NCBI GenBank assembly: GCA_028688905.1
Contig: JAQTXH010000004.1
Coordinates: forward strand, 73,636 to 137,635
DNA length: 64,000 nt
Source of the DNA: Acidiphilium sp.
Lineage (GTDB): Bacteria > Pseudomonadota > Alphaproteobacteria > Acetobacterales > Acetobacteraceae
Direction: 5' to 3'
This document shows positions 1-64,000 of the stretch, piece after piece (the stretch's first letter is position 1; every line of letters begins with the position of its first letter). The notes beneath the pieces are model-generated. The model searched no databases. It was not told the DNA's origin and was given only the letters and a program-made list of their open reading frames with translations. A program made the translations under genes and the position numbers.

Positions 1-338
1 TTGATCGCGGCCTGGACATTCTGGGCGGCGGTATCGAGCGACACCGACAAATCGAACCGCAGGGTGATCGCGCTGGTACCCTGGCTCGAGATCGAACTCA
101 TCGCGGCGAGGCCAGCGATTTGGCCGAACTGGCGTTCCAGCGGGGCGGTCAGCAGTTTCGAGGCGGTATCGGGCGAGGCACCGGGCAGTTTGGTGACGAC
201 CTGAATGGTCGGGAAATCGACCTGCGGCAGGGAAGAGACCGGCAATTGCTGATAGCCGAGCACGCCGAGTAAAAAAATCGCGATCGCGAGCAGCGTGGTC
301 GCAACCGGGCGGCCAATGAAGGGTGCCGAAATATTCAC
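1..338 (-). CDS. RND efflux permease, MdtB/MdtC-like (partial, N-terminal part)
   Basis: This is the first ~112 residues of an inner-membrane RND proton/drug antiporter; the rest lies beyond the left edge of the window. The reading begins [17 protein letters not shown], followed by a hydrophobic first membrane helix and then the porter-domain entry with [11 protein letters not shown] and [12 protein letters not shown]. These match the MdtB/MdtC branch of the HAE1 family. The GTG start overlaps the TGA of the upstream adaptor gene as GTGA, so the two are translationally coupled. It is the third gene of an outer-membrane factor, adaptor, permease operon. The substrate cannot be judged from this fragment. 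Confidence 0.85.
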
Positions 339-1498
339 GCAGAGCCGGCCTTGGCCTGAGTGACGATCTTGATTTTCGAGCCATTCTTCAGCCGCGAATT
401 GCCCTCGGTGACGACCCGATCGCTGGCCGTGACACCGTTGGTGACGACGATGAGCTGTTCATCCTCGTAGCCGATGGTGATCGGCTGATCGATCACGGTC
501 GGGTTTTTATGACCAGCCGCGGCCGGCTTGACCAGAAACACGAAACTGCCGTTCGGCCCCTGCTGCACCGCGACCGGCGGCACCGTGACGGCGTCGGGGA
601 TGCTGCGCACCAGGGTGCGGACATTGACATAGGCCCCCGGCCACAGCGCCAGCTTGGGATTGGGGAAATTGCCCTTGAGCGTGAGCGTGCCGGTGTTGGC
701 GTTCACCGTGTTGTCGAGCACCGACAGCACGCCGTGATCGAGCACCTGGGCGGTCTGCGGATTCCCTTCGGCGGTCGCGACCAGATTGACGGCACCCTTC
801 TGCATCGCGGCGGTGATCTGCGCCAGATCCTGCTGGGGCAGGCTGAACTGCACCGCAATCGGTTGCAGCGTGTTGATCACCACGATGCCGTTGGCGAGAT
901 TGGGGTTGACGATGTTACCGGCATTGACCTGTAAAATCCCGGTCATGCCAGCAATCGGCGCGGTGATTTTGGTGTAGCCGAGGTTGATCCGGTCGGCCTC
1001 GATACTGGCGCGATCCTGCTGGACCAGGGCGCGGTCCTCGGCGGCGGTGGCGTTGGCGGTCGCGGCCTGCTGTTTCGAGGTGTAGTTCTGCGCCACCAGC
1101 GAGGCATATTGCCGCGCCTGAAGCTCGGCGTTGACCAGACTCGCCTGATCCTGCGCCAGTTTCGCGCGGGCCTGATCGAGTGTCGCCTGATACGGCGCGG
1201 GGTCGATCTCGGCGATCAACTGGCCCTTTTTCACAAACTGACCTTCGTGGAACAGCACGGCTTTGAGCGGCCCGGTGATCATCGGCTGCACCGTGACGGT
1301 GCGATACGGCACCACGGTGCCAAGTGCGTCGAGATAGACCGGCACGGTCTGCGCCGTCGCGGGTACGACCTCGACCGGAATCGCGGTCGAGGCCGCGTGT
1401 TTGGGCGCGGATTTGGTATGGAACAGCCGGATCACCACCACCGCGACCAGCACCAGCACGACCAGAATGACGATGGTTCGCCCGCGTCGTTTCGCCAT
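335..1498 (-). CDS. RND efflux periplasmic adaptor (membrane fusion protein), MdtA-like
   Basis: The 387-residue periplasmic adaptor would link the inner-membrane permease to an outer-membrane channel. Residues 8-25 form an uncleaved N-terminal membrane anchor after a basic MAKRRGR start, with no lipobox Cys. The body has a split biotinyl-lipoyl domain (around 70-100, [16 protein letters not shown], and around 175-195, [13 protein letters not shown]) flanking an alpha-hairpin of about 70 residues. Beta-barrel and membrane-proximal domains follow ([19 protein letters not shown]). It begins 3 bases after the outer-membrane factor gene and overlaps the permease start by 4 bases, so all three form one operon. 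Confidence 0.9.
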
Positions 1499-1501
1499 AG
1501 C

Positions 1502-2974
1502 TTATCGTACCTCGTGTTTGGGCAGCACCCAGCCGCCGCCCATCGCCTTGTAGAGATTGACCGCCGCGTCGAGCCGGGTCAGCCGCGCCTGTTCCAGGGT
1601 GTTTTCGTCCGACAGTAGGGTCTGTTCGGCGTTCAGCACGGTGCTGACATCGACCACGCCGGCCTGCAATTGACCCCGCGCGCCATCGAGGGCTGCTTGC
1701 GCGCGCTGGACCGCGATGCGTTGCAGGTGTTCCTGGCGGGTCGCATAGTGCAACGCGGTCATCGCGGTTTCGACATCGGTGAAGGCTTGCGCCACCGATT
1801 GTTCGTATTTGGCGACATCCTCGCGATAGGTGGCGCGATCGACATTCAGCGTGCCGGTGAGCGCACCGCCCTCGAAAATCGGCTGGCTGAGCGAGGACGC
1901 CGCCGAGAGCAGCATCGAGCCGGGGGCAAACAGCATGTTCAGCGCATTGCTCTGCCATCCGGCGGAACCGGTCAGCGAGATCGAGGGGAAGAACGAGGCG
2001 ATGGCACCGCGCACCGTGGCGTTGGCCCCGATCAGCGTGGCCTCGGCTTCGGCGACATCGGGCCGGCGGGTCAGCAGTTGCGCCGGCACGCCCGGCCGCA
2101 GGCGCGGTACATGAATGTCGTTCAGGCTGCCGCCGTGGACTCGCAGAAACTCCGGTGCCTGGCCGGTGAGAATGCCAAGCCCCAGCGCCTGCTGGCGCAG
2201 TTCGGAGACCAGGTTGGGGATGGTCGCGCGTTCCGAGGCGACCAAAGCGGCCTGCTGGGCAACGGTGGGCTGATCGACCACGCCGGCCTTGAATTCGGCA
2301 TTCAACTGATCGAGCAGGCCTTGCGCGGCATCAAGGTTCCGATGGGCGATCACCAGTTCGTCCTCATAGGTGAGGGTCTGGAAATAGGTGGTGGCGACGG
2401 CGGCTTCCTCGGTCAGGGCGACGGTTGCCGCATTGAACTGCGCGGCGGCGGCGTTTTCCTGGGCGGTGCGCAGGGCGTCATAATTCTTGCCCCAGAAATC
2501 AAGCTCGTAGCTGGCCTGGAAATTTGCCGCATAATTATGGGAGTCGATATTCTTGCTACTGCCGACGCCGCCGAATTTGGAAAACGACGAGGATGACGAT
2601 GCCCCGGCGGCGCTCGCCCCGGCTTGCTGAAAATGGCCGGTGCCGGTGCCGGTGATGGCCGGCAGCAGCGGCGCGCCGGAAATCTCGACCTGGGCGTTGG
2701 CGGCTTCCAACTGGTCGATCGCCTCGACCACCGAGAAATTATGCAGCTTGGCCGCTTCCACCAGCGTATCAAGCTCCGGCGAGCCGAAATGCCGCCACCA
2801 GCCGGGCTTCGGCCACGCCGGTGCCGCCGTGCCGGGCGAGACGAAACCGGTCGGGACCGCGAGTTTCGGGGCGCGGAACGACGGCCCGACCACGCAACCG
2901 GCGAGGATGAGCGGCGAAACAAGGGCGGCGGCCAGCCTCAGGCGCTGCACCATGCTTTGCGCCGGACCTGTCAC
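1502..2974 (-). CDS. Outer-membrane efflux lipoprotein, NodT family
   Basis: This TolC-like outer-membrane factor of 490 residues is the first gene of the tripartite efflux operon. The N-terminus carries a lipoprotein signal with lipobox LILAGC (Cys about 27), followed by VGPSFRAPK, typical of the NodT/OprM family. Two repeats of the OEP domain follow, with characteristic ELDFWGK, LTRRPDVAEAEATL, ASFFPSISLTG and QPIFEGGAL motifs. Length is normal for the family. The second RND pair in this window (51828-56144) has no outer-membrane factor beside it, so this protein could serve both, but that is inference. Confidence 0.92.
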   Translation of the reverse strand: MTGPAQSMVQRLRLAAALVSPLILAGCVVGPSFRAPKLAVPTGFVSPGTAAPAWPKPGWWRHFGSPELDTLVEAAKLHNFSVVEAIDQLEAANAQVEISGAPLLPAITGTGTGHFQQAGASAAGASSSSSFSKFGGVGSSKNIDSHNYAANFQASYELDFWGKNYDALRTAQENAAAAQFNAATVALTEEAAVATTYFQTLTYEDELVIAHRNLDAAQGLLDQLNAEFKAGVVDQPTVAQQAALVASERATIPNLVSELRQQALGLGILTGQAPEFLRVHGGSLNDIHVPRLRPGVPAQLLTRRPDVAEAEATLIGANATVRGAIASFFPSISLTGSAGWQSNALNMLFAPGSMLLSAASSLSQPIFEGGALTGTLNVDRATYREDVAKYEQSVAQAFTDVETAMTALHYATRQEHLQRIAVQRAQAALDGARGQLQAGVVDVSTVLNAEQTLLSDENTLEQARLTRLDAAVNLYKAMGGGWVLPKHEVR

Positions 2975-3073
2975 GGACGGTTCACTCGGGTCGAAATTTC
3001 GTGCTCGGATCGGGGCTCCATCGGCGTCGGCTCTTACGGATCAATTGTAACAGCCGCATTGCACAATCGCTCA

Positions 3074-3132
3074 CGGAGTCCGTTACCACGGAGTCCATTG
3101 CCACCTAATCCATTACCACCGAGTCCACTATA
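3074..3132. repeat. Short tandem repeat, four ~15-bp units
   Basis: Four consecutive units of about 15 bp begin CGGAGTCCGTTACCA, CGGAGTCCATTGCCA, CCTAATCCATTACCA and CCGAGTCCACTAT. They lie between the efflux operon start and the phosphatase gene, and the last unit runs into the phosphatase stop codon. The efflux promoter should lie in or near this gap, so copy number could affect spacing; that is speculative. Confidence 0.8.
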
Positions 3133-3670
3133 GTGTCTCCGACCCGGGGGTGCGGGGGTCGTAAACAATCCATTCACCGTTCATCAGCGACTGTCCGGTA
3201 AGGGCGAGAATGAACGCCCAGTGGCTGACGACAATGGTTTCCCGCCAGTCGGGGTGGTGTGCCATTCTGGCGCGGAATTGAGCGGCGCGGTCGATCACCG
3301 AGGTTTCGGCCTCGAATGCGTCGGGCCACCACGGGGTGGCCAGGTGCGCGAAATCGTGATCGGGGAACCTTTGGGCCAAGGTGGCGGCCGGGCTGCCGAT
3401 GTCGCAGCTGAACACGAAGCGCTCGCGGATCAGCGGGTCGATTTCGATGGTGAGGTCACGGCTGGCGATAATCGGGGCGGCGGTTTGCAGCGCCCGCGTG
3501 TAGGGCGACACAATCATCCGAGTCAGCCGGATCGCGCCAAGCGCCTCGGCTGCGGCGCGCGCCTGGGCTTCACCCGTTGGGGTCAGGTGCGGGTCTTCAA
3601 TTCCCGGGTCGCGCCGGGTCGCGTTGAAGTGAAGGTTGAATTCGCTTTGGCCATGGCGGAGCAGGATCAT
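3128..3670 (-). CDS. Histidine phosphatase (phosphoglycerate mutase-like) family protein
   Basis: This small histidine phosphatase has the family signature near the N-terminus, MILLRHGQSEFN, with the catalytic His in RHG. Partner residues follow: VSPYTRALQTA with the phosphate-binding Arg, the acid/base region IRERF, and the second catalytic His in VVSHWAFI. I place the start at this ATG because the core begins directly with the RHG strand, giving 180 residues. An upstream in-frame ATG at 3766 would add a 32-residue basic tail reaching toward the divergent gene. The substrate is unknown; members act on sugar phosphates, nucleotides or phosphoproteins. Confidence 0.8.
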   Translation of the reverse strand: MILLRHGQSEFNLHFNATRRDPGIEDPHLTPTGEAQARAAAEALGAIRLTRMIVSPYTRALQTAAPIIASRDLTIEIDPLIRERFVFSCDIGSPAATLAQRFPDHDFAHLATPWWPDAFEAETSVIDRAAQFRARMAHHPDWRETIVVSHWAFILALTGQSLMNGEWIVYDPRTPGSETL

Positions 3671-3822
3671 CGGCAGGCGATACCGCGCCCGGCGACTGGC
3701 GGCAAACGCTTCCTTTGAAGATCGGAAAGGCGAATGGTTGCGGCGTCGCGCGCCACGGCCTATCACAACGGGCCGGGCTTCACGGGCCGGGCTTCGCCCC
3801 CGAACATAGGTGCGTGTCAGCG

Positions 3823-4491
3823 ATGTATAACGGATTTCCGATCGACATTATTCTTCTCGCCCTGGTTGCGGGGTTTCTGGTGCTGCGGCTGCGCAGCGTG
3901 CTGGGCAAGCGCACCGGCTACGAGCGGCCCCCGTTGCCCGAGCAGCAAAGCGTCGGGCTGCGCGGCCCCGCCGCGCCGGTGATCGATGGATTTGCCGAAC
4001 CGGAGCGCGCCAGACCGGGCCGGCCGATTCCGCCGCCGCATACCAATGTCGGGCAGGTCCTGAGCCGGATCGCCCAGGCCGACCGCAGCTTCGATCCGGT
4101 AAAATTCATCGATATCGCCGAGGCATCGTTCCGGCGCATTGTCACCGCCTTCGCCGCCGGGGATCTGACCACGCTGCGCAGTCTTTTGACCCCCTCGGTC
4201 TTCGCCACCTTCGAACAGGCGATCACCCAGCGGGCCGAGGCCGGCGAGACCCACCTGACCGAGATCAAGCAGATCGTCGAAGCCAGTATCGATGAGGCGG
4301 ACCTGCTGGGCGATCAGGCGGTGATTGTGGTGCGATTTGTCTCCGATCAGGAAAACTTCACCCGCGACCGGCAGGGGCAGGTGATCGCCGGGTCTGAGGC
4401 CGTCTCCGAGATTGTCGATTTGTGGAGCTTCGAGCGCAGCGTGAACGCGTCCGATCCGGTCTGGCGGCTTGCCGCAGCGCGCAGCGGCTGA
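3823..4491 (+). CDS. Tim44/TimA domain-containing protein
   Basis: The predicted 222-residue protein has one N-terminal membrane helix (FPIDIILLALVAGFLVLRL, residues about 5-24), a proline-rich linker, and a C-terminal Tim44-like domain from about residue 85 (FIDIAEASFRRIVTAFAAGDLTTLRSLL ... VIVVRFVSDQENFTRDRQG). The layout matches the bacterial TimA family, usually encoded near mltA in alphaproteobacteria. mltA starts 3 bases downstream here, in accord with that order. The start is the ATG immediately before the membrane helix; an upstream in-frame ATG at 3715 would put 36 unlikely residues in front of it. Its role is probably in envelope protein assembly, but this is inferred from mitochondrial relatives. 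Confidence 0.82.
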   Translation: MYNGFPIDIILLALVAGFLVLRLRSVLGKRTGYERPPLPEQQSVGLRGPAAPVIDGFAEPERARPGRPIPPPHTNVGQVLSRIAQADRSFDPVKFIDIAEASFRRIVTAFAAGDLTTLRSLLTPSVFATFEQAITQRAEAGETHLTEIKQIVEASIDEADLLGDQAVIVVRFVSDQENFTRDRQGQVIAGSEAVSEIVDLWSFERSVNASDPVWRLAAARSG

Positions 4492-4494
4492 ACG

Positions 4495-5700
4495 ATGCGC
4501 GGTGTTTTTGCCGGGGCTATTACTGTGCCCGTCCTGTTGTCGCTGGCGCTTGCCGGATGCGCGATAAAGCCGCCCGCGACGGCCTCGGGGGCTGCCGGAC
4601 CGGACGGTGCGTGGGTGCCGATGACGTTCAACGCCCTGCCGGGGTGGGGACCGGGCATCGCGGTGGCGGGGTTGCCGGGGTTCGTGCGATCGTGTCAGGC
4701 GATCGAGGTGATGCCGGAAGATCAGAGCCTGGGGGGAGACGGGGTGGCCGGGTCGCTCGGCGGCAAGGCGGGACTGTGGCGCGGGACGTGCGCGGCGGCG
4801 CGCGCGGTGCCCCCCGACGATGCGGCGGCGGCGCAGACATTCTATCAAACCTACTTCGTGCCCTACCAAGCGGCGGCGGCGACGCGGATCACCGGTTATT
4901 TCGAGCCGGTCTATGCCGGATCTGAAGTGCGGCTGCGGGGATACGACGTTCCGCTCTACGCCAAGCCCCGGAATATGGTCCGCGCCGATCTCGCCGCCTT
5001 CCGCGACAGTACCGGCAAGCAGCGCATTGTCGGGCGGCTACGTTACGGCAAGCTGGTACCCTATTACAGCCGGGCGCGGATCGAGAGCGGGATCATCGCG
5101 CAGCAGGCGCAGGTCGTCGCCTGGCTGCGCGATCCGGTCGATGCCTACATGGCACAAGTGCAAGGCGCGGCACAGTTGCGCTTGCCGGACGGCACGCTGA
5201 TCGACCTTGGCTTCGACGGCACCAACGGTCGCGCCTACACGCCGATCGGCAAGCTGATGGTTGAAAAGGGCGATCTGGCGGCCAATGACGTGTCGATCCA
5301 GTCGATCAGCGCGTGGCTGCGCGCCCATCCAACCCAGGCACCGGCGTTGATGGACGCGAATAAGAATTACGTGTTTTTCAAGCGCGTGCGCGACGTACCG
5401 GACGGATTGGGCACGCCCGGCGCGCTCGGCGTGCCGTTAACGCCGGAAGGGTCGATCGCCGTCGATGAAAAGGCGATCCCGCTCGGAGCGCCGGCATTCG
5501 TCGCGACCAAAACGCTCGATCGCCTGACCACGGCGCAGGACATCGACGTCGGCGCGAAGGGTACGTCGGCGGCCCAGATTTTTTTCGGCATCGGCCGTAA
5601 TGCGGCGGAGATGGCGGGTGCCACGGACGAGGTGGGCCGTCTGTTCGTGTTGCTGCCCCGCCCGACGGTGCCGGCACCTGCGGCAGGTGCGACTTCATGA
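4495..5700 (+). CDS. mltA: MltA-family membrane-bound lytic murein transglycosylase (catalytic Asp replaced)
   Basis: MltA cleaves the MurNAc-GlcNAc bond of peptidoglycan to a 1,6-anhydro product. This 401-residue protein has a lipoprotein signal with lipobox LALAGC, then the MltA barrel domain (ITGYFEPVYAGS, RYGKLVPYYSRARIESG, DPVDAYMAQVQGA, YTPIGKLMVEKGD) and the C-terminal 3D-type domain (AIPLGAPAFV, AQDIDVGAKG, AAQIFFGIG). In E. coli the last motif carries the catalytic Asp308 (xDxYxG); here that position is Gln361 (codon CAG at 5575-5577). The Gly-Gly after the preceding AQD is also altered. It starts 3 bases after the Tim44-like gene and overlaps the next gene by 4 bases. Confidence 0.88.
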   Translation: MRGVFAGAITVPVLLSLALAGCAIKPPATASGAAGPDGAWVPMTFNALPGWGPGIAVAGLPGFVRSCQAIEVMPEDQSLGGDGVAGSLGGKAGLWRGTCAAARAVPPDDAAAAQTFYQTYFVPYQAAAATRITGYFEPVYAGSEVRLRGYDVPLYAKPRNMVRADLAAFRDSTGKQRIVGRLRYGKLVPYYSRARIESGIIAQQAQVVAWLRDPVDAYMAQVQGAAQLRLPDGTLIDLGFDGTNGRAYTPIGKLMVEKGDLAANDVSIQSISAWLRAHPTQAPALMDANKNYVFFKRVRDVPDGLGTPGALGVPLTPEGSIAVDEKAIPLGAPAFVATKTLDRLTTAQDIDVGAKGTSAAQIFFGIGRNAAEMAGATDEVGRLFVLLPRPTVPAPAAGATS

Positions 5701-6494
5701 ACCCGGTGTCGCCGCCGGGACCGCGCGTGGCGCTGTTCGTGACGTGCCTGGTCGATATGTATCGCCCCAGTGTCGGGTTCGCCGCGATCAATCTGCTTGA
5801 AGCGGCGGGTTGCATGGTCGAGGTGCCGCGCGCGCAGACCTGCTGCGGCCAGCCCGCCTATAATGCGGGCGATCGCGCCACCGCGCGGGCTTTGGCGGCA
5901 GGGCTTCTGCGCAGTTTGGCTGGGTATGATTACGTGATCGTCCCATCGGGTTCCTGTGCCGGCATGCTGCGCGAGCATATGCCCGCCTTGTTCGATCAGG
6001 ACCCCGATCTGCGTGATCGCGCCGAGACGCTGGCTGCGAAATGCTGGGAACTGACCAGTTTTCTGGCCGATGTCATGGGTTTTTCGGGGATTGCGACCGT
6101 ATTGCTGGTGCGGGCGACCTATCATGACAGCTGCGCCGGCTTGCGCGAGCTGGGGGTGAAAACCCAGCCGCGCGCGCTGCTCGCCAAGGTTGCCGGGCTT
6201 GATCTGGTCGAAATGGCGGAACCGGAAATCTGTTGCGGGTTCGGCGGCACGTTCTGCGTCAAATTCCCCGATATTTCGGCGCGGATGACCGGCGATAAAA
6301 CCGCCGATATCGCCGCGAGCGGGGCGGAAATGGTGCTGGCGGGCGATCTGGGCTGCTTGCTCAACATGGCGGGCAAGCTGTCCCGTGAAGGAAGATTGAC
6401 CGCCGATGGCAAGCCCGTCGCGGTGCGGCATGTGGCGGAAGTGCTGGCCGGCATCACCGCCGATCTGCCGCCGATCGGTGGAGTCCGCGGTTGA
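5697..6494 (+). CDS. (Fe-S)-binding protein, LutA/YkgE-like
   Basis: The 265-residue soluble protein has two cysteine-rich CCG domains. The first has FVTCLVD, QTCCGQP and PSGSCAG; the second has [15 protein letters not shown] and GDLGC. This is the LutA/LldE subunit pattern of the LutABC lactate-oxidising complex, also seen in heterodisulfide-reductase-type proteins. No LutB or LutC partner lies beside it, so either the complex is encoded elsewhere or this copy has another role. The ATG overlaps the mltA stop as ATGA, and its own TGA overlaps the kup TTG start, so it sits inside one coupled transcript. Confidence 0.85.
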
Positions 6495-8383
6495 ACTTGT
6501 CGACAACCAAAGAGACCTCGCCGGTCGAAAAACTCAAATTCGCGGCGCTGATCGGCGCGCTCGGCGTCGTCTATGGCGACATCGGCACCTCGCCGCTCTA
6601 TGCGTTGCAGGCGTGTCTCGGCTACGTCACCAAGGGCGGGTTGCGGACCGACGACGTTCTCGGCCTGCTGAGCCTGATTTTCTGGGCGCTGATCATCACC
6701 GTCACCCTGAAATACGTCACCTTCGTGATGCGGGCCGACAATGATGGCGAGGGTGGGATTCTGGCCCTGATGGCGCTGGCGCAGCGCGTCGCCCGGACCG
6801 ATCGGGTGCGTTATGGATTGATGATTGTCGGTATCGTTGGCGCGGGGTTGTTCCTGGGGGACGGCGTGATCACCCCGGCGATTTCGGTGCTCTCGGCGGT
6901 GGAAGGATTGAGCGTCGCCTCGCCGGATTTCAACCGCTTCGTGCTGCCGATTGCGGTGGCGATCATCATCGGGCTGTTTCTCGTGCAGCGGCGCGGCACC
7001 GGGGCGGTGGGCAAGCTGTTCGGGCCGATCATGGTGGTCTGGTTTATCACCATCGCCGGGTTCGGCCTGTACCGGATCGTGCTCAACCCGTATGTGCTGG
7101 TCGCGCTGATCCCGGTCCAGGGCATCAAGTTCATCCTCCGCCACGATATCCTGGCTTTCGTGGCCCTCGGCGCGGTGGTGCTGGCGGTGACCGGGGCGGA
7201 AGCGCTCTATGCCGACATGAGCCATTTTGGCCGCCGCCCGATCCGCGCGACCTGGCGGTTTTTTGTGCTGCCGGCGCTGGTGCTGAATTATTTCGGCCAG
7301 GGTGCTTTGGTGATTTCGAACCCGAAGGCAGCCGACAATCCGTTCTATTTGCTGGTGCCGCACGCGGGGCTGATCCCGATGGTCATTCTGGCGACGATTG
7401 CGACGATCATCGCGAGCCAGGCGGTGATTTCCGGCGCGTTCACTCTGGGCAGCCAATGCGTGCAGCTTGGCCTGCTGCCGCGCATGGAAATTCGCCATAC
7501 CAGCCTCACCGAAGAGGGTCAGGTCTATGTGCCGCAAATGAACGCGGCGCTGGCGGTCGGAGTGCTCATTCTGGTGCTTGGGTTCCGGTCATCGAACGCG
7601 CTGGCCTCGGCCTACGGCATTGCGGTGACGGGCACGTTTCTCTGCACCAATATCCTGTCCGCTCTGGTGTTCCACCGGCATTTCAACTGGCCATTATGGA
7701 AGACCGGAGGGGTCTGGGGGGCCTTTTTCCTGGTCGATTTCGCGTTTTTCAGCGCGAACATCCTGAAAATATTCGAGGGGGGCTGGGTGCCGCTGGTGAT
7801 TGGCCTGAGCATCGTGACGCTGATGACCACCTGGCGGCGCGGGCGCAGCCTGTTGTTCGCCCGCTGGCAGCAGGACAGCCTGCCCCTTGCCTCGTTCCTG
7901 GGCCGCCTGCCGCAGTCGCGCATCGTGCGGGTGCCGGGCATCGCGGTGTTTCTGACCGGCAATCCGGAATATACCCCCGCCTCGCTGCTGCATAATCTCA
8001 AGCACAACAAGGTGCTGCATGAGACGGTGTTTTTTGTCACCGTGCGCAATCTCGATGTGCCGAGCGCAACCGGTAGCGACCGGATGCGTTGCGAGGAACT
8101 GGCACCGGGAATTTACCGGGTCGGCATCGGCTACGGTTTCATGGACAGCCCGAATCTGCCCAGGTCGCTCGATTTGCTGCGCGAAAAGGGGTTGCCGTTC
8201 AACCCGATGCAGACAAGCTATTTTCTGGGGCGTGAAACCGTGGTGCCGGCCACCGTGCCGAAACTGGGCTTCATCCGGCGCGCGATTTTTCTGTTCATGT
8301 TGCGCAACGCGATTTCGGCGACCGAGTTTTTCCAGATCCCATCCGACCGGGTCGTGGAACTTGGCGTGCGCGTCGCCATCTGA
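6491..8383 (+). CDS. kup: Kup-family potassium uptake transporter
   Basis: The 630-residue protein opens with the family signature [16 protein letters not shown], followed by [15 protein letters not shown] and [13 protein letters not shown]. About twelve membrane helices run to residue ~450, then a hydrophilic C-terminal domain ends the protein. Length matches Kup/TrkD (about 620-640). It would import K+ with protons, which suits an acid-tolerant organism. The start is a TTG overlapping the preceding TGA, with a GGAG about 9 bases upstream. Kup would work opposite to, or alongside, the foreign K+ channel at 32244-33062. Confidence 0.96.
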
Positions 8384-8388
8384 TCGGC

Positions 8389-8880
8389 ATGGCCCTCACC
8401 ATTCACCGTGAAATTGCCGCCGACGGCACCGAACTGCACCTGGTGCCGATGCCACCGCCGCGCTTGCCGCGGGTTCGGAAACGCGACATCGAACAGGCAT
8501 GGGAGGCCGCGCGTGATGCCGCCCGCGCCGGTCATGATGGTCCGGCGCGGGGGTTTCGCTTCGCCGGCGGCCCCGACGTGGCGCTGCGCGACCGCGATGC
8601 GCGGACCTGGGCGTTGTCGGTCGATCGGGTGGCCGACCTGTCGACACCGCACGGCATTTCGGTGTGCTTGCGCCTGCTGGGACTGGTCGCCCTGATCGGC
8701 GATGCGGCATGGCTGGCACCCTTCGTGCAGATCGGGCACGATGGCGCGGCACTCGATGGGGCGCTCCTCACCGCCGCCGCGCTGACCAGCTTGACCGACA
8801 CCGGTGGACTCAATGAAAACGAACTTCGCGCCATGCTGATCACGCGCGCAGCCGAGGACGATAAAAAATGCTCCGCCTGA
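8389..8880 (+). CDS. Hypothetical protein, Kup operon
   Basis: The 163-residue protein begins 5 bases after kup and ends inside the next gene with a 13-base overlap, so it belongs to the same transcript. It is hydrophilic at the N-terminus, with a basic stretch (PPRLPRVRKRDIEQAWEAAR), a central Asp/Arg-rich part (GGPDVALRDRDARTWALSVD) and a moderately hydrophobic segment (residues about 93-110) too polar to be a sure membrane helix. No family motif was recognised and no signal peptide is evident. Its real-gene status rests on operon packing and strong GC codon bias. Confidence 0.7.
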   Translation: MALTIHREIAADGTELHLVPMPPPRLPRVRKRDIEQAWEAARDAARAGHDGPARGFRFAGGPDVALRDRDARTWALSVDRVADLSTPHGISVCLRLLGLVALIGDAAWLAPFVQIGHDGAALDGALLTAAALTSLTDTGGLNENELRAMLITRAAEDDKKCSA

Positions 8881-9212
8881 CCCTGATGCTTTCGGCCATC
8901 ACTCTGCCGCTCGCCGCGTGTAGTTTTGGTGCGCCACCGCCGCAATCGGCCGCCGATAAGGCCAATCTCGCAGCCTGCACCCATCAGGCCGAGCAGATCG
9001 ACGCCGCGCGCCACTACGCCTATCTGTCGCGCACCGATCAGTTCGCAACACCGTTTCTCGGCACGCCGAACCCTGAATATCTGAGCAACAAGCTGGCGCA
9101 GTTGCACGACCAGGAAGATCGGATCAACGATTGTGTGAATAATGCCAATCCGTCCTATGCAGGGTCGGGCGCGGCGTTGCCGGAACCGACGATTATCGGA
9201 CCGACTCAATAA
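8868..9212 (+). CDS. Small predicted lipoprotein of unknown function
   Basis: The 114-residue protein has a clear lipoprotein signal, MLRLTLMLSAITLPLAACSF, with lipobox LAAC and Cys 18. The mature part is short, polar and alanine-rich, with a Tyr/Asp-rich centre (HYAYLSRTDQFATPFLGTPNPEYLSNKL) that suggests helices. No known domain was recognised. The start lies within the end of the preceding gene, implying coupling. The residue after the lipobox Cys is Ser, so outer-membrane sorting by Lol would be expected, but no partner is visible. Confidence 0.75.
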   Translation: MLRLTLMLSAITLPLAACSFGAPPPQSAADKANLAACTHQAEQIDAARHYAYLSRTDQFATPFLGTPNPEYLSNKLAQLHDQEDRINDCVNNANPSYAGSGAALPEPTIIGPTQ

Positions 9213-9246
9213 ATACATCGGAAAATACATCGGAAAATACATCGGA
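9211..9246. repeat. Perfect 3 x 12-bp tandem repeat
   Basis: Three identical copies of AAATACATCGGA run without interruption from the lipoprotein stop codon into the gap before the Pat-like gene. The gap is AT-richer than its surroundings and is the only space for a promoter for the downstream gene. The unit length (12 bp) does not match a helical turn. Confidence 0.9.
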
Positions 9247-9278
9247 TTTGCGCCGCATTTGAACTATAAGATCGGGTC

Positions 9279-11837
9279 ATGCGACCGCTCGGTTACTCCC
9301 TGGTCAACCGCTTCGATCCAGAAGCGCTGTTCCACCCGAAGACGATTTTCCTCTCGGGCGGCGGCACGCCAGTGGGCCAGCGCCTGCGGAGCCGCCTTGC
9401 GACGGGTGGCTTTCCGGGTCGGCTGATCGAAACTCTGTCCGATGCGCCGACGATCGACCTGGCCTTGGTCGCCGATCTCCCGGCGGCGGTGCCGGGGGTG
9501 ATTGCTGCGTTGACGGGTCGGTTGCGCGGGGCAGCGATTGTCTATGCCGAGGTCGAAGGTCTGCGCGATGCGGCGCTGGCTGCCAAGGTGCGGGTGATCG
9601 GGTCGCGTTCGTTCGGGCTGGCGGTCCCGGGGATCGGGCTGGACGCGTTGCTGTCGCACATTCCGGCTCCCCCGGGGCGGATTGCGCTGCTGGGACAGTC
9701 GCCGGCAATCGCCCGCGCGGTGATCGACTGGGCCGAACCCAATGGCGTGGGGTTTTCCCATGTGGTGGGCATCGGCGGGAATGCGGACATTGGGTTTGGC
9801 CGGGTTCTCGACCATCTGGCGCGCGACCCTGGCACCGGGCTGGTATTGCTGGAGATTGCCGGCCTGCGCGATCCGCGTTTGTTTTTATCGGCGGCGCGGG
9901 CGGCGGCGCGGCTGCGCCCGATTGTGGCATTGACGCCGGGGGCACGGCTGGCCGATCCGAGTTTCATGGCGCTCGCCGGGTTCGAGGCGGCGCTGGCGCG
10001 GGCCGGCGTGATGCTCACCACAACGCTCGGGGCGTTTCTGGCGGCGGCCGAAACCCTGACGCGGGCACGGCCGGCGCGCGGCGATCATTTGGCGGTGCTG
10101 GGCAACAGCCGGGGGGCGTGCCGGCTGGCGGCGGATGCGGCGCTCGCGGCGGGCATCAATCTTGTCCGGTTGTCGCCGGAGACGTGCCGGGTGCTCGGCC
10201 TGATGCTTGGTGCGGAACCGGCATCGGACGCGCCGATCGCCTTGCCCGACGCGCCGGGCACCCGGCTGGCCGACATCGCGGCGATGCTTGCCGCCGCTCC
10301 CGAGGTGGGCGGGGTTCTGGCGATCCACGCGCCTTCGGGGGACGAGGACGACGCGGCGATTGCCGGGCTGATCGCCTGCGCCGCCAGTATCAAGGCCCCG
10401 CTGCTCGTGGCCGTGCTGGGCCAGACCACCGGCGGGGCGCGCCGCCGCCGCCTGGCCGAGGCCGGGGTGGCCGCATTCGCCACACCGGAGGACGCGGTGG
10501 GCGGGTTTCACGATTTGCTGCGCCATCGCGATATTCGCGCTGTCGCGCGCGAACTGCCGCCGTCGGTGGTGTTGGAGGTGGCACCGGACCGGGCCGGTGT
10601 CGCCGCCATTATCGCCCAGGCGCGGGCCGAACGGCGCAACACCCTGACCCAGGAAGAGGCTTTCGCGGTGTTGCGCGCCTATGGCATCGACGTGATCGAG
10701 TCACGGCTGACCGATACGCCAGACGCGGTCGCGGGTGCCGCTGCGGCCATCGGGTTTCCGGTCGTGGTCAAACTGTCGCATCCCGATCTGGCACACCGCC
10801 GGCCGGAGGGCAGTGTGGCGCTCGATCTGCCGGATGCGAAGTCGGCGTTGGCGGCGGCGTTGGTGATCACCGCGCGGTTGCGCCGGCGGGGGGAATTTCC
10901 CGCTGGGGCGCGCTTCATGATCCAGCGCCAGTTCAGCCGGGCGCGGGAACTGCGGATCAATGTCGGGGAGCATCTGTTTGTCGGCCCGACCCTCGGGTTC
11001 GGGGCGGGCGGCGGCGATGCGGCGGTGGTATCGCATCTGGCGGTCGATCTGCCACCGCTCAACCTGGTGCTGGCAGAGGGGTTGATCGAGCGTGCCGGTG
11101 GGGCGGCGCTGCTGCGTCTGGCGCGTGGATTGGGCACCGCGGATCGTGCGGCGGTCGCTGGCGTGCTGGTACGGGTGAGCCAGTTGATCATCGACTGGCC
11201 GGAGGTCTGCGCCCTCGATATCGACCCGTTGTTTGCGGCGGAGACCGGTGCCACGGTGGCGAATGCGCGGATCGCCCTGCGCCCGCCCGGCGAGTGGCGC
11301 GACCGGCTGGCGATCGTGCCGTACCCTGCGGACCTGGCGCAAACGCTTGATCTGTGCGGGCGGCAATTCACGATCCGCCCGATCCGCCCGGAGGACGCGG
11401 CGGCACACCAGCGCCTGTTCGAGCGGCTGGCCCCCGAGGACGTCCGCTTCCGGTTTTTTTCGGCGATACGCGCACTGAGTGCGGAACAGGTGGTGCGGAT
11501 GACCGAGGTCGATTACGGGCGGGAAATGGCGTTGGTGGCGGTGGACCAGGCCAGCGGCGAAACCGCCGGCGTCGCACGGCTGGTACGCTCCGACACCGAT
11601 GGCACCGAGGGCGAGTTCGCCGTGCTGGTCGAGGGTGCGGCCAAGGGGCTGGGTCTGGGTTCGGCGCTGATGCGCCGGCTGATCGACTGGGCACGGCGCG
11701 AAGGGGTCGCGGAAATCGTGGGTCAGGTGCTGGCCGACAACCACCCGATGCTGGGTTTCGTGCGGCATCTGGGATTTTCGCTCCATCACATCGCGGGCGA
11801 GGACGATGTGGTCGAGGTGCGGTTGCCGCTGCTCTGA
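9279..11837 (+). CDS. Pat-type protein: acyl-CoA synthetase (ADP-forming)-like domains fused to GNAT acetyltransferase
   Basis: At 852 residues this matches the Pat/YfiQ (PatZ) protein-lysine acetyltransferase family. It has a CoA-binding Rossmann domain (residues ~1-130), a succinyl-CoA-ligase-like domain (~140-440), an ATP-grasp domain (~450-670, with GFPVVVKLSHPDL) and a C-terminal GNAT domain (~690-852: FTIRPIRPEDA, acetyl-CoA loop AAKGLGLGSALM). In the active ADP-forming ligases the catalytic His sits in a SHTGALAG motif; here that stretch reads DPSFMALAG, so ligase catalysis is unlikely and acetyl-CoA sensing more likely. Pat enzymes typically acetylate acetyl-CoA synthetase; the target here is inferred from family only. 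Confidence 0.88.
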   Translation: MRPLGYSLVNRFDPEALFHPKTIFLSGGGTPVGQRLRSRLATGGFPGRLIETLSDAPTIDLALVADLPAAVPGVIAALTGRLRGAAIVYAEVEGLRDAALAAKVRVIGSRSFGLAVPGIGLDALLSHIPAPPGRIALLGQSPAIARAVIDWAEPNGVGFSHVVGIGGNADIGFGRVLDHLARDPGTGLVLLEIAGLRDPRLFLSAARAAARLRPIVALTPGARLADPSFMALAGFEAALARAGVMLTTTLGAFLAAAETLTRARPARGDHLAVLGNSRGACRLAADAALAAGINLVRLSPETCRVLGLMLGAEPASDAPIALPDAPGTRLADIAAMLAAAPEVGGVLAIHAPSGDEDDAAIAGLIACAASIKAPLLVAVLGQTTGGARRRRLAEAGVAAFATPEDAVGGFHDLLRHRDIRAVARELPPSVVLEVAPDRAGVAAIIAQARAERRNTLTQEEAFAVLRAYGIDVIESRLTDTPDAVAGAAAAIGFPVVVKLSHPDLAHRRPEGSVALDLPDAKSALAAALVITARLRRRGEFPAGARFMIQRQFSRARELRINVGEHLFVGPTLGFGAGGGDAAVVSHLAVDLPPLNLVLAEGLIERAGGAALLRLARGLGTADRAAVAGVLVRVSQLIIDWPEVCALDIDPLFAAETGATVANARIALRPPGEWRDRLAIVPYPADLAQTLDLCGRQFTIRPIRPEDAAAHQRLFERLAPEDVRFRFFSAIRALSAEQVVRMTEVDYGREMALVAVDQASGETAGVARLVRSDTDGTEGEFAVLVEGAAKGLGLGSALMRRLIDWARREGVAEIVGQVLADNHPMLGFVRHLGFSLHHIAGEDDVVEVRLPLL

Positions 11838-11885
11838 ACAGGGTTGCGTGATGCCGGGGTTGCCGCGCGGCGGTCGATCGCGTTG

Positions 11886-12785
11886 ATGGCGGCCATGAGT
11901 GAGCGCGCCGAACCTGCGACGAGATCCATTCGCCTGCCGTCGCCGGTTGTCGTGCTGGTGATGATGACCACGCTATGGGGCGGCACGTTTCTGATCACCC
12001 GGACGTCGCTGCATTTCATCGGCCCGTTCGCGTTCGTTGGGTTGCGGTTCGGGATTGCGGCGCTGGCGGTGGCACTGGTGACGCGCCCGCATCCGGCAAG
12101 CTTTCAGCGGCGCGAGATGGTCGGCGGCCTGGTGATCGGCGTGGTGCTGTTCCTCGGCTACGGGTTGCAGGCGATGGGGCTGCAAACCGTGGCCAGCGGC
12201 GAATCGGCGTTTTTGACGGCGCTATACGTGCCGATGGTGCCGGTGCTGGAGTTTTTGATGTTTCGCCGCCGGCCGGTGCCGGTCGCCCTGGCCGGCCTGG
12301 CGCTGGCCTTTGCCGGTCTGGTGCTGGTTTCCGGCGTAACCCCGGCGGATATGACGATCGGGTCCGGTGAGTGGCTGACGCTGGCGGGAGCGCTGGGGGC
12401 AGCGTTCGAGATTGTGCTGATCAGCCGCACCTCGACCCACACCGACCCGCGACGCATGGCGCTGGTGCAACTGGTGACGGTGTGCGTGTTGTCGCTGGGG
12501 ACCGAGATTGTGCGGGGCGGGCGGATTTTCAGCGACGCCTGGTTTCCGATACTGGCGGTACTCGGCATGGGGCTGGTGACGGCGTTGATCATGGTCGCGC
12601 AGAACTGGGCGCAGCGCACCGTACCGGCTAACCGGGCGACCTTGATTTATGCACTGGAGCCGGTCTGGGCGGGATTGATCGGGGCCGCGTTCGGCGAGGT
12701 GTTTGGGGGAACCCAGATATTAGGCGGCGCGATGATCGTGGCGAGCGTGGTGCTGAGCCAATGGCGCGCCGGCAGGGCACCATAG
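11886..12785 (+). CDS. DMT-superfamily (EamA) transporter
   Basis: About 299 residues form ten predicted membrane helices in two EamA repeats. The first starts VVVLVMMTTLWGGTFLITR with the LWGG motif and FVGLRFGIAALAV; the second ends with RATLIYALEPVWAGLIGAAFG, a family hallmark. Such proteins export small metabolites, often amino acids or drugs; the substrate is unknown. I use the first ATG after the Pat stop codon. A TTG at 11844 would also be in frame, and another ATG lies at 11895. The gene converges on ntrX. Confidence 0.9.
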   Translation: MAAMSERAEPATRSIRLPSPVVVLVMMTTLWGGTFLITRTSLHFIGPFAFVGLRFGIAALAVALVTRPHPASFQRREMVGGLVIGVVLFLGYGLQAMGLQTVASGESAFLTALYVPMVPVLEFLMFRRRPVPVALAGLALAFAGLVLVSGVTPADMTIGSGEWLTLAGALGAAFEIVLISRTSTHTDPRRMALVQLVTVCVLSLGTEIVRGGRIFSDAWFPILAVLGMGLVTALIMVAQNWAQRTVPANRATLIYALEPVWAGLIGAAFGEVFGGTQILGGAMIVASVVLSQWRAGRAP

Positions 12786-12863
12786 AGCAATATTGCTTGA
12801 GGTTGACGCACCGGGCGTGCCGCGCCACGCGCGGCAGGGCGCGACGTCGGGCAAATCGATCGT

Positions 12864-14261
12864 TTAACCGTTCGCGATCCGGTCCTCGGCACCGATGCCC
12901 AGTTGTTTCAGCTTGCGGTGCAGCGCGCTGCGTTCCATGCCGACGAAATTGGCGGTCCGGCTGATGTTGCCGCCGAATCGCAGCAATTGCGCCTGCAAAT
13001 ACTGGGTCTCGAACACATCGCGCGCCTCGCGCAGCGGTAGCGCCATGATGTCGGCCAGCGGATCGATCGCCAGGGCGCGCGGCGCGTGCGCCCCGATTTC
13101 CACCGGCAGATGCTCGGCACGGAACGCCTCGCCGGCTTCGCCTGGGTGCATGATCATCAGCCAGTCCATCACGTTGCGAAGCTGCCGCACGTTACCGGGC
13201 CAATCATGCACCTGCAACGCCGCCAGCGCTTCCGACGACAGCACGCGGGGCGGCAGGCCGGAGGTATCGGCGGCACGCTTGAGGAAATGCGCCGCGAGTT
13301 CGGGGATGTCCTCGCGCCGTTCCCGCAGGCTCGGCACCCGCAGCGGCACGACAGCGAGGCGATAATACAAATCCTGACGGAATTTTCCGATCCCGATGGC
13401 CGCCTGAAGGTCGCGCGCCGAACTGGCGATGATCCGCACGTCCACCTTCACCCGCGCCGATCCGCCGATCCGTTCAAAACTCTGATCCTGCAACACCCGC
13501 ACGATTTTGCCCTGGGTTTCGAGCGGCATGTCGGCAATTTCGTCCAACAGCAAAGTGCCGCCATGGGCGCGTTCCAGCACCCCGGCCCGGCGCGGTTGCG
13601 CACTGGGGTCGGTCCCCGCCTCGGTGCCGAACAACTCGATTTCGACCCGCTCCGGTGCCAGGATCGCGCAGTTCAGCACCACGAACGGCTGATCGGCGCG
13701 CTTGGACTGGGCGTGGATCATTCGCGCCACGACCTCCTTGCCGGTCCCCGCGGCACCCGACAGCAGCACGCGCGACCCGGTGGGGGCGACTTTTTCGATC
13801 GCGTGGCGCAGCCCGGCAATGGCGGCGCTCGACCCGGTGAGGTCGGAGTTGGCCCCGACCCGCAGCCGCAATTCGGCGTTTTCCGAGGCGAGTTTCGCCG
13901 CTTCCAGCGCGCGCTGGATGATCAGGATCAAGCGGTCCGACTTGAACGGCTTTTCGATGAAATCGTAAGCTCCGAACTGGATCGCGTTCACCGCCATCTC
14001 GATCGTGCCGTGGCCGGAAATCATCACCACCGGCATGTCGGGCGCTTCGGATTTCATGATCTGGAGGATGCCGATGCCATCGAGCGGCGAGTTCTGCAAC
14101 CAGACGTCCAGCACCGCGAGCGAGGGCTTGCGGTCGCGGAAAGCGGCGATCGCATCGTCCGAGGTGCCGGCGTTGCGCGTGGCATAGCCTTCATCGCGTA
14201 AGATCGCGTCGATCAGCAGCCGGATATCGGGCTCGTCGTCGATGATCAGAATTTCAGACAT
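12864..14261 (-). CDS. ntrX: NtrX-type sigma-54-dependent response regulator
   Basis: The 465-residue regulator has an N-terminal receiver domain (IIDDEPDIR, phospho-acceptor Asp in VLDVWLQNSPLDG, KPF near 105), a central AAA+ domain (Walker A GAAGTGKE, Walker B GGTLLLDEIADMP) and a Fis-type helix-turn-helix at the C-terminus (ISRTANFVGMERSALHRKL). The loop that in NtrC carries GAFTGA reads FGTEAGTDPSAQPRRAGVLE here, so direct sigma-54 activation is doubtful. The start is fixed by AGGAGG about 4 bases before the ATG. It is last in the dusB-ntrBC-ntrYX run and pairs with NtrY. Confidence 0.95.
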   Translation of the reverse strand: MSEILIIDDEPDIRLLIDAILRDEGYATRNAGTSDDAIAAFRDRKPSLAVLDVWLQNSPLDGIGILQIMKSEAPDMPVVMISGHGTIEMAVNAIQFGAYDFIEKPFKSDRLILIIQRALEAAKLASENAELRLRVGANSDLTGSSAAIAGLRHAIEKVAPTGSRVLLSGAAGTGKEVVARMIHAQSKRADQPFVVLNCAILAPERVEIELFGTEAGTDPSAQPRRAGVLERAHGGTLLLDEIADMPLETQGKIVRVLQDQSFERIGGSARVKVDVRIIASSARDLQAAIGIGKFRQDLYYRLAVVPLRVPSLRERREDIPELAAHFLKRAADTSGLPPRVLSSEALAALQVHDWPGNVRQLRNVMDWLMIMHPGEAGEAFRAEHLPVEIGAHAPRALAIDPLADIMALPLREARDVFETQYLQAQLLRFGGNISRTANFVGMERSALHRKLKQLGIGAEDRIANG

Positions 14262-14331
14262 TTTCCTCCTGGAGCGGCGTGAATTTTAGAGCCTGATGGT
14301 TGCTCGCCAAACAATGTCCAAACAACGTATA

Positions 14332-14361
14332 GAGCATGATGTTTGAAATCATCATCCTCTA
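14332..14361. repeat. Imperfect inverted repeat between ntrY and ntrX
   Basis: The sequence pairs AGAGCATGATG with CATCATCCTCT around a short TTTGAAAT centre and lies just after (and partly in) the ntrY stop, upstream of ntrX. GAGCATGAT-type palindromes are common dispersed repeats in alphaproteobacteria. As RNA it could form a hairpin that lowers ntrX relative to ntrY. There is no T-run on either strand, so it is not a classical terminator. Confidence 0.6.
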
Positions 14362-16581
14362 ATCCGCTTTCAGGGTCAGCGTCGCGACCGAACCCGGACT
14401 ATCATCGCGATCCGCGAGGGCCAGGCCACCCTGGTGATCTTCCATGATCTTGCGGACAATGGCGAGTCCCAGCCCGGTGCCCTTCGCCTTATGGGTGACA
14501 TAAGGTTCCATCAGGCGCGCGCGATCATGCGCCGGCAAGCCGATACCGTCGTCGATCACCGCAATATGATGTGCCCCGTCGCTGGTGGATATCCGCAGGA
14601 TGACGGTGCCGTGGGCCTTGTCCAAAGCCATGTTGTCGGGGCGCATTGCGATCGCGTCGGCGGCGTTTTGCAGCAGATTGGTCAAAGCCTGGCCGATCAG
14701 CCGGGCATCGCAGCGCGCGCGGGGGGCGGGATCGGGGCAATCCACCACCCATTCGATGCCGGGATGCGCGCTGCGTTGCAAAATCACCGCCTCGCGCGCG
14801 ATCCGCCCCAGATCCTCCGATTTGATGATCGGCTGCGGCATTCGCGCAAAAGCGGAGAATTCATCGACCATCCGGCCGATATCGCCGACATGCCGCACGA
14901 TGGTATCGGCGCATTGCGCGAAACTCTCGGGGTCGGAGGTGATCTCGCGGGTGAACCGCCGCTTCAGCCGCTCCGCCGATAGCTGGATCGGGGTCAGCGG
15001 GTTCTTGATTTCATGGGCGATCCGCCGCGCGACATCGGCCCAGGCCGCCTTGCGCTGGGCCGATTGCAGTTCGGTGATGTCATCGAACGTGACGACGAAG
15101 CCGGTCGCCCGCTCGCCCTTCAGATCAGCCCCGATCCGGACCAGGAACACCCGCCTCGCGGTGGCGGCACCGTAGCCGACCTCGCCCATCGCGGGTTTTT
15201 CGGGCGTGGCGCGCGCCTGATCCAGCAACGGCGCGAAATCGGGCAGCAATTCCACCAGCGGCTTGCCGAGATGCGCCAGCAGATCGAGGCTGAGCAACAC
15301 CGACGCCGCCCGGTTCGGCAGTTCGATCCGACCTCGCGGATCGAGGCCGATCACCCCGGCGGAAACGCCGGCGAGCACGGTTTCGGTGAAGCGCCGGCGC
15401 TCGTCGATCTGGCCATAGGCGTTCATCAGTTCGGCACGCTGCTCGTCAATCTGGCCGATCATGCGGTTGAAGGCGCGCGACAGGCCGGCGACGTCGTCGC
15501 CGGAATCACCCTCCGGCACCCGGACCAGATAGTCGCCGGAACGCACCCGCTCCGCGGCTTCGATCAGATACGAAATGGGCCGGGCGATCTGGTTGGCGAA
15601 CACCAGTCCGATCAGCGATGCGCCCGACAGCACCAGCAGCGCCACCGTCGCGAAGATCAGGGCGAAGAATAATTCGAATTGGGCGCGGTGATGCTCCAGC
15701 CGGTTGTATTCCGCGAGCGCCTGGCGGGTGCGGTCGACATGGGCGAGAATGCTGGGATCGATCGGGCGTTCGACCATCAACATCAGCGTGGGTGTTGCTT
15801 CCAGTTCAACCACCGCGTTTTCCAGTGTCGAATTCGGGGTATTCCACACCGCGACCTGATGCTTTTCGGCCTCGGCCACCATGTCATCGGGCGGCAGCGT
15901 GACCCCGGCCCCGGCGAACAAGCCGGCGGAGGCGACCACTTTGTTGGTCAGCGGCTCGAAGATCGCCGACTGGGTCAGGCCGTGCAGAGCGGTCTGCGCG
16001 ACCAGCACGTTGAGAAAACCCTGGTTGAAGAAATTCTGCGGATCGCCGTAAAAAATCGGCCCGTTCTGGTTGAGGTCATTGGCAATCGCCAGAGCATCGA
16101 GCCGGATGCTGTTCTTTTTGGCATCCAGATAGCCCACGGCGACCTCCTGGCTTTCCGAGAGGGCGGTGCGCACCCGCTGGTTGAACCAGGCCTGAATCCC
16201 GAGATTGAAAAACACGGCGGCGAAAATCGCGACCAAGATCGCCGGCACCGCCGCAACCCCGCCGAACAGCAGCACCAGGCGCACGTGCAGCCGGGCACCG
16301 GCAGCCCCGCGCCGGCTCTCCATGACCACCCGCGTGACGCGGGCGACCAGCACGGTGATCAACAGGAGCAGGATGGCAATGTCGCCGATCGCCAGGCCGA
16401 ACGCGGCACCTGAGTGTAATTCCAGCTTGATGCCGCCGGCGAGATAAGCGAAGCTGCCGATGCCGAGCAACAGGGCGAGCGCGGCCAGCGCCAGGGTGGA
16501 GACCCGGCCCAGCAACACGTCGAGCAGGCCGGTGCGGCTCGGCGGCTCGGCTGGGTTCGGCCTGTTGGTCATCTGGTCCAA
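14359..16581 (-). CDS. ntrY: NtrY-type membrane sensor histidine kinase
   Basis: This 740-residue sensor has several N-terminal membrane helices (residues about 25-140), a periplasmic/linker region with FFNQGFLNVLVAQ, a helix at about 300-320, then HAMP (NQIARPISYLIEAAERV), PAS, HisKA (RRIAHEIKNPLTPIQLSAERL, phospho-His in HEIKNP) and HATPase (LLQNAADA, IDDGIGLP, GTGLGLAIVRKIMEDH). Domain order and length match NtrY. I keep the TTG start because AAGGAA lies 7 bases upstream of it; an ATG 9 bases further in has poorer spacing. It lies 12 bases after ntrC. Confidence 0.95.
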   Translation of the reverse strand: MDQMTNRPNPAEPPSRTGLLDVLLGRVSTLALAALALLLGIGSFAYLAGGIKLELHSGAAFGLAIGDIAILLLLITVLVARVTRVVMESRRGAAGARLHVRLVLLFGGVAAVPAILVAIFAAVFFNLGIQAWFNQRVRTALSESQEVAVGYLDAKKNSIRLDALAIANDLNQNGPIFYGDPQNFFNQGFLNVLVAQTALHGLTQSAIFEPLTNKVVASAGLFAGAGVTLPPDDMVAEAEKHQVAVWNTPNSTLENAVVELEATPTLMLMVERPIDPSILAHVDRTRQALAEYNRLEHHRAQFELFFALIFATVALLVLSGASLIGLVFANQIARPISYLIEAAERVRSGDYLVRVPEGDSGDDVAGLSRAFNRMIGQIDEQRAELMNAYGQIDERRRFTETVLAGVSAGVIGLDPRGRIELPNRAASVLLSLDLLAHLGKPLVELLPDFAPLLDQARATPEKPAMGEVGYGAATARRVFLVRIGADLKGERATGFVVTFDDITELQSAQRKAAWADVARRIAHEIKNPLTPIQLSAERLKRRFTREITSDPESFAQCADTIVRHVGDIGRMVDEFSAFARMPQPIIKSEDLGRIAREAVILQRSAHPGIEWVVDCPDPAPRARCDARLIGQALTNLLQNAADAIAMRPDNMALDKAHGTVILRISTSDGAHHIAVIDDGIGLPAHDRARLMEPYVTHKAKGTGLGLAIVRKIMEDHQGGLALADRDDSPGSVATLTLKAD

Positions 16582-16593
16582 ACGGCGGTTCCT

Positions 16594-18057
16594 TCAGCCG
16601 ACGCGGCGGGTCACGCCGATATCGTGCTCGCGGATTTTTTTGCGCAAGGTGTTGCGGTTCAAGCCGAGCATCGCCGCCGCCCGGATCTGGTTGCCGCGCG
16701 TTTCGCCCAGCACCAGCCTGATCAACGGCTCTTCGAACGCGGCCAGCACCCGATCGTACAATACGCCGTCCTCGCCCGCATCGCGCGCCTCGCCCATCAG
16801 TCGGGCGACATGGCGTTCGATGGCCCGCTCGATCGCCTGCGGCGTATCCGGCGTGGTTTCCGCGCTGTCCGACGCTGACGTGTCGTGCATCGTCCGGTCC
16901 GCCAGTTCCGCATCGACGATGGCTTCCGTGATCACCGATTGGGGTACCAGAGCGGAAAACCGGCGCATCAGGTTTTCCAGCTCGCGCACATTGCCCGGCC
17001 AGCGATACGTCGCGAGCCGCGCCATCGCCTCGGGGGCCAGGGTTTTCGCCGGCAGCCCTTCGGCCTGGGCGCGGCCCAGAAAATGCTGCGCCAGCAAGGC
17101 GATGTCACCGGGCCGCTCGCGCAGCGGTGGCAGACGGATCGGCACCACGTTCAACCGATAGAACAAATCCTCGCGGAACTGCCCCGAGCGGATCAGCACC
17201 CGCAGATCCCGATGCGTCGCGGCCACGATCCGCGCGTTCGCCTTGATCGGCTGGCGCCCGCCCACCGTGGTGAATTCGCCCTCCTGCAACACCCGCAGCA
17301 GCCGCGTCTGCGCCTCGGGCGGCATGTCGCCGATTTCATCGAGGAACAAGGTGCCCCCGGCGGCCTGCTCGAATCGCCCGACATGCCGGTTGGTCGCCCC
17401 GGTGAAGGCACCGCGCTCATGACCGAACAACTCGCTTTCGATCAACTCGCGCGGAATCGCCGCCATGTTGATCGCGACAAAAGGCCCCTGCCTGCGCCTG
17501 CCGTAATCGTGCAGCGCGCGCGCCACCAATTCCTTGCCTGAGCCGGATTCGCCGGTGATCATCACCGTGAGGTCGGTGGTGGTGAGCCGTGCGATCACCC
17601 GGTAAATTTCCTGCATGGCACCAGATCGCCCGATCAGCGGCAGATTGTCGTCGGGGGATTTCACGGCTTCGGCGAGGGGCTGTAGCGTCGGCTGTTTCAG
17701 CGCGCGATCGACGATGCTGAGCAATTCGCCGAGGTCGAACGGCTTGGGCAAATACTCGAACGCGCCGCGCTGGGTCGATTGCACGGCGGTCAGAATGGTC
17801 GATTGCGCGCTCATCACCAGCACCGGCAGTTCCGGGCGGATGCGTTTGATGCGGGGCACCAGATCGAGGCCGTTTTCGTCCGGCATCAGCACATCGGTGA
17901 TCACCAGATCACCTTCTCCATCCTCGACCCAGCGCCACAGCGTGGCCGCCGACGATGTGGTGCGAACCTGATAGCCGGCCCGCCCCAATGCCTGGGTCAG
18001 GACCGTGCGGATCGAACGGTCGTCGTCGGCGATCAGGATGGTGGGCAGGGTGGTCAT
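16594..18057 (-). CDS. ntrC: Nitrogen regulator NtrC, sigma-54-dependent activator
   Basis: The 487-residue protein has a receiver domain ([10 protein letters not shown], Asp in [12 protein letters not shown]), an AAA+ domain with Walker A GESGSGKE, an intact sigma-54 contact loop ERGAFTGAT, Walker [14 protein letters not shown], and a C-terminal Fis helix-turn-helix ([20 protein letters not shown]). It would activate glutamine synthetase and other nitrogen-assimilation genes when phosphorylated by NtrB. The ATG overlaps the ntrB stop as ATGA. No sigma-54 promoter of clear consensus was found in the window, so its targets are elsewhere. Confidence 0.97.
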
Positions 18058-19202
18058 TGGTGTTCGCTCTCGCCGCGGTCTTCGAACTGGGGCAGATGGA
18101 TGCGGAATTCAGTGCGTCCGGGGCGGCTATCCACGTTGATCAATCCTCCATGATCGGCGACGATTTTGGCGACCAGTGCCAAGCCAAGCCCCGAACCGGC
18201 AGCTTTGGAGCTGATGAAGGGTTCGAACAGATGGCGGCGAATATCTTCGGGGATGCCCGCGCCATTATCGCGCACCGCAATAAAAATCGGCAGATTGGGC
18301 TGGCCACGCGCCGGCGATGCGGTGAGGCGCACCCCGTGCTGAAACCCGGTTTGCAGCCAGATCTCGCCGTCGGGCCGCTCGGTTTCGGCCACCGCCTCGG
18401 CGGCGTTTTTGACCAGATTGAGCAGAACCTGCACCAGCTGGTCGCGGTTGCCCAGCACCGAGGGCAACGAGGGGTCGTAGGCTTCGACGAAGCGGATGCG
18501 CGCGCCAAAGCCCGACTGCGCCAGACGCCGCACATGCTCCAGCGCGCGATGGACGTTCACCGCCTGCAAGTCGAGCTTTTTGTCGCCGAACACTTCGATC
18601 CGCTCGACCAGATCCTTGATCCGATCAACCTCGTCGCGAATCAGGACGGCGAGTTCACGATCTTCGGGGGCGGCATTGGCTTCCAGCAGTTGCGCGGCAC
18701 CTCGGATGCCCGACAGTGGATTCTTGACCTCATGCGCCAGTACCGAGGCCATGCCAGTAATGCTGCGCGCGGCGTTGCGTGCCGAAAGCTGCTGATCGAG
18801 CACCCTTGCGGCTGAACTGTCCTGCAAAGTGACCACCAGATGGCCTGGGGCATCGGCGATGGGGGCCGCTTGCAACGAGATTCCCCGCCGGGCGAACCTT
18901 GGTCCTTCGAGCGACAGATCGTGCTCGGCAATCGGCGCGCCATCTTGCCGGGCACGGTTCAACAGCATGAAAATCGGGTGATCCGGCGACAGAATATCGT
19001 GCAGCGGCTTGCTGAACAGAAATGCCGAGGAGGAGCCGAACAACTCCTCCGCCGCATAATTGACGAACAGGAACCGATCGTCCGCATCCAGCTCGATCAC
19101 CGCCAGCGGCAACGCCGCCAGCAGCCGCGCGGTTTCAACCGGGGCTTCGGCGCGCTTGAGGGCCGCGGCGCGCCGCCGGAACGCCCCACGCAATCCGCTC
19201 AC
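18054..19202 (-). CDS. ntrB: Nitrogen sensor kinase/phosphatase NtrB
   Basis: The 382-residue soluble kinase has a PAS domain ([22 protein letters not shown]), HisKA with [20 protein letters not shown] (phospho-His in AHEVKNP) and HATPase with [21 protein letters not shown] and [18 protein letters not shown]. There are no membrane helices, as expected for a sensor reading the PII protein. The GTG start overlaps the dusB TGA by 4 bases (GTGA) and its own stop overlaps ntrC. Confidence 0.96.
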
Positions 19203-20260
19203 GCCGCCGCCTGGAGCGGATCGGGCAACGCGACCGCCCGATCGTATAATTGCTGGATCAAATCCTCGACCGCCGCAGCTTCATCGAGCCGGTTGACCGA
19301 GGCGCGAAACTCCGCTGCCCCCGGCAGGCCGCGCGCGTACCAGCCGATGTGCTTGCGCGCGACGCGCACCCCGGCGTGTTCGCCGTAGTGCGCCCGCATC
19401 GCGCGGTAATGGCCGATCAGCACGTCCCGTTGCGCCGCGAGGCCGGGTGCGGCGAGGCGTTGTCCGGTGGTGAGATAGCGGCAAACCTGGGCGGGAAACC
19501 ACGGCCGCCCGTAGGCACCGCGCCCGATCATCACGCCATCCGCCCCCGACCGCGTCAAGGCTGCGGCGGCGGCGTCCTCGGTGGTGATATCGCCGTTGAC
19601 GATCACCGGGATCGAAACCGCGTTCTTGACCGCGGCGATGAAATCCCAGTCGGCCACGCCCTCATAGAATTGCTGCCGGGTGCGGCCATGCACCGTCACC
19701 ATGGCAATGCCGGCGTCCTGCGCGATCCGGGCGAGGGTTGGGGCGTTCAGGCTCTGGCGATCCCAGCCCATCCGCATTTTCAGCGTCACCGGCACATCCA
19801 CCGCCCGCGCGGTTGCGTGCAGAATGCGCGCGGCCATCGCCTCGTCGCGCATCAGCGCTGAACCGGCCATCTGGCCGACCGCCACTTTTTTAACCGGGCA
19901 GCCGAAATTGATATCGATGAGATCCGCCCCGCCATCGACCGCGATTTTGGCCGCTTCCGCCATTGCCGCCGGGTCGCATCCGGCGAGTTGCACCGAGGAC
20001 GGCCCGTCGCCGCCCGCTACCGCCGCCATCCGCAGCGTTGCCGCGTTTTCGTGGATCATCGCCCAGGACGCGATCATTTCAGAAACAACGAGGCCGGCCC
20101 CCATGGATTTGACCAGGCGGCGAAACGGCAGGTCGCTCACCCCCGACATCGGGGCCAGGATGACCGGCACATCGATCACGACCATGCGTTCCGCGGAACC
20201 CCACGGCGCGCGCAGCGTGATCGGCTTGAGTTTCAGGAGGGGCTGAGTCACGGTGCTCAT
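19199..20260 (-). CDS. dusB: tRNA-dihydrouridine synthase DusB (NifR3)
   Basis: This 353-residue flavoenzyme reduces uridines in the tRNA D-loop. FMN/TIM-barrel motifs are [25 protein letters not shown] (catalytic Cys in GCPV), [14 protein letters not shown] and [11 protein letters not shown], with [16 protein letters not shown] near the phosphate site. The short C-terminal helical domain ([12 protein letters not shown]) is typical of DusB. It heads the nitrogen-regulation operon, the nifR3-ntrB-ntrC order classical in alphaproteobacteria, so its promoter in the 105-bp divergent gap with ispF probably drives ntrBCYX. Confidence 0.97.
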
Positions 20261-20365
20261 GATTTAAGCAGTACATGCCCAGGCATTGACGCGCAATCGC
20301 CCAGTTGCCAAAGCCCGCAAGTTGATTTTGCCTGCCCTGTTGACTTTGCCCGATCGGAGACGTGC

Positions 20366-20881
20366 GTGGACCTGAAAACCCTGATCGCCAGCGGCGCGGT
20401 GCCCCGCGTTGGCACTGGCTACGATGTGCATGCGCTGCAAGCGGATCGCCGATTGATCCTCTGCGGGGTCGAAATTCCGCACGAGAGGGGTCTTGCGGGC
20501 CATTCCGACGCCGATGTCGGTATTCATGCTTTGTGCGATGCGATTTATGGCGCGCTGGCCGAGGGCGACATCGGCCGTCATTTTCCGCCCACGGAGGCAA
20601 CCTGGAAGGGCGCCGATTCCGCCCGGTTTCTGCGCCACGCCGCCGGTCTGGCGGCATCGAAGGGCGGTGCGATCGTCAATGTAGATGTCACGATCATCTG
20701 CGAACAACCCAAAATCACGCCGCACGCCCTGGCGATGCGGCATCGGCTGGCCGAGCTGATGGCGATTCCGCTTGATCGCGTTTCGGTCAAGGCAACCACC
20801 TCGGAACGCCTCGGGTTTACCGGCCGGGGTGAGGGCATCGCCGCACAGGCGGCGTGTCTCGTGTTGCTGCCGATCGGTTGA
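20366..20881 (+). CDS. ispF: 2-C-methyl-D-erythritol 2,4-cyclodiphosphate synthase IspF
   Basis: IspF forms the cyclic diphosphate intermediate of the MEP isoprenoid pathway. The 171-residue protein shows the zinc-site motif GTGYDVHAL (Asp and His), [15 protein letters not shown], the flexible loop with [10 protein letters not shown], and the C-terminal [21 protein letters not shown] choose the GTG at 20366 because GGAG lies 6 bases upstream and the preceding frame encodes nothing like a protein. Many alphaproteobacteria have a fused IspDF at this locus next to dusB; here only the IspF half is present. Confidence 0.95.
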
Positions 20882-20974
20882 CTGGCTCCAACATGCGATG
20901 CGGGCCTGAAAGTCGCGCCGATTGCCACCACCGCAGTGCCGGATTAGAACCCGCGCGATGTTCGGAAGGTTCTC

Positions 20975-23084
<2,110 letters not shown>

Positions 23085-23088
23085 GAAG

Positions 23089-23203
23089 GGTTCTTTTTTG
23101 TAAAAAAAGAACCAAAAAACTTTTATTCGCTGGGGCAACGAAATCGCCACAGCCTCAGGCCCAGCTCCAAAAATTTTTTGCTTCTTTTTTATAAAAAAAA
23201 GCC
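23089..23203. repeat. MITE-like paired-hairpin element, copy 1
   Basis: Two hairpins face each other across about 65 bp. The left arm pairs GGTTCTTTTTT with AAAAAAAGAACC (23089-23113) and the right arm pairs GCTTCTTTTTT with AAAAAAAAGCC (23180-23203). Each is flanked on the inside by AAAAAACTTTT or its complement. The interior holds TGGGGCA and CCTCAGG. A closely similar arrangement occurs at 30099-30208, and one arm recurs alone at 33719-33758. Located between pyrG and kdsA it may also stop or attenuate transcripts, although the T-runs lie inside the stems. Confidence 0.75.
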
Positions 23204-23234
23204 TTCCTTAACTTTTCCCTGCTCAGGTACCCGC

Positions 23235-24050
23235 ATGCACGTCACCATTGGCGATCTCACCATCGGCAACGACCTTCCTTTCACCCTGATCTCCGGCCCC
23301 TGCCAGATAGAATCCGCCGATCATGCCATCGGGGTCGCCGCCGAACTGGTCGAGATGACCCGCGCGCTGGGCATCGGCCTGATCTTCAAATCGAGTTATG
23401 ACAAGGCCAACCGCACGTCGCTCGGCACCGGGCGCGGGGTGGGGATGGCGGCGGGGTTGCAGATTCTGGCGGATATTCGGGGTAAATTCGGCATTCCGGT
23501 GCTGACCGATGTGCATGATGCGTATCAGTGTGCGCCGGTGGCCGAGGCGGTGGACGTTTTGCAGATCCCGGCGTTTTTGTGCCGCCAGACCGATCTGCTG
23601 TTGGCGGCGGGGAACACGGGGCGGGCGATCAATGTGAAGAAGGGGCAGTTTCTGGCCCCGTGGGATATGAAAAATGTCGCGGCGAAGATCGCCAGCACCG
23701 GCAATGAGCGGATTTTGTTGACCGAACGGGGCGCGAGTTTCGGCTACAACACGCTGGTCAGCGATTTCCGGGCTTTGCCGATCCTGGCGCAGACGGGTTA
23801 CCCCGTGGTGTTCGATGCGACGCATTCGGTGCAGCAGCCAGGCGGACAGGGTGGATCGTCGGGCGGGCAGCGGGAGTTTGCCCCGGTGCTGGCGCGGGCG
23901 GCTTTGGCGGTAGGGTGTGCGGCGCTGTTCATCGAATGTCATCCCGATCCTGATCATGCGCCCTCGGATGGGCCGAACATGATACCGCTGGATCAGATGC
24001 CGGCGTTGCTGGCGCGGTTACAGCGTTTCGATCTCGTCGCGAAAGCGTGA
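23235..24050 (+). CDS. kdsA: 3-deoxy-8-phosphooctulonate synthase KdsA
   Basis: KdsA condenses phosphoenolpyruvate with arabinose 5-phosphate to make KDO-8-phosphate for lipopolysaccharide. The 271-residue TIM-barrel protein has [69 protein letters not shown] and [19 protein letters not shown]. The Cys in SGPC marks the metal-dependent class, unlike the Asn of the E. coli enzyme. The start is the ATG before the first strand; an upstream in-frame start at 23178 would read through the hairpin repeat. Confidence 0.97.
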
Positions 24051-24142
24051 ACCGGGCAGGAATTGTGCTGAGGGCAATCGGGACATAGCGGCTCGCTCAA
24101 TCGTGTGTTGGGTTGCGCGCACCCTGGTCGCATGAAGCGCGC

Positions 24143-25954
24143 ATGGCACGCGATGCGATGGAACGGAGCCGGTTTACCCGGCGCACACTGATTATCGGGG
24201 GCGCGCAGACGCTGGTGTTCGGCGGGCTGGTGGCGCGGCTGTATGATTTGCAGGTGATCGAGCATCCGCATTATCGCAAACAGGCGCGGGATAATGCGAT
24301 TGCGCAGCGGCCGTTGGTACCCGAGCGCGGACTGATCACCGATCGCACCGGCGCGTTGCTTGCCGGCAATCGCCAGCATTGGCGGGCGTTGTTTCTGCTG
24401 ACCGATGCGCACGATCCACAGGGGGTGATCGCGCGGTTTGCCGAACTGATGGCTTTGTCGCCGGTGGAGCAGGCGCGGCTGGAAGCGGTGATCGCCGGGC
24501 CGGCGCAGTATGTGCCGGTGGTGCTCAAGCACGATCTGGATTGGGAGGAAATGGCGCGGCTGGAGGTTCATGCGACACAACTGCCCGGTGTGATCATCGA
24601 CCGCGGATTTTCGCGGTTCTATCCGCTGGGGGCTGATGCCGCCCATACCGTGGGCTATGTGGTACGGCCGAACGCGGCGGAAGCGGCGCAAAATCCGGTG
24701 CTCGCGTTGCCCGGTGCGCGGGTAGGTGGATCGGGGATCGAACAGGCGCGTGATGCGGTGCTGCTGGGTGCGCCCGGCGTGGTCGAGACCGAGGTCGATG
24801 CGCTGGGTTCGGTGGTGCGCGTGCTGGATCGCGATGCCGGGCAGCAGGGCAAAATCGTGTCGCTCACGCTCGACACCGTGCTGCAACGCGCCGCCGTCAC
24901 CGCGCTGGCCGGAAGGGTGGGTGCGACGGTGCTGCTCGATGCGCAGGACGGCGCTGTGCTGGCGATGGCGAGCGCGCCCTCGTTCGATCCCGCCTGGTTC
25001 GACCAGGGCGTGCCGGATGCGGTGTGGTCGCGCTGGATGAAAAACCCGGAACGCCCGCTGACCAACCGGACGACGCAGGGATTGTATGCGCCGGGGTCGT
25101 CGTTCAAGCCGACCGTGGCACTGGCGGCGTTGCGCTGCGGCGCGATCACCGCCGAAACCCGGTTCTTCTGCCCGGGGTATCTGAAGATCGGCGACCGGAT
25201 GTTCTATTGCTGGCTGCGATCGGGCCATGGTTCGATGGACGCGGCCTCGGCACTGCAACAGAGTTGCGACGTGTTCTACTACCATGTCGCGATGCGCACC
25301 GGGATCGACCGGATGGCGGCGATGGGCGACCGGCTGGGGCTGACCGGGCCGCCGCATCTCGATTTCCCCGATCTCGCCGCCGGGTTTCTGCCGACACGCG
25401 ATTGGGCGTGGCAGCGGCGGATCAACTGGACCGAGGGTGATACGGCGGTGGAGGGGATCGGGCAGGGCTATACGCTGTTCACGCCCTTGAATATGGCGAC
25501 GATGATCGCGCGGGTGGCGACGGGGCAGGCAATCGTGCCGCATCTGGTGCGGGCAGTGGGTGAAGCGATGGCCGCGCGCCCAACGCCGGGCGGTCTGAGG
25601 CTGGACGATGAGCATCTGGCGGTAGTGCGGCGCGGGTTGGATGAGGTGGTGAACACGCCGGCGGGGACATCCTGGGGGGCGCGGCTGATGCTGCCGGGGG
25701 GCGTGCGGATGGCTGGCAAGACCGGCACCGCCCAGGTGATCAACGAAGACGCCGCGATGGAAGCGGCCAATTACAACGACGCGCGGTTACCCTGGAAATT
25801 CCGGCCGAACGCGCTGTTCGTGGGATATGCGCCGGTGGATAAGCCCCGGTTCGCGGCGGCGGTGGTGATCGAGCATGGCACGCTGCTGGGGCCGGTGAAG
25901 GTGGCGCGCGATGTGTTCACGGCGGCGTTTGGGCAGGATTTGGCGGTGGGGTGA
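24143..25954 (+). CDS. mrdA: Penicillin-binding protein 2 (MrdA), elongation transpeptidase
   Basis: This class-B PBP of 603 residues makes lateral-wall crosslinks with RodA and MreBCD. One N-terminal helix (LIIGGAQTLVFGGLVARLYDLQ) precedes the dimerisation domain (RGLITDRTGALLA) and the transpeptidase domain. The active-site motifs are SSFK (nucleophile Ser319, Lys322), SCD in LQQSCDVFYY, and KTGTAQV (Lys526). The length suits MrdA. mreBCD and rodA, often adjacent, are not in the window. The start at the second candidate ATG has GAAG upstream; a TTG at 24113 is also possible. It borders the accessory island downstream. Confidence 0.94.
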   Translation: MARDAMERSRFTRRTLIIGGAQTLVFGGLVARLYDLQVIEHPHYRKQARDNAIAQRPLVPERGLITDRTGALLAGNRQHWRALFLLTDAHDPQGVIARFAELMALSPVEQARLEAVIAGPAQYVPVVLKHDLDWEEMARLEVHATQLPGVIIDRGFSRFYPLGADAAHTVGYVVRPNAAEAAQNPVLALPGARVGGSGIEQARDAVLLGAPGVVETEVDALGSVVRVLDRDAGQQGKIVSLTLDTVLQRAAVTALAGRVGATVLLDAQDGAVLAMASAPSFDPAWFDQGVPDAVWSRWMKNPERPLTNRTTQGLYAPGSSFKPTVALAALRCGAITAETRFFCPGYLKIGDRMFYCWLRSGHGSMDAASALQQSCDVFYYHVAMRTGIDRMAAMGDRLGLTGPPHLDFPDLAAGFLPTRDWAWQRRINWTEGDTAVEGIGQGYTLFTPLNMATMIARVATGQAIVPHLVRAVGEAMAARPTPGGLRLDDEHLAVVRRGLDEVVNTPAGTSWGARLMLPGGVRMAGKTGTAQVINEDAAMEAANYNDARLPWKFRPNALFVGYAPVDKPRFAAAVVIEHGTLLGPVKVARDVFTAAFGQDLAVG

Positions 25955-26340
25955 AGTGAGCATTGCGCCGTTCATGTCAGCCCAGTGACCGCGCGGCTAT
26001 ACGCTTTTACAACCACGACTTATGGCATGAATTATGTTGCTGCTAACACGGAATTTTTAGGGCGAAATGGCAGCGGACGGTAAAGCCAGACCTGGATGCG
26101 GATGCCCGACGGGTGTCAATTCACAGGCGCGGACCTCGTGGGCATCGGCATCAATTCCCAGGTCAGAAGCTTTGCGATCAGGCGCAAAGTGGGAGCCATG
26201 TGCAGTTCCAGCCCTATAAGATTTCGTATCAATAATTGATGTGTTATCGAATGGGGATCAAGTGTCACTGCAAATGAACCGACCATCAACCCGATGGGCG
26301 CGTTCCGATGCTCTATGTGCGCGTGCTGAAAGGAGCCTTC
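25955..26340. other. Intergenic region at left edge of accessory island
   Basis: This 386-bp gap is less GC-rich than its surroundings (for example AATTATGTTGCTGCTAAC at about 26031-26048) and holds no supported gene, tRNA or insertion-sequence end. AAGGAG at 26329-26335 is the ribosome-binding site for the fusion gene. AT-rich stretches near 26220-26250 could hold the promoter, but I could not assign clear -35 and -10 boxes. Confidence 0.5.
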
Positions 26341-28743
26341 ATGGCTGTGACCGAGGTCGACCATCTCATCCTGGGCGGAGGAGCCGCCGCCGCGACAGCG
26401 GTCGAGACGCTGCGCCTCGAAGACGCCGGTTGCTCGATCATGATCCTGTCGGCCGACAGCAGCCCGCCTTATTATCGCCCGGCTCTGTCCAAACAATTCC
26501 TGCTCGGAAGCGCGCCAGATGATCAGATATTGCTTCACCCGGCGAAATTCTACGAAGAGCAACGTATATCGCTCCTGCTGAACACGGAGGCGGCCGTGCT
26601 GGACACCGCCGCACGGATCGTCACCATAGCGACGGGCGAACGGGTTCATTACGAGCGCCTGCTGATCGCGACCGGCTCCAGCGGAAAGCGGCTCACCCTT
26701 CCGGGCACCGAGCTTCCTGGCGTCCATCATCTGCGCGGCAGAACTGAATGCGAGGCGATCCGGCGCGAGATCAACCACGGTGCCAGACGTGCCGTCGTGC
26801 TGGGCGCAAGCTTCCTCGGCATGGAAATCGCCATGTCGTTGATCGATCTCGGTCTCGACGTCACCATCGTCGAGGAACGGGACCGCGTGCTGACCCATGT
26901 CGAATCCGGCCGTGTCTCGGACTATTTCAGGCGCCACGCCGAAAAGAGAGGCGCAACGGTGCTGCTTTCCGACACGATCACCGCGATCCACGGTGCCGGC
27001 CGGATTCGCGAGGTCGAAACCCGGTCCGGCATGAAACTCCCCTGCGACCTGCTGGTGGTGAGCATCGGCGTGGTGCCGGTCACCGATTTCCTGATGGGAA
27101 GCGGCATCGCGCTGGATGAGGGGCTTGTCATCGTCGATGACCAGTTGCGGACCAATGTACCCAACATCTTTGCCGCCGGCGACGTGACCAGCTTCCTCGA
27201 TCCGGTCTTCGGGTGCCGCCGGCACATCGAGCATTGGGACAACGCGGTCAAGCAAGGCCGGCTCGCGGCCCGTAATATGCTCGGCCGCCGCCTGCGCTAT
27301 GACGAGGTCTCCTACTTCTTTTGCGACATCGGCGACATCAGCTTCAGCATGCTCGGCGCGCCCGAGGAGGCCGACGAACGCGTCGCGCGCGGATCGCTCG
27401 CGTCTAAATCGCTTGCTCTCTTCTACCTGAAGGACGACGTGCCGCGCGCGCTGCTATCGGTCGGCCGCCCGACCGAGGAGACACGCAGCATCGAGGGGCT
27501 GATCCGCTATCGTGTCAATCTGTACGACGAGAAAGCGAAGCTTCACGATCCCAACTTCGCGCTCGATCGGATTCCAACACAGACCGTTCTCGTCCTGCAG
27601 GGGGGTGGTGCGATGGGCGCGTTCGAATGTGGTGCCATCAAAGCCCTCGAGGAAGAAGGCATCTTTCCCGATATCGTGGCGGGCATCTCGATCGGTGCGC
27701 TCAATGGGGCGATCGTCGCTGGCAATCCACGGCACGCCACCCAGGCGCTGGAATCCTTCTGGTCGGCGATCGCGGTCGTTTCCCCCGCCCCGCTCGGCGA
27801 GGAAGCGGCGCGGGCGATCACGGCGGCGCAAATACTGACATTCGGGGTGCCCAATTTCTTCCGGCCCCGCTGGATGCAGTCCTTCATGGCCCCGATGGCC
27901 TTGCCGTCGAGCTGGACCAGCTTCTACGATGTTGCGCCGATGAAGGCGCTGATCGCGCGCTATGTCGATTTTGGCAAGCTCAAGGCCAGTCCCATCCGCT
28001 TGCTGGTGGGAGCGGTCAATGTGCAATCGGGCGAACTGGAAGTGTTCGACAGCTACGTCGACGATCTAACGCCCGATCATGTGCTGGCGAGCGGCAGCCT
28101 GCCGCCCGGCTTCCCATGGACCGAAATCGGCGGCAAGGCTTATTGGGACGGCGGCGTCATCAGCAATTCGCCGCTCGACATCGTGATCGACCGCTGCGGG
28201 CCGGACGGAAAGCGCGTCTATATCGTCGATCTGTTCGTGGGCCAGCGCCCGCTTCCCACCAACATGATGGAGGTCCTGGCCCGGCGTGACGAGATCGTCT
28301 ATTCGGAGCGGGTCCGCAGCGACCTGCGCTTCCGCGAGATTTCGGGGTCCTATCGCCAGTTGGTCGACCGCGTTCTCGAACTGGTCGATCCGGCAACCCA
28401 GGCGAAGATTAGACAGCGCCCGCTCTATATCGAGTTGATGGGTGACGGTGCCGCGACGACCATCACCCGCTTTGTCCGGCGGGGCCGCGATGGCGAACCC
28501 TCGTCGCGGGACTATGATTTCTCCGATATCTCCATCCGCGCCAATCAGGAACAAGGCTATGCGCTGGTGAAGGAAACGCTGCACACATCCGCCGACCGGC
28601 TTGCCGAAGGCGCGGACGATGTTCCCGATGCAGCGTCTCCCCTGCCCCGCCTGTTCCCTGCAATCGGCGAAAACAATCGTCTGGCAGGCGATGTGCCACC
28701 TCGCAGACAAGCCGGAAAAACCAAAGCAGAGCCGCCTTTGTAG
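26341..28743 (+). CDS. Fusion protein: ferredoxin-reductase-like FAD/NAD(P) oxidoreductase + patatin-like phospholipase
   Basis: The 800-residue protein joins two complete enzymes. Residues 1-~410 form a pyridine-nucleotide-disulfide-type flavoprotein like putidaredoxin/biphenyl ferredoxin reductases: FAD loop LGGGAAAAT (11-19), YYRPALSKQFLLG, NAD loop VVLGASFLGMEIA (152-164) and second FAD motif NIFAAGDVTSF (Asp281). Residues ~415-635 form a patatin hydrolase with oxyanion GGGAMGAF (421-428), nucleophile GISIG (Ser450) and DGG (Asp603). A C-terminal region to ~755 resembles the DUF3734 tail of patatins linked to polyhydroxybutyrate use. The start has AAGGAG 5 bases upstream; an ATG at 26308 lacks this. 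No stop or frameshift separates the halves. Confidence 0.9.
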   Translation: MAVTEVDHLILGGGAAAATAVETLRLEDAGCSIMILSADSSPPYYRPALSKQFLLGSAPDDQILLHPAKFYEEQRISLLLNTEAAVLDTAARIVTIATGERVHYERLLIATGSSGKRLTLPGTELPGVHHLRGRTECEAIRREINHGARRAVVLGASFLGMEIAMSLIDLGLDVTIVEERDRVLTHVESGRVSDYFRRHAEKRGATVLLSDTITAIHGAGRIREVETRSGMKLPCDLLVVSIGVVPVTDFLMGSGIALDEGLVIVDDQLRTNVPNIFAAGDVTSFLDPVFGCRRHIEHWDNAVKQGRLAARNMLGRRLRYDEVSYFFCDIGDISFSMLGAPEEADERVARGSLASKSLALFYLKDDVPRALLSVGRPTEETRSIEGLIRYRVNLYDEKAKLHDPNFALDRIPTQTVLVLQGGGAMGAFECGAIKALEEEGIFPDIVAGISIGALNGAIVAGNPRHATQALESFWSAIAVVSPAPLGEEAARAITAAQILTFGVPNFFRPRWMQSFMAPMALPSSWTSFYDVAPMKALIARYVDFGKLKASPIRLLVGAVNVQSGELEVFDSYVDDLTPDHVLASGSLPPGFPWTEIGGKAYWDGGVISNSPLDIVIDRCGPDGKRVYIVDLFVGQRPLPTNMMEVLARRDEIVYSERVRSDLRFREISGSYRQLVDRVLELVDPATQAKIRQRPLYIELMGDGAATTITRFVRRGRDGEPSSRDYDFSDISIRANQEQGYALVKETLHTSADRLAEGADDVPDAASPLPRLFPAIGENNRLAGDVPPRRQAGKTKAEPPL

Positions 28744-28945
28744 AACTTGCAGGACCAAAGTACTGTCGAGTTGGATGCAGCGGGTTCGGTTTTGAGCAAC
28801 ACAATTCCAATTCATTATTTTTTTGCGGATAAATACTACACAATAAATTTTGTATTCGAAACGGCGCAAGCGATGGAAATTGCGGACACGGAGGCTCACG
28901 CTCGCGGGTGGGGGTTCGGAGCGGGTTGCCGGACACGCACTCCAT
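28744..28945. other. AT-rich gap between fusion gene and IS630 element
   Basis: About 200 bp follow the fusion stop. The centre (28800-28860) is AT-rich and the last 80 bp are GC-rich. No gene, tRNA or clear terminator was recognised. The last part reads through into the left terminal repeat of the insertion sequence. Confidence 0.5.
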
Positions 28946-28947
28946 TA

Positions 28948-30050
28948 CTCACAAGTCGGTAATTAAGGCGACATTTTGCTAGGCGTATGGTTACGAGTAT
29001 GATATAAATCTGGCATGAAACGTGACGGTCGAAGGTTTGATCATCGTACCCTGGAAACCATCCGGTTGATGGCCGTAGAGCGAGTGCGCGAGGGCGAGGC
29101 GGCTTCCTCAGTGATTGCCTCATACGGGTTCAGCCGCACGACGATTTATAAATGGCTTGCTGCGGCATCGAAGCCCGGGGTCGGGGTGAAAGCGTTGCGG
29201 TCACGGCCGGCAACCGGCCGGCCGCGGCGCCTGACGCGACGCCAGGAGCAGCAGGTGTTACGTTGGGTCAATGGCCGCGATCCACGCCAATACGGCATGG
29301 ATTTCGGGTTGTGGACGCGGCACGTTGTAGCTGAACTGATCGAGCGCAAGTTCGGTATCCAACTCGGTGTGACGGCGGTGGGCGAACTGCTGGCGAAGCT
29401 GGGCCTGACGCCGCAAAAGCCGTTGCAGCGTGCCTATCAGCGCGACCCGGAGGCGATCGAGGCATGGCGACGCGAGCGGTTTCCTGAAATCGCCAAGCAG
29501 GCAAAGTCTTGTGGCGGCGAGGTCTTTTTCTGGGACGAGTCCGGTTTCCGGGCCGACGCCGTGCATGGCAAGACCTGGGGCGTGAAGGGACAGACGCCGA
29601 TCATCGAGCGTCCTGGTCAGCGGCAATCGATCAGCGCCGCCTCGGCGATCACGGCGCGCGGCGGGTTCTGGTATTGCACCTACGAAGGCGGGCTGAATGC
29701 TGAGTTGTTCGTCGTGCTGCTACGCCAGATGATGCGGTACCGCACAAGGCCGGTACACCTGGTCCTCGACGGGTTACCAGCCCACAAAACAGCGCTGGTG
29801 AGAGCCTACGTGGCGTCGACCAATGGGATGCTGACGTTGCATTTTCTCCCTGGCTACGCCCCTGACCTGAACCCCGATGAACTGGTCTGGAGCCACATGA
29901 AGCGCACGGGCGTCGCCAGAACTCCGTTACGCCAAGGCGAAAAGCTTCAGGACAAAATCGAAGCCCAACTCGCTGCCATCAAGCGCAAACCACGTCTCGT
30001 CCAATCATTTTTCAAAGCACCGACTGTCGCCTATATTACCGACTTCTGAG
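28948..30050 (+). mobile_element. Complete IS630-family insertion sequence (~1.1 kb)
   Basis: Terminal inverted repeats of about 27 bp begin CTCACAAGTCGGTAAT at the left (28948) and, read inward from the right end (30050), CTCAGAAGTCGGTAAT. They match at all but three positions. A TA dinucleotide lies directly outside each end (28946-28947 and 30051-30052), the TA target duplication expected for IS630/Tc1-mariner transposition. One intact transposase gene fills the element, and its stop codon lies inside the right repeat. All parts look intact, so the element may still be mobile. Confidence 0.93.
29015..30049 (+). CDS. IS630-family transposase
   Basis: The 344-residue DDE transposase has an N-terminal helix-turn-helix pair (ASSVIASYGFSRTTIYKWL, then a winged region around LTRRQEQQVLRW) and an RNase-H-like catalytic domain. 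The acidic triad is Asp in FFWDESGF (~173), Asp in LVLDGLPAHK (~251) and Glu in YAPDLNPDELVW (~290). KTWGVKGQTP is another family hallmark. It is a single frame, without the programmed frameshift some IS630 members use, and appears intact. Confidence 0.96.
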   Translation: MKRDGRRFDHRTLETIRLMAVERVREGEAASSVIASYGFSRTTIYKWLAAASKPGVGVKALRSRPATGRPRRLTRRQEQQVLRWVNGRDPRQYGMDFGLWTRHVVAELIERKFGIQLGVTAVGELLAKLGLTPQKPLQRAYQRDPEAIEAWRRERFPEIAKQAKSCGGEVFFWDESGFRADAVHGKTWGVKGQTPIIERPGQRQSISAASAITARGGFWYCTYEGGLNAELFVVLLRQMMRYRTRPVHLVLDGLPAHKTALVRAYVASTNGMLTLHFLPGYAPDLNPDELVWSHMKRTGVARTPLRQGEKLQDKIEAQLAAIKRKPRLVQSFFKAPTVAYITDF

Positions 30051-30098
30051 TAATCACAAGGGATGAAGGGTGGGAAAGTGGAAAGAAGGGAAGGGAAG

Positions 30099-30208
30099 GC
30101 TACTTTTTTGAAAAAAGTAGCAAAAAACTTTTGTTAGTTGGGGCACGGGTGTTTCAGAGGGCACGGGCTCAGGGTCAGAAAGTTTTTTGGGTTTTTTCAA
30201 AAAAGAAC
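30099..30208. repeat. MITE-like paired-hairpin element, copy 2
   Basis: The left arm is an 11-bp perfect stem, GCTACTTTTTT/AAAAAAGTAGC, around a single G (30099-30121). The right arm pairs GTTTTTTC with AAAAAAGAAC (30191-30208). Between them are AAAAAACTTTTGTTAG, TTGGGGCA and GGCTCAGG, closely paralleling copy 1 at 23089-23203. It starts about 50 bp beyond the insertion sequence and abuts a REP-type palindrome. Confidence 0.75.
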
Positions 30209-30230
30209 TGCTTTTTCTTGCCTTTTGCAA

Positions 30231-30262
30231 GATGGATTGCTTCGCTGCGCTCGCAATGACGC
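30231..30262. repeat. REP-type palindrome (ATTGC...GCAAT family)
   Basis: The stretch GGATTGCTTCGCTGCGCTCG followed by CAATGAC forms a short stem between ATTGC and GCAAT. This is the widely dispersed bacterial repeat whose complement encodes the familiar artefact peptide VIASAAKQS. Here it directly follows paired-hairpin copy 2 and ends about 25 bases before the next start codon. Confidence 0.8.
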
Positions 30263-30287
30263 GGAGGCGGTCGTTAGGGGAGCGGAT

Positions 30288-31295
30288 ATGGATGTGGATG
30301 AGGGGGTGGCGGCTTCGGTTGCGTATTTGTCGTCGGCGGCGGCGATGGATTGCCTTGCGGCCAGCGCGTATTGGCCGAAGTGGGATTCGCCCTGGTGGCA
30401 TATGCTGCTGTTGCATGAGATGGGCGAGACGCGGCGGATTCCCGAGCGGGCGGTGGGGGCGTTCGTGGATGCGTTGAATGCGATGCCGGTGAAGATATTT
30501 CCGATCCATGAGGATGAGGTTCCGGCGGGGATCGATCCGTATAACGATACGGCGTGTCATTGTCAGTTGGGGAATGTGTATCGGGTGCTCGATGCGTGGG
30601 GTTTGGATGTCGATGCGGCGTTGCCGTGGGTGGGGCCGTGGTTCGTGCGGTATCAGATGGCGGATGGCGGGTTGAATTGCGATGAGGCGGCGTATTTGGT
30701 CGCGGATGAGTGCCCGAGTTCGATGGTGGGGACGATTGCGGCGTTCGAGGCGATGGCGATGCGGTCGCGGGGGGATTTGAATGCGGCGGAAGCGGGGTTT
30801 GTCGATCGGGCGGCGGGATTCATGGCGGGGCGGCGGCTGACGATGGGGTCGGCCACGCGGCACAATGCGGCGGAGCGGGTGGCGGCGGCGGGGTGGATGT
30901 TGCCGTGTTTTCCACGGTTTTATCATTACGATGTGCTGCGGGGGCTGACGGCGCTGAGCGTATGGGCGGAGCGGCGGGGGGTGGGATTGGCGCGGGATGT
31001 GGTGGCGCCGGTGGTGGCGGCGATGGATGAGGCGTTTCCGGACGGGGTGGTGCGGATCGGGCGGTCGTGCTGGGCGGGGCATGGGACGATCGTGCGGTCG
31101 GGCGATGGGTGGGATCATCGGCGGCAGGCGGCGGTTGGGTTTGGGTTGTTGGAGGCGGTGAGTGAGGTTGGGGCGGTGTCGCCATATTTGACGCGGGAAT
31201 GGGCGGGGACGCGGCGGCGGGTGGTGGGGGTTATGGGGTGGGGGTGGGTTGGCCGATTGGTTGCGATGGGTGTTGATCGGGGACGCTGGAGTTGA
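30288..31295 (+). CDS. Uncharacterised protein with possible alpha/alpha-toroid (terpene-cyclase/prenyltransferase-like) fold
   Basis: The 335-residue soluble protein has Trp- and Asp-rich helical segments spaced like toroid repeats: WPKWDSPWWHMLLLHEMGE (~20-40), LGNVYRVLDAWGLDVDAAL, WFVRYQMADGGLNCDEAAYL, and CFPRFYHYDVLRGLTALSVW (~200-220). The DGG and FYHYDVLR patterns recall squalene-cyclase/prenyltransferase repeat proteins, but no DxDD catalytic motif is present, so enzyme function is not claimed. The ATG has GGGGAG 5 bases upstream. In-frame sequence before it (from 30138) is REP and hairpin DNA, not protein. Codons are strikingly G-ending. Paralogy or acquisition with the island is possible. 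Confidence 0.65.
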   Translation: MDVDEGVAASVAYLSSAAAMDCLAASAYWPKWDSPWWHMLLLHEMGETRRIPERAVGAFVDALNAMPVKIFPIHEDEVPAGIDPYNDTACHCQLGNVYRVLDAWGLDVDAALPWVGPWFVRYQMADGGLNCDEAAYLVADECPSSMVGTIAAFEAMAMRSRGDLNAAEAGFVDRAAGFMAGRRLTMGSATRHNAAERVAAAGWMLPCFPRFYHYDVLRGLTALSVWAERRGVGLARDVVAPVVAAMDEAFPDGVVRIGRSCWAGHGTIVRSGDGWDHRRQAAVGFGLLEAVSEVGAVSPYLTREWAGTRRRVVGVMGWGWVGRLVAMGVDRGRWS

Positions 31296-31397
31296 CGCAA
31301 CCTGACAAACGTTATTCGGATGTTATCCCCAATATTTGAGACGTACTTCGTATACGGGTTCTCCATTTGGCCCCCTTATGTTATTGGAGAGTGGGCT

Positions 31398-31419
31398 ATG
31401 GGTCTCAAGCAAGACCCAT
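31398..31419. other. Perfect 8-bp stem-loop upstream of small lipoprotein gene
   Basis: ATGGGTCT and AGACCCAT pair perfectly around the loop CAAGCA, about 45 bases before the lipoprotein start. No T-run follows. It may be a transcript leader hairpin or an old mobile-element end. The surrounding gap (31296-31464) holds no gene. Confidence 0.55.
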
Positions 31420-31464
31420 CATAAGTTGCCGAAGTCAGCAGGGTGTAATCGAAGGTTCCGTGGT

Positions 31465-31857
31465 ATGAAAATATTATTTAATATTATCCCTATTTCAGCA
31501 ATCTTTCTTCTCGTTGGTTGCGGTTCCCGGTCAAGTATGGCATCCTCTAACTATAAAAGTAAAGAAAGTTATGAGAAAATATCTTCATGCTTCATTAGAA
31601 TAGCAGAAAATCAGAATATCGTTGGAAAGGGTCCGAACGTATCTGTAATATCTCTCAGAGATCCGACCGAGATACAGGTCGCTGATATCTATAGTGGAGT
31701 ATATTATTGGGAAGTTGATTTTATGCCGCTGAGTAGTGGCAGCTCAATAATTATTCGTGGATATTCCCTGTTTGGAAATAAAAAGTCTTTCTTTATCCAA
31801 CATGAGGCGGCAAAACTGGAAAGATGCGGCAAGATCACCCAAATCGGTGGTGATTAG
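31465..31857 (+). CDS. Small AT-rich predicted lipoprotein, probably horizontally acquired
   Basis: The 130-residue protein begins MKILFNIIPISAIFLLVGCG, a lipoprotein signal with lipobox LVGC. The mature part is Ser/Ile-rich (SYEKISSCFIRIAENQNIVG, VISLRDPTEIQVADIYSGVYYW), suggesting a small beta domain. No family was recognised. Its AT-rich codons (AAA, ATA, AAT) contrast sharply with the chromosome and resemble the K+ channel gene nearby, so both probably arrived by transfer. The start is the ATG at the signal peptide; the frame is open upstream to 31336. Confidence 0.65.
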   Translation: MKILFNIIPISAIFLLVGCGSRSSMASSNYKSKESYEKISSCFIRIAENQNIVGKGPNVSVISLRDPTEIQVADIYSGVYYWEVDFMPLSSGSSIIIRGYSLFGNKKSFFIQHEAAKLERCGKITQIGGD

Positions 31858-32032
31858 AGTTCAAGGTCCGCGAAGACTGCTGAGTTGCCGGACATCGTTT
31901 GAAGGGGCCGGTATCCCGGACGCGGTAGGTGTCGCTGGTGTGGAGGATCATGACCATCACGATTGCGACGACGCGTAGTATATCGATGCGCGGGTTGCGG
32001 TGGGCGGGGTGATGGGTGGTTGGGGGCGGCAT
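31835..32032 (-). pseudogene. Remnant of an acyltransferase-3 family membrane protein (N-terminal fragment)
   Basis: A 65-codon minus-strand frame contains RNPRIDILRVVAIVMVMILH, the characteristic first helix of acyltransferase-3 (OafA-like) O-acetyltransferases. After about residue 40 the similarity stops, the sequence becomes unrelated, and the frame ends. A real member has about 350 residues, so this is a truncated remnant. The break lies at about 31910, before the end of the AT-rich lipoprotein gene. Confidence 0.6.
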
Positions 32033-32099
32033 CGGGAGTGGGTAACGCGTTGGCGCCCCGCGGGATAGGTGGGGTGAATGGTGGCGGATGGGGAGCAGA

Positions 32100-32125
32100 G
32101 GCGGATTGCGCTTCGCTTTTCCGCC
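32100..32125. repeat. REP-type palindrome GGCGGATTGCGC...TTCCGCC
   Basis: GGCGGA and TCCGCC pair around TTGCGCTTCGCTTT, followed by CTAC. This is a second class of common dispersed palindrome in high-GC proteobacteria. It lies in the 386-bp gene-poor stretch between the small lipoprotein and the K+ channel. Confidence 0.7.
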
Positions 32126-32243
32126 CTACTGTTGTTTGTTCGAATATTGTCACCAATCTTTGCGGTAGATAAGGAAATTGGGATTTTACGTTCGACCGCA
32201 TAGGTTATAAAAGTAAAATAGTGGGGCTCAAGAGGTGCCTTTC

Positions 32244-33062
32244 CTACGGGGCAGGCATGTCCTTCTTTGAGAGTGAGAGATTTTCTGATAATGCAAGAAT
32301 TAAGATGGCCAAAAATACTGGAATAGCGAATGATCCGATTAACGCTTGAGTACTGGCCAGAATTTTCGTTATATTGTTTGCCGGCGATAGATCTCCATAT
32401 CCAACTGTTGTTTGAGTGATAATTGAAAAATACAATGAGCTGAAAAAATCTGGTCGGAATGTGGAGGGCTTGTGTATAATTGCGTTGTATGACTGCACGC
32501 CATAAAAAAACCCGAAAAGCGTGTAACTAAGCGCAAAAGTCAAAATATAAATAGTATAAATGACTGAATAGTAGGCAGCCGAAAATATGATCAAACCTTT
32601 CAATTGTTCGATAGGTTTGGCGTCTATGCTGCCGCCTGTAGAGTTTATTTGTGAATATTTTGGATAAGATGTTGATATATAAATTATAACAAACCAAGAT
32701 GAACGAAACAACAAAATAATTATTAATGATAAAAAAGAAATATCAACGAATATATTTGTAGCATAAATATCTGTATTTATGACATAGAAGCAAAACAACA
32801 CGTAAACAGTTATCACCGAGATCAATAGAAAAAGTACTAAGTATTTATGAAATTTCATTATAATTTGGATGGCGGCTATTATCAACGAAGTCAGTAAAGC
32901 TGCAAACTTATAATGCTTAGTGATTGAAGTAAAGCATGAATTAGGTGCGAAACTCCAAATAATGACTAGAACAAATAAAAATAACTGAAAACAAAATAAA
33001 AATATTCCACATTTTCTACTACAATCTCTAACTTTTTGAACCTTTTCTATAATGTAGGACAT
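32244..33062 (-). CDS. Potassium channel-like membrane protein (Ion_trans_2 pore), AT-rich, foreign
   Basis: About 272 residues contain several hydrophobic helices (IFLFCFQLFLFVLVIIW, AALLTSLIIAAIQIIM, YLVLFLLISVITVYVLFC, ISFLSLIIILLF, SVIYTIYILTFALSYTLFGFF). The pore module follows with selectivity filter TTVGYGDLSP in SLYFSIITQTTVGYGD, then a last helix. The filter sequence is canonical for K+. No RCK or cyclic-nucleotide domain follows; only about 15 residues remain after the last helix. The gene is extremely AT-rich compared with its neighbours, a sign of recent transfer. The start is the ATG at 33062; a GTG five codons earlier (33077) is possible. Neither has a strong ribosome-binding site. 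Confidence 0.85.
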   Translation of the reverse strand: MSYIIEKVQKVRDCSRKCGIFLFCFQLFLFVLVIIWSFAPNSCFTSITKHYKFAALLTSLIIAAIQIIMKFHKYLVLFLLISVITVYVLFCFYVINTDIYATNIFVDISFLSLIIILLFRSSWFVIIYISTSYPKYSQINSTGGSIDAKPIEQLKGLIIFSAAYYSVIYTIYILTFALSYTLFGFFYGVQSYNAIIHKPSTFRPDFFSSLYFSIITQTTVGYGDLSPANNITKILASTQALIGSFAIPVFLAILILALSENLSLSKKDMPAP

Positions 33063-33185
33063 ATTTTTTTCAGTCACCTTGTATGTTTTTTCTAAGCTTG
33101 TATTTTAAATTCAAACATAGGTCTTGCCCATTGAGTAATTCCCGATCCTTCAAATGAGATGATTGTCTATACACTTACCTTATGC

Positions 33186-33704
33186 TTAAATCGTTCGAGT
33201 TCCTCTTGCGATTGCGGCAACACCCGTTCTCGACACTTCAGCCAATCCTAGCGGTCGCATCAAATCCAGAAACGCGTCCAGTTTATCGGTTGCACCGGTT
33301 AATTCAAACACGAAGCTTTCGGTGGTTGCATCAATTACGCGTGCGCGGAAGGCGTCGGCTAGGCGGAGGGCTTCAGCGCGGTTTTGGTTTTGGCCGATGA
33401 CTTTGATGAGGGCGAGTTCGCGGGCGAGGTGGGGGCCTTCGCGGGAGAGGTCGGAGACGCGGTAGACCGGGACGAGGCGGTCTAGTTGGGCTTTGATCTG
33501 GTCTATTACCAACTCGGTGCCGGTGGTGACGATGGTGATGCGGCTTTTGCGGCGGTCTTCTTCGACGGGGGCGACGGTGAGGCTGTCGATGTTGTAGCCG
33601 CGGCCGGAGAAGAGGCCGATGACGCGGGCGAGGACGCCGGATTCGTTTTCGACGAGGACGGAGATGGTGGCCGAGCGGAGGGGTTCTTCGACGATGGCGT
33701 TCAT
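33186..33704 (-). CDS. ilvN: Acetolactate synthase small (regulatory) subunit IlvN/IlvH
   Basis: The 172-residue regulatory subunit gives valine feedback control to acetolactate synthase. An N-terminal ACT domain begins SATISVLVENESGVLARVIGL and includes FSGRGYNIDSLTV; the C-terminal domain has LARELALIKV and SFVFELTGATDKLDAFL. Length is normal for the long (IlvH-like) form. It follows ilvB by about 80 bases on the same strand, separated by a hairpin repeat. ilvC, the usual next gene in alphaproteobacteria, is absent; the foreign K+ channel lies there instead. Confidence 0.95.
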   Translation of the reverse strand: MNAIVEEPLRSATISVLVENESGVLARVIGLFSGRGYNIDSLTVAPVEEDRRKSRITIVTTGTELVIDQIKAQLDRLVPVYRVSDLSREGPHLARELALIKVIGQNQNRAEALRLADAFRARVIDATTESFVFELTGATDKLDAFLDLMRPLGLAEVSRTGVAAIARGTRTI

Positions 33705-33718
33705 GGGCTTTAATCTTT

Positions 33719-33758
33719 ACGAATAAAAGTTTTTTGCTGCTTTTTTACAAAAAAGCAG
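33719..33758. repeat. Solo hairpin arm of the paired-hairpin repeat, between ilvB and ilvN
   Basis: CTGCTTTTTT pairs with AAAAAAGCAG around AC (33737-33758). Read on the minus strand it is followed by CAAAAAACTTTTATTCG, the same junction sequence found in the left arm of copy 1 and copy 2. Only one arm is present. It lies in the transcribed gap between the two acetolactate synthase subunit genes. Confidence 0.75.
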
Positions 33759-33785
33759 GGCTTGCCTTGCTGTTTTCCTGACGCC

Positions 33786-35567
33786 TCAGACGAGAACCAA
33801 GCCCTCGTCAGTAATGCCGCGCGCTTCTTCCTCATGTTCGGGGCCGAGGATCATTTCGTTGTGGGCGGCACCGGAGGGGATCATCGGGAAGCAGTTTTCC
33901 CGTTTGTCGACGTGGATGTCGGCGATGACCGGGCGGTCGGAGGCGATCATTTCGGCAATCACGCGGTCGAGGTCGTCGATGGTTTCGGCGCGGAGGCCGA
34001 CGGCGTGGAAGCTTTCGGCGAGTTTGACGAAGTCGGGCAATGCTGCCGAGTAGCTTTCGGAGTAGCGGCCGCCGTGCAGAAGTTCCTGCCATTGGCGGAC
34101 CATGCCCATGTATTCGTTGTTGAGGATGAAGATTTTCACCGGCAAACGATACTGCGCCAGCGTGCCCATTTCCTGGATGTTCATCAAAATGGAGGCTTCG
34201 CCGGCGATGTCGATCACCAGCGCGTCGGGGTGGGCGAGTTGGGTGCCCATGGCGGCGGGGAGGCCGTAGCCCATGGTACCGAGGCCGCCCGAGGTCATCC
34301 AGCGGTTGGGTTTGTCGAAGCGGTAGTGCTGCGCGGCCCACATCTGGTGCTGGCCGACCTCGGTGGTGATGTAGGTATTGCGCTCATGGGTCATGTCCCA
34401 GAGGCGCTTGATCGCATGTTGCGGCTTGATCGTGGCACCGGGTGCGAGGCTCTGGGTGAATTTCAGGCTGTCCTTGGTGCGCCATACCTCGATGCGCTGC
34501 CACCAATCGGCCAGGGCGGTGCGATCCTGGCGGGTGCTGTCCGATTTCCACGCCTCGATCAAAGCGCGCAGTCCGAGCAGGGCATCGGCGATGATCGGCA
34601 CGTCGACCACGACGTTTTTGTTGATATTGGCGGGATCGATGTCGAGATGGATTTTTTTCGCGCCGGGTGCGAAGGCGTTGAGGCGGCCGGTAACGCGATC
34701 GTCGAACCTTGCGCCGAGGTTCACCATCACGTCGCAGCCATGCATCGCGAGGTTGGCCTCGTAGGTGCCGTGCATGCCGAGCATACCGAGGAAGGCGGGG
34801 TTGGAAGCGGGAAACGCGCCGAGGCCCATCAGGGTCGAGGTGACTGGCGCGCCGGTCAGGCGGGCGAATTCAATCAGCAAGTCCGAAGCTTCCGGCCCGG
34901 CATTGATGATGCCGCCGCCAGTATACAGGATCGGCCGTTTGGCGGCTTTGATCAGACGGATCGCCTCGCGGATGGGTGCGGGTTCGGGTTCGGTGCGGGG
35001 CCGGTAGGAACGGTGGGGGCCGGCGACCGGGTCGTCGTAGGGGGCCGGGTTGATCAATATGTCCTTGGGCAAATCGACCAGCACCGGGCCGGGGCGGCCG
35101 GTGCGGGCGACGTAGAATGCCTCGTGGACCACGCGCGCGAGGTCTTCGGAGCGTTTGACCAGGTAATTATGCTTGGTCGCCTGACGGGTGATGCCGGTGG
35201 TGTCGGCTTCCTGGAACGCGTCGTTGCCGATCAAATGGGTGGGAACCTGACCGGTGAGGCAGACCAGGGGTACGCTGTCCATCAGGGCATCGAGCAAGCC
35301 GGTGACCGCGTTGGTGGCACCGGGGCCGGAGGTGACGAGCACGACGCCCACTTTTCCGGTCGAGCGGGCATAGCCTTCGGCGGCGTGGACGGCGGCCTGT
35401 TCGTGGCGGACCAGAATGTGGCGGATCGCGTTTTGCTGGAACAGCGCATCGTAGATCGGCAGGACGGCACCGCCGGGATACCCGAAAATAACATCCACCC
35501 CCTGCGCCTTGAGCGCGCGGAGTAAAATTTCGGCACCGGAAACGGCGGTGGTGGTCAAGGCGTTCAT
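33786..35567 (-). CDS. ilvB: Acetolactate synthase large (catalytic) subunit IlvB/IlvI
   Basis: This thiamine-diphosphate enzyme condenses two pyruvates (or pyruvate and 2-oxobutyrate) in branched-chain amino-acid synthesis. The 593-residue protein shows VIFGYPGGAVLPIYDAL, the catalytic Glu in VRHEQAAVHAAEGYAR, TSGPGATNAVTG, and the C-terminal ThDP-Mg site with IAGEASILMNIQEMGTLAQY and NNEYMGMVRQWQ. In most members the ThDP motif starts GDGSF or GDASF; here it reads IAGEASILMN, a mild deviation. The start is the ATG with AGGAC 8 bases upstream; a TTG at 35588 would add seven residues. Confidence 0.95.
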   Translation of the reverse strand: MNALTTTAVSGAEILLRALKAQGVDVIFGYPGGAVLPIYDALFQQNAIRHILVRHEQAAVHAAEGYARSTGKVGVVLVTSGPGATNAVTGLLDALMDSVPLVCLTGQVPTHLIGNDAFQEADTTGITRQATKHNYLVKRSEDLARVVHEAFYVARTGRPGPVLVDLPKDILINPAPYDDPVAGPHRSYRPRTEPEPAPIREAIRLIKAAKRPILYTGGGIINAGPEASDLLIEFARLTGAPVTSTLMGLGAFPASNPAFLGMLGMHGTYEANLAMHGCDVMVNLGARFDDRVTGRLNAFAPGAKKIHLDIDPANINKNVVVDVPIIADALLGLRALIEAWKSDSTRQDRTALADWWQRIEVWRTKDSLKFTQSLAPGATIKPQHAIKRLWDMTHERNTYITTEVGQHQMWAAQHYRFDKPNRWMTSGGLGTMGYGLPAAMGTQLAHPDALVIDIAGEASILMNIQEMGTLAQYRLPVKIFILNNEYMGMVRQWQELLHGGRYSESYSAALPDFVKLAESFHAVGLRAETIDDLDRVIAEMIASDRPVIADIHVDKRENCFPMIPSGAAHNEMILGPEHEEEARGITDEGLVLV

Positions 35568-35621
35568 GGTCGCGTCCTGTTGGGTCAAGCGAGCAGAGGT
35601 AGCCTGACCCCGCCCTTAACG

Positions 35622-36593
35622 TCAACCCTCATGGTTAATAAACGAAACGATAGATCCGTAATTAGTTTCCGAAAGTTGCGTTAAACCATCAAATCGCGCA
35701 TTCATCATATGCGAATTGCGCTCATCAGCCAATTTCTGATGACGGAACCAGGTACCCTGGCGCTTGGTGTAGGCGATGGTCGCGGTAATGGCGCAGGCGG
35801 CGGCGTCCGCCAGGGTGAGGTTGCCGGCGCAATGCGCCATCAGTTCGGGCACACCATGGGCGCGCAGGCCCGGCAAAGCGGGGTTGAGGTTGCGGGCGTG
35901 GACATTACGCACTTCCTCTAACGCGCCGGCCTCGAGCATGGCGCGGAAGCGGGTGGCGATCGCGGCGCGGAGATCGTCACGCGGTGGGTCGAGCCGGAGC
36001 AAAAAGATCCGATAGCCGGTCAGGCGGTCGCGCGGCATCGCATGCCATGCGGCGAGGCCGCGACCGGTGCCGAGCCAGACCTCGGTGGCGCGGGCGAGGC
36101 GTTGGGAATCCGTGGGGCGGAGCTTTGATCCGGTCGCGGGGTCGTTCGCCATCAGCCAATGGTGCAGTCCGGGTGCGCCGTGTTCGGCAAGCATCGCGCG
36201 CGCCTGGGCGCGGGCTTGGGGGCCAGGATCGGGGATGTCGGAAATCCCGTTGATCAGGGCGCTGAGATACAGGCCGGTACCACCGCACAAAATGGGTAGG
36301 GTCGCGTGGTTCAGTTCGGCGATGGCGGCTGCGCGCCACCATGCGGCGTCCACCAATTGGTCGAGCGATCGCACGCCATAGAGGCGATGGGGGGCGGCGG
36401 CTTCGTCGGCCACGCTGGGGCGGGCGGTGATGATCCGCCAATCGGCGTAACATTGCATCGCATCGGCATTGATGATGGTGCCGCCGAACCGCCTCGCCAC
36501 GTCGAGCGCCAACGCCGATTTGCCCGAGGCGGTGGGGCCGGCGATGATGATCAGCGGTTTTGTCGGACCCAGGCTTGTGGAATGGGGGTTCAT
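35622..36593 (-). CDS. miaA: tRNA dimethylallyltransferase MiaA
   Basis: MiaA adds the dimethylallyl group to A37 of tRNAs reading UNN codons. The 323-residue protein has the P-loop IIIAGPTASGKSALAL, INADAMQCYADWRIITARPS, CGGTGLYLSALINGI, and ITATIAYTKRQGTWFRHQ near the C-terminus. In most MiaA proteins the second motif reads ADSxQVYR; here it is ADAMQCYAD. The start is placed at MNPHSTSLGPTKPL. An ATG at 36614 would overlap the divergent serB start. The two start codons face each other only about 20 bases apart. Confidence 0.94.
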   Translation of the reverse strand: MNPHSTSLGPTKPLIIIAGPTASGKSALALDVARRFGGTIINADAMQCYADWRIITARPSVADEAAAPHRLYGVRSLDQLVDAAWWRAAAIAELNHATLPILCGGTGLYLSALINGISDIPDPGPQARAQARAMLAEHGAPGLHHWLMANDPATGSKLRPTDSQRLARATEVWLGTGRGLAAWHAMPRDRLTGYRIFLLRLDPPRDDLRAAIATRFRAMLEAGALEEVRNVHARNLNPALPGLRAHGVPELMAHCAGNLTLADAAACAITATIAYTKRQGTWFRHQKLADERNSHMMNARFDGLTQLSETNYGSIVSFINHEG

Positions 36594-36612
36594 TGCTTTA
36601 GGCCGTGTCTCC

Positions 36613-37485
36613 ATGAAATTCGTTTTGGTGCTGGTCGCTCCGCGCGGCAAGGTTTTGTTGACCGAGGCCATGGTTGAGCGGGTGCGCCGCTCGATCGCCG
36701 GCGGCGATGCGGCGTGGCTGTCGCCCGGCGAGGCCGCGGAAATTCCCTGCATGATGGAACCGGAGCACGCGATTATCATGCAGGCGCTCGATGAGGCACC
36801 GGTCGATGCGCTGTGCGTGAAATCGCGCGGGCGGCGCAAGGCGGTGCTGATCGCGGATATGGACAGCACCATCGTGACGTCCGAAACGCTCGATGATCTG
36901 GCGGTTGAGGCGGGGGTTGGCGCACGCGTCGCCGCGATCACCCTGCGCTCGATGGCCGGCGAGATCGATTTTGCACAGGCGTTGCGCGAGCGGGTGGCCT
37001 TGCTGAAGGGGCTGGACATCGCGGCATTGGAACGTACCTGGCGGCGCACCGAACTGACGCGGGGGGCCCGGGAACTGGTGGCGACGATGCGGGCGCATGG
37101 TGCGGTGACGGCATTGGTTTCGGGGGGATTCACCTATTTCACCGGCCGGGTGGCGGCGGAACTGGGGTTTGACGTTCATCGGGCCAACACGCTGCTCGAT
37201 GATGGCTCAAGCCTGACTGGTGAGGTGAGCGAACCCGTGCTGGATCGGGATGCCAAGCGCGCGGCGCTGCACGAGATTGCCGAGACTCGCGGGGTGAAGC
37301 TGGGGGCAACCATGGCGGTGGGCGATGGTGCCAACGATGTCGCAATGATCGCGGAGGCCGGAATGGGGGTTGCGTATCACGGCAAGCCGATTCTGAATGC
37401 ACAGGCGAAGCTGCGGATCGAGCATACTGATTTGCGGGCGCTGTTGTTCGCGCAAGGGTACCCTGCCTCGGTGTTCCGGGGGTAG
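36613..37485 (+). CDS. serB: Phosphoserine phosphatase SerB
   Basis: SerB carries out the last step of serine synthesis. The 290-residue HAD-family protein has motif I in LIADMDSTIVTSETLDDLA (nucleophile Asp), motif II VSGGFTYFTG, and motif III/IV VGDGANDVAMIAEAGMGVAYH. The N-terminal ~75 residues form a degenerate ACT-like regulatory part (FVLVLVAPRGKVLLTEAMVERV). The window also carries serC and serA together at 48837-51620, so the whole pathway lies within 15 kb but in two transcripts. Confidence 0.96.
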   Translation: MKFVLVLVAPRGKVLLTEAMVERVRRSIAGGDAAWLSPGEAAEIPCMMEPEHAIIMQALDEAPVDALCVKSRGRRKAVLIADMDSTIVTSETLDDLAVEAGVGARVAAITLRSMAGEIDFAQALRERVALLKGLDIAALERTWRRTELTRGARELVATMRAHGAVTALVSGGFTYFTGRVAAELGFDVHRANTLLDDGSSLTGEVSEPVLDRDAKRAALHEIAETRGVKLGATMAVGDGANDVAMIAEAGMGVAYHGKPILNAQAKLRIEHTDLRALLFAQGYPASVFRG

Positions 37486-37513
37486 GAAGGTCGGGGGCTT
37501 GCGCGCCTTCAGC

Positions 37514-38536
37514 TCACTTGGCCGCAGGAACTCCCGGCGCGGGCAACAATACCCGAAACAGGCTGGACCCTGAGCTGCCGCCGACGGTCGTGGTCGGCAA
37601 TTTGCCGTTCCACTGGGTGGCGACCGAATAGGGTATGATCGCCGGATTGTCGCCGGCGGCTTTGCCGACCTGGGCGATCGCGATGGCGCGTGCCTTGGCG
37701 ACGATGGCGATCGACCGGGCCTGCGCGGTGGCGCGCAGCACGGTCGCCTGGGCTTCGCCTTTGGCCTGGGCGATGCGGGCCTTGGCCGCACCATCGGCGG
37801 TGGCGACCACCTGTTCGGCCATGAATTCCTTTTCCTGCACCAAATTTTGTTCCTTCACCGCCGAGGCCTTGGCTTCGACCGCTTCCTCGACCGCGCGATC
37901 GAACGCATTGGTGTAGGCGATGCTGCGGATCTGGATGTCGATCACGTTGATGCCGAACAGGCGTTTCAGCGCCTTGCTGATTTCGACATGCATCTGTTCG
38001 TCGATGATGGCACGCCGTTCGCTGATGTTGATGGTCTTGTGGCTGGCGAACACGCGCAGCGCGCGATCGGCGATGATCGGCTCGATCGTGCTGTTGATGT
38101 CAAGGTTGCCGGCCTTGCCGACGTCGTACAGCAGATGCAGAACGGCACTGCGCGGCACTTGGTAGGTGAGGGAAATACCCAGTGTGACCAACTGGTTATC
38201 GGCGGTATAGACCTTCACATCCGGCAGGCTGAGGCGGGAAATCGAGGTTTGGATCGGGTCGACGGTTTCGATGAACGGCAGTTTGAAATGCACGCCGGGG
38301 CCGACCGGCACGGGGGTCACCACCACGCCGAGGCGGGTGACGCCTGCCATCTGGTTGGGTTGCACCACGTAGAAACAATTGCTGAGCACGAAAATCGCGA
38401 TCATCACGATGATGGCGATTCCTGCCAGCCCGATCGGCAGCGCGCCGCCGGGCCGCTGGAAACCGCCGCCGGGAGAACGCGGGCCGTTGCCTTGGCTGAA
38501 ATTGTTGAACAGGCGGGAAATCGGGCTTTCGGCCAT
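37514..38536 (-). CDS. SPFH/Band-7 (HflK/C- or prohibitin-like) membrane protein
   Basis: The 340-residue protein has a Gly/Pro-rich N-terminal tail (residues 1-~32), one membrane helix (LAGIAIIVMIAIFVLSNCFYVV), a Band-7 domain (VQPNQMAGVTRLGVVVTPVPVGPGVHFKLPF ... LGISLTYQVPRSAVLHLLYDVG ... IIDEQMHVEISKALKRLFGINVIDIQIRSI) and an Ala/Glu-rich coiled coil (~215-290). The layout recalls HflK, which pairs with HflC to modulate FtsH, but no hflC partner lies beside it. A single-gene prohibitin/stomatin-like scaffold is the safer call. Confidence 0.85.
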   Translation of the reverse strand: MAESPISRLFNNFSQGNGPRSPGGGFQRPGGALPIGLAGIAIIVMIAIFVLSNCFYVVQPNQMAGVTRLGVVVTPVPVGPGVHFKLPFIETVDPIQTSISRLSLPDVKVYTADNQLVTLGISLTYQVPRSAVLHLLYDVGKAGNLDINSTIEPIIADRALRVFASHKTINISERRAIIDEQMHVEISKALKRLFGINVIDIQIRSIAYTNAFDRAVEEAVEAKASAVKEQNLVQEKEFMAEQVVATADGAAKARIAQAKGEAQATVLRATAQARSIAIVAKARAIAIAQVGKAAGDNPAIIPYSVATQWNGKLPTTTVGGSSGSSLFRVLLPAPGVPAAK

Positions 38537-38572
38537 CAGACGCTCCAGGATCGGGATGATCTGACGTAAGTC

Positions 38573-39034
38573 TTACGATGTTTGGTGCGGCACCGATACG
38601 GCAAGGCCGAGGCGCGCCCACTCGATGACCGGGCAGCGATCCATCACAACCGCGATACCGGCTTCGCGGGCAAGGGCGGCGGCGTGCGGGTTGATCACAC
38701 CCAACTGCATCCAGATGGTTTTCGCTCCGAGGCGAATGGCATCCTGCACGGCAGGTAAAACCTTGTCGGAGGCGCGGAACAGATCGACCATGTCGAGCGG
38801 CACAGCCTGATCGCGCACAACGTCGTCGAGGGTTGCGGCAACGATCTGACCATGAATGCGCCGTCCGGCGAGACCGGGATTGACCGGGGTGACATCGTAA
38901 CCGCGCCTGAGCAAAGCGTGCAAAACCTCGTTCGACGGCCGCGCCGGCTTGGCCGAGGCTCCCACCAGGGCGATGCGTCGGGTGGTGGTGAGGATGGCGC
39001 GGATGGTGTCGTCATCAAGGCCGTCTATTGTCAT
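38573..39034 (-). CDS. CoA-binding domain protein (YccU family)
   Basis: The 153-residue single-domain Rossmann protein has RRIALVGASAKPARPSNEVL (nucleotide/CoA loop), YDVTPVNPGLAGRRIHG, VDLFRASDKVLPAVQDAI, TIWMQLGVINPHAAALAREAG and VMDRCPVIEWARL. This is the YccU-type CoA-binding protein, of unknown exact role. The final MDRCPxIE motif with its conserved Cys is intact. AGAGGG about 5 bases before the ATG supports the start. It lies 36 bases before the Band-7 gene on the same strand, likely cotranscribed. Confidence 0.92.
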   Translation of the reverse strand: MTIDGLDDDTIRAILTTTRRIALVGASAKPARPSNEVLHALLRRGYDVTPVNPGLAGRRIHGQIVAATLDDVVRDQAVPLDMVDLFRASDKVLPAVQDAIRLGAKTIWMQLGVINPHAAALAREAGIAVVMDRCPVIEWARLGLAVSVPHQTS

Positions 39035-39080
39035 GTTACCCTCTGGTCGGTGATCTGCCGCTCCTGTAAGCCTGCCGCCG

Positions 39081-40709
39081 ATGCGCTCGGCAAGACCTTA
39101 TCTCATATTCATTTTTGGCCTGATTACTCTTGCCGCCTGGTACTGGCCGAACCGGCCGCAGGCCGGCGGCGTGACCATGCCGGATGCGCGGTTCCATTCG
39201 GTATCCTATGCGCCGTTCCGCGCGTGGCAGTCGCCGCTGACCAAGACGTTCCCGACCAAGGCGGAAGTCGCGCAGGATTTGAAGCTGATCGCGCAACACG
39301 CCGATGGGATTCGCACCTATTCGTCGATGGAGGGCGATTACGACATCGGCGCGCTGGCCAAACAAGCCGGGTTGAAGGTCTGGGTCGGGATCTGGCTCGG
39401 GTCGAACCCGGTCGATAACGCGCGTGAAATGGCGGCGGGGATCGCGCAGGCCAATGCGCATCCCCATACCGATACCCGCGTGGTGGTCGGCAACGAAGTG
39501 TTGCTGCGGCGGGATTTGTCGTCGGAGGACCTGATCAAGGACATCGACTACGTCAAGGCGCGGGTTGCCCAGCCGGTGGCCTATGCCGATGTCGCGAGTT
39601 TCTGGTTTCAGTTTCCGCAAGTGGCCAAGCATGTCGATATCGTGATGATCCATCTGCTGCCGTACTGGCAAAATCATCCGGTGAATGTGGACGCGGCGAT
39701 TGCGCGGATCGGGCGGACGATCGCTGAGACGGAGCGGAAATTTCCCGGCAAACGGATTTCGGTGGGCGAAACCGGCTGGCCAAGCCGGGGACGCTGGCGC
39801 GGCGACGCGGCCCCCTCACGAGTGAACGAGGCGGTGTTTCTGCGCAAATTCGTCGCCTTGGCCGATCGCGACCGGGTCGATTACAATCTGATCGAGGCAT
39901 TCGATCAGAACTGGAAATATCACGACGAGGGCATCGCCGGGGCGAACTGGGGTATTTGGAACGCGGCACGCCAGCCGAAATTTCCGCTGTCGGGTCCGGT
40001 GATCGAGAGGCCGCATTGGCCGCTCTATGCCGGGATGGCGGTTCTTCTGGCGGTGGGACTGGCGATTTTCAGCGGGGCTTACCGCTTCGGCACTGTGGCG
40101 CTGGCGTTCGGGTTGGGCAATGCCCTCGCCTATGCCGTGGCAATCACCTGGCATGTTTTATATGACGAGTCGCTGATCATCTGTGCCGTGGTAAACCTCC
40201 CGGCTCAGGCGGCGCTGGCGTGGTTTGCAATGCGGCGCGCGGTGAAGGGGAAGGCGCTTCCGGCAGCCTCCGGGGCGGAGACGATCTTGCTGCTGCGCGC
40301 CTCGATGTTCGGTCACGCGCGGCTGCGGGATTGGCGGGTGTCGCGGTTCGATCATTTGTGGTTTTTATTTGTGAGCGCCGCCGCGATCATCCAGGCGTTT
40401 CTGGTGTTCGACCCGCGTTACCGCGATGCGCCGTTCGCGGTTTTGGCGGTGCCGGTGGTGGTAGCACTCTGGCGGATCGCGGCATGGGATTTTCCGCCGG
40501 TGCAAAGCTGGCGCGACTGGCTGCCCAGCGCTGTGCTGGCATCGGGCGCGGTCGCGAGCGTGGTGATTTCGGGGTTGCTCAATACCGAGTTTCTGGTGTG
40601 GAATGGTCTGGCGTTGATCCTCGCGGCACCGTCACTGATCGGGTGGGGACGGACCCGGGCGATCCACCGCAGTGGACCACCGGAGACAGCTTCTGTCGAC
40701 GCCGGCTAG
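39081..40709 (+). CDS. GH17-family beta-glucosidase/transglycosylase-like membrane protein
   Basis: The 542-residue protein has an N-terminal membrane anchor, a glycoside-hydrolase-17 barrel (residues ~30-310) and about eight C-terminal helices. Catalytic residues are visible: acid/base Glu in VVVGNEVLLRR (~137) and nucleophile Glu in ISVGETGWPS (~229). Family members act on beta-1,3-glucans, and bacterial versions accompany NdvB-type cyclic beta-glucan synthases. The same barrel forms the N-terminus of the GH17-GT2 protein at 45998, so the two are paralogous modules and may work on one glucan. There is no GT domain here. Confidence 0.85.
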   Translation: MRSARPYLIFIFGLITLAAWYWPNRPQAGGVTMPDARFHSVSYAPFRAWQSPLTKTFPTKAEVAQDLKLIAQHADGIRTYSSMEGDYDIGALAKQAGLKVWVGIWLGSNPVDNAREMAAGIAQANAHPHTDTRVVVGNEVLLRRDLSSEDLIKDIDYVKARVAQPVAYADVASFWFQFPQVAKHVDIVMIHLLPYWQNHPVNVDAAIARIGRTIAETERKFPGKRISVGETGWPSRGRWRGDAAPSRVNEAVFLRKFVALADRDRVDYNLIEAFDQNWKYHDEGIAGANWGIWNAARQPKFPLSGPVIERPHWPLYAGMAVLLAVGLAIFSGAYRFGTVALAFGLGNALAYAVAITWHVLYDESLIICAVVNLPAQAALAWFAMRRAVKGKALPAASGAETILLLRASMFGHARLRDWRVSRFDHLWFLFVSAAAIIQAFLVFDPRYRDAPFAVLAVPVVVALWRIAAWDFPPVQSWRDWLPSAVLASGAVASVVISGLLNTEFLVWNGLALILAAPSLIGWGRTRAIHRSGPPETASVDAG

Positions 40710-40779
40710 GGAAAAAATGGTTTGATCGACGCCCAACCGTGCCGATGATACAAACTTCGCTCGATCAGGAAAGACAGCG

Positions 40780-41154
40780 ATGACTGAGATTATCCCCTAT
40801 ATATTCTATGATGACGTCCCGGCAGCGCTCGACTGGCTCGGTCGTGTCTTCGGCTTTACCGAGGAAATGCGACACGCGAAGCCCGGCGGGATGCATGCGC
40901 AAATGACGCTCGACGGCCAACGCATCATGATGGGGCAGAGCAGCAAGGACTGGCGAATGCAAAGTGCGCGCGAGACCGGGTCGGCGACCCAGGGCATTTT
41001 CGTCTACCTTGCGGATGTCGATGCGCACTACGACAGAGCGCGGCAAGCGGGCGCGGAAATCGTCCATCCGCCCCGCGATGAACCCTACGGACGCACCTAT
41101 ACGGTCCGCGACCTCGATTCGCATCCGTGGTTTTTCACCACGCCGCCGCGGTAG
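40780..41154 (+). CDS. VOC-family (glyoxalase/bleomycin-resistance-like) protein
   Basis: The 124-residue protein has two beta-alpha-beta-beta-beta modules. The first is MTEIIPYIFYDDVPAALDWLGRVFGF and HAQMTLDGQRIMMG; the second is GIFVYLADVDAHYDRARQAGAEIVHPPRD and YTVRDLDSHPWFFTTP. Metal-ligand positions (His of HAQM, Asp/His of DSHPW) appear present, but the reaction is not predictable. PhnB-like members of this size are common. AGGA about 10 bases upstream supports the start. Confidence 0.88.
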   Translation: MTEIIPYIFYDDVPAALDWLGRVFGFTEEMRHAKPGGMHAQMTLDGQRIMMGQSSKDWRMQSARETGSATQGIFVYLADVDAHYDRARQAGAEIVHPPRDEPYGRTYTVRDLDSHPWFFTTPPR

Positions 41155-41182
41155 CCATTGCAGCGAGTTTTCGGCCCGCCCC

Positions 41183-42499
41183 TCATCGCATTGCCAGATT
41201 TTCCTCGCGCGGCGCGATCAGGAAGCATGATTGGTGATGCCGCGCCAGCAAACTACAGGTGGCATGGGCGGCGGCTTCGTTCAGGCCGGCCAGTTGGGCG
41301 CGCCAGATGCGGTGGTGGCGGATCAGGACGCTGCTGACCCGGGCGGTGCCGATGCGACGTTCGCCGCGCACCATCAGGGCCTGATGTTTGGCGAGCGCGT
41401 AGGTATCATAGGCTCCGATTTGTGCGGTCCAGCCGGGGACCATGTCCTGGGTGACATGGCCGGAACGCATCACGATGTGGCGGATCGCCACGTGGTGCTG
41501 GCGTGCGGTGACCAGAACCCGGCGGGCGACGACATGGCGCGGCATGACCGGCACCGCCATCGCGGCATCGGCGGCGGGTACGATGCTGGGCAGCGCCTTG
41601 CGCATCGCGATGATCGGGTTGTTGCTGGCACCTTCATCCGCAAATCCCTGGTTCAGCAGGTTTGTCATGGTGCTGTAAGCGGTGCTCCAGGTGCGCGCAT
41701 GGAGTTCGACGCCGATCAGCATATGGCCGTCGCGCACCGCGGCGGTGACGAGATTGAACCGGGCGAGATTGGTGAAGCCGGTCTTCATGCCGATGGCACC
41801 GGGGTAGAGCTTCAGCATGCCATCGATATTCGGGATCGGGCGGCCTTCGAACATGAAGCTCGAAACCGAGAACAGATAGCGGTATTGCGGGTAGGTGAGC
41901 AGGATGTGGCGGGCGAGGATCGCCATATCGTAGGCGTCGGTTACCTGGCCGGGGTTGGGCAGACCGGAGGGATTGAAGAATGCGGTGTGCGTCATACCGA
42001 GGGCCTGCGCCCGTGCGGTCATCGCCGCCGCAACGCGGGAGATGCTGCCGTCGCCGAGATACTGGCCGAGTGCGGTTGCGGCATCGTTGGCGGAAAGTGT
42101 GGTCATGCCCAGCATCGCCTGGCGAACCGTGATGGTCTGGCCGGGAACCAGATTGAGTTTGACCGGCTGAACATCGGCTGCGGCGGCGGTGACGGGGATG
42201 GCGGTATCAGGTGAAAGCCGCCCGGTGCTCAGGGCGTGAAACGCGAGATCGAGCGTCATCAGCTTGGTCAGGCTGGCGGGGTAGCGTTCGGTATAGGGGT
42301 TGTTTTGCGACAGGATTTTGCCGGTGGTCGCGTCCATCACGATCCAGTCGGTGCCGGGCGAGACCGGTTGATACCCAATCGGCAACGCCCCGTAGGCGGG
42401 ATTGGCAGCACCCGCAGCAATGAAACCGGCCCCGAGCGCCAGGGCCACCGCCCGTTTGGCTTTCGACATCGCCCAGCGCCGCAACAGGTTCACCAGCAT
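41183..42499 (-). CDS. D-alanyl-D-alanine carboxypeptidase (S11) with C-terminal SPOR-like domain
   Basis: This low-molecular-weight PBP trims the terminal D-Ala of peptidoglycan stem peptides. The 438-residue protein has an N-terminal signal sequence (AVALALGAGFIAAGAANPAYG), then the S11 domain with SLTK (Ser76, Lys79), SAN in LSANDAATAL and KTG in GMKTGFTNLARFN. After a linker, residues ~350-438 resemble a SPOR domain (PGWTAQIGAYDTYALAKHQ ... RIWRAQLAGL), which would bind denuded septal peptidoglycan. GGGAG 6 bases upstream fixes the start at 42499; an in-frame ATG at 42532 is less likely. Confidence 0.93.
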   Translation of the reverse strand: MLVNLLRRWAMSKAKRAVALALGAGFIAAGAANPAYGALPIGYQPVSPGTDWIVMDATTGKILSQNNPYTERYPASLTKLMTLDLAFHALSTGRLSPDTAIPVTAAAADVQPVKLNLVPGQTITVRQAMLGMTTLSANDAATALGQYLGDGSISRVAAAMTARAQALGMTHTAFFNPSGLPNPGQVTDAYDMAILARHILLTYPQYRYLFSVSSFMFEGRPIPNIDGMLKLYPGAIGMKTGFTNLARFNLVTAAVRDGHMLIGVELHARTWSTAYSTMTNLLNQGFADEGASNNPIIAMRKALPSIVPAADAAMAVPVMPRHVVARRVLVTARQHHVAIRHIVMRSGHVTQDMVPGWTAQIGAYDTYALAKHQALMVRGERRIGTARVSSVLIRHHRIWRAQLAGLNEAAAHATCSLLARHHQSCFLIAPREENLAMR

Positions 42500-42585
42500 A
42501 TAAAACTCCCGTTCGTGAACAATCCCTGACAAATCCGATAGGATAAAACAGCGGGCTTTGTCCAGTCGAAACTAGAAGAATTAAT

Positions 42586-42602
42586 AAAAAACCCAATGGG
42601 TT
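42586..42602 (-). terminator. Small terminator-like hairpin, minus strand
   Basis: Read on the minus strand, AACCC pairs with GGGTT around ATT and is followed by a T-run. The stem is only 5 bp. It lies about 90 bases upstream of the carboxypeptidase start and could stop a leader transcript or be chance. Confidence 0.35.
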
Positions 42603-42640
42603 AAGGAATGGTGTTGCGATGACAAGAAGGTTTGAAACCA

Positions 42641-42674
42641 TGCTGATTACCCCCTTGAGGGCCAAAAATCAGCA
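42641..42674. other. Two-tier stem-loop in divergent dacA-like/phasin region
   Basis: TGCTGATT (42641-42648) pairs with AATCAGCA (42667-42674), and CCC pairs with GGG inside (42652-42661). The 433-bp gap here holds this hairpin, a palindromic operator and the phasin promoter, but no gene. Confidence 0.5.
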
Positions 42675-42694
42675 TAAATCAGTCGGTCATTTTA

Positions 42695-42709
42695 TTGTGC
42701 AGCGCACAA
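42695..42709. promoter_or_regulatory. Palindrome TTGTGC-N3-GCACAA, possible PhaR operator upstream of phasin
   Basis: A perfect dyad TTGTGC-AGC-GCACAA lies just before a TTGACA at 42717-42722. The TGC-N3-GCA core matches the type of site bound by the PHA-responsive repressor PhaR at phasin promoters (CTGC-N3-GCAG in Rhodobacter). A second, weaker CTGC-ATT-GCGG follows at about 42752. Assignment to PhaR is inference. Confidence 0.45.
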
Positions 42710-42716
42710 AAAATTG

Positions 42717-42745
42717 TTGACACCCGGCTTGCGACGGCATAAACG
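42717..42745 (+). promoter_or_regulatory. Candidate sigma-70 promoter for phasin gene
   Basis: TTGACA (42717-42722) is a perfect -35 box. At 17-bp spacing the -10 reads TAAACG (42740-42745), a weak match. GATAAT at 42746-42751 is a better hexamer but too far away. The candidate start would give a leader of about 180 bases. Confidence 0.35.
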
Positions 42746-42932
42746 GATAATGCTGCATTGCGGTAAGGGCGGACATTGACGATGACGCAGTGACGCCACG
42801 GTATTGGTGTAGCAAATGGAACCTAGCGAACAGGACTGAGCGGTTGGGATTGCACTTTGGCAAAGGACGCGCCGGCCCACTGATCCGTTTCGGGTTCGGC
42901 AAATGAGCAACCTAATCGAAAGGACACACAAA

Positions 42933-43487
42933 ATGAGCGGCAAGATCAAATCGACTGAGACAGTTCAGAAAGCCACAGGCGAGGCGCTGAACGAAACGGG
43001 CGAGATCAAGAACGAAATCAAGGCTGAGGTTACGGCAGGGTTCGAGAAGACCCTCGCGACAATGAAGGACGGCATGGAAAACGCGACGAAGGGTTTCGAG
43101 TCCCAGCAGGTTAAAATGAAAGAGGGTATGGCAAAGGCGATGAAGAAAACGGAAGAAATGGTGGCGTTCAGCCAGGGTAATATCGAAGCCTTCATGAAAG
43201 CCGGCCAGATTTTCGCGACCGGTATGCAGGGGCTTTCGAAGAATTTTATGAGCAGCACGCAATCGTCGGTCGAAGAGACCGTGGCGATGACCAAGGCGAT
43301 CGCTGGTGTCAAATCGATAAAAGAAGCGATCGATTTGCAGTCGGGCTTCGCGCGCTCGATGATGGAAAAAATGGTCGCCGAAAGTAGCAAGATGACGGAC
43401 GCTTCGATGAAGCTGACCGAACAGGCGATCGCGCCGCTTACGGCCCGCATGACGCTCGCCGTCGAAAAATTCGGTGCCGCCCTTTAA
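42933..43487 (+). CDS. Phasin-family polyhydroxyalkanoate granule protein
   Basis: The 184-residue, all-helical, Lys/Met/Ala-rich protein has no membrane segment. The phasin domain runs from about residue 60 (FSQGNIEAFMKAGQIFATGMQGLSKNFM) to 165 (LQSGFARSMMEKMVAESSKMTDASMKLTEQAIAPLTARM), as in Phasin_2 proteins that coat PHA granules. AAAGGA about 9 bases upstream supports the ATG at 42933; an upstream in-frame ATG at 42903 lacks one. Its presence implies the organism stores polyhydroxyalkanoate. Confidence 0.88.
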   Translation: MSGKIKSTETVQKATGEALNETGEIKNEIKAEVTAGFEKTLATMKDGMENATKGFESQQVKMKEGMAKAMKKTEEMVAFSQGNIEAFMKAGQIFATGMQGLSKNFMSSTQSSVEETVAMTKAIAGVKSIKEAIDLQSGFARSMMEKMVAESSKMTDASMKLTEQAIAPLTARMTLAVEKFGAAL

Positions 43488-43540
43488 TTGAGCGGTGATG
43501 GCACGGCGGCGTGGTCGGGCCAAGAGTTATGACTATTGAT

Positions 43541-43570
43541 GTGGGCGGGCCAGATTTGAGGCCCGCCCAC
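43541..43570 (+). terminator. Strong hairpin after phasin gene
   Basis: An 11-bp perfect GC-rich stem, GTGGGCGGGCC/GGCCCGCCCAC, closes an 8-base loop 53 bases after the phasin stop. The following sequence is GTTCGTTGCG with no T-run, so it may act as an RNA 3'-end stabiliser or a Rho-assisted stop. Confidence 0.6.
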
Positions 43571-43663
43571 GTTCGTTGCGTGGTCCGCCGCGGTTTTCGG
43601 TGGGCGACACGCGGCGAGCATAGGACGACGGCACCGGACATTGCGTTGGTGGGATAAAAGTTC

Positions 43664-43984
43664 ATGGATGATTTGCATCGCTGGAACGGCACCGGATCGG
43701 GTCTAGAGACCGGTATGCGGGTTACGCCGCTGCGGCCGCCATTGTACAAAGTGCTGATGCTGAACGACGATTACACGCCGACGGATTTTGTGGTTCATGC
43801 GCTGGAACGGTTTTTCGGCAAAAACCGCGACGAGGCGGCGCGGATCACGATGCAGATCCACCAGCGTGGCGTGGGGATGTGCGGCGTTTTCACCTACGAT
43901 ATCGCCGAAACCAAAATGACGCAGGTCATCGACCTGGCGCGGGACAACGAGCACCCGCTGCAATGCGCGATCGAACGCACATGA
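43664..43984 (+). CDS. clpS: ClpS adaptor protein for ClpAP
   Basis: ClpS delivers N-degron substrates to ClpAP. The 106-residue protein shows the core [24 protein letters not shown], with the NDDYTP binding-pocket motif, [23 protein letters not shown] and HPLQCAIE. The N-terminal ~25 residues are a flexible tail. clpA is not adjacent. The conserved Asn-Asp of the substrate pocket is intact. Confidence 0.95.
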
Positions 43985-44148
43985 TCCCGTCGGGAGCGGG
44001 CGAATGGGAGTAGGCATGTGCTGTAGGCACTGGTCATCGGGTGTGAAATCACCTATAGACCCAATTACGGCGCTTTTCGGTCCGGGTTGCTGCGTGAATT
44101 GGTGCGTTTTTCGCATTCGACACCTCCCCACGTTGAAGAGTTTCCTGG

Positions 44149-44163
44149 CTCACACAGTGTGAG
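44149..44163. other. Palindrome in cold-shock gene leader
   Basis: CTCACAC and GTGTGAG pair around a single A about 32 bases before the cold-shock start. In a long leader (211 bp from clpS) this may be part of the temperature-responsive 5' structure typical of cspA, or an operator. Confidence 0.45.
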
Positions 44164-44195
44164 TCGCCGTTTGTTGGTTTAGTTGGAGAGTTGTT

Positions 44196-44402
44196 ATGTC
44201 GACAGGTACGGTTAAGTGGTTCAATGCGACCAAGGGCTACGGTTTCATTCAGCCTGACGATGGTTCGAAAGATGTGTTCGTACATATTTCGGCCGTCGAG
44301 CGCTCGGGCCTCGGCCGTCTGAACGAGGGCCAGAAGGTCCAATACGAAGTTCAGCGCGGCCAGCAGGGCAAGATGTCCGCTGAGAACCTCAAGGCCGCCT
44401 AA
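44196..44402 (+). CDS. Cold-shock domain protein (CspA family)
   Basis: The 68-residue single cold-shock domain has RNP1 KGYGFIQ and RNP2 VFVHIS motifs in [19 protein letters not shown] and [10 protein letters not shown]. It would bind single-stranded RNA/DNA as an antiterminator or RNA chaperone. Length is typical. GGAGAG lies about 8 bases before the ATG. An independent terminator follows. Confidence 0.97.
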
Positions 44403-44418
44403 TCCGGTCCGAAGGTTG

Positions 44419-44453
44419 TTAAAAAGCGTCGCCTCGTGCGGCGCTTTTTTTTT
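44419..44453 (+). terminator. Rho-independent terminator after cold-shock gene
   Basis: AAAAAGCGTCGC pairs with GCGGCGCTTTTT (one G-T wobble) around CTCGT, and the T-run continues past the stem. It starts 17 bases after the cold-shock stop and is the clearest canonical terminator in the window. Confidence 0.88.
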
Positions 44454-44499
44454 GCCCGATGGCGGGCAGGACTGAAGGGCGAGTCCCGCTGAACAATCG

Positions 44500-45792
44500 T
44501 TACGGTACCGCCGTCGGATCGCGGCTGATCCTGACCCGTTCGACCCGCCGCCCGTTCATAGCCAGCACCTCGAACCGCCAGCCGCCGAAGGCGATGGCAT
44601 CGCCCTGGCGCGGCACCCGTTTGAGCAGGGCCAGCAAAAACCCACCCAAAGTATGATACGATCCCTGTGCCGGCAATTCATGCAGTTTCAGCCGATGGGC
44701 AATTTCATCGATCGGTTCCAGGCCATCAAGCTCGAATTGTTCCATCTGATCTCCGTTGGATTCAGGCCGGGCCGGCTCCTCATGGTCGCCGACGATCGCT
44801 TCCAGCAGATCGCCGACCGTCACCATGCCTTCGAAACTGCCGTATTCATCGAGCACGAAGGCAACACCAAGGGGGTCGGCCTTCAGCCGCTCCAGCGCAT
44901 CGAGCGCTGAAATCGCATCGGGTACCGCAAGCGGCTGGCGCAGTGACGTGGCGATGGAAATATCCTTGCCGTCGAGCATACGGTCCAGAATATCCTTGGC
45001 CTGCACAATGCCCACCACGTTGTCGATGCTGCGGTCGCATACCACGAAGCGCGAATGCGGGGCCGATTTCAGCGCGCTGATCACCTGCCCGCGCGGAGCT
45101 GTGCGATCGAGCCAGGCGATGTCCTGGCGCGGCGTCATGATCGCGCGAACCGGCTTGTCGGCGAGGCGCATCACCCGCTCCATCATGTCGCGCTCCTCGG
45201 TCTCCAACATGCCGGATTCGGTACCCTCGGCGAGAATGGCCTTGAGTTCCTCTTCGCTGATTGCCCGCAGGTGCGGGTCCGCCGGGCCGAACGCGCGCAG
45301 CACAAGGGTGGTTGTGGCGCGGAGCAGAATGACCAAAGGTGCTGTGGCCCGGGCGAACATGTCGATCGGCCAGGCCACCAGACAGGCAATGCGCTCGGCG
45401 TTGCGCAGGGCGAGGCGCTTGGGCACCAGTTCGCCGAACACCAGCGTCAGAAAGGTGACGATAATAACCGTGATCGCCAGCGCCAAAGTTCCCGCCGCCG
45501 GCGCGATCGGGGTAATCCGGCGCAGTACCGGCGTCAGCGCCCGGGCAAGTTGCGCGCCGCCAACCACGCCGGTCATTACCCCGATCGCGGTGATGCCGAT
45601 TTGCACGGTGGGAAGAAAACGATCGGGAGCTTCGGCCAACAGGCGGGCCCGTGCCGCACCCCGGAAATGTTTTTGCGCCAACAACGCGAGTGCGGCCCGG
45701 CGCGAGGACACGAGCGCCATTTCCGCGAGGGCAAACCCTGCATTCAGCAGAATTAGAAGCGTTAAAAGACCAATTTCGACAATGATTTGCAT
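44500..45792 (-). CDS. CNNM/CBS-domain transporter-like protein (HlyC/CorC family)
   Basis: The 430-residue protein has an N-terminal CNNM membrane domain (IGLLTLLILLNAGFALAEMALVSSRRAAL, then FLPTVQIGITAIGVMTGVVGGAQL and FLTLVFGELVPKRLAL), a CBS pair (~205-335: IMTPRQDIAWL, VVGIVQAKDIL, FVLDEYGSFEGMVTVGDLLEAIVG) and a CorC_HlyC C-terminal domain (GSYHTLGGFLLALLKRVPRQGD). Such proteins are linked to Mg2+ or Na+ handling; the hemolysin label is historical. The start is the ATG before the first helix; the frame is open back to 45999. Confidence 0.92.
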   Translation of the reverse strand: MQIIVEIGLLTLLILLNAGFALAEMALVSSRRAALALLAQKHFRGAARARLLAEAPDRFLPTVQIGITAIGVMTGVVGGAQLARALTPVLRRITPIAPAAGTLALAITVIIVTFLTLVFGELVPKRLALRNAERIACLVAWPIDMFARATAPLVILLRATTTLVLRAFGPADPHLRAISEEELKAILAEGTESGMLETEERDMMERVMRLADKPVRAIMTPRQDIAWLDRTAPRGQVISALKSAPHSRFVVCDRSIDNVVGIVQAKDILDRMLDGKDISIATSLRQPLAVPDAISALDALERLKADPLGVAFVLDEYGSFEGMVTVGDLLEAIVGDHEEPARPESNGDQMEQFELDGLEPIDEIAHRLKLHELPAQGSYHTLGGFLLALLKRVPRQGDAIAFGGWRFEVLAMNGRRVERVRISRDPTAVP

Positions 45793-45997
45793 AAAGACCT
45801 TGAAGTAAAACAATAAGCCGGCGAAACCTAACCCTATTCCGGCACGCTGCGACACGGGGTTGGTATAGCACGGCTGAGGTGCCAAAATCGTGGGCGCTGC
45901 CTTGGTTTGGCCATAAATCGGCCCGTACGATGCCGCACTGAACACACATCTGAGAGGTGACGCAGGATGTTTCTGCGACACAACGGGATGATGGTTC

Positions 45998-48709
45998 ATG
46001 ACGCATCAATCGCAATTTCGTCCTCTCGCTCCGCAGATCAGCCGTCCGCGCGCCCGTTCAGGCTGGCGCAATCCAGGTTCGTGGCTGGCGGCTCTGGCCA
46101 CCGCCGGTGCGACCTTCGGCATCTGGGCGGCGCTGAACCGTCCGGTCGATAACATCCCGGCCTATACCGGCGAGATCGGTGGCTTTGCCTTCTCGCCATT
46201 CCATGCCGGCGAAAGCCCGCAGAGCAACGTGTATCCGAGCGTCGCCCAGATCAAATCCGATCTGGCACTGGTCGCCACCAAAACCCGCAACATCCGCACC
46301 TACACCGTACAGAACGACCTCGGCGACATTCCGGCGCTGGCCGCGAAATATCATCTTAATGTCACGCTCGGCACCTGGATCGACCAGCACCCCAAGGCCA
46401 ACGAGGCCGAGTTGCGCAAGGTGGTCAAGGTCGCGAACGCCAATAAGGACGTCAAGGCGGTGATGGTCGGCAACGAGGTGATTCTCCGCCGCAACCTGAC
46501 CGTGCCGGAGCTTGCCGCCGACATCGATTACGTCAAATCCCGCGTCCATGTGCCGGTCTCGACCGCCGAACCCTGGCACACCTGGCTGCATCACCCCGAA
46601 CTCGCGAAATCGGTCGATTTCATCACCGTGCATCTGTTGCCCTACTGGGAGGGCGTGCCGGAAAAAACCGCCGTGCAGTACGCCCTGCACCGGCTCCATC
46701 AGGTGCAGCAGGCGTTCCCGGGCAAACGCGTGGTGATCGGCGAGATCGGCTGGCCGTCCGATGGGATCGACATCGGTGCCGCCCGTGCCTCGCGCGTGTA
46801 TCAGGCGGCGTTCATGCGCGACTTTTTCAACATCGCGCAGAAGGAGCGTCTCCAGTATTTCGTGATGGAAGCGTTCGACCAGCCCTGGAAGACCAGCTTC
46901 GAGGGCCGTGCCGCCGGGTATTGGGGCATGTGGTCGCTCTCGCGCCAGCCGAAATGGTCGCTGACCGGGCCGGTGCTGCAAAACCGCGAATGGCTGCCCT
47001 GGGCGGCGGGCGCATCGCTGCTCGGCCTGCTGATCACCATCGGCCTGTTGTCGCGCCGGCCTGATATGCGGATTGTCGGCAAGCTGATTTTCGCCGCCTT
47101 GGTGCAGGGCTTCGGCACCGCACTCGCCATGCTGCTGATGACGATGGGCGAGACCTATCTGTCGTGGTCCGCCGCCGCCGTATGGGCAACGCTCGCCCTC
47201 GGCCAGGGCCTGCTGCTGTTCCTGCTGATCGCGGATAGTTTCGACCTCACCGAAACCCTGTTCGGCCGGATGCACAAGCGGCACTTCGAACCCGTCCCGG
47301 CGTTGCACGGCACGAAATTGCCGAAGGTCTCGCTGCATCTGCCGATCTGCAACGAACCGGCCGATATGGTGAAACAGACGCTGAACGCCCTCGCGGGCCT
47401 CGATTACGAGAATTACGAAGTTCTGGTGATCGACAACAACACGATGGACGCACGGGTGTGGGAACCGGTCGCCGAGCATTGCGCCCGCCTCGGCCCGAAA
47501 TTCCGCTTCTTCACCTTGGGCAAATATGCCGGGTACAAGGCGGGCGCGCTGAACTTCGCCCTGCGTGAAACCGCGCCCGATGCCGAAATCGTCGGCGTGC
47601 TCGACAGCGACTACATCGTCGATCCCGACTGGCTGCGCTGCATGGTACCGGCTTTTGCCGACCCGGTGGTGGGCTTCACCCAGTCGCCGCAGGATTATCG
47701 CGACAACGATGGTTCGATCTTCAAGCGGATGATGTTCTGGGAATATGCCGGGTTCTTTCAGATCGGCATGGTCAACCGCAACGAGCGTAACGCGATCATC
47801 CAGCATGGCACCATGACCTTGATTCGCAAGGACGCCCTCATGAAGGATGCGGGCTGGGCCGAATGGTGCATCACCGAAGACAGCGAGCTTGGCATGCGCC
47901 TGTTCCGCGACGGCTACGACGCGGTCTATTCCAAGCGCAGCTTTGGCCGTGGCGTGATGCCGGACGATTTCAACGCCTTCCGCAAGCAGCGCTATCGCTG
48001 GGCCTATGGCGCGATGCGGATTACCCGCAAACACTGGAAGGCCCTGCTCTCGCCGTTTGATCGCACCCTCACGCTCGGTCAGCGCTGGCACTTCGTGACC
48101 GGCTGGCTGCCCTGGATGGGCGATGCTCTTGGCTTGGCGTTCCTGTTCCTCGGTCTCGCCTGGTCGGTCGGGCTGATTTTTGATCCGGTGCGGTTCGAAT
48201 TCCCGATCATCCTGTTCATGTTGCCCTCGATCGGGCTGTTCACCTTCAAGATCGTGCAGATCCTGGCGCTCTACTCAGCGCGGGTGAACTGCAGCCTGCG
48301 TGACCGGATCGGGGCCGCCGTCGCCGGCCTCGCGCTGTCGCACACAATCGGCAAGGCGGTGTGGAAGGGTCTGTTCACCAACAAACTGCCGTTCCTGCGC
48401 ACGCCTAAAATGAAGGATGCGCCCGCCCTGGTGCAGGGTCTGGTGATGGCCCGTGAAGAACTTTTGCTCCTTGCCCTAAGTTGGGCGGCCCTGCTCGGAG
48501 TCGGTATCGGCCATCACTGGGCAACGCCGGAATCCAAACTCTGGTGCCTCGTGCTGCTCACCCAGTCGCTGCCCTACCTCGCCTCGGTCGTCGTCTCGAT
48601 CATCGCTGCCCTGCCCGCCAAGCTGACGCACGCACTGCCGGCACAAGCACCGATGCCGCTGCCGGCCTCGCGGATGCCGATTTCGGCACGGACGGCGGCG
48701 GGGGACTGA
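45998..48709 (+). CDS. GH17-GT2 beta-glucan synthase (NdvB-like, beta-1,3-glucan)
   Basis: The 903-residue protein fuses a glycoside-hydrolase-17 barrel (~50-330; acid/base Glu in VGNEVILRR ~160, nucleophile Glu in [11 protein letters not shown] ~247) to a processive GT2 glucosyltransferase (~450-700) with membrane helices before and after it. GT2 motifs are [28 protein letters not shown] (DxD, ~535), [11 protein letters not shown] (TED, ~625) and QRYRW (QxxRW, ~663). The architecture matches Bradyrhizobium NdvB-type cyclic beta-1,3/1,6-glucan synthesis: the GT2 extends and the GH17 domain transfers or cyclises. It diverges from the CNNM/CBS gene. Confidence 0.9.
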
Positions 48710-48714
48710 GGCTT

Positions 48715-48756
48715 GGCAGAGGTTCGGGGGGCAGCGTCCCCCTGAACCCTCTTGCC
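48715..48756 (+). terminator. Long GC-rich hairpin after GH17-GT2 gene
   Basis: GGCAGAGGTTCGGGGGG pairs with CCCCCTGAACCCTCTTGCC (one or two bulges) around CAGCGT, directly after the stop codon. It has no T-run. Similar GGTTC...GAACC palindromes are widespread intergenic elements in Acetobacteraceae. Confidence 0.65.
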
Positions 48757-48759
48757 TAA

Positions 48760-48836
48760 GTCTGCGCCGTCGGCTACATGCCGCAGCGGGTCACGTCCCC
48801 CCACCGGGACGCTTTTCTTCTGTAAGGGAGACCGCA
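48760..48836 (+). promoter_or_regulatory. Structured leader of serC-serA (candidate serC-type cis-regulatory RNA)
   Basis: Two hairpins precede serC. CGGC-TACAT-GCCG lies at 48771-48783. CGTCCC-CCCACC-GGGACG at 48794-48811 is followed by CTTTTCTT, like an attenuator. A GGGAG ribosome-binding site follows (about 48827). A motif named serC RNA is described upstream of serC in alphaproteobacteria; whether this leader matches its consensus could not be tested. Confidence 0.4.
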
Positions 48837-50027
48837 ATGGCAGATCACGCCGCCGCTTCGCACGCGAAGCCGCATATTCGCCCCCAAAACCCCAATTTTT
48901 CTTCCGGCCCATGCGCCAAACGTCCGGGCTTTTCGCTCGATGCGTTGCAGGGGGCCTTGCTCGGCCGCAGCCATCGGGCGAAGGAGCCCAAGGCAAAGCT
49001 CGCGGAAATCATCACCCGTTCGCGCGATATTCTGGGGTTGCCGAAAGATTGGCGGCTTGGCATCGTCCCCGCGTCCGACACCGGCGCGGTCGAGATGGCG
49101 CTGTGGTCGATGCTTGGGGCACGCCCGGTCGATGTTCTGGCGTTCGAGAGTTTTTCCGAGGCTTGGGCCACCGATGTCATCAAGCAACTGAAACTGGCCG
49201 ATGCGCGCGTGCTCTCGGCACCCTACGGGCAACTGCCCAACCTCGCCCAAGTCGATTTCAGCCATGACGTCGTGCTCGCCTGGAACGGTACCACGGCTGG
49301 CGTGCGCCTCCCGGATGGCGACTGGATTGCCGATGACCGGACGGGCTTGGTGATCGCGGACGCCACCTCGGCAGTCTTCGCGATGGAACTGCCCTACGAA
49401 AAACTCGATGTCGTCACCTGGTCCTGGCAGAAAGTGCTGGGCGGCGAGGCGGCGCACGGCATGCTGGCCCTCAGTCCGCGCGCAGTGGAACGCCTGACCA
49501 CCTACAAACCCGCCTGGCCGCTACCCAAAATTTTCCGCATGACTTCGGGCGGCAAGCTGACCGAGGGTCTGTTCGCCGGCGAGACTATCAACACCCCCTC
49601 GATGCTCGCCGCCGAAGATGCGCTCGATGGGTTACGCTGGGCCGAGAGCATCGGTGGGTTGCCGGCCCTGATCGCCCGCAGTGAGGCCAATCTCAAAGCC
49701 ATCGCGGATTGGGTCGCGACGAATAATCGCGTCGCCTTCCTCGCCGCCGATCCCGCGACCCGCTCCTGTACCTCGATTTGCCTGACCATCGCCGCCCCCT
49801 GGTTCGCCGCACTCGACAAGGACGGTCAAGCCAAAGCCGCGAAACGGATCGCCGCCCTCCTGGAATCCGAAGCCGTGGCCTACGACGTCGCCGCCTATCG
49901 CGACGCGCCGCCCGGTCTGCGGATCTGGGGCGGTGCGACGGTTGATACCGTTAATATCGAGGCCCTGCTGCCCTGGATCGACTGGGCCATCGATGCCGTC
50001 GCCGCCGAAACACTTGCCAAGGTCTGA
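48837..50027 (+). CDS. serC: Phosphoserine aminotransferase SerC
   Basis: SerC converts 3-phosphohydroxypyruvate to phosphoserine. The 396-residue PLP enzyme belongs to the long alphaproteobacterial type: it opens with [19 protein letters not shown], has the PLP region [33 protein letters not shown], and the Schiff-base Lys in [21 protein letters not shown] lies about 7 bases before the ATG. serA follows after 6 bases in one operon. Confidence 0.96.
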
Positions 50028-50033
50028 GATAAA

Positions 50034-51620
50034 ATGCCCAAAGTTCTGATCAGCGACAAATTGTCGCCCGCCGCCATCGACATCTTCAAGCAGCGCGGCG
50101 TCGAGGTTGTCGTCAAACCCGGCCTGACCCCGGCCGAATTGCGCGAAATTATTGGTGAGTTCGACGGTCTGGCGATCCGCTCGGCCACCAAAGTGACGCG
50201 CGAATTGCTCGATGCCGCCCGCAACCTCAAAGTCATCGGCCGCGCCGGTATCGGCATCGACAATGTCGATGTCAAATCCGCTACCGCCCGCGGCGTGGTG
50301 GTGATGAACACGCCTTACGGCAACGCCATCACCACCGCCGAACATGCGATCGGGCTGATGTTCGCGCTGGCCCGCCAGTTGCCCGAGGCTTCAGCTTCGA
50401 CCAAGGCGGGCAAATGGGAAAAAAACCGCTTCATGGGGGTGGAACTCACCAACAAGACGCTCGGGTTGATCGGTGCCGGCAATATCGGCTCGATTGTTGC
50501 CGACCGTGCGGTGGGTTTGAAAATGCGCGTTGTCGCCTACGATCCGTACTTGACCGAGGCCCGCGCCACCGTGCTGGGGATCGAAAAGGTCGAACTCGAT
50601 AATTTGCTGGCGCGCGCCGATTTCATCACGATCCACACGCCGCTGACCGATCAGACCCGCAACATTCTCTCCCGTGAGGCACTGGCGAAAACCAAAAAGG
50701 GCGTGCGCATTGTCAACTGCGCCCGCGGCGGTCTGATCGATGAGGCGGCGCTGTACGATGCGCTGGTCTCCGGCCACGTCGCCGGCGCGGCGCTCGATGT
50801 GTTCGAGATTGAACCCGCAACTGAAAGCCCGCTGTTCGCGCTCGACAACGTGGTCTGCACCCCGCATCTCGGGGCCGCCACCACCGAGGCGCAGGAGAAC
50901 GTGGCCCTCCAGGTCGCCGAACAGATCAGCGACTTCCTGCTTACCGGTGCTGTCACCAATGCGGTCAACATGGCCTCGGTCTCCGCCGAGGACGCGCCGC
51001 GCCTGAAACCCTATATGCAGCTTTGCCAGTTGCTCGGCAGCTTCGCCGGCCAGCTCACCGAAGCCCGCCAGGGCGTGATCAGCAAGGTCGGCATCGAATA
51101 CGAAGGGGCCGCCGCACATCTGAACCATCGCCCGCTCTCCGCCGCCCTGTTCGCCGGGCTGCTCGCGCCGATGATGGAGGGGGTGAACATGGTCAACGCG
51201 CCGGTGTTTGCGCGCGACCACGGCATCGATATGTCGGAAACCGTGCATGACCGCGACAGCGAGTATCAGACGCTGGTGCGGATTTCGGTGACCACCGGAG
51301 ATCAGGTCCGGACGGTGTCCGGCACGTTGTTCGGAGGTGCCAAGCCACGTCTTGTCGAGGTCAAAGGCATCAAGGTCGAGGCCGATTTCGCCAGGCACAT
51401 GCTGTATGTGACGAACCAGGACAAGCCCGGTTTCATTGCCAAGTTCAGCACCATTCTTGCCGAACAGGGCATCAACATCGCCACGTTCCATCTGGGACGC
51501 GCGACCCAGGGCGGCGATGCGGTGTGCCTGATTTCGATCGACGAAACGCTGCCCGACCCGGCGCTTGCCGCCATCCGCCACCTGCCTGAGGTGATGCAGG
51601 CTACCCAACTCGCCTTCTGA
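50034..51620 (+). CDS. serA: D-3-phosphoglycerate dehydrogenase SerA
   Basis: SerA begins serine synthesis. The 528-residue long form has the catalytic domain (DGLAIRSATKVT, IGRAGIGIDNVDV), NAD-binding loop GLIGAGNIGSIVADRA, catalytic Arg/Glu/His in VNCARGGLIDEAAL, FEIEPATESPL and VCTPHLGAATTEAQENV, an intervening ASB domain (~320-445) and a C-terminal ACT domain (HMLYVTNQDKPGFIAKFSTILAEQGINIATFHLGR) for serine feedback. It is the second gene of the serC-serA operon and is followed by a strong terminator. Confidence 0.97.
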   Translation: MPKVLISDKLSPAAIDIFKQRGVEVVVKPGLTPAELREIIGEFDGLAIRSATKVTRELLDAARNLKVIGRAGIGIDNVDVKSATARGVVVMNTPYGNAITTAEHAIGLMFALARQLPEASASTKAGKWEKNRFMGVELTNKTLGLIGAGNIGSIVADRAVGLKMRVVAYDPYLTEARATVLGIEKVELDNLLARADFITIHTPLTDQTRNILSREALAKTKKGVRIVNCARGGLIDEAALYDALVSGHVAGAALDVFEIEPATESPLFALDNVVCTPHLGAATTEAQENVALQVAEQISDFLLTGAVTNAVNMASVSAEDAPRLKPYMQLCQLLGSFAGQLTEARQGVISKVGIEYEGAAAHLNHRPLSAALFAGLLAPMMEGVNMVNAPVFARDHGIDMSETVHDRDSEYQTLVRISVTTGDQVRTVSGTLFGGAKPRLVEVKGIKVEADFARHMLYVTNQDKPGFIAKFSTILAEQGINIATFHLGRATQGGDAVCLISIDETLPDPALAAIRHLPEVMQATQLAF

Positions 51621-51646
51621 ACCACGACTTTGTTACGGAACGTTGC

Positions 51647-51696
51647 GGCCCCGGTAGCGCACGATTGACGGCGCGGTACCGGGGCCTTAAGTTTTT
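51647..51696 (+). terminator. Rho-independent terminator after serA
   Basis: A 10-bp perfect stem, GGCCCCGGTA/TACCGGGGCC, encloses a 20-base loop with its own GCGC pairing and is followed by TTAAGTTTTT. It lies 27 bases after the serA stop. Confidence 0.85.
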
Positions 51697-51827
51697 CCAG
51701 GGCAGGATTGTTGTCGTTTCGACGGCAAAACCTGCAATGCAGCAGAGGACGGCACATGCGCTGTCTTGCCAGCATTGAAAAATAACCGAACTTCCACGTT
51801 TCTGACTCGGTCTTGAAAGAGGTTTCG

Positions 51828-52991
51828 ATGCGTCGTGTGACGATTGGAGGGGGTGCCGTGATTGCGGTGCTGATCGGCATCGCTGTCGCACAAGCAGCAG
51901 TTCCGCCGCCGCCCGCCGTGAGTGTGGTGGTGGTCAAGGACCAGCCGGTCTATCAGGAACAAACCTATATCGGGCGCATCCAGGCCACCCGTATCGTCAA
52001 TCTGGTGCCACGCATCACCGGCTATCTGGAGCAGCGGCTGTTCCATCAGGGTGGCGATGTCAAAAAGGGCCAATTGCTTTATGTGATCGAACCCGGCCCC
52101 TATCAGGCGGCGTTCGATCAGGCTAATGCCAACGTGGCCGCCGCCCAGGCGACGCTCGACAACGCGAAAATCACCCTCGCCCGCGCCCAGAACCTGCTGC
52201 ACACCCCGGCCGGCCAGCGCTCCACCCTCGATGACGCCCGCGCCACCGAGGAGAGCGACGCCGCCAACCTCGCCGCCGCCAAGGCGCAGCGCGATACCGC
52301 CGCGATCAACCTCAGCTACACCCAGATCCGCTCCCCGGTGGCTGGCCGGATTGGCCCGACCAGCATCAACATCGGCAACGTGGTCAGCCCGACCACCGGC
52401 ACGCTGGCGACCGTGGTGACGCAAAACCCGATCAATGTGCTGTTCTCGATGCCCGTGCGCGATGCGCTGAAACTGCGCCAGCAGTTCGCCAAACAGGGCG
52501 GCCTCGATGCGGTGGAACTGCGCCTGCGCCTGCCGGACGGAAGGATGGATCCGCAGACCGGCACGCTCGATTTCACCAGCAACCAGATCAGCCAGAGCAC
52601 CGACAGCCTCGCCCTGCAAGGCACGATTTCCAACCCCGTCGTTGCCGGACTGGGTGATGCAAAAGTGAACAACCGCGAACTGACCAGCGGCGAATTCGTC
52701 ACCGTCGTGCTGCGCAGCAAGCATCCCGAACAGCAGATCGTCCTGCCGCGCGATGCCGTGCTCGCCGATCAGTTGGGCGACTATGTGCTTGCGGTGAACG
52801 CCAAGAACGTCGTGGTGCGCCAGAACGTCACCCTCGTGCAAAGCACCCCAGCGACCGCCACCATCGCCAGCGGGATCACGCTGGGCGATCGGGTCATTGT
52901 CGATGGGATCGAGAAGGTGCATCCCGGCCTTGCGGTGGTGCCGGACACAGTGGACAATCCCGCCGCGTCAAGCGCAACCGCGCAGGGCTGA
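51828..52991 (+). CDS. RND efflux periplasmic adaptor, AcrA/MexA-like
   Basis: The 387-residue adaptor has a Sec-type N-terminal signal or anchor (VIAVLIGIAVAQA) and no lipobox. Lipoyl halves are DVKKGQLLYVIEPGPYQAAF and LSYTQIRSPVAGRIGPTSIN, separated by an alpha-hairpin; a beta-barrel region (NVLFSMPVRDALKLRQQF) follows. The ATG has AAAGAGG 5 bases upstream; a TTG at 51813 is excluded by that. It is followed 3 bases later by the permease gene. No repressor gene of TetR type is adjacent. Confidence 0.93.
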   Translation: MRRVTIGGGAVIAVLIGIAVAQAAVPPPPAVSVVVVKDQPVYQEQTYIGRIQATRIVNLVPRITGYLEQRLFHQGGDVKKGQLLYVIEPGPYQAAFDQANANVAAAQATLDNAKITLARAQNLLHTPAGQRSTLDDARATEESDAANLAAAKAQRDTAAINLSYTQIRSPVAGRIGPTSINIGNVVSPTTGTLATVVTQNPINVLFSMPVRDALKLRQQFAKQGGLDAVELRLRLPDGRMDPQTGTLDFTSNQISQSTDSLALQGTISNPVVAGLGDAKVNNRELTSGEFVTVVLRSKHPEQQIVLPRDAVLADQLGDYVLAVNAKNVVVRQNVTLVQSTPATATIASGITLGDRVIVDGIEKVHPGLAVVPDTVDNPAASSATAQG

Positions 52992-52994
52992 GCG

Positions 52995-55900
52995 ATGATC
53001 CCGGCATTTTTCATCGACCGTCCACGTTTTGCCCTGGTCATCGCGCTGATCCTGACCATCGCCGGGCTGCTGGCGCTGACCAGCATACCGGTCGCCCAGT
53101 TTCCCGCCATCGTACCGCCGCAGGTGCAGGTCTCGGCAAACTATCCGGGCGCGTCGGCGAAGGTCGTGGAAGACACCGTCGCCGAACCGATCGAGGAGCA
53201 GGTCAACGGTCTCGATCATGAACTCTATGCCTCATCCACCAGTGCCAACGACGGCAGCTATAATCTTACCGTCAGCTTTGCGCTTGGCTCGGACCCGAAT
53301 ATCGACACTGTCAACGTCACCAACGCGGTGCAACAGGCGCTCAGCCAGCTTCCGGCTGAGGTGCAGGCCGAGGGCCTGACCATTCGGAAACGGTCTTCCT
53401 CGGTGCTCGCGTTCCAGTTTTTCTACAGCCCCGGCAACAAACTCACGCCGTTACAGATTTCCAACTACGTCACGATCAATCTGCTTGACACCATCAGCCG
53501 TGTTCCAGGTGTTGGTCAGGCCTTCGTGTTCGGGGCGCAGAATTACTCGATGCGGGTGGTGTTCGATACCAACCGGCTGGCGGAACTTGGCCTGACGCCT
53601 TCGGATCTGATCAGCGCGATCGAGGATCAGAACGTCCAGGCACCGGTTGGCACGATCGGGCTGATGCCGATCGGCAAGAACCAGCAATACCAGATCTCGG
53701 TGCAAACCCAGGGGCGGCTCAGTTCAGTCAAGCAGTTCGGCGACATTGTGGTACGCGCCAATAAGGATGGCTCGGTGCTGCGGCTGAAGAATGTCGCGAA
53801 GATCGTGCTGGGGGCGCAGAGCGAAAGCCAGATCGACCGGATCAACGGCGATAACGGCGTCGCCATCGGTATTTTCCTGACGCCGGGGGCCAACGCGGTC
53901 GCCACGTCGGCGGCGTTGCAAAAGACCCTGGCAACCCTGTCGAAGCGCTTCCCGGCGGGGCTTGCCACCAAGACCGTCTATAATTCCAGCAGTTTCGTGC
54001 TCGATACCATCCACGAAGTCGAGAAAACCTTGTTCGAAGCGTTCATTCTCGTCGTCGTCGTGGTGTTCCTGTTCCTCGGCTCCTGGCGCGCGACCATTAT
54101 ACCCACTGTGGTGGTGCCGGTGGCCTTGATCGGTGCGTTCGCCTTCCTGCTGTCTTTCGGCTATTCCGCCAATACCGTCACCTTGCTGGCGTTGGTGGTC
54201 GCTACCGGCATCGTGGTCGATGACGCGATCGTGGTGGTCGAAAACGTCGAACGGGTGATGGCGGAAAACCCCGAAATGTTGCCGCGTGAGGCCGCCAAGG
54301 TGGCGATGCGGCAGATCCAGGCCCCGATCATCGCGATCTCGCTGGTGCTGCTCTCAGTATTTGTGCCGGTCGCGTTCATCCCCGGCCTGTCCGGCCTGTT
54401 GTTCACCCAGTTCGCGGTGACCATCAGTGTCGCGATGCTGATCTCGGCGACCAACGCGCTGACGTTGTCGCCGGCGCTCTGCGCAATTTTTCTCCGCCCG
54501 CAGCATGACCGGCGCGGCATTCTGGGTCATGTGCTCAACGGCATCGACCGTACCCGCGATGGCTACGCCAACACCGTTACAAAGCTGATCCGCCGTCCCT
54601 GGATCGGACTCGCGGTGATCGGCGTGTTTGGTGTGCTGGTGGTGTTCATGAACACCATCACTCCCGGCGGGTTCCTGCCCGATGAGGATCAGGGCGCGTT
54701 TTTCATCCAGGCGACGCTGCCGCCCGGTGCCTCGCTGCCGCGCACCGAGGCGATCGGCAACAAACTGACCAAAATCCTGCACACGTTCCCGCAGGTGCAG
54801 GACGCCATCGCGATCAACGGATTTTCGATCCTGGATCAGGCAACCGAACCGAACGCGCTGTTCATGGTCGCGCATCTGAAACCCTTTGCCGACCGTCCCG
54901 GCGCGCGTAACAATGTCATGGCGGTGATCAACCACGTGTTCGCCGCCACCGCCTCGCTCAAGGGGGCCAACGTGGTGGCGTTCAACCTGCCGCCGATCAT
55001 CGGCCTCTCGACCAATGGCGGTTTCCAGTACGAGTTGGAAAACGATTCCGGTGCCAGCCAGCAGAAATTCGACAGCGTGTTGAAATCGGTCATCGTGGCG
55101 GCCAATGGCGACAAGAAGCTCTCGCACGTGTTTTCCACCTACAGCGCCAACAACCCCTCGATCTATCTCGACATCGATCGGGAGAAGGCCCAGGCGCTCG
55201 GCGTGCCGATTTCCTCGATCTTCACAGCACTCCAAGCCTCGCTGGGTGGCTATTACGTCAATCAGTTCAACATATTCGGCCGGGTGTGGCAGGTCAATTT
55301 GCAGGCCGCCGAACCCGATCGCAACACGCGCGACGCGATCTGGCGGATCTATGTGCGCAGCAAGTCGGGGGCTATGATTTCGCTCCGCTCGCTCGCCACC
55401 GCCCATACCATTCTAGGCCCGCAGATCATCAGCCGCTATAACGATACCGAAGCGGCCCCGATCATTGGCAGTCCGGCTCCCGGCGTCTCGTCCGGCGGGG
55501 CCTTGACGGCGATGGAAAAAATCTCGGATCGGGTGCTACCCGCCGGCTTTTCCTACGAATGGACCAGCACCGCCTATCTGGAAAAACAAGCAGCCGGCCA
55601 GACCGGGGTGATTTTTGCACTCTCGATTCTGTTCGCCTTCCTGTTTCTGGTCGCTTTGTATGAAAGCTGGATCATCCCGATCCCGGTGCTGCTCTCGGTC
55701 GTGGTGGGGGTGTTCGGGGCGATGCTCGGCGTCGTGGTCGCAGGGTTGACGCTGAACCTCTACGCCCAGATCGGGCTGGTGGTGCTGATCGCGCTGTCGG
55801 CCAAAAACGGCATCCTGATCGTCGAATTCGCCAAGGAACGCCGCGAGGAGGGCATGAGCATCCGCGACGCCGCCGTGATGGGGGCGCGCATGCGGTTCCG

Positions 55901-56144
55901 CGCCGTGATGATGACCTCGATCGCCTTCATTTTCGGTTTGATCCCGCTGGTCATCGCGACCGGTGCCGCCCAGATCAGCCGCCGTTCGCTCGGTACCCCG
56001 GTGTTTGCCGGCATGATCGCGGCCAGTGGTGTCGGCATTTTCATCATCCCGTTACTCTACGTCGTGTTCCAGACTCTGCGCGAACGCACCAGCCGCAAAC
56101 GCAAACATCAGCCGCGCATTGCCGAGTCGGTAGGCGACGATTGA
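52995..56144 (+). CDS. RND efflux permease, AcrB/MexB-like (HAE1)
   Basis: The 1049-residue inner-membrane antiporter is complete. It begins [20 protein letters not shown]; porter and docking domains follow with [29 protein letters not shown]. The proton-relay acids are in [18 protein letters not shown] (two Asp) and the relay Lys in [16 protein letters not shown]. Twelve helices fit the family, as does the length. Together with the adaptor it forms a two-gene operon without an outer-membrane factor. The substrate is probably hydrophobic compounds or antibiotics, by family. Confidence 0.96.
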
Positions 56145-56200
56145 GGGGGCCGACAGCCGGAACACCGGACTCCGCCGGCATACGATTGAATTTTCTGTTG

Positions 56201-56545
56201 CTACGGGAGTGAGGACTGCTGGAATACCGGCGGGAGTTTTTCGGGGGCCTTGATCCGGAGCTGTTTGTTGACGTTCATGCGTCCGAACACCACCTCGATC
56301 GCTGAAGTGGCGACCCCGAATTCGCCGGCCAAAAAACGGACCATGTGATCGGTGGCGCGACCGTTACGGGGGGCCGCGGTCACGCTGACTTTGAGTTGTT
56401 GCCCCTTGGGTTTACCGATGGCATCGCTGCTGGCACTGGGTTTTCCCAGAATGTTGACCACCAGCGTGTCGTCTTCCCACCAGAAAAAAGCGGGACCTGA
56501 TTGGCGATCGGGGTCGGGGTGAGCGGGTGGTCGGGGTTGCTTCAT
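56201..56545 (-). CDS. DUF167 (YggU-like) family protein
   Basis: The 114-residue protein has a polar Pro-rich N-terminal stretch, then the DUF167 fold: LVVNILGKPSASSDAIGKPKG, LKVSVTAAPRNGRATDHMVRFLAGEFGV and IEVVFGRMNVNKQLRIKAPE. The family is widespread and its function unknown. In canonical members the last motif reads GxxSRxK; here it is GRMNVNKQLRI. The start is the ATG preceding the conserved region; the frame extends upstream to 56650. Confidence 0.85.
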   Translation of the reverse strand: MKQPRPPAHPDPDRQSGPAFFWWEDDTLVVNILGKPSASSDAIGKPKGQQLKVSVTAAPRNGRATDHMVRFLAGEFGVATSAIEVVFGRMNVNKQLRIKAPEKLPPVFQQSSLP

Positions 56546-56748
56546 CGCGACATTGTGGCGCAAAAGACCCCCGTGTAAAATAGATCGTAGGAGTTTCTTT
56601 GTAGCAATATCATCGCATTCAACGGCCGCAAGGGCATCAGCCTCAGGCAATATCGCTCTAAAAAACTTGATCGGCCGCTACAGCACAAACCCGGCGACGA
56701 TCGATCATGATCAGCGCCGGGCCGGTACGACTGCAAAAAAATTCTGAA

Positions 56749-56970
56749 TCAGGCGGCGTCGGCGTGGTGATCGGCATGCAGCTTGGCGGCATGTTCAGCA
56801 TGGTCGACGGCATGCAGATCGTGGCCCTGCGCGAGGTGCGCATGGTGCGAGGCCTGTTCGGTGTCTTCGCTGCGATGATGCTCGGCGGCCTGGCGGTGGT
56901 GTGCGGCCGCAAGTTCATGATGCTCGGCAGCTTTTTCGTGATGTTTGGCGATGGTTTCGATTTTCGACAT
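56749..56970 (-). CDS. Histidine-rich heptad-repeat small protein
   Basis: The 73-residue protein has 18 His residues, about a quarter of the chain. His-His pairs fall at residues 10-11, 17-18, 24-25 and 31-32, exactly seven apart, within repeats like AAEHHEL and AAAHHRQ. Further pairs occur at 42-43 and 68-69. This suggests a helix or coiled coil with a stripe of His that could bind Ni, Zn or Cu, or buffer acid. AAGGA 7 bases upstream supports the inner ATG; an ATG two codons earlier has no spacing to it. No domain name is claimed. Confidence 0.75.
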   Translation of the reverse strand: MSKIETIAKHHEKAAEHHELAAAHHRQAAEHHRSEDTEQASHHAHLAQGHDLHAVDHAEHAAKLHADHHADAA

Positions 56971-57082
56971 GAGCATTTCCTTGTGCGGGTGGTTAACGGC
57001 GTCCCGCAGGAAGGATTTAGAAGATCATGCGCAAAACGGTATTAATCTCCAATGACACCATGCTCTGAGCAGGATGGAAATC

Positions 57083-58207
57083 CTATCCGCGCGGCTTCAC
57101 CAAATTGTGAATGAAGCCAAGCTTGTCGATCACCGGCGGTGACAGGATGAACGGGTAGAGATCGGGCTGGCCCATGCTGCGGGCGAGGCTGTTCATCGCG
57201 AAGCTCAGAGGCAACCAGACCTCGATCATGTCCTCGATCGACGGGGCGCGATACGGGTCGAAATCGGACGTCAAGGGTGCGGTGCCGGCAGCGGTGCCGG
57301 GAGGGCGAACGCGCAGGCCATAGGCGGTGGCGGTCTCGATGGTATCGACGATGTGCAGATAATGTGCCCAGGTTTCGGCGAAATCTTCCCACGGATGGGA
57401 GCTGGCATAGGCGCTGATGAAATGGTTTTGCCAATCTGGCGGTGCGCCCTCGGCGTAGTGGCGTTCGAGTGCCGCGGCATAGTCTTCCCGATCGTCGCCG
57501 AAAATCGCGCGGCAAGCGTCAAGTTTGCCAGAGTTGGGTTTATCGGGGTCGGAGTTGTCGGCATCGCGGACCAGGATGTCCCAGTAGAAATGGCCGATTT
57601 CGTGACGGAAATGGCCGAGCAGGGTGCGGTAGGGTTCGCCCATCGCGGCGCGGTTGCTTTCGCGGATGGCATCTTCGGCTTCCTCGACATTGAGCACGAT
57701 GACGCCTTCATCGTGGCCAGTCAGCGGCGGTGGTTTGTCATCGAGCGGGCTGAGGAAGTCGAAGGCCAAGCCGTGCGCCGGGTCCTGCTTGCGGTCGGGC
57801 ATCGGCAGGCCGAGCCGGGATAGGGTGTAGATCAGCCAGTGCTTGGCGGTCTCGATTTTGCGCCAGCGCGCAAGGTTGGTCGCGTCGTTCAGATCAGGGA
57901 CGATGCGGTTGAAACGGCATGCCTTGCAAAACGGCTCTGCCTCCGTTGCGTCACCATTCGCGGGCACCAGCCAGTTGCACGCATCGTAGCGCGCATTGAC
58001 GCAGAATCGCATGCGCCGCTCGGGCGCAACCAAGGGTTGCCAGAGGCCGGAGACCCCGTCACCGGTGTCATTGCTCTCGGCGGGGCGCACTAGCGCCATC
58101 AGCACATCCGCGTCGGGCAAGTAGCCGAGGGAGTGGTTGCAGGACTGGCAAAAGCGGTTCTCGAAATAGAGCCGCGCGCCGCAGGATTGGCAGACGAACA
58201 GTTGCAT
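57083..58207 (-). CDS. Zinc-ribbon putative zinc metallopeptidase
   Basis: The 374-residue protein opens with a zinc ribbon (CQSCGARLYFENRFCQSC, residues ~6-23), has a second Cys set (RFCVNARYDACNW ... EPFCKAC), and carries a gluzincin-like site GHFRHEIGHFYWD (HExxH) with a downstream Glu candidate in PWEDFAETWAHYLHI. This arrangement matches a family annotated as putative zinc-binding peptidase (DUF2248-like). The substrate is unknown and it has no signal peptide, so it is cytoplasmic. The start is the ATG before the ribbon; the frame is open upstream to 58348 over the rpmG region. Confidence 0.85.
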   Translation of the reverse strand: MQLFVCQSCGARLYFENRFCQSCNHSLGYLPDADVLMALVRPAESNDTGDGVSGLWQPLVAPERRMRFCVNARYDACNWLVPANGDATEAEPFCKACRFNRIVPDLNDATNLARWRKIETAKHWLIYTLSRLGLPMPDRKQDPAHGLAFDFLSPLDDKPPPLTGHDEGVIVLNVEEAEDAIRESNRAAMGEPYRTLLGHFRHEIGHFYWDILVRDADNSDPDKPNSGKLDACRAIFGDDREDYAAALERHYAEGAPPDWQNHFISAYASSHPWEDFAETWAHYLHIVDTIETATAYGLRVRPPGTAAGTAPLTSDFDPYRAPSIEDMIEVWLPLSFAMNSLARSMGQPDLYPFILSPPVIDKLGFIHNLVKPRG

Positions 58208-58241
58208 GGTGCGTCGCGCACCGAGCGCCGAGACGGACGGC

Positions 58242-58409
58242 CTACTTAATTTTAGCTTCCTTGAACGCGACGTGCTTGCGAGCCACCGGGTCATATTTCC
58301 GGAATTCAAGCTTGCCGGTCTGTGCCTTCGCGTTTTTGCGCGTGACATAGAAAAAGCCGGTGTCGGCGGTGGAAATCAGTTTGATCTGGACTGTGCTGGA
58401 TTTGGCCAT
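58242..58409 (-). CDS. rpmG: 50S ribosomal protein L33
   Basis: The 55-residue basic protein reads [20 protein letters not shown], then [20 protein letters not shown] and [15 protein letters not shown]. This is L33 of the cysteine-free type, which lacks the CxxC zinc site and is typical of alphaproteobacteria. AGAACACC precedes the ATG without a strong ribosome-binding site. It lies between the S41 protease and the zinc peptidase on the same strand. In alphaproteobacteria rpmG is often near rnr, as it is here. Confidence 0.97.
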
Positions 58410-58454
58410 AGGTGTTCTCCGATGGAGGGGATATGATGGACTCGCAGTATCAGG

Positions 58455-60017
58455 TCAAGTGCCATTGGCGGAAGGGTTGACCGCAGGTGTGATCAACGGG
58501 CGGATCAGAGCGGCGTGATAGGCCACAGGATCGTCGATCAGGGCGGCGGCGGCGGTGAAATAACCATTCGTACCCACGGTCGCCGGGCAGGAATCGCGGA
58601 TCGCGAGAATCTCGGCCAGCGGCATTGGGGCGCGGGCGGCACGGGTTTCGGCCAAGGACTTTGCCAGCATGTCACTGCCGGATTTTAGCGCGGCGATTTG
58701 TTGGTCCAGCACGTTGGTGCCCAGGCTGACGCAGACCTGCGGGAATACACCCAACCCTTGCAACGGCCAGCCGCGCGGTGCGATCATCCGGCTCCAGGTG
58801 ACGAACAATTCGCCGCCACCGGGCAGATTGGTGACATTTTGCACCAGACCCTTGCCCAGCGTTGTGCTGCCAATCACCACAGCGCGATCGTTATCGGACA
58901 GGGCGGCGGAAAACACCTCGGCGGCGCTGGCGGTTGCGCCATCGACCAGAATGATCACCGGCAGGCCGTGCGCGAGGTCCGCCCCCTCGGCGCGAAACAC
59001 CCGGTCGGCCCCAGGATCGCGCCCGATGGTGCGGACGATGATGCCGTGGCTGAGTAACGTATCGACGCTGAGCGCCGACTGGCGTAGCACCCCGCCGCGA
59101 TTACCGCGCAGATCGATCACGATGCCCTTGGGTGCCGGGGTTGCGGACATCAATGCCCCGAGGCTGGCGGCAAATTGTTCGCCGGTGTCGCGGTCGAACC
59201 CGATGACGCGGATCACCGCCATATCCTGGTCCATCGCGCCGAACACGCTTTGGGTCGGTACCAGGCCACGGGTGAGGCTGATGGTCTGCGGCAGGCTTTT
59301 TTCCGGGCGCACCGTGATGGTGATCGTGGTGCCCAGAGTACCGGCGAGGCTGGATTGCAGCGCTGCGAGATGCTGACCGGCGGTGGGTATGCCGTTGATC
59401 GCCAGCACCGCCATCCCGGCGGCTATGCCAGCCTGATCGGCGGGGCCAGAAGGGGCGACGCGGGCGACCAGGAATTTGGTGCCTTCGCGGCCCAAAGTGA
59501 GGCCGAGTCCGGCGTGGCCGAGGCGCATGGCGCGGTCTTCGTTGGCTTCGCGCGGGGCTTCGTAGCGCGAGTAGGGATCAAAATGGTTGAACAATTCATC
59601 GAAAAAACTGCGGATCACCCCTTCGGTTCCGGCGCGCATCAACGTCGGCGAGGCGGCATAGGCATGGGCGGCGATGGCGGCACAGGCGTCGCCCCAGGCG
59701 GCGGCATCGGTAGGTGCCGGGGCGGGGGCGGCGAACAGGACGCGGTTGGGTCCATAGAGCAGCAATTTGCCGGCCTGTTCCTGCACGGTGAGATCAGGGT
59801 CGAGCGCGGTGATGCCGGATAATCCCCAGACCGCCATTTGCGGTATTCCGAGCGGCTCCAACGTGCGTGGGGCGATGAAAGCCAGGGAAACACCCCATAC
59901 GGCACCGGCGCGGGCGGTGTCGAAGCCCGGTGCCGCAGCGTAGGCACCGCAGAGCGGCAGGATGACACAGAGTAGCGTCAGGCTACGCCAGAACGGGAGC
60001 GCGGGGCGGCGCTTCAT
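58455..60017 (-). CDS. S41-family C-terminal processing protease-like (CtpA)
   Basis: The 520-residue envelope protease has an N-terminal signal (LTLLCVILPLCGAYAAA), a helical region with FFDELFNHFDPYSRYE, a PDZ domain (~165-250: LGLTLGREGTKFLVARVAPSGPADQAGIAAG) and the S41 core: KGIVIDLRGNRGG, nucleophile Ser in VDGATASAAEVFSAAL and catalytic Lys in TTLGKGLVQ. It would cleave proteins at C-terminal tails or in the periplasm. Its ATG overlaps the rnr stop by 4 bases, coupling it to RNase R. Confidence 0.92.
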   Translation of the reverse strand: MKRRPALPFWRSLTLLCVILPLCGAYAAAPGFDTARAGAVWGVSLAFIAPRTLEPLGIPQMAVWGLSGITALDPDLTVQEQAGKLLLYGPNRVLFAAPAPAPTDAAAWGDACAAIAAHAYAASPTLMRAGTEGVIRSFFDELFNHFDPYSRYEAPREANEDRAMRLGHAGLGLTLGREGTKFLVARVAPSGPADQAGIAAGMAVLAINGIPTAGQHLAALQSSLAGTLGTTITITVRPEKSLPQTISLTRGLVPTQSVFGAMDQDMAVIRVIGFDRDTGEQFAASLGALMSATPAPKGIVIDLRGNRGGVLRQSALSVDTLLSHGIIVRTIGRDPGADRVFRAEGADLAHGLPVIILVDGATASAAEVFSAALSDNDRAVVIGSTTLGKGLVQNVTNLPGGGELFVTWSRMIAPRGWPLQGLGVFPQVCVSLGTNVLDQQIAALKSGSDMLAKSLAETRAARAPMPLAEILAIRDSCPATVGTNGYFTAAAALIDDPVAYHAALIRPLITPAVNPSANGT

Positions 60018-62269
60018 CGATGTTTGCGCTTCCCGGACTTCGTGCCGCCCGGCTGCTTGCCGCCTTTTGGGCGCGGCGCATGGGTTTCAGTGCGCTCGCT
60101 GCGCGTCTTCCCGCCGTCGAGCAGGGCGAACAGCAACCCGCCGGTGACCGGCTTGGCTTCGCGCAACCGCACGGTGACCGGATCGGCCAGATGAAACACC
60201 ACCCGGCTGCGCGTGCCGGAGAGTGTGCTGGTCGCCTCGTCGTGATGCCAGAAATCATCGGGTAGCAGCGCCATCGGGATGAAGCCGGAGGCGCCGGTCT
60301 CGGTCAAGGTCACGAACAGGCCGAAGCGCGTGACGCCCGCAATCCGTGCCGCGAAATCCTCGCCGATCCGGTCTGAAAGATAGGCGGCGAGGTAGCGATC
60401 GGTCGATTGCCGCTCGGCATCGGTGGCGCGGCGCTCGGTGATCGTGATGGCTTGCGCGATGGCGGGGAAATCAGTCCGCGCCTCGGCACCTAGACCGTCG
60501 GGGCCGAGCTTGAGGCCGGTGATCAGGGCGCGATGCACCAGCAGATCAGCGTAGCGGCGGATCGGGGAGGTGAAATGCGCGTAGGATTTCAACGCGAGGC
60601 CGAAATGGCCGATGTTTTCCGGCGCGTATTCCGCCTGGGACTGGCTTCGCAGCACGGTTTCGTTGATCAAAGGGGCGGCATCGGTGCCGGCGACCAGCTT
60701 GAGGATGTGGTCGAGATCGCGCGGGACCAGCTGGTCGCTCTGTTTCAGCGCGATGTCGAACGTGGCGAGCAGCGAGCGCAGCGCATCGAGTTTTTCCGGC
60801 GAGGGCGGGGCGTGGATGCGGTACATGCAGGCTTGACGCAGGCGTTCCAGTTCCTCGGCGGCGGCGACATTGGCGAGGATCATGAACTCCTCGATCAGCC
60901 GATGACTGTCGAGCCGGGCGCGCGGGGTGATGCTGGCGACCTTGCCCTGGTCGGTCAGGGTGATCTGGCGCTCCGGCAAATCGAGATCGAGGGTGCCGCG
61001 CGCCTGGCGGGCGGCGATCAGGGCGCGATAGGCCGCGTAGAGATTGTCCAGCGTGCTCGGCGGCAGGTCGGCGGTGGCACCGGCATCGTGAGCCGCCTGC
61101 ACCGCCTCGTAGGTCATTCGGGCAAAACTGCGCATCAGGCCGCGGCCGAATCGATGCGATTGCTTGCGACCCTCTGAATCGATCGTCATTTCGACGAACA
61201 GGCAGCCGCGATCCTCGTCGGGGCGCAGGCTGCACCAGCCGTTCGAGAGCGCTTCGGGCAGCATCGGCACCACGCGATCGGGGAAATAGACCGAATTGCC
61301 GCGATGGGCAGCCTCGCGATCGAGCGCGGTGCCGGGGCGCACGTAATGGGCGACATCCGCGATCGCGACCACGATGCGAAAGCCCGAACCGAGCGGTTCG
61401 GCGAACACCGCGTCGTCGAAATCGCGCGCGTCGGCACCGTCGATCGTGATCAGGGGCAGATGGCGCAGATCGGTGCGTTTGCCGAGACGGGTGGCTTTGG
61501 CGGCTTCGGCTTCGTCGAGCGCCGCCTGGGAAAAATCGACGGGAATGCCGAGTGTGGCGATCGCGATCAGGCTGATCGAGCTGGCGTCGCCCATCTGGCC
61601 GAGATGCTCGACGATGCGCGCCGGTTTCGCGCCATGGCCGAAGGCGGGCAACGGCGTGGCGCGGACCACGTCACCGGTGGCGGCACCGTTGGTTTCGCCG
61701 GCGGGTACCTGCCATTCCGAGCGGCTCTTGCGATCGACCGGCTCGATCCAGCCGCCCGCCGTCTCGCCCGATGTGGCGGCGCGGAACACGCCGATGATGG
61801 AGGCCGGTTCGTCATCGAGGCGCTTGAGGGTGCGTCCCTCGTAGCGATCGCCCTCGATCCGGCGCAGCCGCGCCAGCACCCGTGCCCCGGGGGCGAGGGC
61901 GGGCTGGCCGCGTTGTTCGGGTTGCATGAAAATGATCGGCGGGCGGCCCGGCTGATCCCAGCCGACCGGACGGGCCAACGGATCGCCATCGCGGTCGGTA
62001 CCGGTGATTTCGACGACGCAACGCTCAGGCAGGATGGTGGCGTCGCGGACGTGCTTGCCGCCGGCGCGGACCAGCGCGCCGCTGCGTTCGAGGTCGCGCA
62101 ACAGGGCGCGCAAGGCCGGTTTTTGTTCGGGGGTGATCGCGAACGCCCGCGCGATGTCGCCCTTGCCTAATCTGGTACCCGCGGCATCAATGAACGCGCG
62201 CAGGGCAGCCTCGGACGGCATGCCCGGTGCCGGCATTCCGGACGCCGGCTTTTTAGACTTGCGGGTCAT
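60014..62269 (-). CDS. rnr: Ribonuclease R
   Basis: This processive 3'-5' exoribonuclease of 751 residues has an N-terminal winged-helix/cold-shock region (~20-230), the RNB catalytic domain with ITIDGADARDFDDAVFAE (the acidic Mg2+ site), VAIADVAHYVRPGTALDREA and NSVYFPDRVVPMLPEALSN, FTSPIRRYADLLVHRAL, and a C-terminal S1 domain (IAGVTRFGLFVTLTETGASGFIPM) followed by a Lys/Arg/Gly-rich tail. The ORF starts with ATG. In acid- or cold-stressed cells RNase R degrades structured RNA. It is first of the pair rnr-S41 protease. Confidence 0.96.
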   Translation of the reverse strand: MTRKSKKPASGMPAPGMPSEAALRAFIDAAGTRLGKGDIARAFAITPEQKPALRALLRDLERSGALVRAGGKHVRDATILPERCVVEITGTDRDGDPLARPVGWDQPGRPPIIFMQPEQRGQPALAPGARVLARLRRIEGDRYEGRTLKRLDDEPASIIGVFRAATSGETAGGWIEPVDRKSRSEWQVPAGETNGAATGDVVRATPLPAFGHGAKPARIVEHLGQMGDASSISLIAIATLGIPVDFSQAALDEAEAAKATRLGKRTDLRHLPLITIDGADARDFDDAVFAEPLGSGFRIVVAIADVAHYVRPGTALDREAAHRGNSVYFPDRVVPMLPEALSNGWCSLRPDEDRGCLFVEMTIDSEGRKQSHRFGRGLMRSFARMTYEAVQAAHDAGATADLPPSTLDNLYAAYRALIAARQARGTLDLDLPERQITLTDQGKVASITPRARLDSHRLIEEFMILANVAAAEELERLRQACMYRIHAPPSPEKLDALRSLLATFDIALKQSDQLVPRDLDHILKLVAGTDAAPLINETVLRSQSQAEYAPENIGHFGLALKSYAHFTSPIRRYADLLVHRALITGLKLGPDGLGAEARTDFPAIAQAITITERRATDAERQSTDRYLAAYLSDRIGEDFAARIAGVTRFGLFVTLTETGASGFIPMALLPDDFWHHDEATSTLSGTRSRVVFHLADPVTVRLREAKPVTGGLLFALLDGGKTRSERTETHAPRPKGGKQPGGTKSGKRKHR

Positions 62270-62472
62270 GCGGGCGTTGTGCTTTCGCTAAGGTTCCGAT
62301 CGACGGGTTGTACGGCGATCGGGTGGCCCAGAACCCAGGATTTCCGGATTTGGTGCAAAGTCACGCCCCACGCGTCAGCTGATCTGTTCAACCCGTCATT
62401 CATATCGCCAATGTGGCGCGCCGACAACGCTGATGCCGCATATCATGCACTCGGGCGCTGCAAGATTTCCTG

Positions 62473-63324
62473 CTATGGCGTTCTTGCCACAATGGCGCGG
62501 TCGAGCGCGGCGTTGAACAATGCCCCGAGCAAAAGCGTATAGGCGGTGAGATAGAACCACATCATCAAGCCGATGATGGTGGCGAGCGGGCCATAAGTGC
62601 GGCTGTAGGCGGCGAACTGGCCGACATAGACGGCGAACCCGTAGGATACGATCAGCCAGAGCAGAATCGCGACGACCACGCCGGGGATGACCGTGTGCCC
62701 CAGATCGCGCCGGAACGAGGGACCGTACCGATAGAGCAAGCCGAGCGCGATGCCCATGAAACCGACCATCAGCGCAAATCCGATAACGATGGCGAGCGCG
62801 GCGGCGTCCTTGCCGAGTCCAAAGAAGGTGAACAGGAGCGGTAGCCCCACCAGCACGCTGATCGCGATGACCGCGCCGATGATGGCGACCAGGGTCATTC
62901 CCAATGTCACCAGTTGGAAGCGGATGATGCCACGGGTTTCCTCGCGTTTGTGGATCATGTTGAGCGCGTAAATCAGTGATTTGGTGCCAGAAGCGGTGGA
63001 ATACAAAGTGAACAGCAGCGAGATGGCCAGCCCGATGCCCAGACTGGTCTTACCGCCCGAAACCAGGTGCTGAATCCGTCCCGCAATGAGTTGAAACGCC
63101 GCCGGCGGCATCAAATGTTTCAGGTAGAGCAGTTGCGGTTCGACCGTGATCGGGTTGAAGGCGAGGCCGTACAGCGAGATGAGCGTGGTAATTGCGGGAA
63201 ACAGCGCCAGCGTGGCGTAGAAGGCGCAACCCGCCGCGACAAGTGACATTTCGCCGCTGAACAGCGTCCAGATGGCGGATTTCAGGCAGGTCCACCACTC
63301 ATGGGCGTGGGCGCGAGGCGTCAC
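62473..63324 (-). CDS. YihY/BrkB-family inner-membrane protein
   Basis: The 283-residue protein has about six membrane helices. Family motifs are SLVAAGCAFYATLALFPAITTLI (first helix), FTLYSTASGTKSLIYALNMIHKREETRG, LLYRYGPSFRRD and WFYLTAYTLLLGALFNAALDRA. YihY/BrkB proteins have no settled function; the ribonuclease BN label is historical. I choose the GTG at 63324 because it overlaps the hydrolase stop as GTGA and no ATG lies upstream of the first helix. The longer frame encodes Arg-rich antisense residues. Confidence 0.9.
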   Translation of the reverse strand: MTPRAHAHEWWTCLKSAIWTLFSGEMSLVAAGCAFYATLALFPAITTLISLYGLAFNPITVEPQLLYLKHLMPPAAFQLIAGRIQHLVSGGKTSLGIGLAISLLFTLYSTASGTKSLIYALNMIHKREETRGIIRFQLVTLGMTLVAIIGAVIAISVLVGLPLLFTFFGLGKDAAALAIVIGFALMVGFMGIALGLLYRYGPSFRRDLGHTVIPGVVVAILLWLIVSYGFAVYVGQFAAYSRTYGPLATIIGLMMWFYLTAYTLLLGALFNAALDRAIVARTP

Positions 63325-64000
63325 ACCTTGCCGCCGAGATATTGGCGGATCGCTTCGATGGTCGGGCGGTCCATCAGTGCCGGCGCGTGGCCGCAGTCGG
63401 GTACGGTGAGGGGGGTGGCACCGTCTTTGATCATGCGCTCGAAGGTGGCCTCGGTCAGCAGATCGCTCACGGCACCACGAATCGCCAGGACCGGGACGGT
63501 GATTTTCTGCCAGAAAACGCTGAGATCGGCGTCCGCCGGGGCTGACGCGCGAATCGGATCGGCGATGGCGGGGTCGTAGTGCAGCGCGAGCGCGCCGCCT
63601 TCGACCGCGCGAGCGGAGTGGCGGGCGAGGTGCGCCCATTGCGCGTCGGTCAGTTTGCCGAACGGGGCGTGGATCAGGCGCAGATGGGCTTCCAGCGCCG
63701 CGAGGTTTGCGAAGGTTGCCGGCGCTTTTGTCATATAGTCGCGGATGCGGGTCAGGGCGGCGGCGGGAATGTGCGGGCCGATGTCGTTCAACACGAGTCT
63801 GGTGATCGGAGTATGCGGTGCCGCGGCGATCACCATGCCACAGATGCCGCCGAGCGAGGTGCCGACCCAGGCGACCGGCTTGTTCAGGTACGCCAGAAGA
63901 TGGGCCAGAGCGGTCACGTAAGAGGGCGGTTGATACAGGCTGGGTTCGGCCAACCAGTCCGACCGGCCACGGCCCGGCAGATCGGGGCAGATGACGTGGT
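63321..64000 (-). CDS. Alpha/beta hydrolase (partial, N-terminus beyond right edge)
   Basis: About 226 residues are visible; the frame stays open to the window edge, so the N-terminus lies outside. An oxyanion/loop segment PDLPGRGRSDWL precedes the nucleophile elbow WVGTSLGGICGM (GxSxG). The triad is completed by an Asp, probably near IRGAVSDLLTE, and His in PDCGHAPALMDR. The lid is helical. The substrate is unknown; small-molecule esterase or lipase-like. The stop overlaps the YihY start by 4 bases. Confidence 0.88.
   Translation of the reverse strand, partial: HVICPDLPGRGRSDWLAEPSLYQPPSYVTALAHLLAYLNKPVAWVGTSLGGICGMVIAAAPHTPITRLVLNDIGPHIPAAALTRIRDYMTKAPATFANLAALEAHLRLIHAPFGKLTDAQWAHLARHSARAVEGGALALHYDPAIADPIRASAPADADLSVFWQKITVPVLAIRGAVSDLLTEATFERMIKDGATPLTVPDCGHAPALMDRPTIEAIRQYLGGKV

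Follow-up and report, generated by a model that had tools for sequence, protein, structure and literature searches.

The fusion gene and its surroundings

The stretch of Acidiphilium sp. DNA analysed here (64,000 nucleotides, referred to below as the window) harbours a single gene, one uninterrupted open frame of 800 codons, in which a flavoprotein reductase is joined to a patatin-type hydrolase (Table 1). The encoded protein is composed of four Pfam domains, Pyr_redox_2 and Reductase_C in its N-terminal half and Patatin (PF01734; 112.3 bits against a cut-off of 27.7) and DUF3734 (PF12536; 71.5 against 22 bits) in its C-terminal half, all of which exceed their curated cut-offs. The Pyr_redox_2 part contains two FAD motifs, GGG at residues 12-14 and GD at 280-281, together with an NAD loop, GASFLG (residues 155-160), and Glu178; in Reductase_C, Phe327-Cys328 occupy the place of the Trp-Ser found in many relatives. 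The patatin part contains the oxyanion GGG (421-423), Ser450 (27688-27690) within a GxSxG motif and Asp603 (28147-28149), followed by Gly604. The frame, the four domain matches and the position of each of these motifs agree with an earlier, sequence-only reading of this DNA, which had described a complete reductase with both FAD motifs and an NAD loop, joined to a complete patatin/DUF3734 protein with an intact Ser450/Asp603 dyad and oxyanion GGG. An AF2 model of all 800 residues, built from the alignment of the fusions, has a mean pLDDT of 83, with runs below 50 at residues 606-608 and in the tail (752-800) only, and a pTM of 0.80, which by itself is no proof of a domain interface.

Table 1. 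Features of the window at and around the fusion gene
Feature	Position	Strand	Remarks
CTP synthase	21231-23081		upstream of the fusion
KDO-8-P synthase	23178-24047		upstream of the fusion
mrdA-like (PBP2) gene	24113-25954	+	directly upstream of the fusion
Ribosome-binding-site-like GAAAGGAG	26328-26335	+	5 nt upstream of the ATG; motif spotted by eye
Fusion gene, 800 codons	26341-28743	+	N-terminal FAD/NAD(P)H reductase, C-terminal patatin/DUF3734
Pyr_redox_2	26359-27258	+	residues 7-306; Pfam 4.5e-58
Reductase_C	27313-27567	+	residues 325-409; Pfam 1.2e-7
Junction	27466-27585	+	residues 376-415; conservation about equal to that of the flanking domains
Patatin	27589-28185	+	residues 417-615; Pfam 4.2e-32
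DUF3734	28294-28590	+	residues 652-750; Pfam 8.3e-20
Insertion sequence	28944-30054	+	DDE_3 transposase 29015-30046
Acetolactate synthase, small and large subunits	33189-35588		beyond the insertion sequence
Phasin	42903-43487	+	Phasin_2, 7.6e-23; 14.2 kb downstream of the fusion

The names mrdA and acetolactate synthase large subunit are our assumption and reach beyond the Pfam domains found. The insertion sequence, which we take to be IS630-like, begins 201 bp past the stop codon of the fusion and is bounded by inverted repeats of 30 nt (28944-28973 and 30025-30054, 90% complementary). A patch of low G+C content (29-48%) at 31501-33500 contains an ORF with an ion-channel domain, and no relaxase or conjugation genes were recognised by eye in the translations of the window. 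The gene had previously been placed in a transfer island beside an insertion sequence; the insertion sequence is real, with its DDE_3 transposase and inverted repeats, but the island is not supported, and the flanks are chromosomal housekeeping genes. The phasin that had been noted some 14 kb away is also present.

Distribution, conservation and affinities of the two halves

The fusion is not a single case: 46 further loci carry the same architecture. A pattern scan of contigs of GTDB species identified 46 distinct loci, 41 with the fusion (L009-L049, of which L048 ends at a contig edge) and five with a related reductase only, and a further five plasmids match the fusion along 80% or more of its length; the 46 fusion loci counted below are these 41 contig and five plasmid loci, besides the window. 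None of 46 matching phage records covers 80% of the fusion protein. The hosts, as labelled, are alpha- and betaproteobacteria and one gammaproteobacterium, Pseudomonas indoloxydans (L041). Acidocella aminolytica carries the fusion gene twice. Within these groups the fusion is scarce, being found in 6 of 200 genomes of the family to which the window belongs and in 2 of 385 of its class, with the genome of the window included in both. Additional candidates from the host family, namely L079 and the long open frames that precede the unfused patatins of L074-L077, yielded no further fusion: the upstream part of L075 has inverted codon-position G+C, and the upstream frames of L074, L076 and L077, like the frame of L079, appear by eye to be antisense or non-coding.

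A chance association of the two domains was set aside because tblastn matches to the fusion protein run almost end to end. Similarly, a frameshift or read-through artefact is ruled out by homologues that are open across the junction: the 45 fusion loci that reach the patatin have one open frame across residues 390-420, where the sequence-only reading had allowed for a hidden stop or frameshift. One homologue (L037) shifts frame close to its C-terminus. In an alignment of 39 fusions, composed of the window and 38 of the 41 contig loci (the five plasmid copies being omitted together with L030, a near copy of L029, L037, with its frame change, and L048, which its contig truncates), GGG12-14, G280-D281, GGG421-423, Ser450, Asp603 and Gly604 are invariant. 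The junction itself (376-415) has a mean commonest-residue fraction of 0.70, compared with 0.64-0.82 in the parts of the reductase, 0.70-0.78 in the patatin and DUF3734 domains and 0.13 in the C-terminal tail. Nei-Gojobori dN/dS ratios from 13 close pairs, in which some loci were used twice and dS is saturated in L029-L039, range from 0.08 to 0.32 for the reductase half and from 0.07 to 0.27 for the patatin half; as they are low in all 13, both halves are constrained, and purifying selection acts on each of them.

The 39 reductase halves form one clade in the reductase tree (support 100/97), and a single fusion clade is moderately supported in the tree of the patatin halves (90/87). The window protein clusters with that of a MAG labelled Xylophilus (77% identity) and, in the reductase tree, with Acidocella, a grouping which makes it likely that the fusion has moved between proteobacterial classes, although the Xylophilus label might instead stem from mis-binning of the MAG. 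That the fusion travels is shown by the plasmid copies.

In structural comparisons, which bear on the reductase half, the best Foldseek match of the fusion is 3lxd (target TM 0.93) and the 50 matches listed are all reductases, whilst the solved sequences ranked highest by phmmer are 3fg2 and 3lxd. The reductase tree, which was rooted at its midpoint and contains 3fg2, 3lxd and 6krt as its only solved proteins, joins the fusions to 6krt, a plant monodehydroascorbate reductase on a long branch, and to four Chloroflexi-type MAG reductases (100/99), apart from both the Rieske-bearing AIF-like proteins and the ferredoxin reductases included. The best solved matches of one of these MAG reductases (L051) are likewise monodehydroascorbate reductases (5e-70). 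The tryptophan of the FWS motif, which acts near the ferredoxin site, is missing from all 39 fusions, where it is replaced by Phe (32) or Tyr (7), with Cys as the next residue in 36. It is kept in 11 of 17 comparison reductases (eight Rieske-AIF proteins, two of the AndAa type and L111) as well as in 3fg2 and 3lxd. This tryptophan is missing, too, from L108, an unfused reductase which the tree places on the side of the ferredoxin reductases, so that its loss alone leaves a ferredoxin possible. The description of this half as ferredoxin-reductase-type holds for its fold, and for its FAD/NAD motifs and Pyr_redox_2/Reductase_C domains, which are of the BphA4/PdR/TodA type, but neither its place in the tree nor its score is that of a ferredoxin--NAD(+) reductase of this type: the 25 NCBIfam families listed of 53 all fall below their cut-offs, the best, a ferredoxin reductase, reaching 242 of 650 bits.

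The fusion also lacks, by Pfam, the N-terminal Rieske domain of AIFM3-type proteins. A Rieske motif is present in all seven reductase-only relatives fetched from the host family (of 21 found) and was confirmed by Pfam in two of them (L102 and L107). When the ORFs called in the window and in L009-L059 were scanned for Rieske motifs, an approach blind to ORFs dropped by the simple gene caller, such motifs turned up in L039, L056 and L057 only, where they belong to a dioxygenase alpha subunit and, in L056, to its ferredoxin. Nor is there a conserved redox partner gene among the 25 commonest families listed for the neighbours of the fusion. Taken as a whole, a ferredoxin is an unlikely partner of the reductase half. 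The NAD loop keeps Gly155 and Gly160 without exception, and 38 of the 39 fusions have an acidic residue, Glu or Asp, at position 178. In such folds an acidic residue at an equivalent position favours NADH, and Glu178 therefore suggests NADH, rather than NADPH, as the cofactor.

Linkage to polyhydroxybutyrate genes

A gene for 3-hydroxybutyrate dehydrogenase (BDH; identity of 55% or more to reference enzymes, themselves taken from two of these loci) lies no more than two genes from the fusion in 14 of the 46 loci. With or without acetoacetate decarboxylase (ADC), it is arranged in several orders, namely ADC-fusion-BDH, ADC-BDH-fusion, BDH-fusion and fusion-ADC-BDH. Eight BDHs were submitted to NCBIfam, five from fusion loci and the others from L056, from L127 (the congener) and from L084, a locus with an unfused patatin; seven pass the cut-off of TIGR01963 (3-hydroxybutyrate dehydrogenase), and for the eighth, from fusion locus L013 and cut by a contig end, this family is the best among the matches listed, below its cut-off. 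In five further loci a PHB_depo_C gene (177-181 bits) is found within two genes of the fusion, three of them in the order PhaC-PhaZ-fusion. L033 and L036 have weak, partial matches to PHB_depo_C (31 and 34 bits, cut-off 27) that fit a generic hydrolase as much as PhaZ, and these were tallied separately. Linkage to polyhydroxybutyrate (PHB) genes is thus clear in 19 of the 46 fusion loci and weak in two more, and the remaining 25, some of them with short flanks, have neither within about two genes.

The Tardibacter and Sphingopyxis plasmids carry ADC, fusion and BDH in this order, with a 4-nt overlap between the latter two and a phasin within a few kb, and in Cupriavidus phaZ adjoins the fusion divergently. 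In a survey of 141 ORFs that flank the fusion in 43 loci (all but L030, L056 and L057), 17 match models of short-chain dehydrogenases, 7 PHB_depo_C, 6 ADC and 4 Phasin_2, as counted in two tables that give the 25 commonest of 64 and of 80 families. PhaC is present in 34 of 35 fusion genomes, a sample in which L015 and L018 share genomes with L010 and L014 and which does not extend to L019, L028, L043 and L048. A match is also present in 47 of the 51 genomes listed from the window's own family or class, which makes this co-occurrence weak evidence; with the class background about equally high, it was dropped as proof of a role in PHB metabolism. The genome of the window encodes two PhaC, one PHB_depo_C protein, a phasin and two BDH homologues (76% and 68% identity to the Acidocella BDH), and no DUF3734 protein besides the fusion. 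No match to the BDH, ADC or PHB-depolymerase references occurs in the window itself, ADC is absent from the entire genome, and no remnant of ADC or BDH lies beside the fusion gene.

The linkage extends to unfused relatives of the patatin half. In the host family, BDH and/or ADC occur on the same stretch as an unfused DUF3734-type patatin in 11 of 19 cases examined, a non-random choice, by best score plus five long frames, from the 38 places found; these relatives are 35-39% identical to the patatin domain of the window, one reaching 47%. On a Ponticoccus plasmid the patatin overlaps ADC, and a cytochrome b-like gene and then a BDH match follow. Linkage in relatives thereby backs the tie between such patatins and PHB breakdown that the sequence-only reading had put forward. 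In a congeneric genome (G438; L127), mrdA, an unfused patatin with DUF3734, ADC and BDH follow one another on one strand, whereas in the window mrdA is followed by the fusion and then the insertion sequence. The two mrdA homologues are 64% identical. KDO-8-P synthase and other neighbours from the window were sought in L127 and none was found, and the other four congeneric mrdA stretches contain no patatin, one of them (L125) ending 217 bp past mrdA. Gene order at mrdA makes it likely, short of proof, that the fusion and an unfused patatin replace one another at one chromosomal site.

Proposed function and comparison with known systems

The reading that we favour, with a probability of roughly 0.5, is that the fusion is an intracellular hydrolase that mobilises PHB and carries its own NADH-sensing flavin module, by which depolymerisation is tuned. 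We infer PHB as the substrate, the binding of FAD and NADH from the motifs, and both the gating and its direction. In this mechanism the patatin/DUF3734 half would use Ser450-Asp603 to cleave PHB ester bonds at the granule surface, and the released 3-hydroxybutyrate would be oxidised by BDH to acetoacetate, yielding NADH. The N-terminal half would bind FAD and NADH and relay the NADH/NAD+ state to the hydrolase via the conserved junction, matching depolymerisation to the demand for reducing power, in the simplest form through negative feedback from NADH produced by BDH. We lean towards a gate rather than a catalytic NADH oxidoreductase for two reasons: hydrolysis consumes no electrons, which leaves switching as the service that a fused flavoprotein could best provide, and the neighbouring genes show no redox partner. 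Gating is further supported by the invariant cofactor and catalytic residues, the purifying selection on both halves, the loss of the FWS tryptophan and the confidence values of the AF2 model, as well as by the related AIF, which is described as an NAD(H/+) redox sensor (PMC7822688).

Several observations weaken the PHB reading. More than half of the fusion loci (25 of 46) are without a nearby PHB gene, and BDH, ADC and PHB depolymerase are missing from the window, as is ADC from its genome. In addition, single knock-outs of two patatin-type candidates, phaZh1 in Haloferax and slr0060 in Synechocystis, are reported to leave PHA use essentially unchanged (PMC4823750, PMC7203880). The full form of the proposal, a redox-gated PHB depolymerase in which an NADH-reduced flavin switches the patatin and the same polypeptide reads the reducing power of its own product, is offered as a tentative possibility. 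If it is right, release of the carbon reserve may be coupled to the redox state of the cell.

An alternative scenario, which we regard as rather unlikely though still a serious competitor, accepts the patatin as a PHB depolymerase and makes the reductase half a working NADH:acceptor oxidoreductase, the fusion serving to co-localise the two at the granule. NADH made by BDH would be re-oxidised, or electrons would be passed to an organic or quinone-like acceptor. Monodehydroascorbate reductase, with which the reductase half groups, is NADH-dependent and reduces a small organic radical; all cofactor motifs are retained, and a nearby BDH makes NADH. Against these points, neither the neighbour families listed nor the Rieske-motif scan revealed a gene for a redox partner. 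A second and improbable scenario is that the patatin attacks lipids of the granule or the membrane, as a phospholipase or acyl hydrolase, its link to PHB genes being indirect. Patatins are commonly phospholipases, the patatin-like PlpD is the only solved sequence to match this half better than 1e-3, and in Sphingopyxis the fusion has a phospholipase A gene in its vicinity. An indirect link, however, sits poorly with the recurrence of BDH, ADC, PhaZ and PhaC in differing orders, around unfused relatives too.

A ferredoxin reductase that feeds an oxygenase is a far less probable identity for the N-terminal half. Its fold, its Pfam domains and its closest solved matches are those of that family, and dioxygenase genes lie downstream of the fusion in Tardibacter and Sphingopyxis; these dioxygenase clusters, however, bring their own ferredoxin and reductase, and the lost tryptophan, the position outside the ferredoxin-reductase branch included and the low NCBIfam score all argue against it. 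A chance or decaying read-through fusion devoid of joint function, for which only its scarcity speaks, can be discounted almost entirely given the single clade, the low dN/dS ratios and the invariant catalytic residues.

What decides when stored PHB is used has been asked for a long time, and the NADH/NAD+ ratio is a long-suspected control. A conserved fusion of a flavoprotein to a putative depolymerase makes such control testable on one purified protein, and the fused and unfused versions linked to mrdA within one genus provide a natural comparison. Should the gated reading hold, it would place allosteric redox control inside a storage-polymer hydrolase that has probably moved from one proteobacterial class to another; within the genus of the window, the gated form would stand where a relative has an unfused patatin. 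The hydrolase half is hidden from current annotation, as four annotated plasmid records name the reductase only: three read 'FAD-dependent oxidoreductase', and the other gives 'FAD-dependent pyridine nucleotide-disulphide oxidoreductase'. A literature search, whose scope left out most subscription journals and all preprints, returned no description of this fusion.

The closest parallels are found among systems in which a patatin accompanies BDH. PatD of Legionella, a patatin-like protein, is one of these. It is encoded in one operon with the BDH gene, and PHB breakdown is reported to be defective when bdhA-patD is mutated (PMC4549902); there the two are separate genes, and the likeness is one of description. 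PhaZh1 of Haloferax mediterranei, a patatin-type PHA depolymerase beside bdhA (PMC11205408, PMC6520949), shares the patatin domain, the adjoining BDH gene and the granule context, but no flavoprotein domain is mentioned for it, and it too is likened by description, not by sequence.

For the reductase half, 6krt is the nearest solved protein in the tree, yet the monodehydroascorbate reductases (6krt, 5jcm and 7bq6) are free-standing enzymes without a hydrolase domain, are about 25% identical in the structural match and rank below 3fg2 and 3lxd by plain sequence score. Apoptosis-inducing factor (AIF) and its Rieske-bearing bacterial kin share the FAD/NADH fold, but the Rieske domain is theirs and has no counterpart in the fusion, which forms a separate clade; in human AIF an NADH-driven structural rearrangement is described as redox sensing (PMC7822688). 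The natural joining of a flavoreductase to further domains is likewise seen in Trichomonas, where a flavodiiron protein, a rubredoxin and a rubredoxin oxidoreductase are reported to be fused (PMC9364112); those domains carry electrons to oxygen, whereas the hydrolase partner here needs none. Provided that PHB is its substrate, the fusion would represent a new version of the patatin-type PHB depolymerase.

Gene order around the fusion

The fusion gene adjoins the window's copy of the mrdA-like (PBP2-like) gene, one of two in this genome, which share 58% identity. Two diverged fusion genes (loci L010 and L015) are also found in one genome of Acidocella aminolytica, where the genes for acetoacetate decarboxylase and 3-hydroxybutyrate dehydrogenase (BDH) lie upstream of one and downstream of the other. 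An unfused patatin occurs in a row of genes in the congeneric genome G438 (see table).

Coordinates of features in the window, its genome (G000) and the congener
Feature	Location	Remarks
mrdA-like gene	G000:C26:97748-99586	
mrdA-like gene	G000:C10:568326-570131	
Gene row, L127 (G438:C6)	5522-10460	one strand; mrdA-like, unfused patatin with DUF3734, acetoacetate decarboxylase, BDH in succession
Small insertion sequence, complete	window 28944-30054	inverted repeats 30 nt; starts 201 bp 3' of fusion gene
ORF, 385 residues	window 30138-31295	3' of insertion sequence
Low-G+C patch	window 31501-33500	minimum 29%
ORF with Ion_trans_2 channel domain	window 32244-33077	inside low-G+C patch

The insertion sequence and the stretch beyond

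By eye, the insertion sequence is apparently bordered by TA on both sides. The 385-residue ORF beyond it gave no Pfam match at 0.001.

Related reductases

The four reductases L050-L053, which group with the reductase half of the fusion, are encoded in MAGs of bacteria; for three of the four, the title gives Anaerolineae or Anaerolineaceae. Among solved structures, the best match of L051 is plant monodehydroascorbate reductase.
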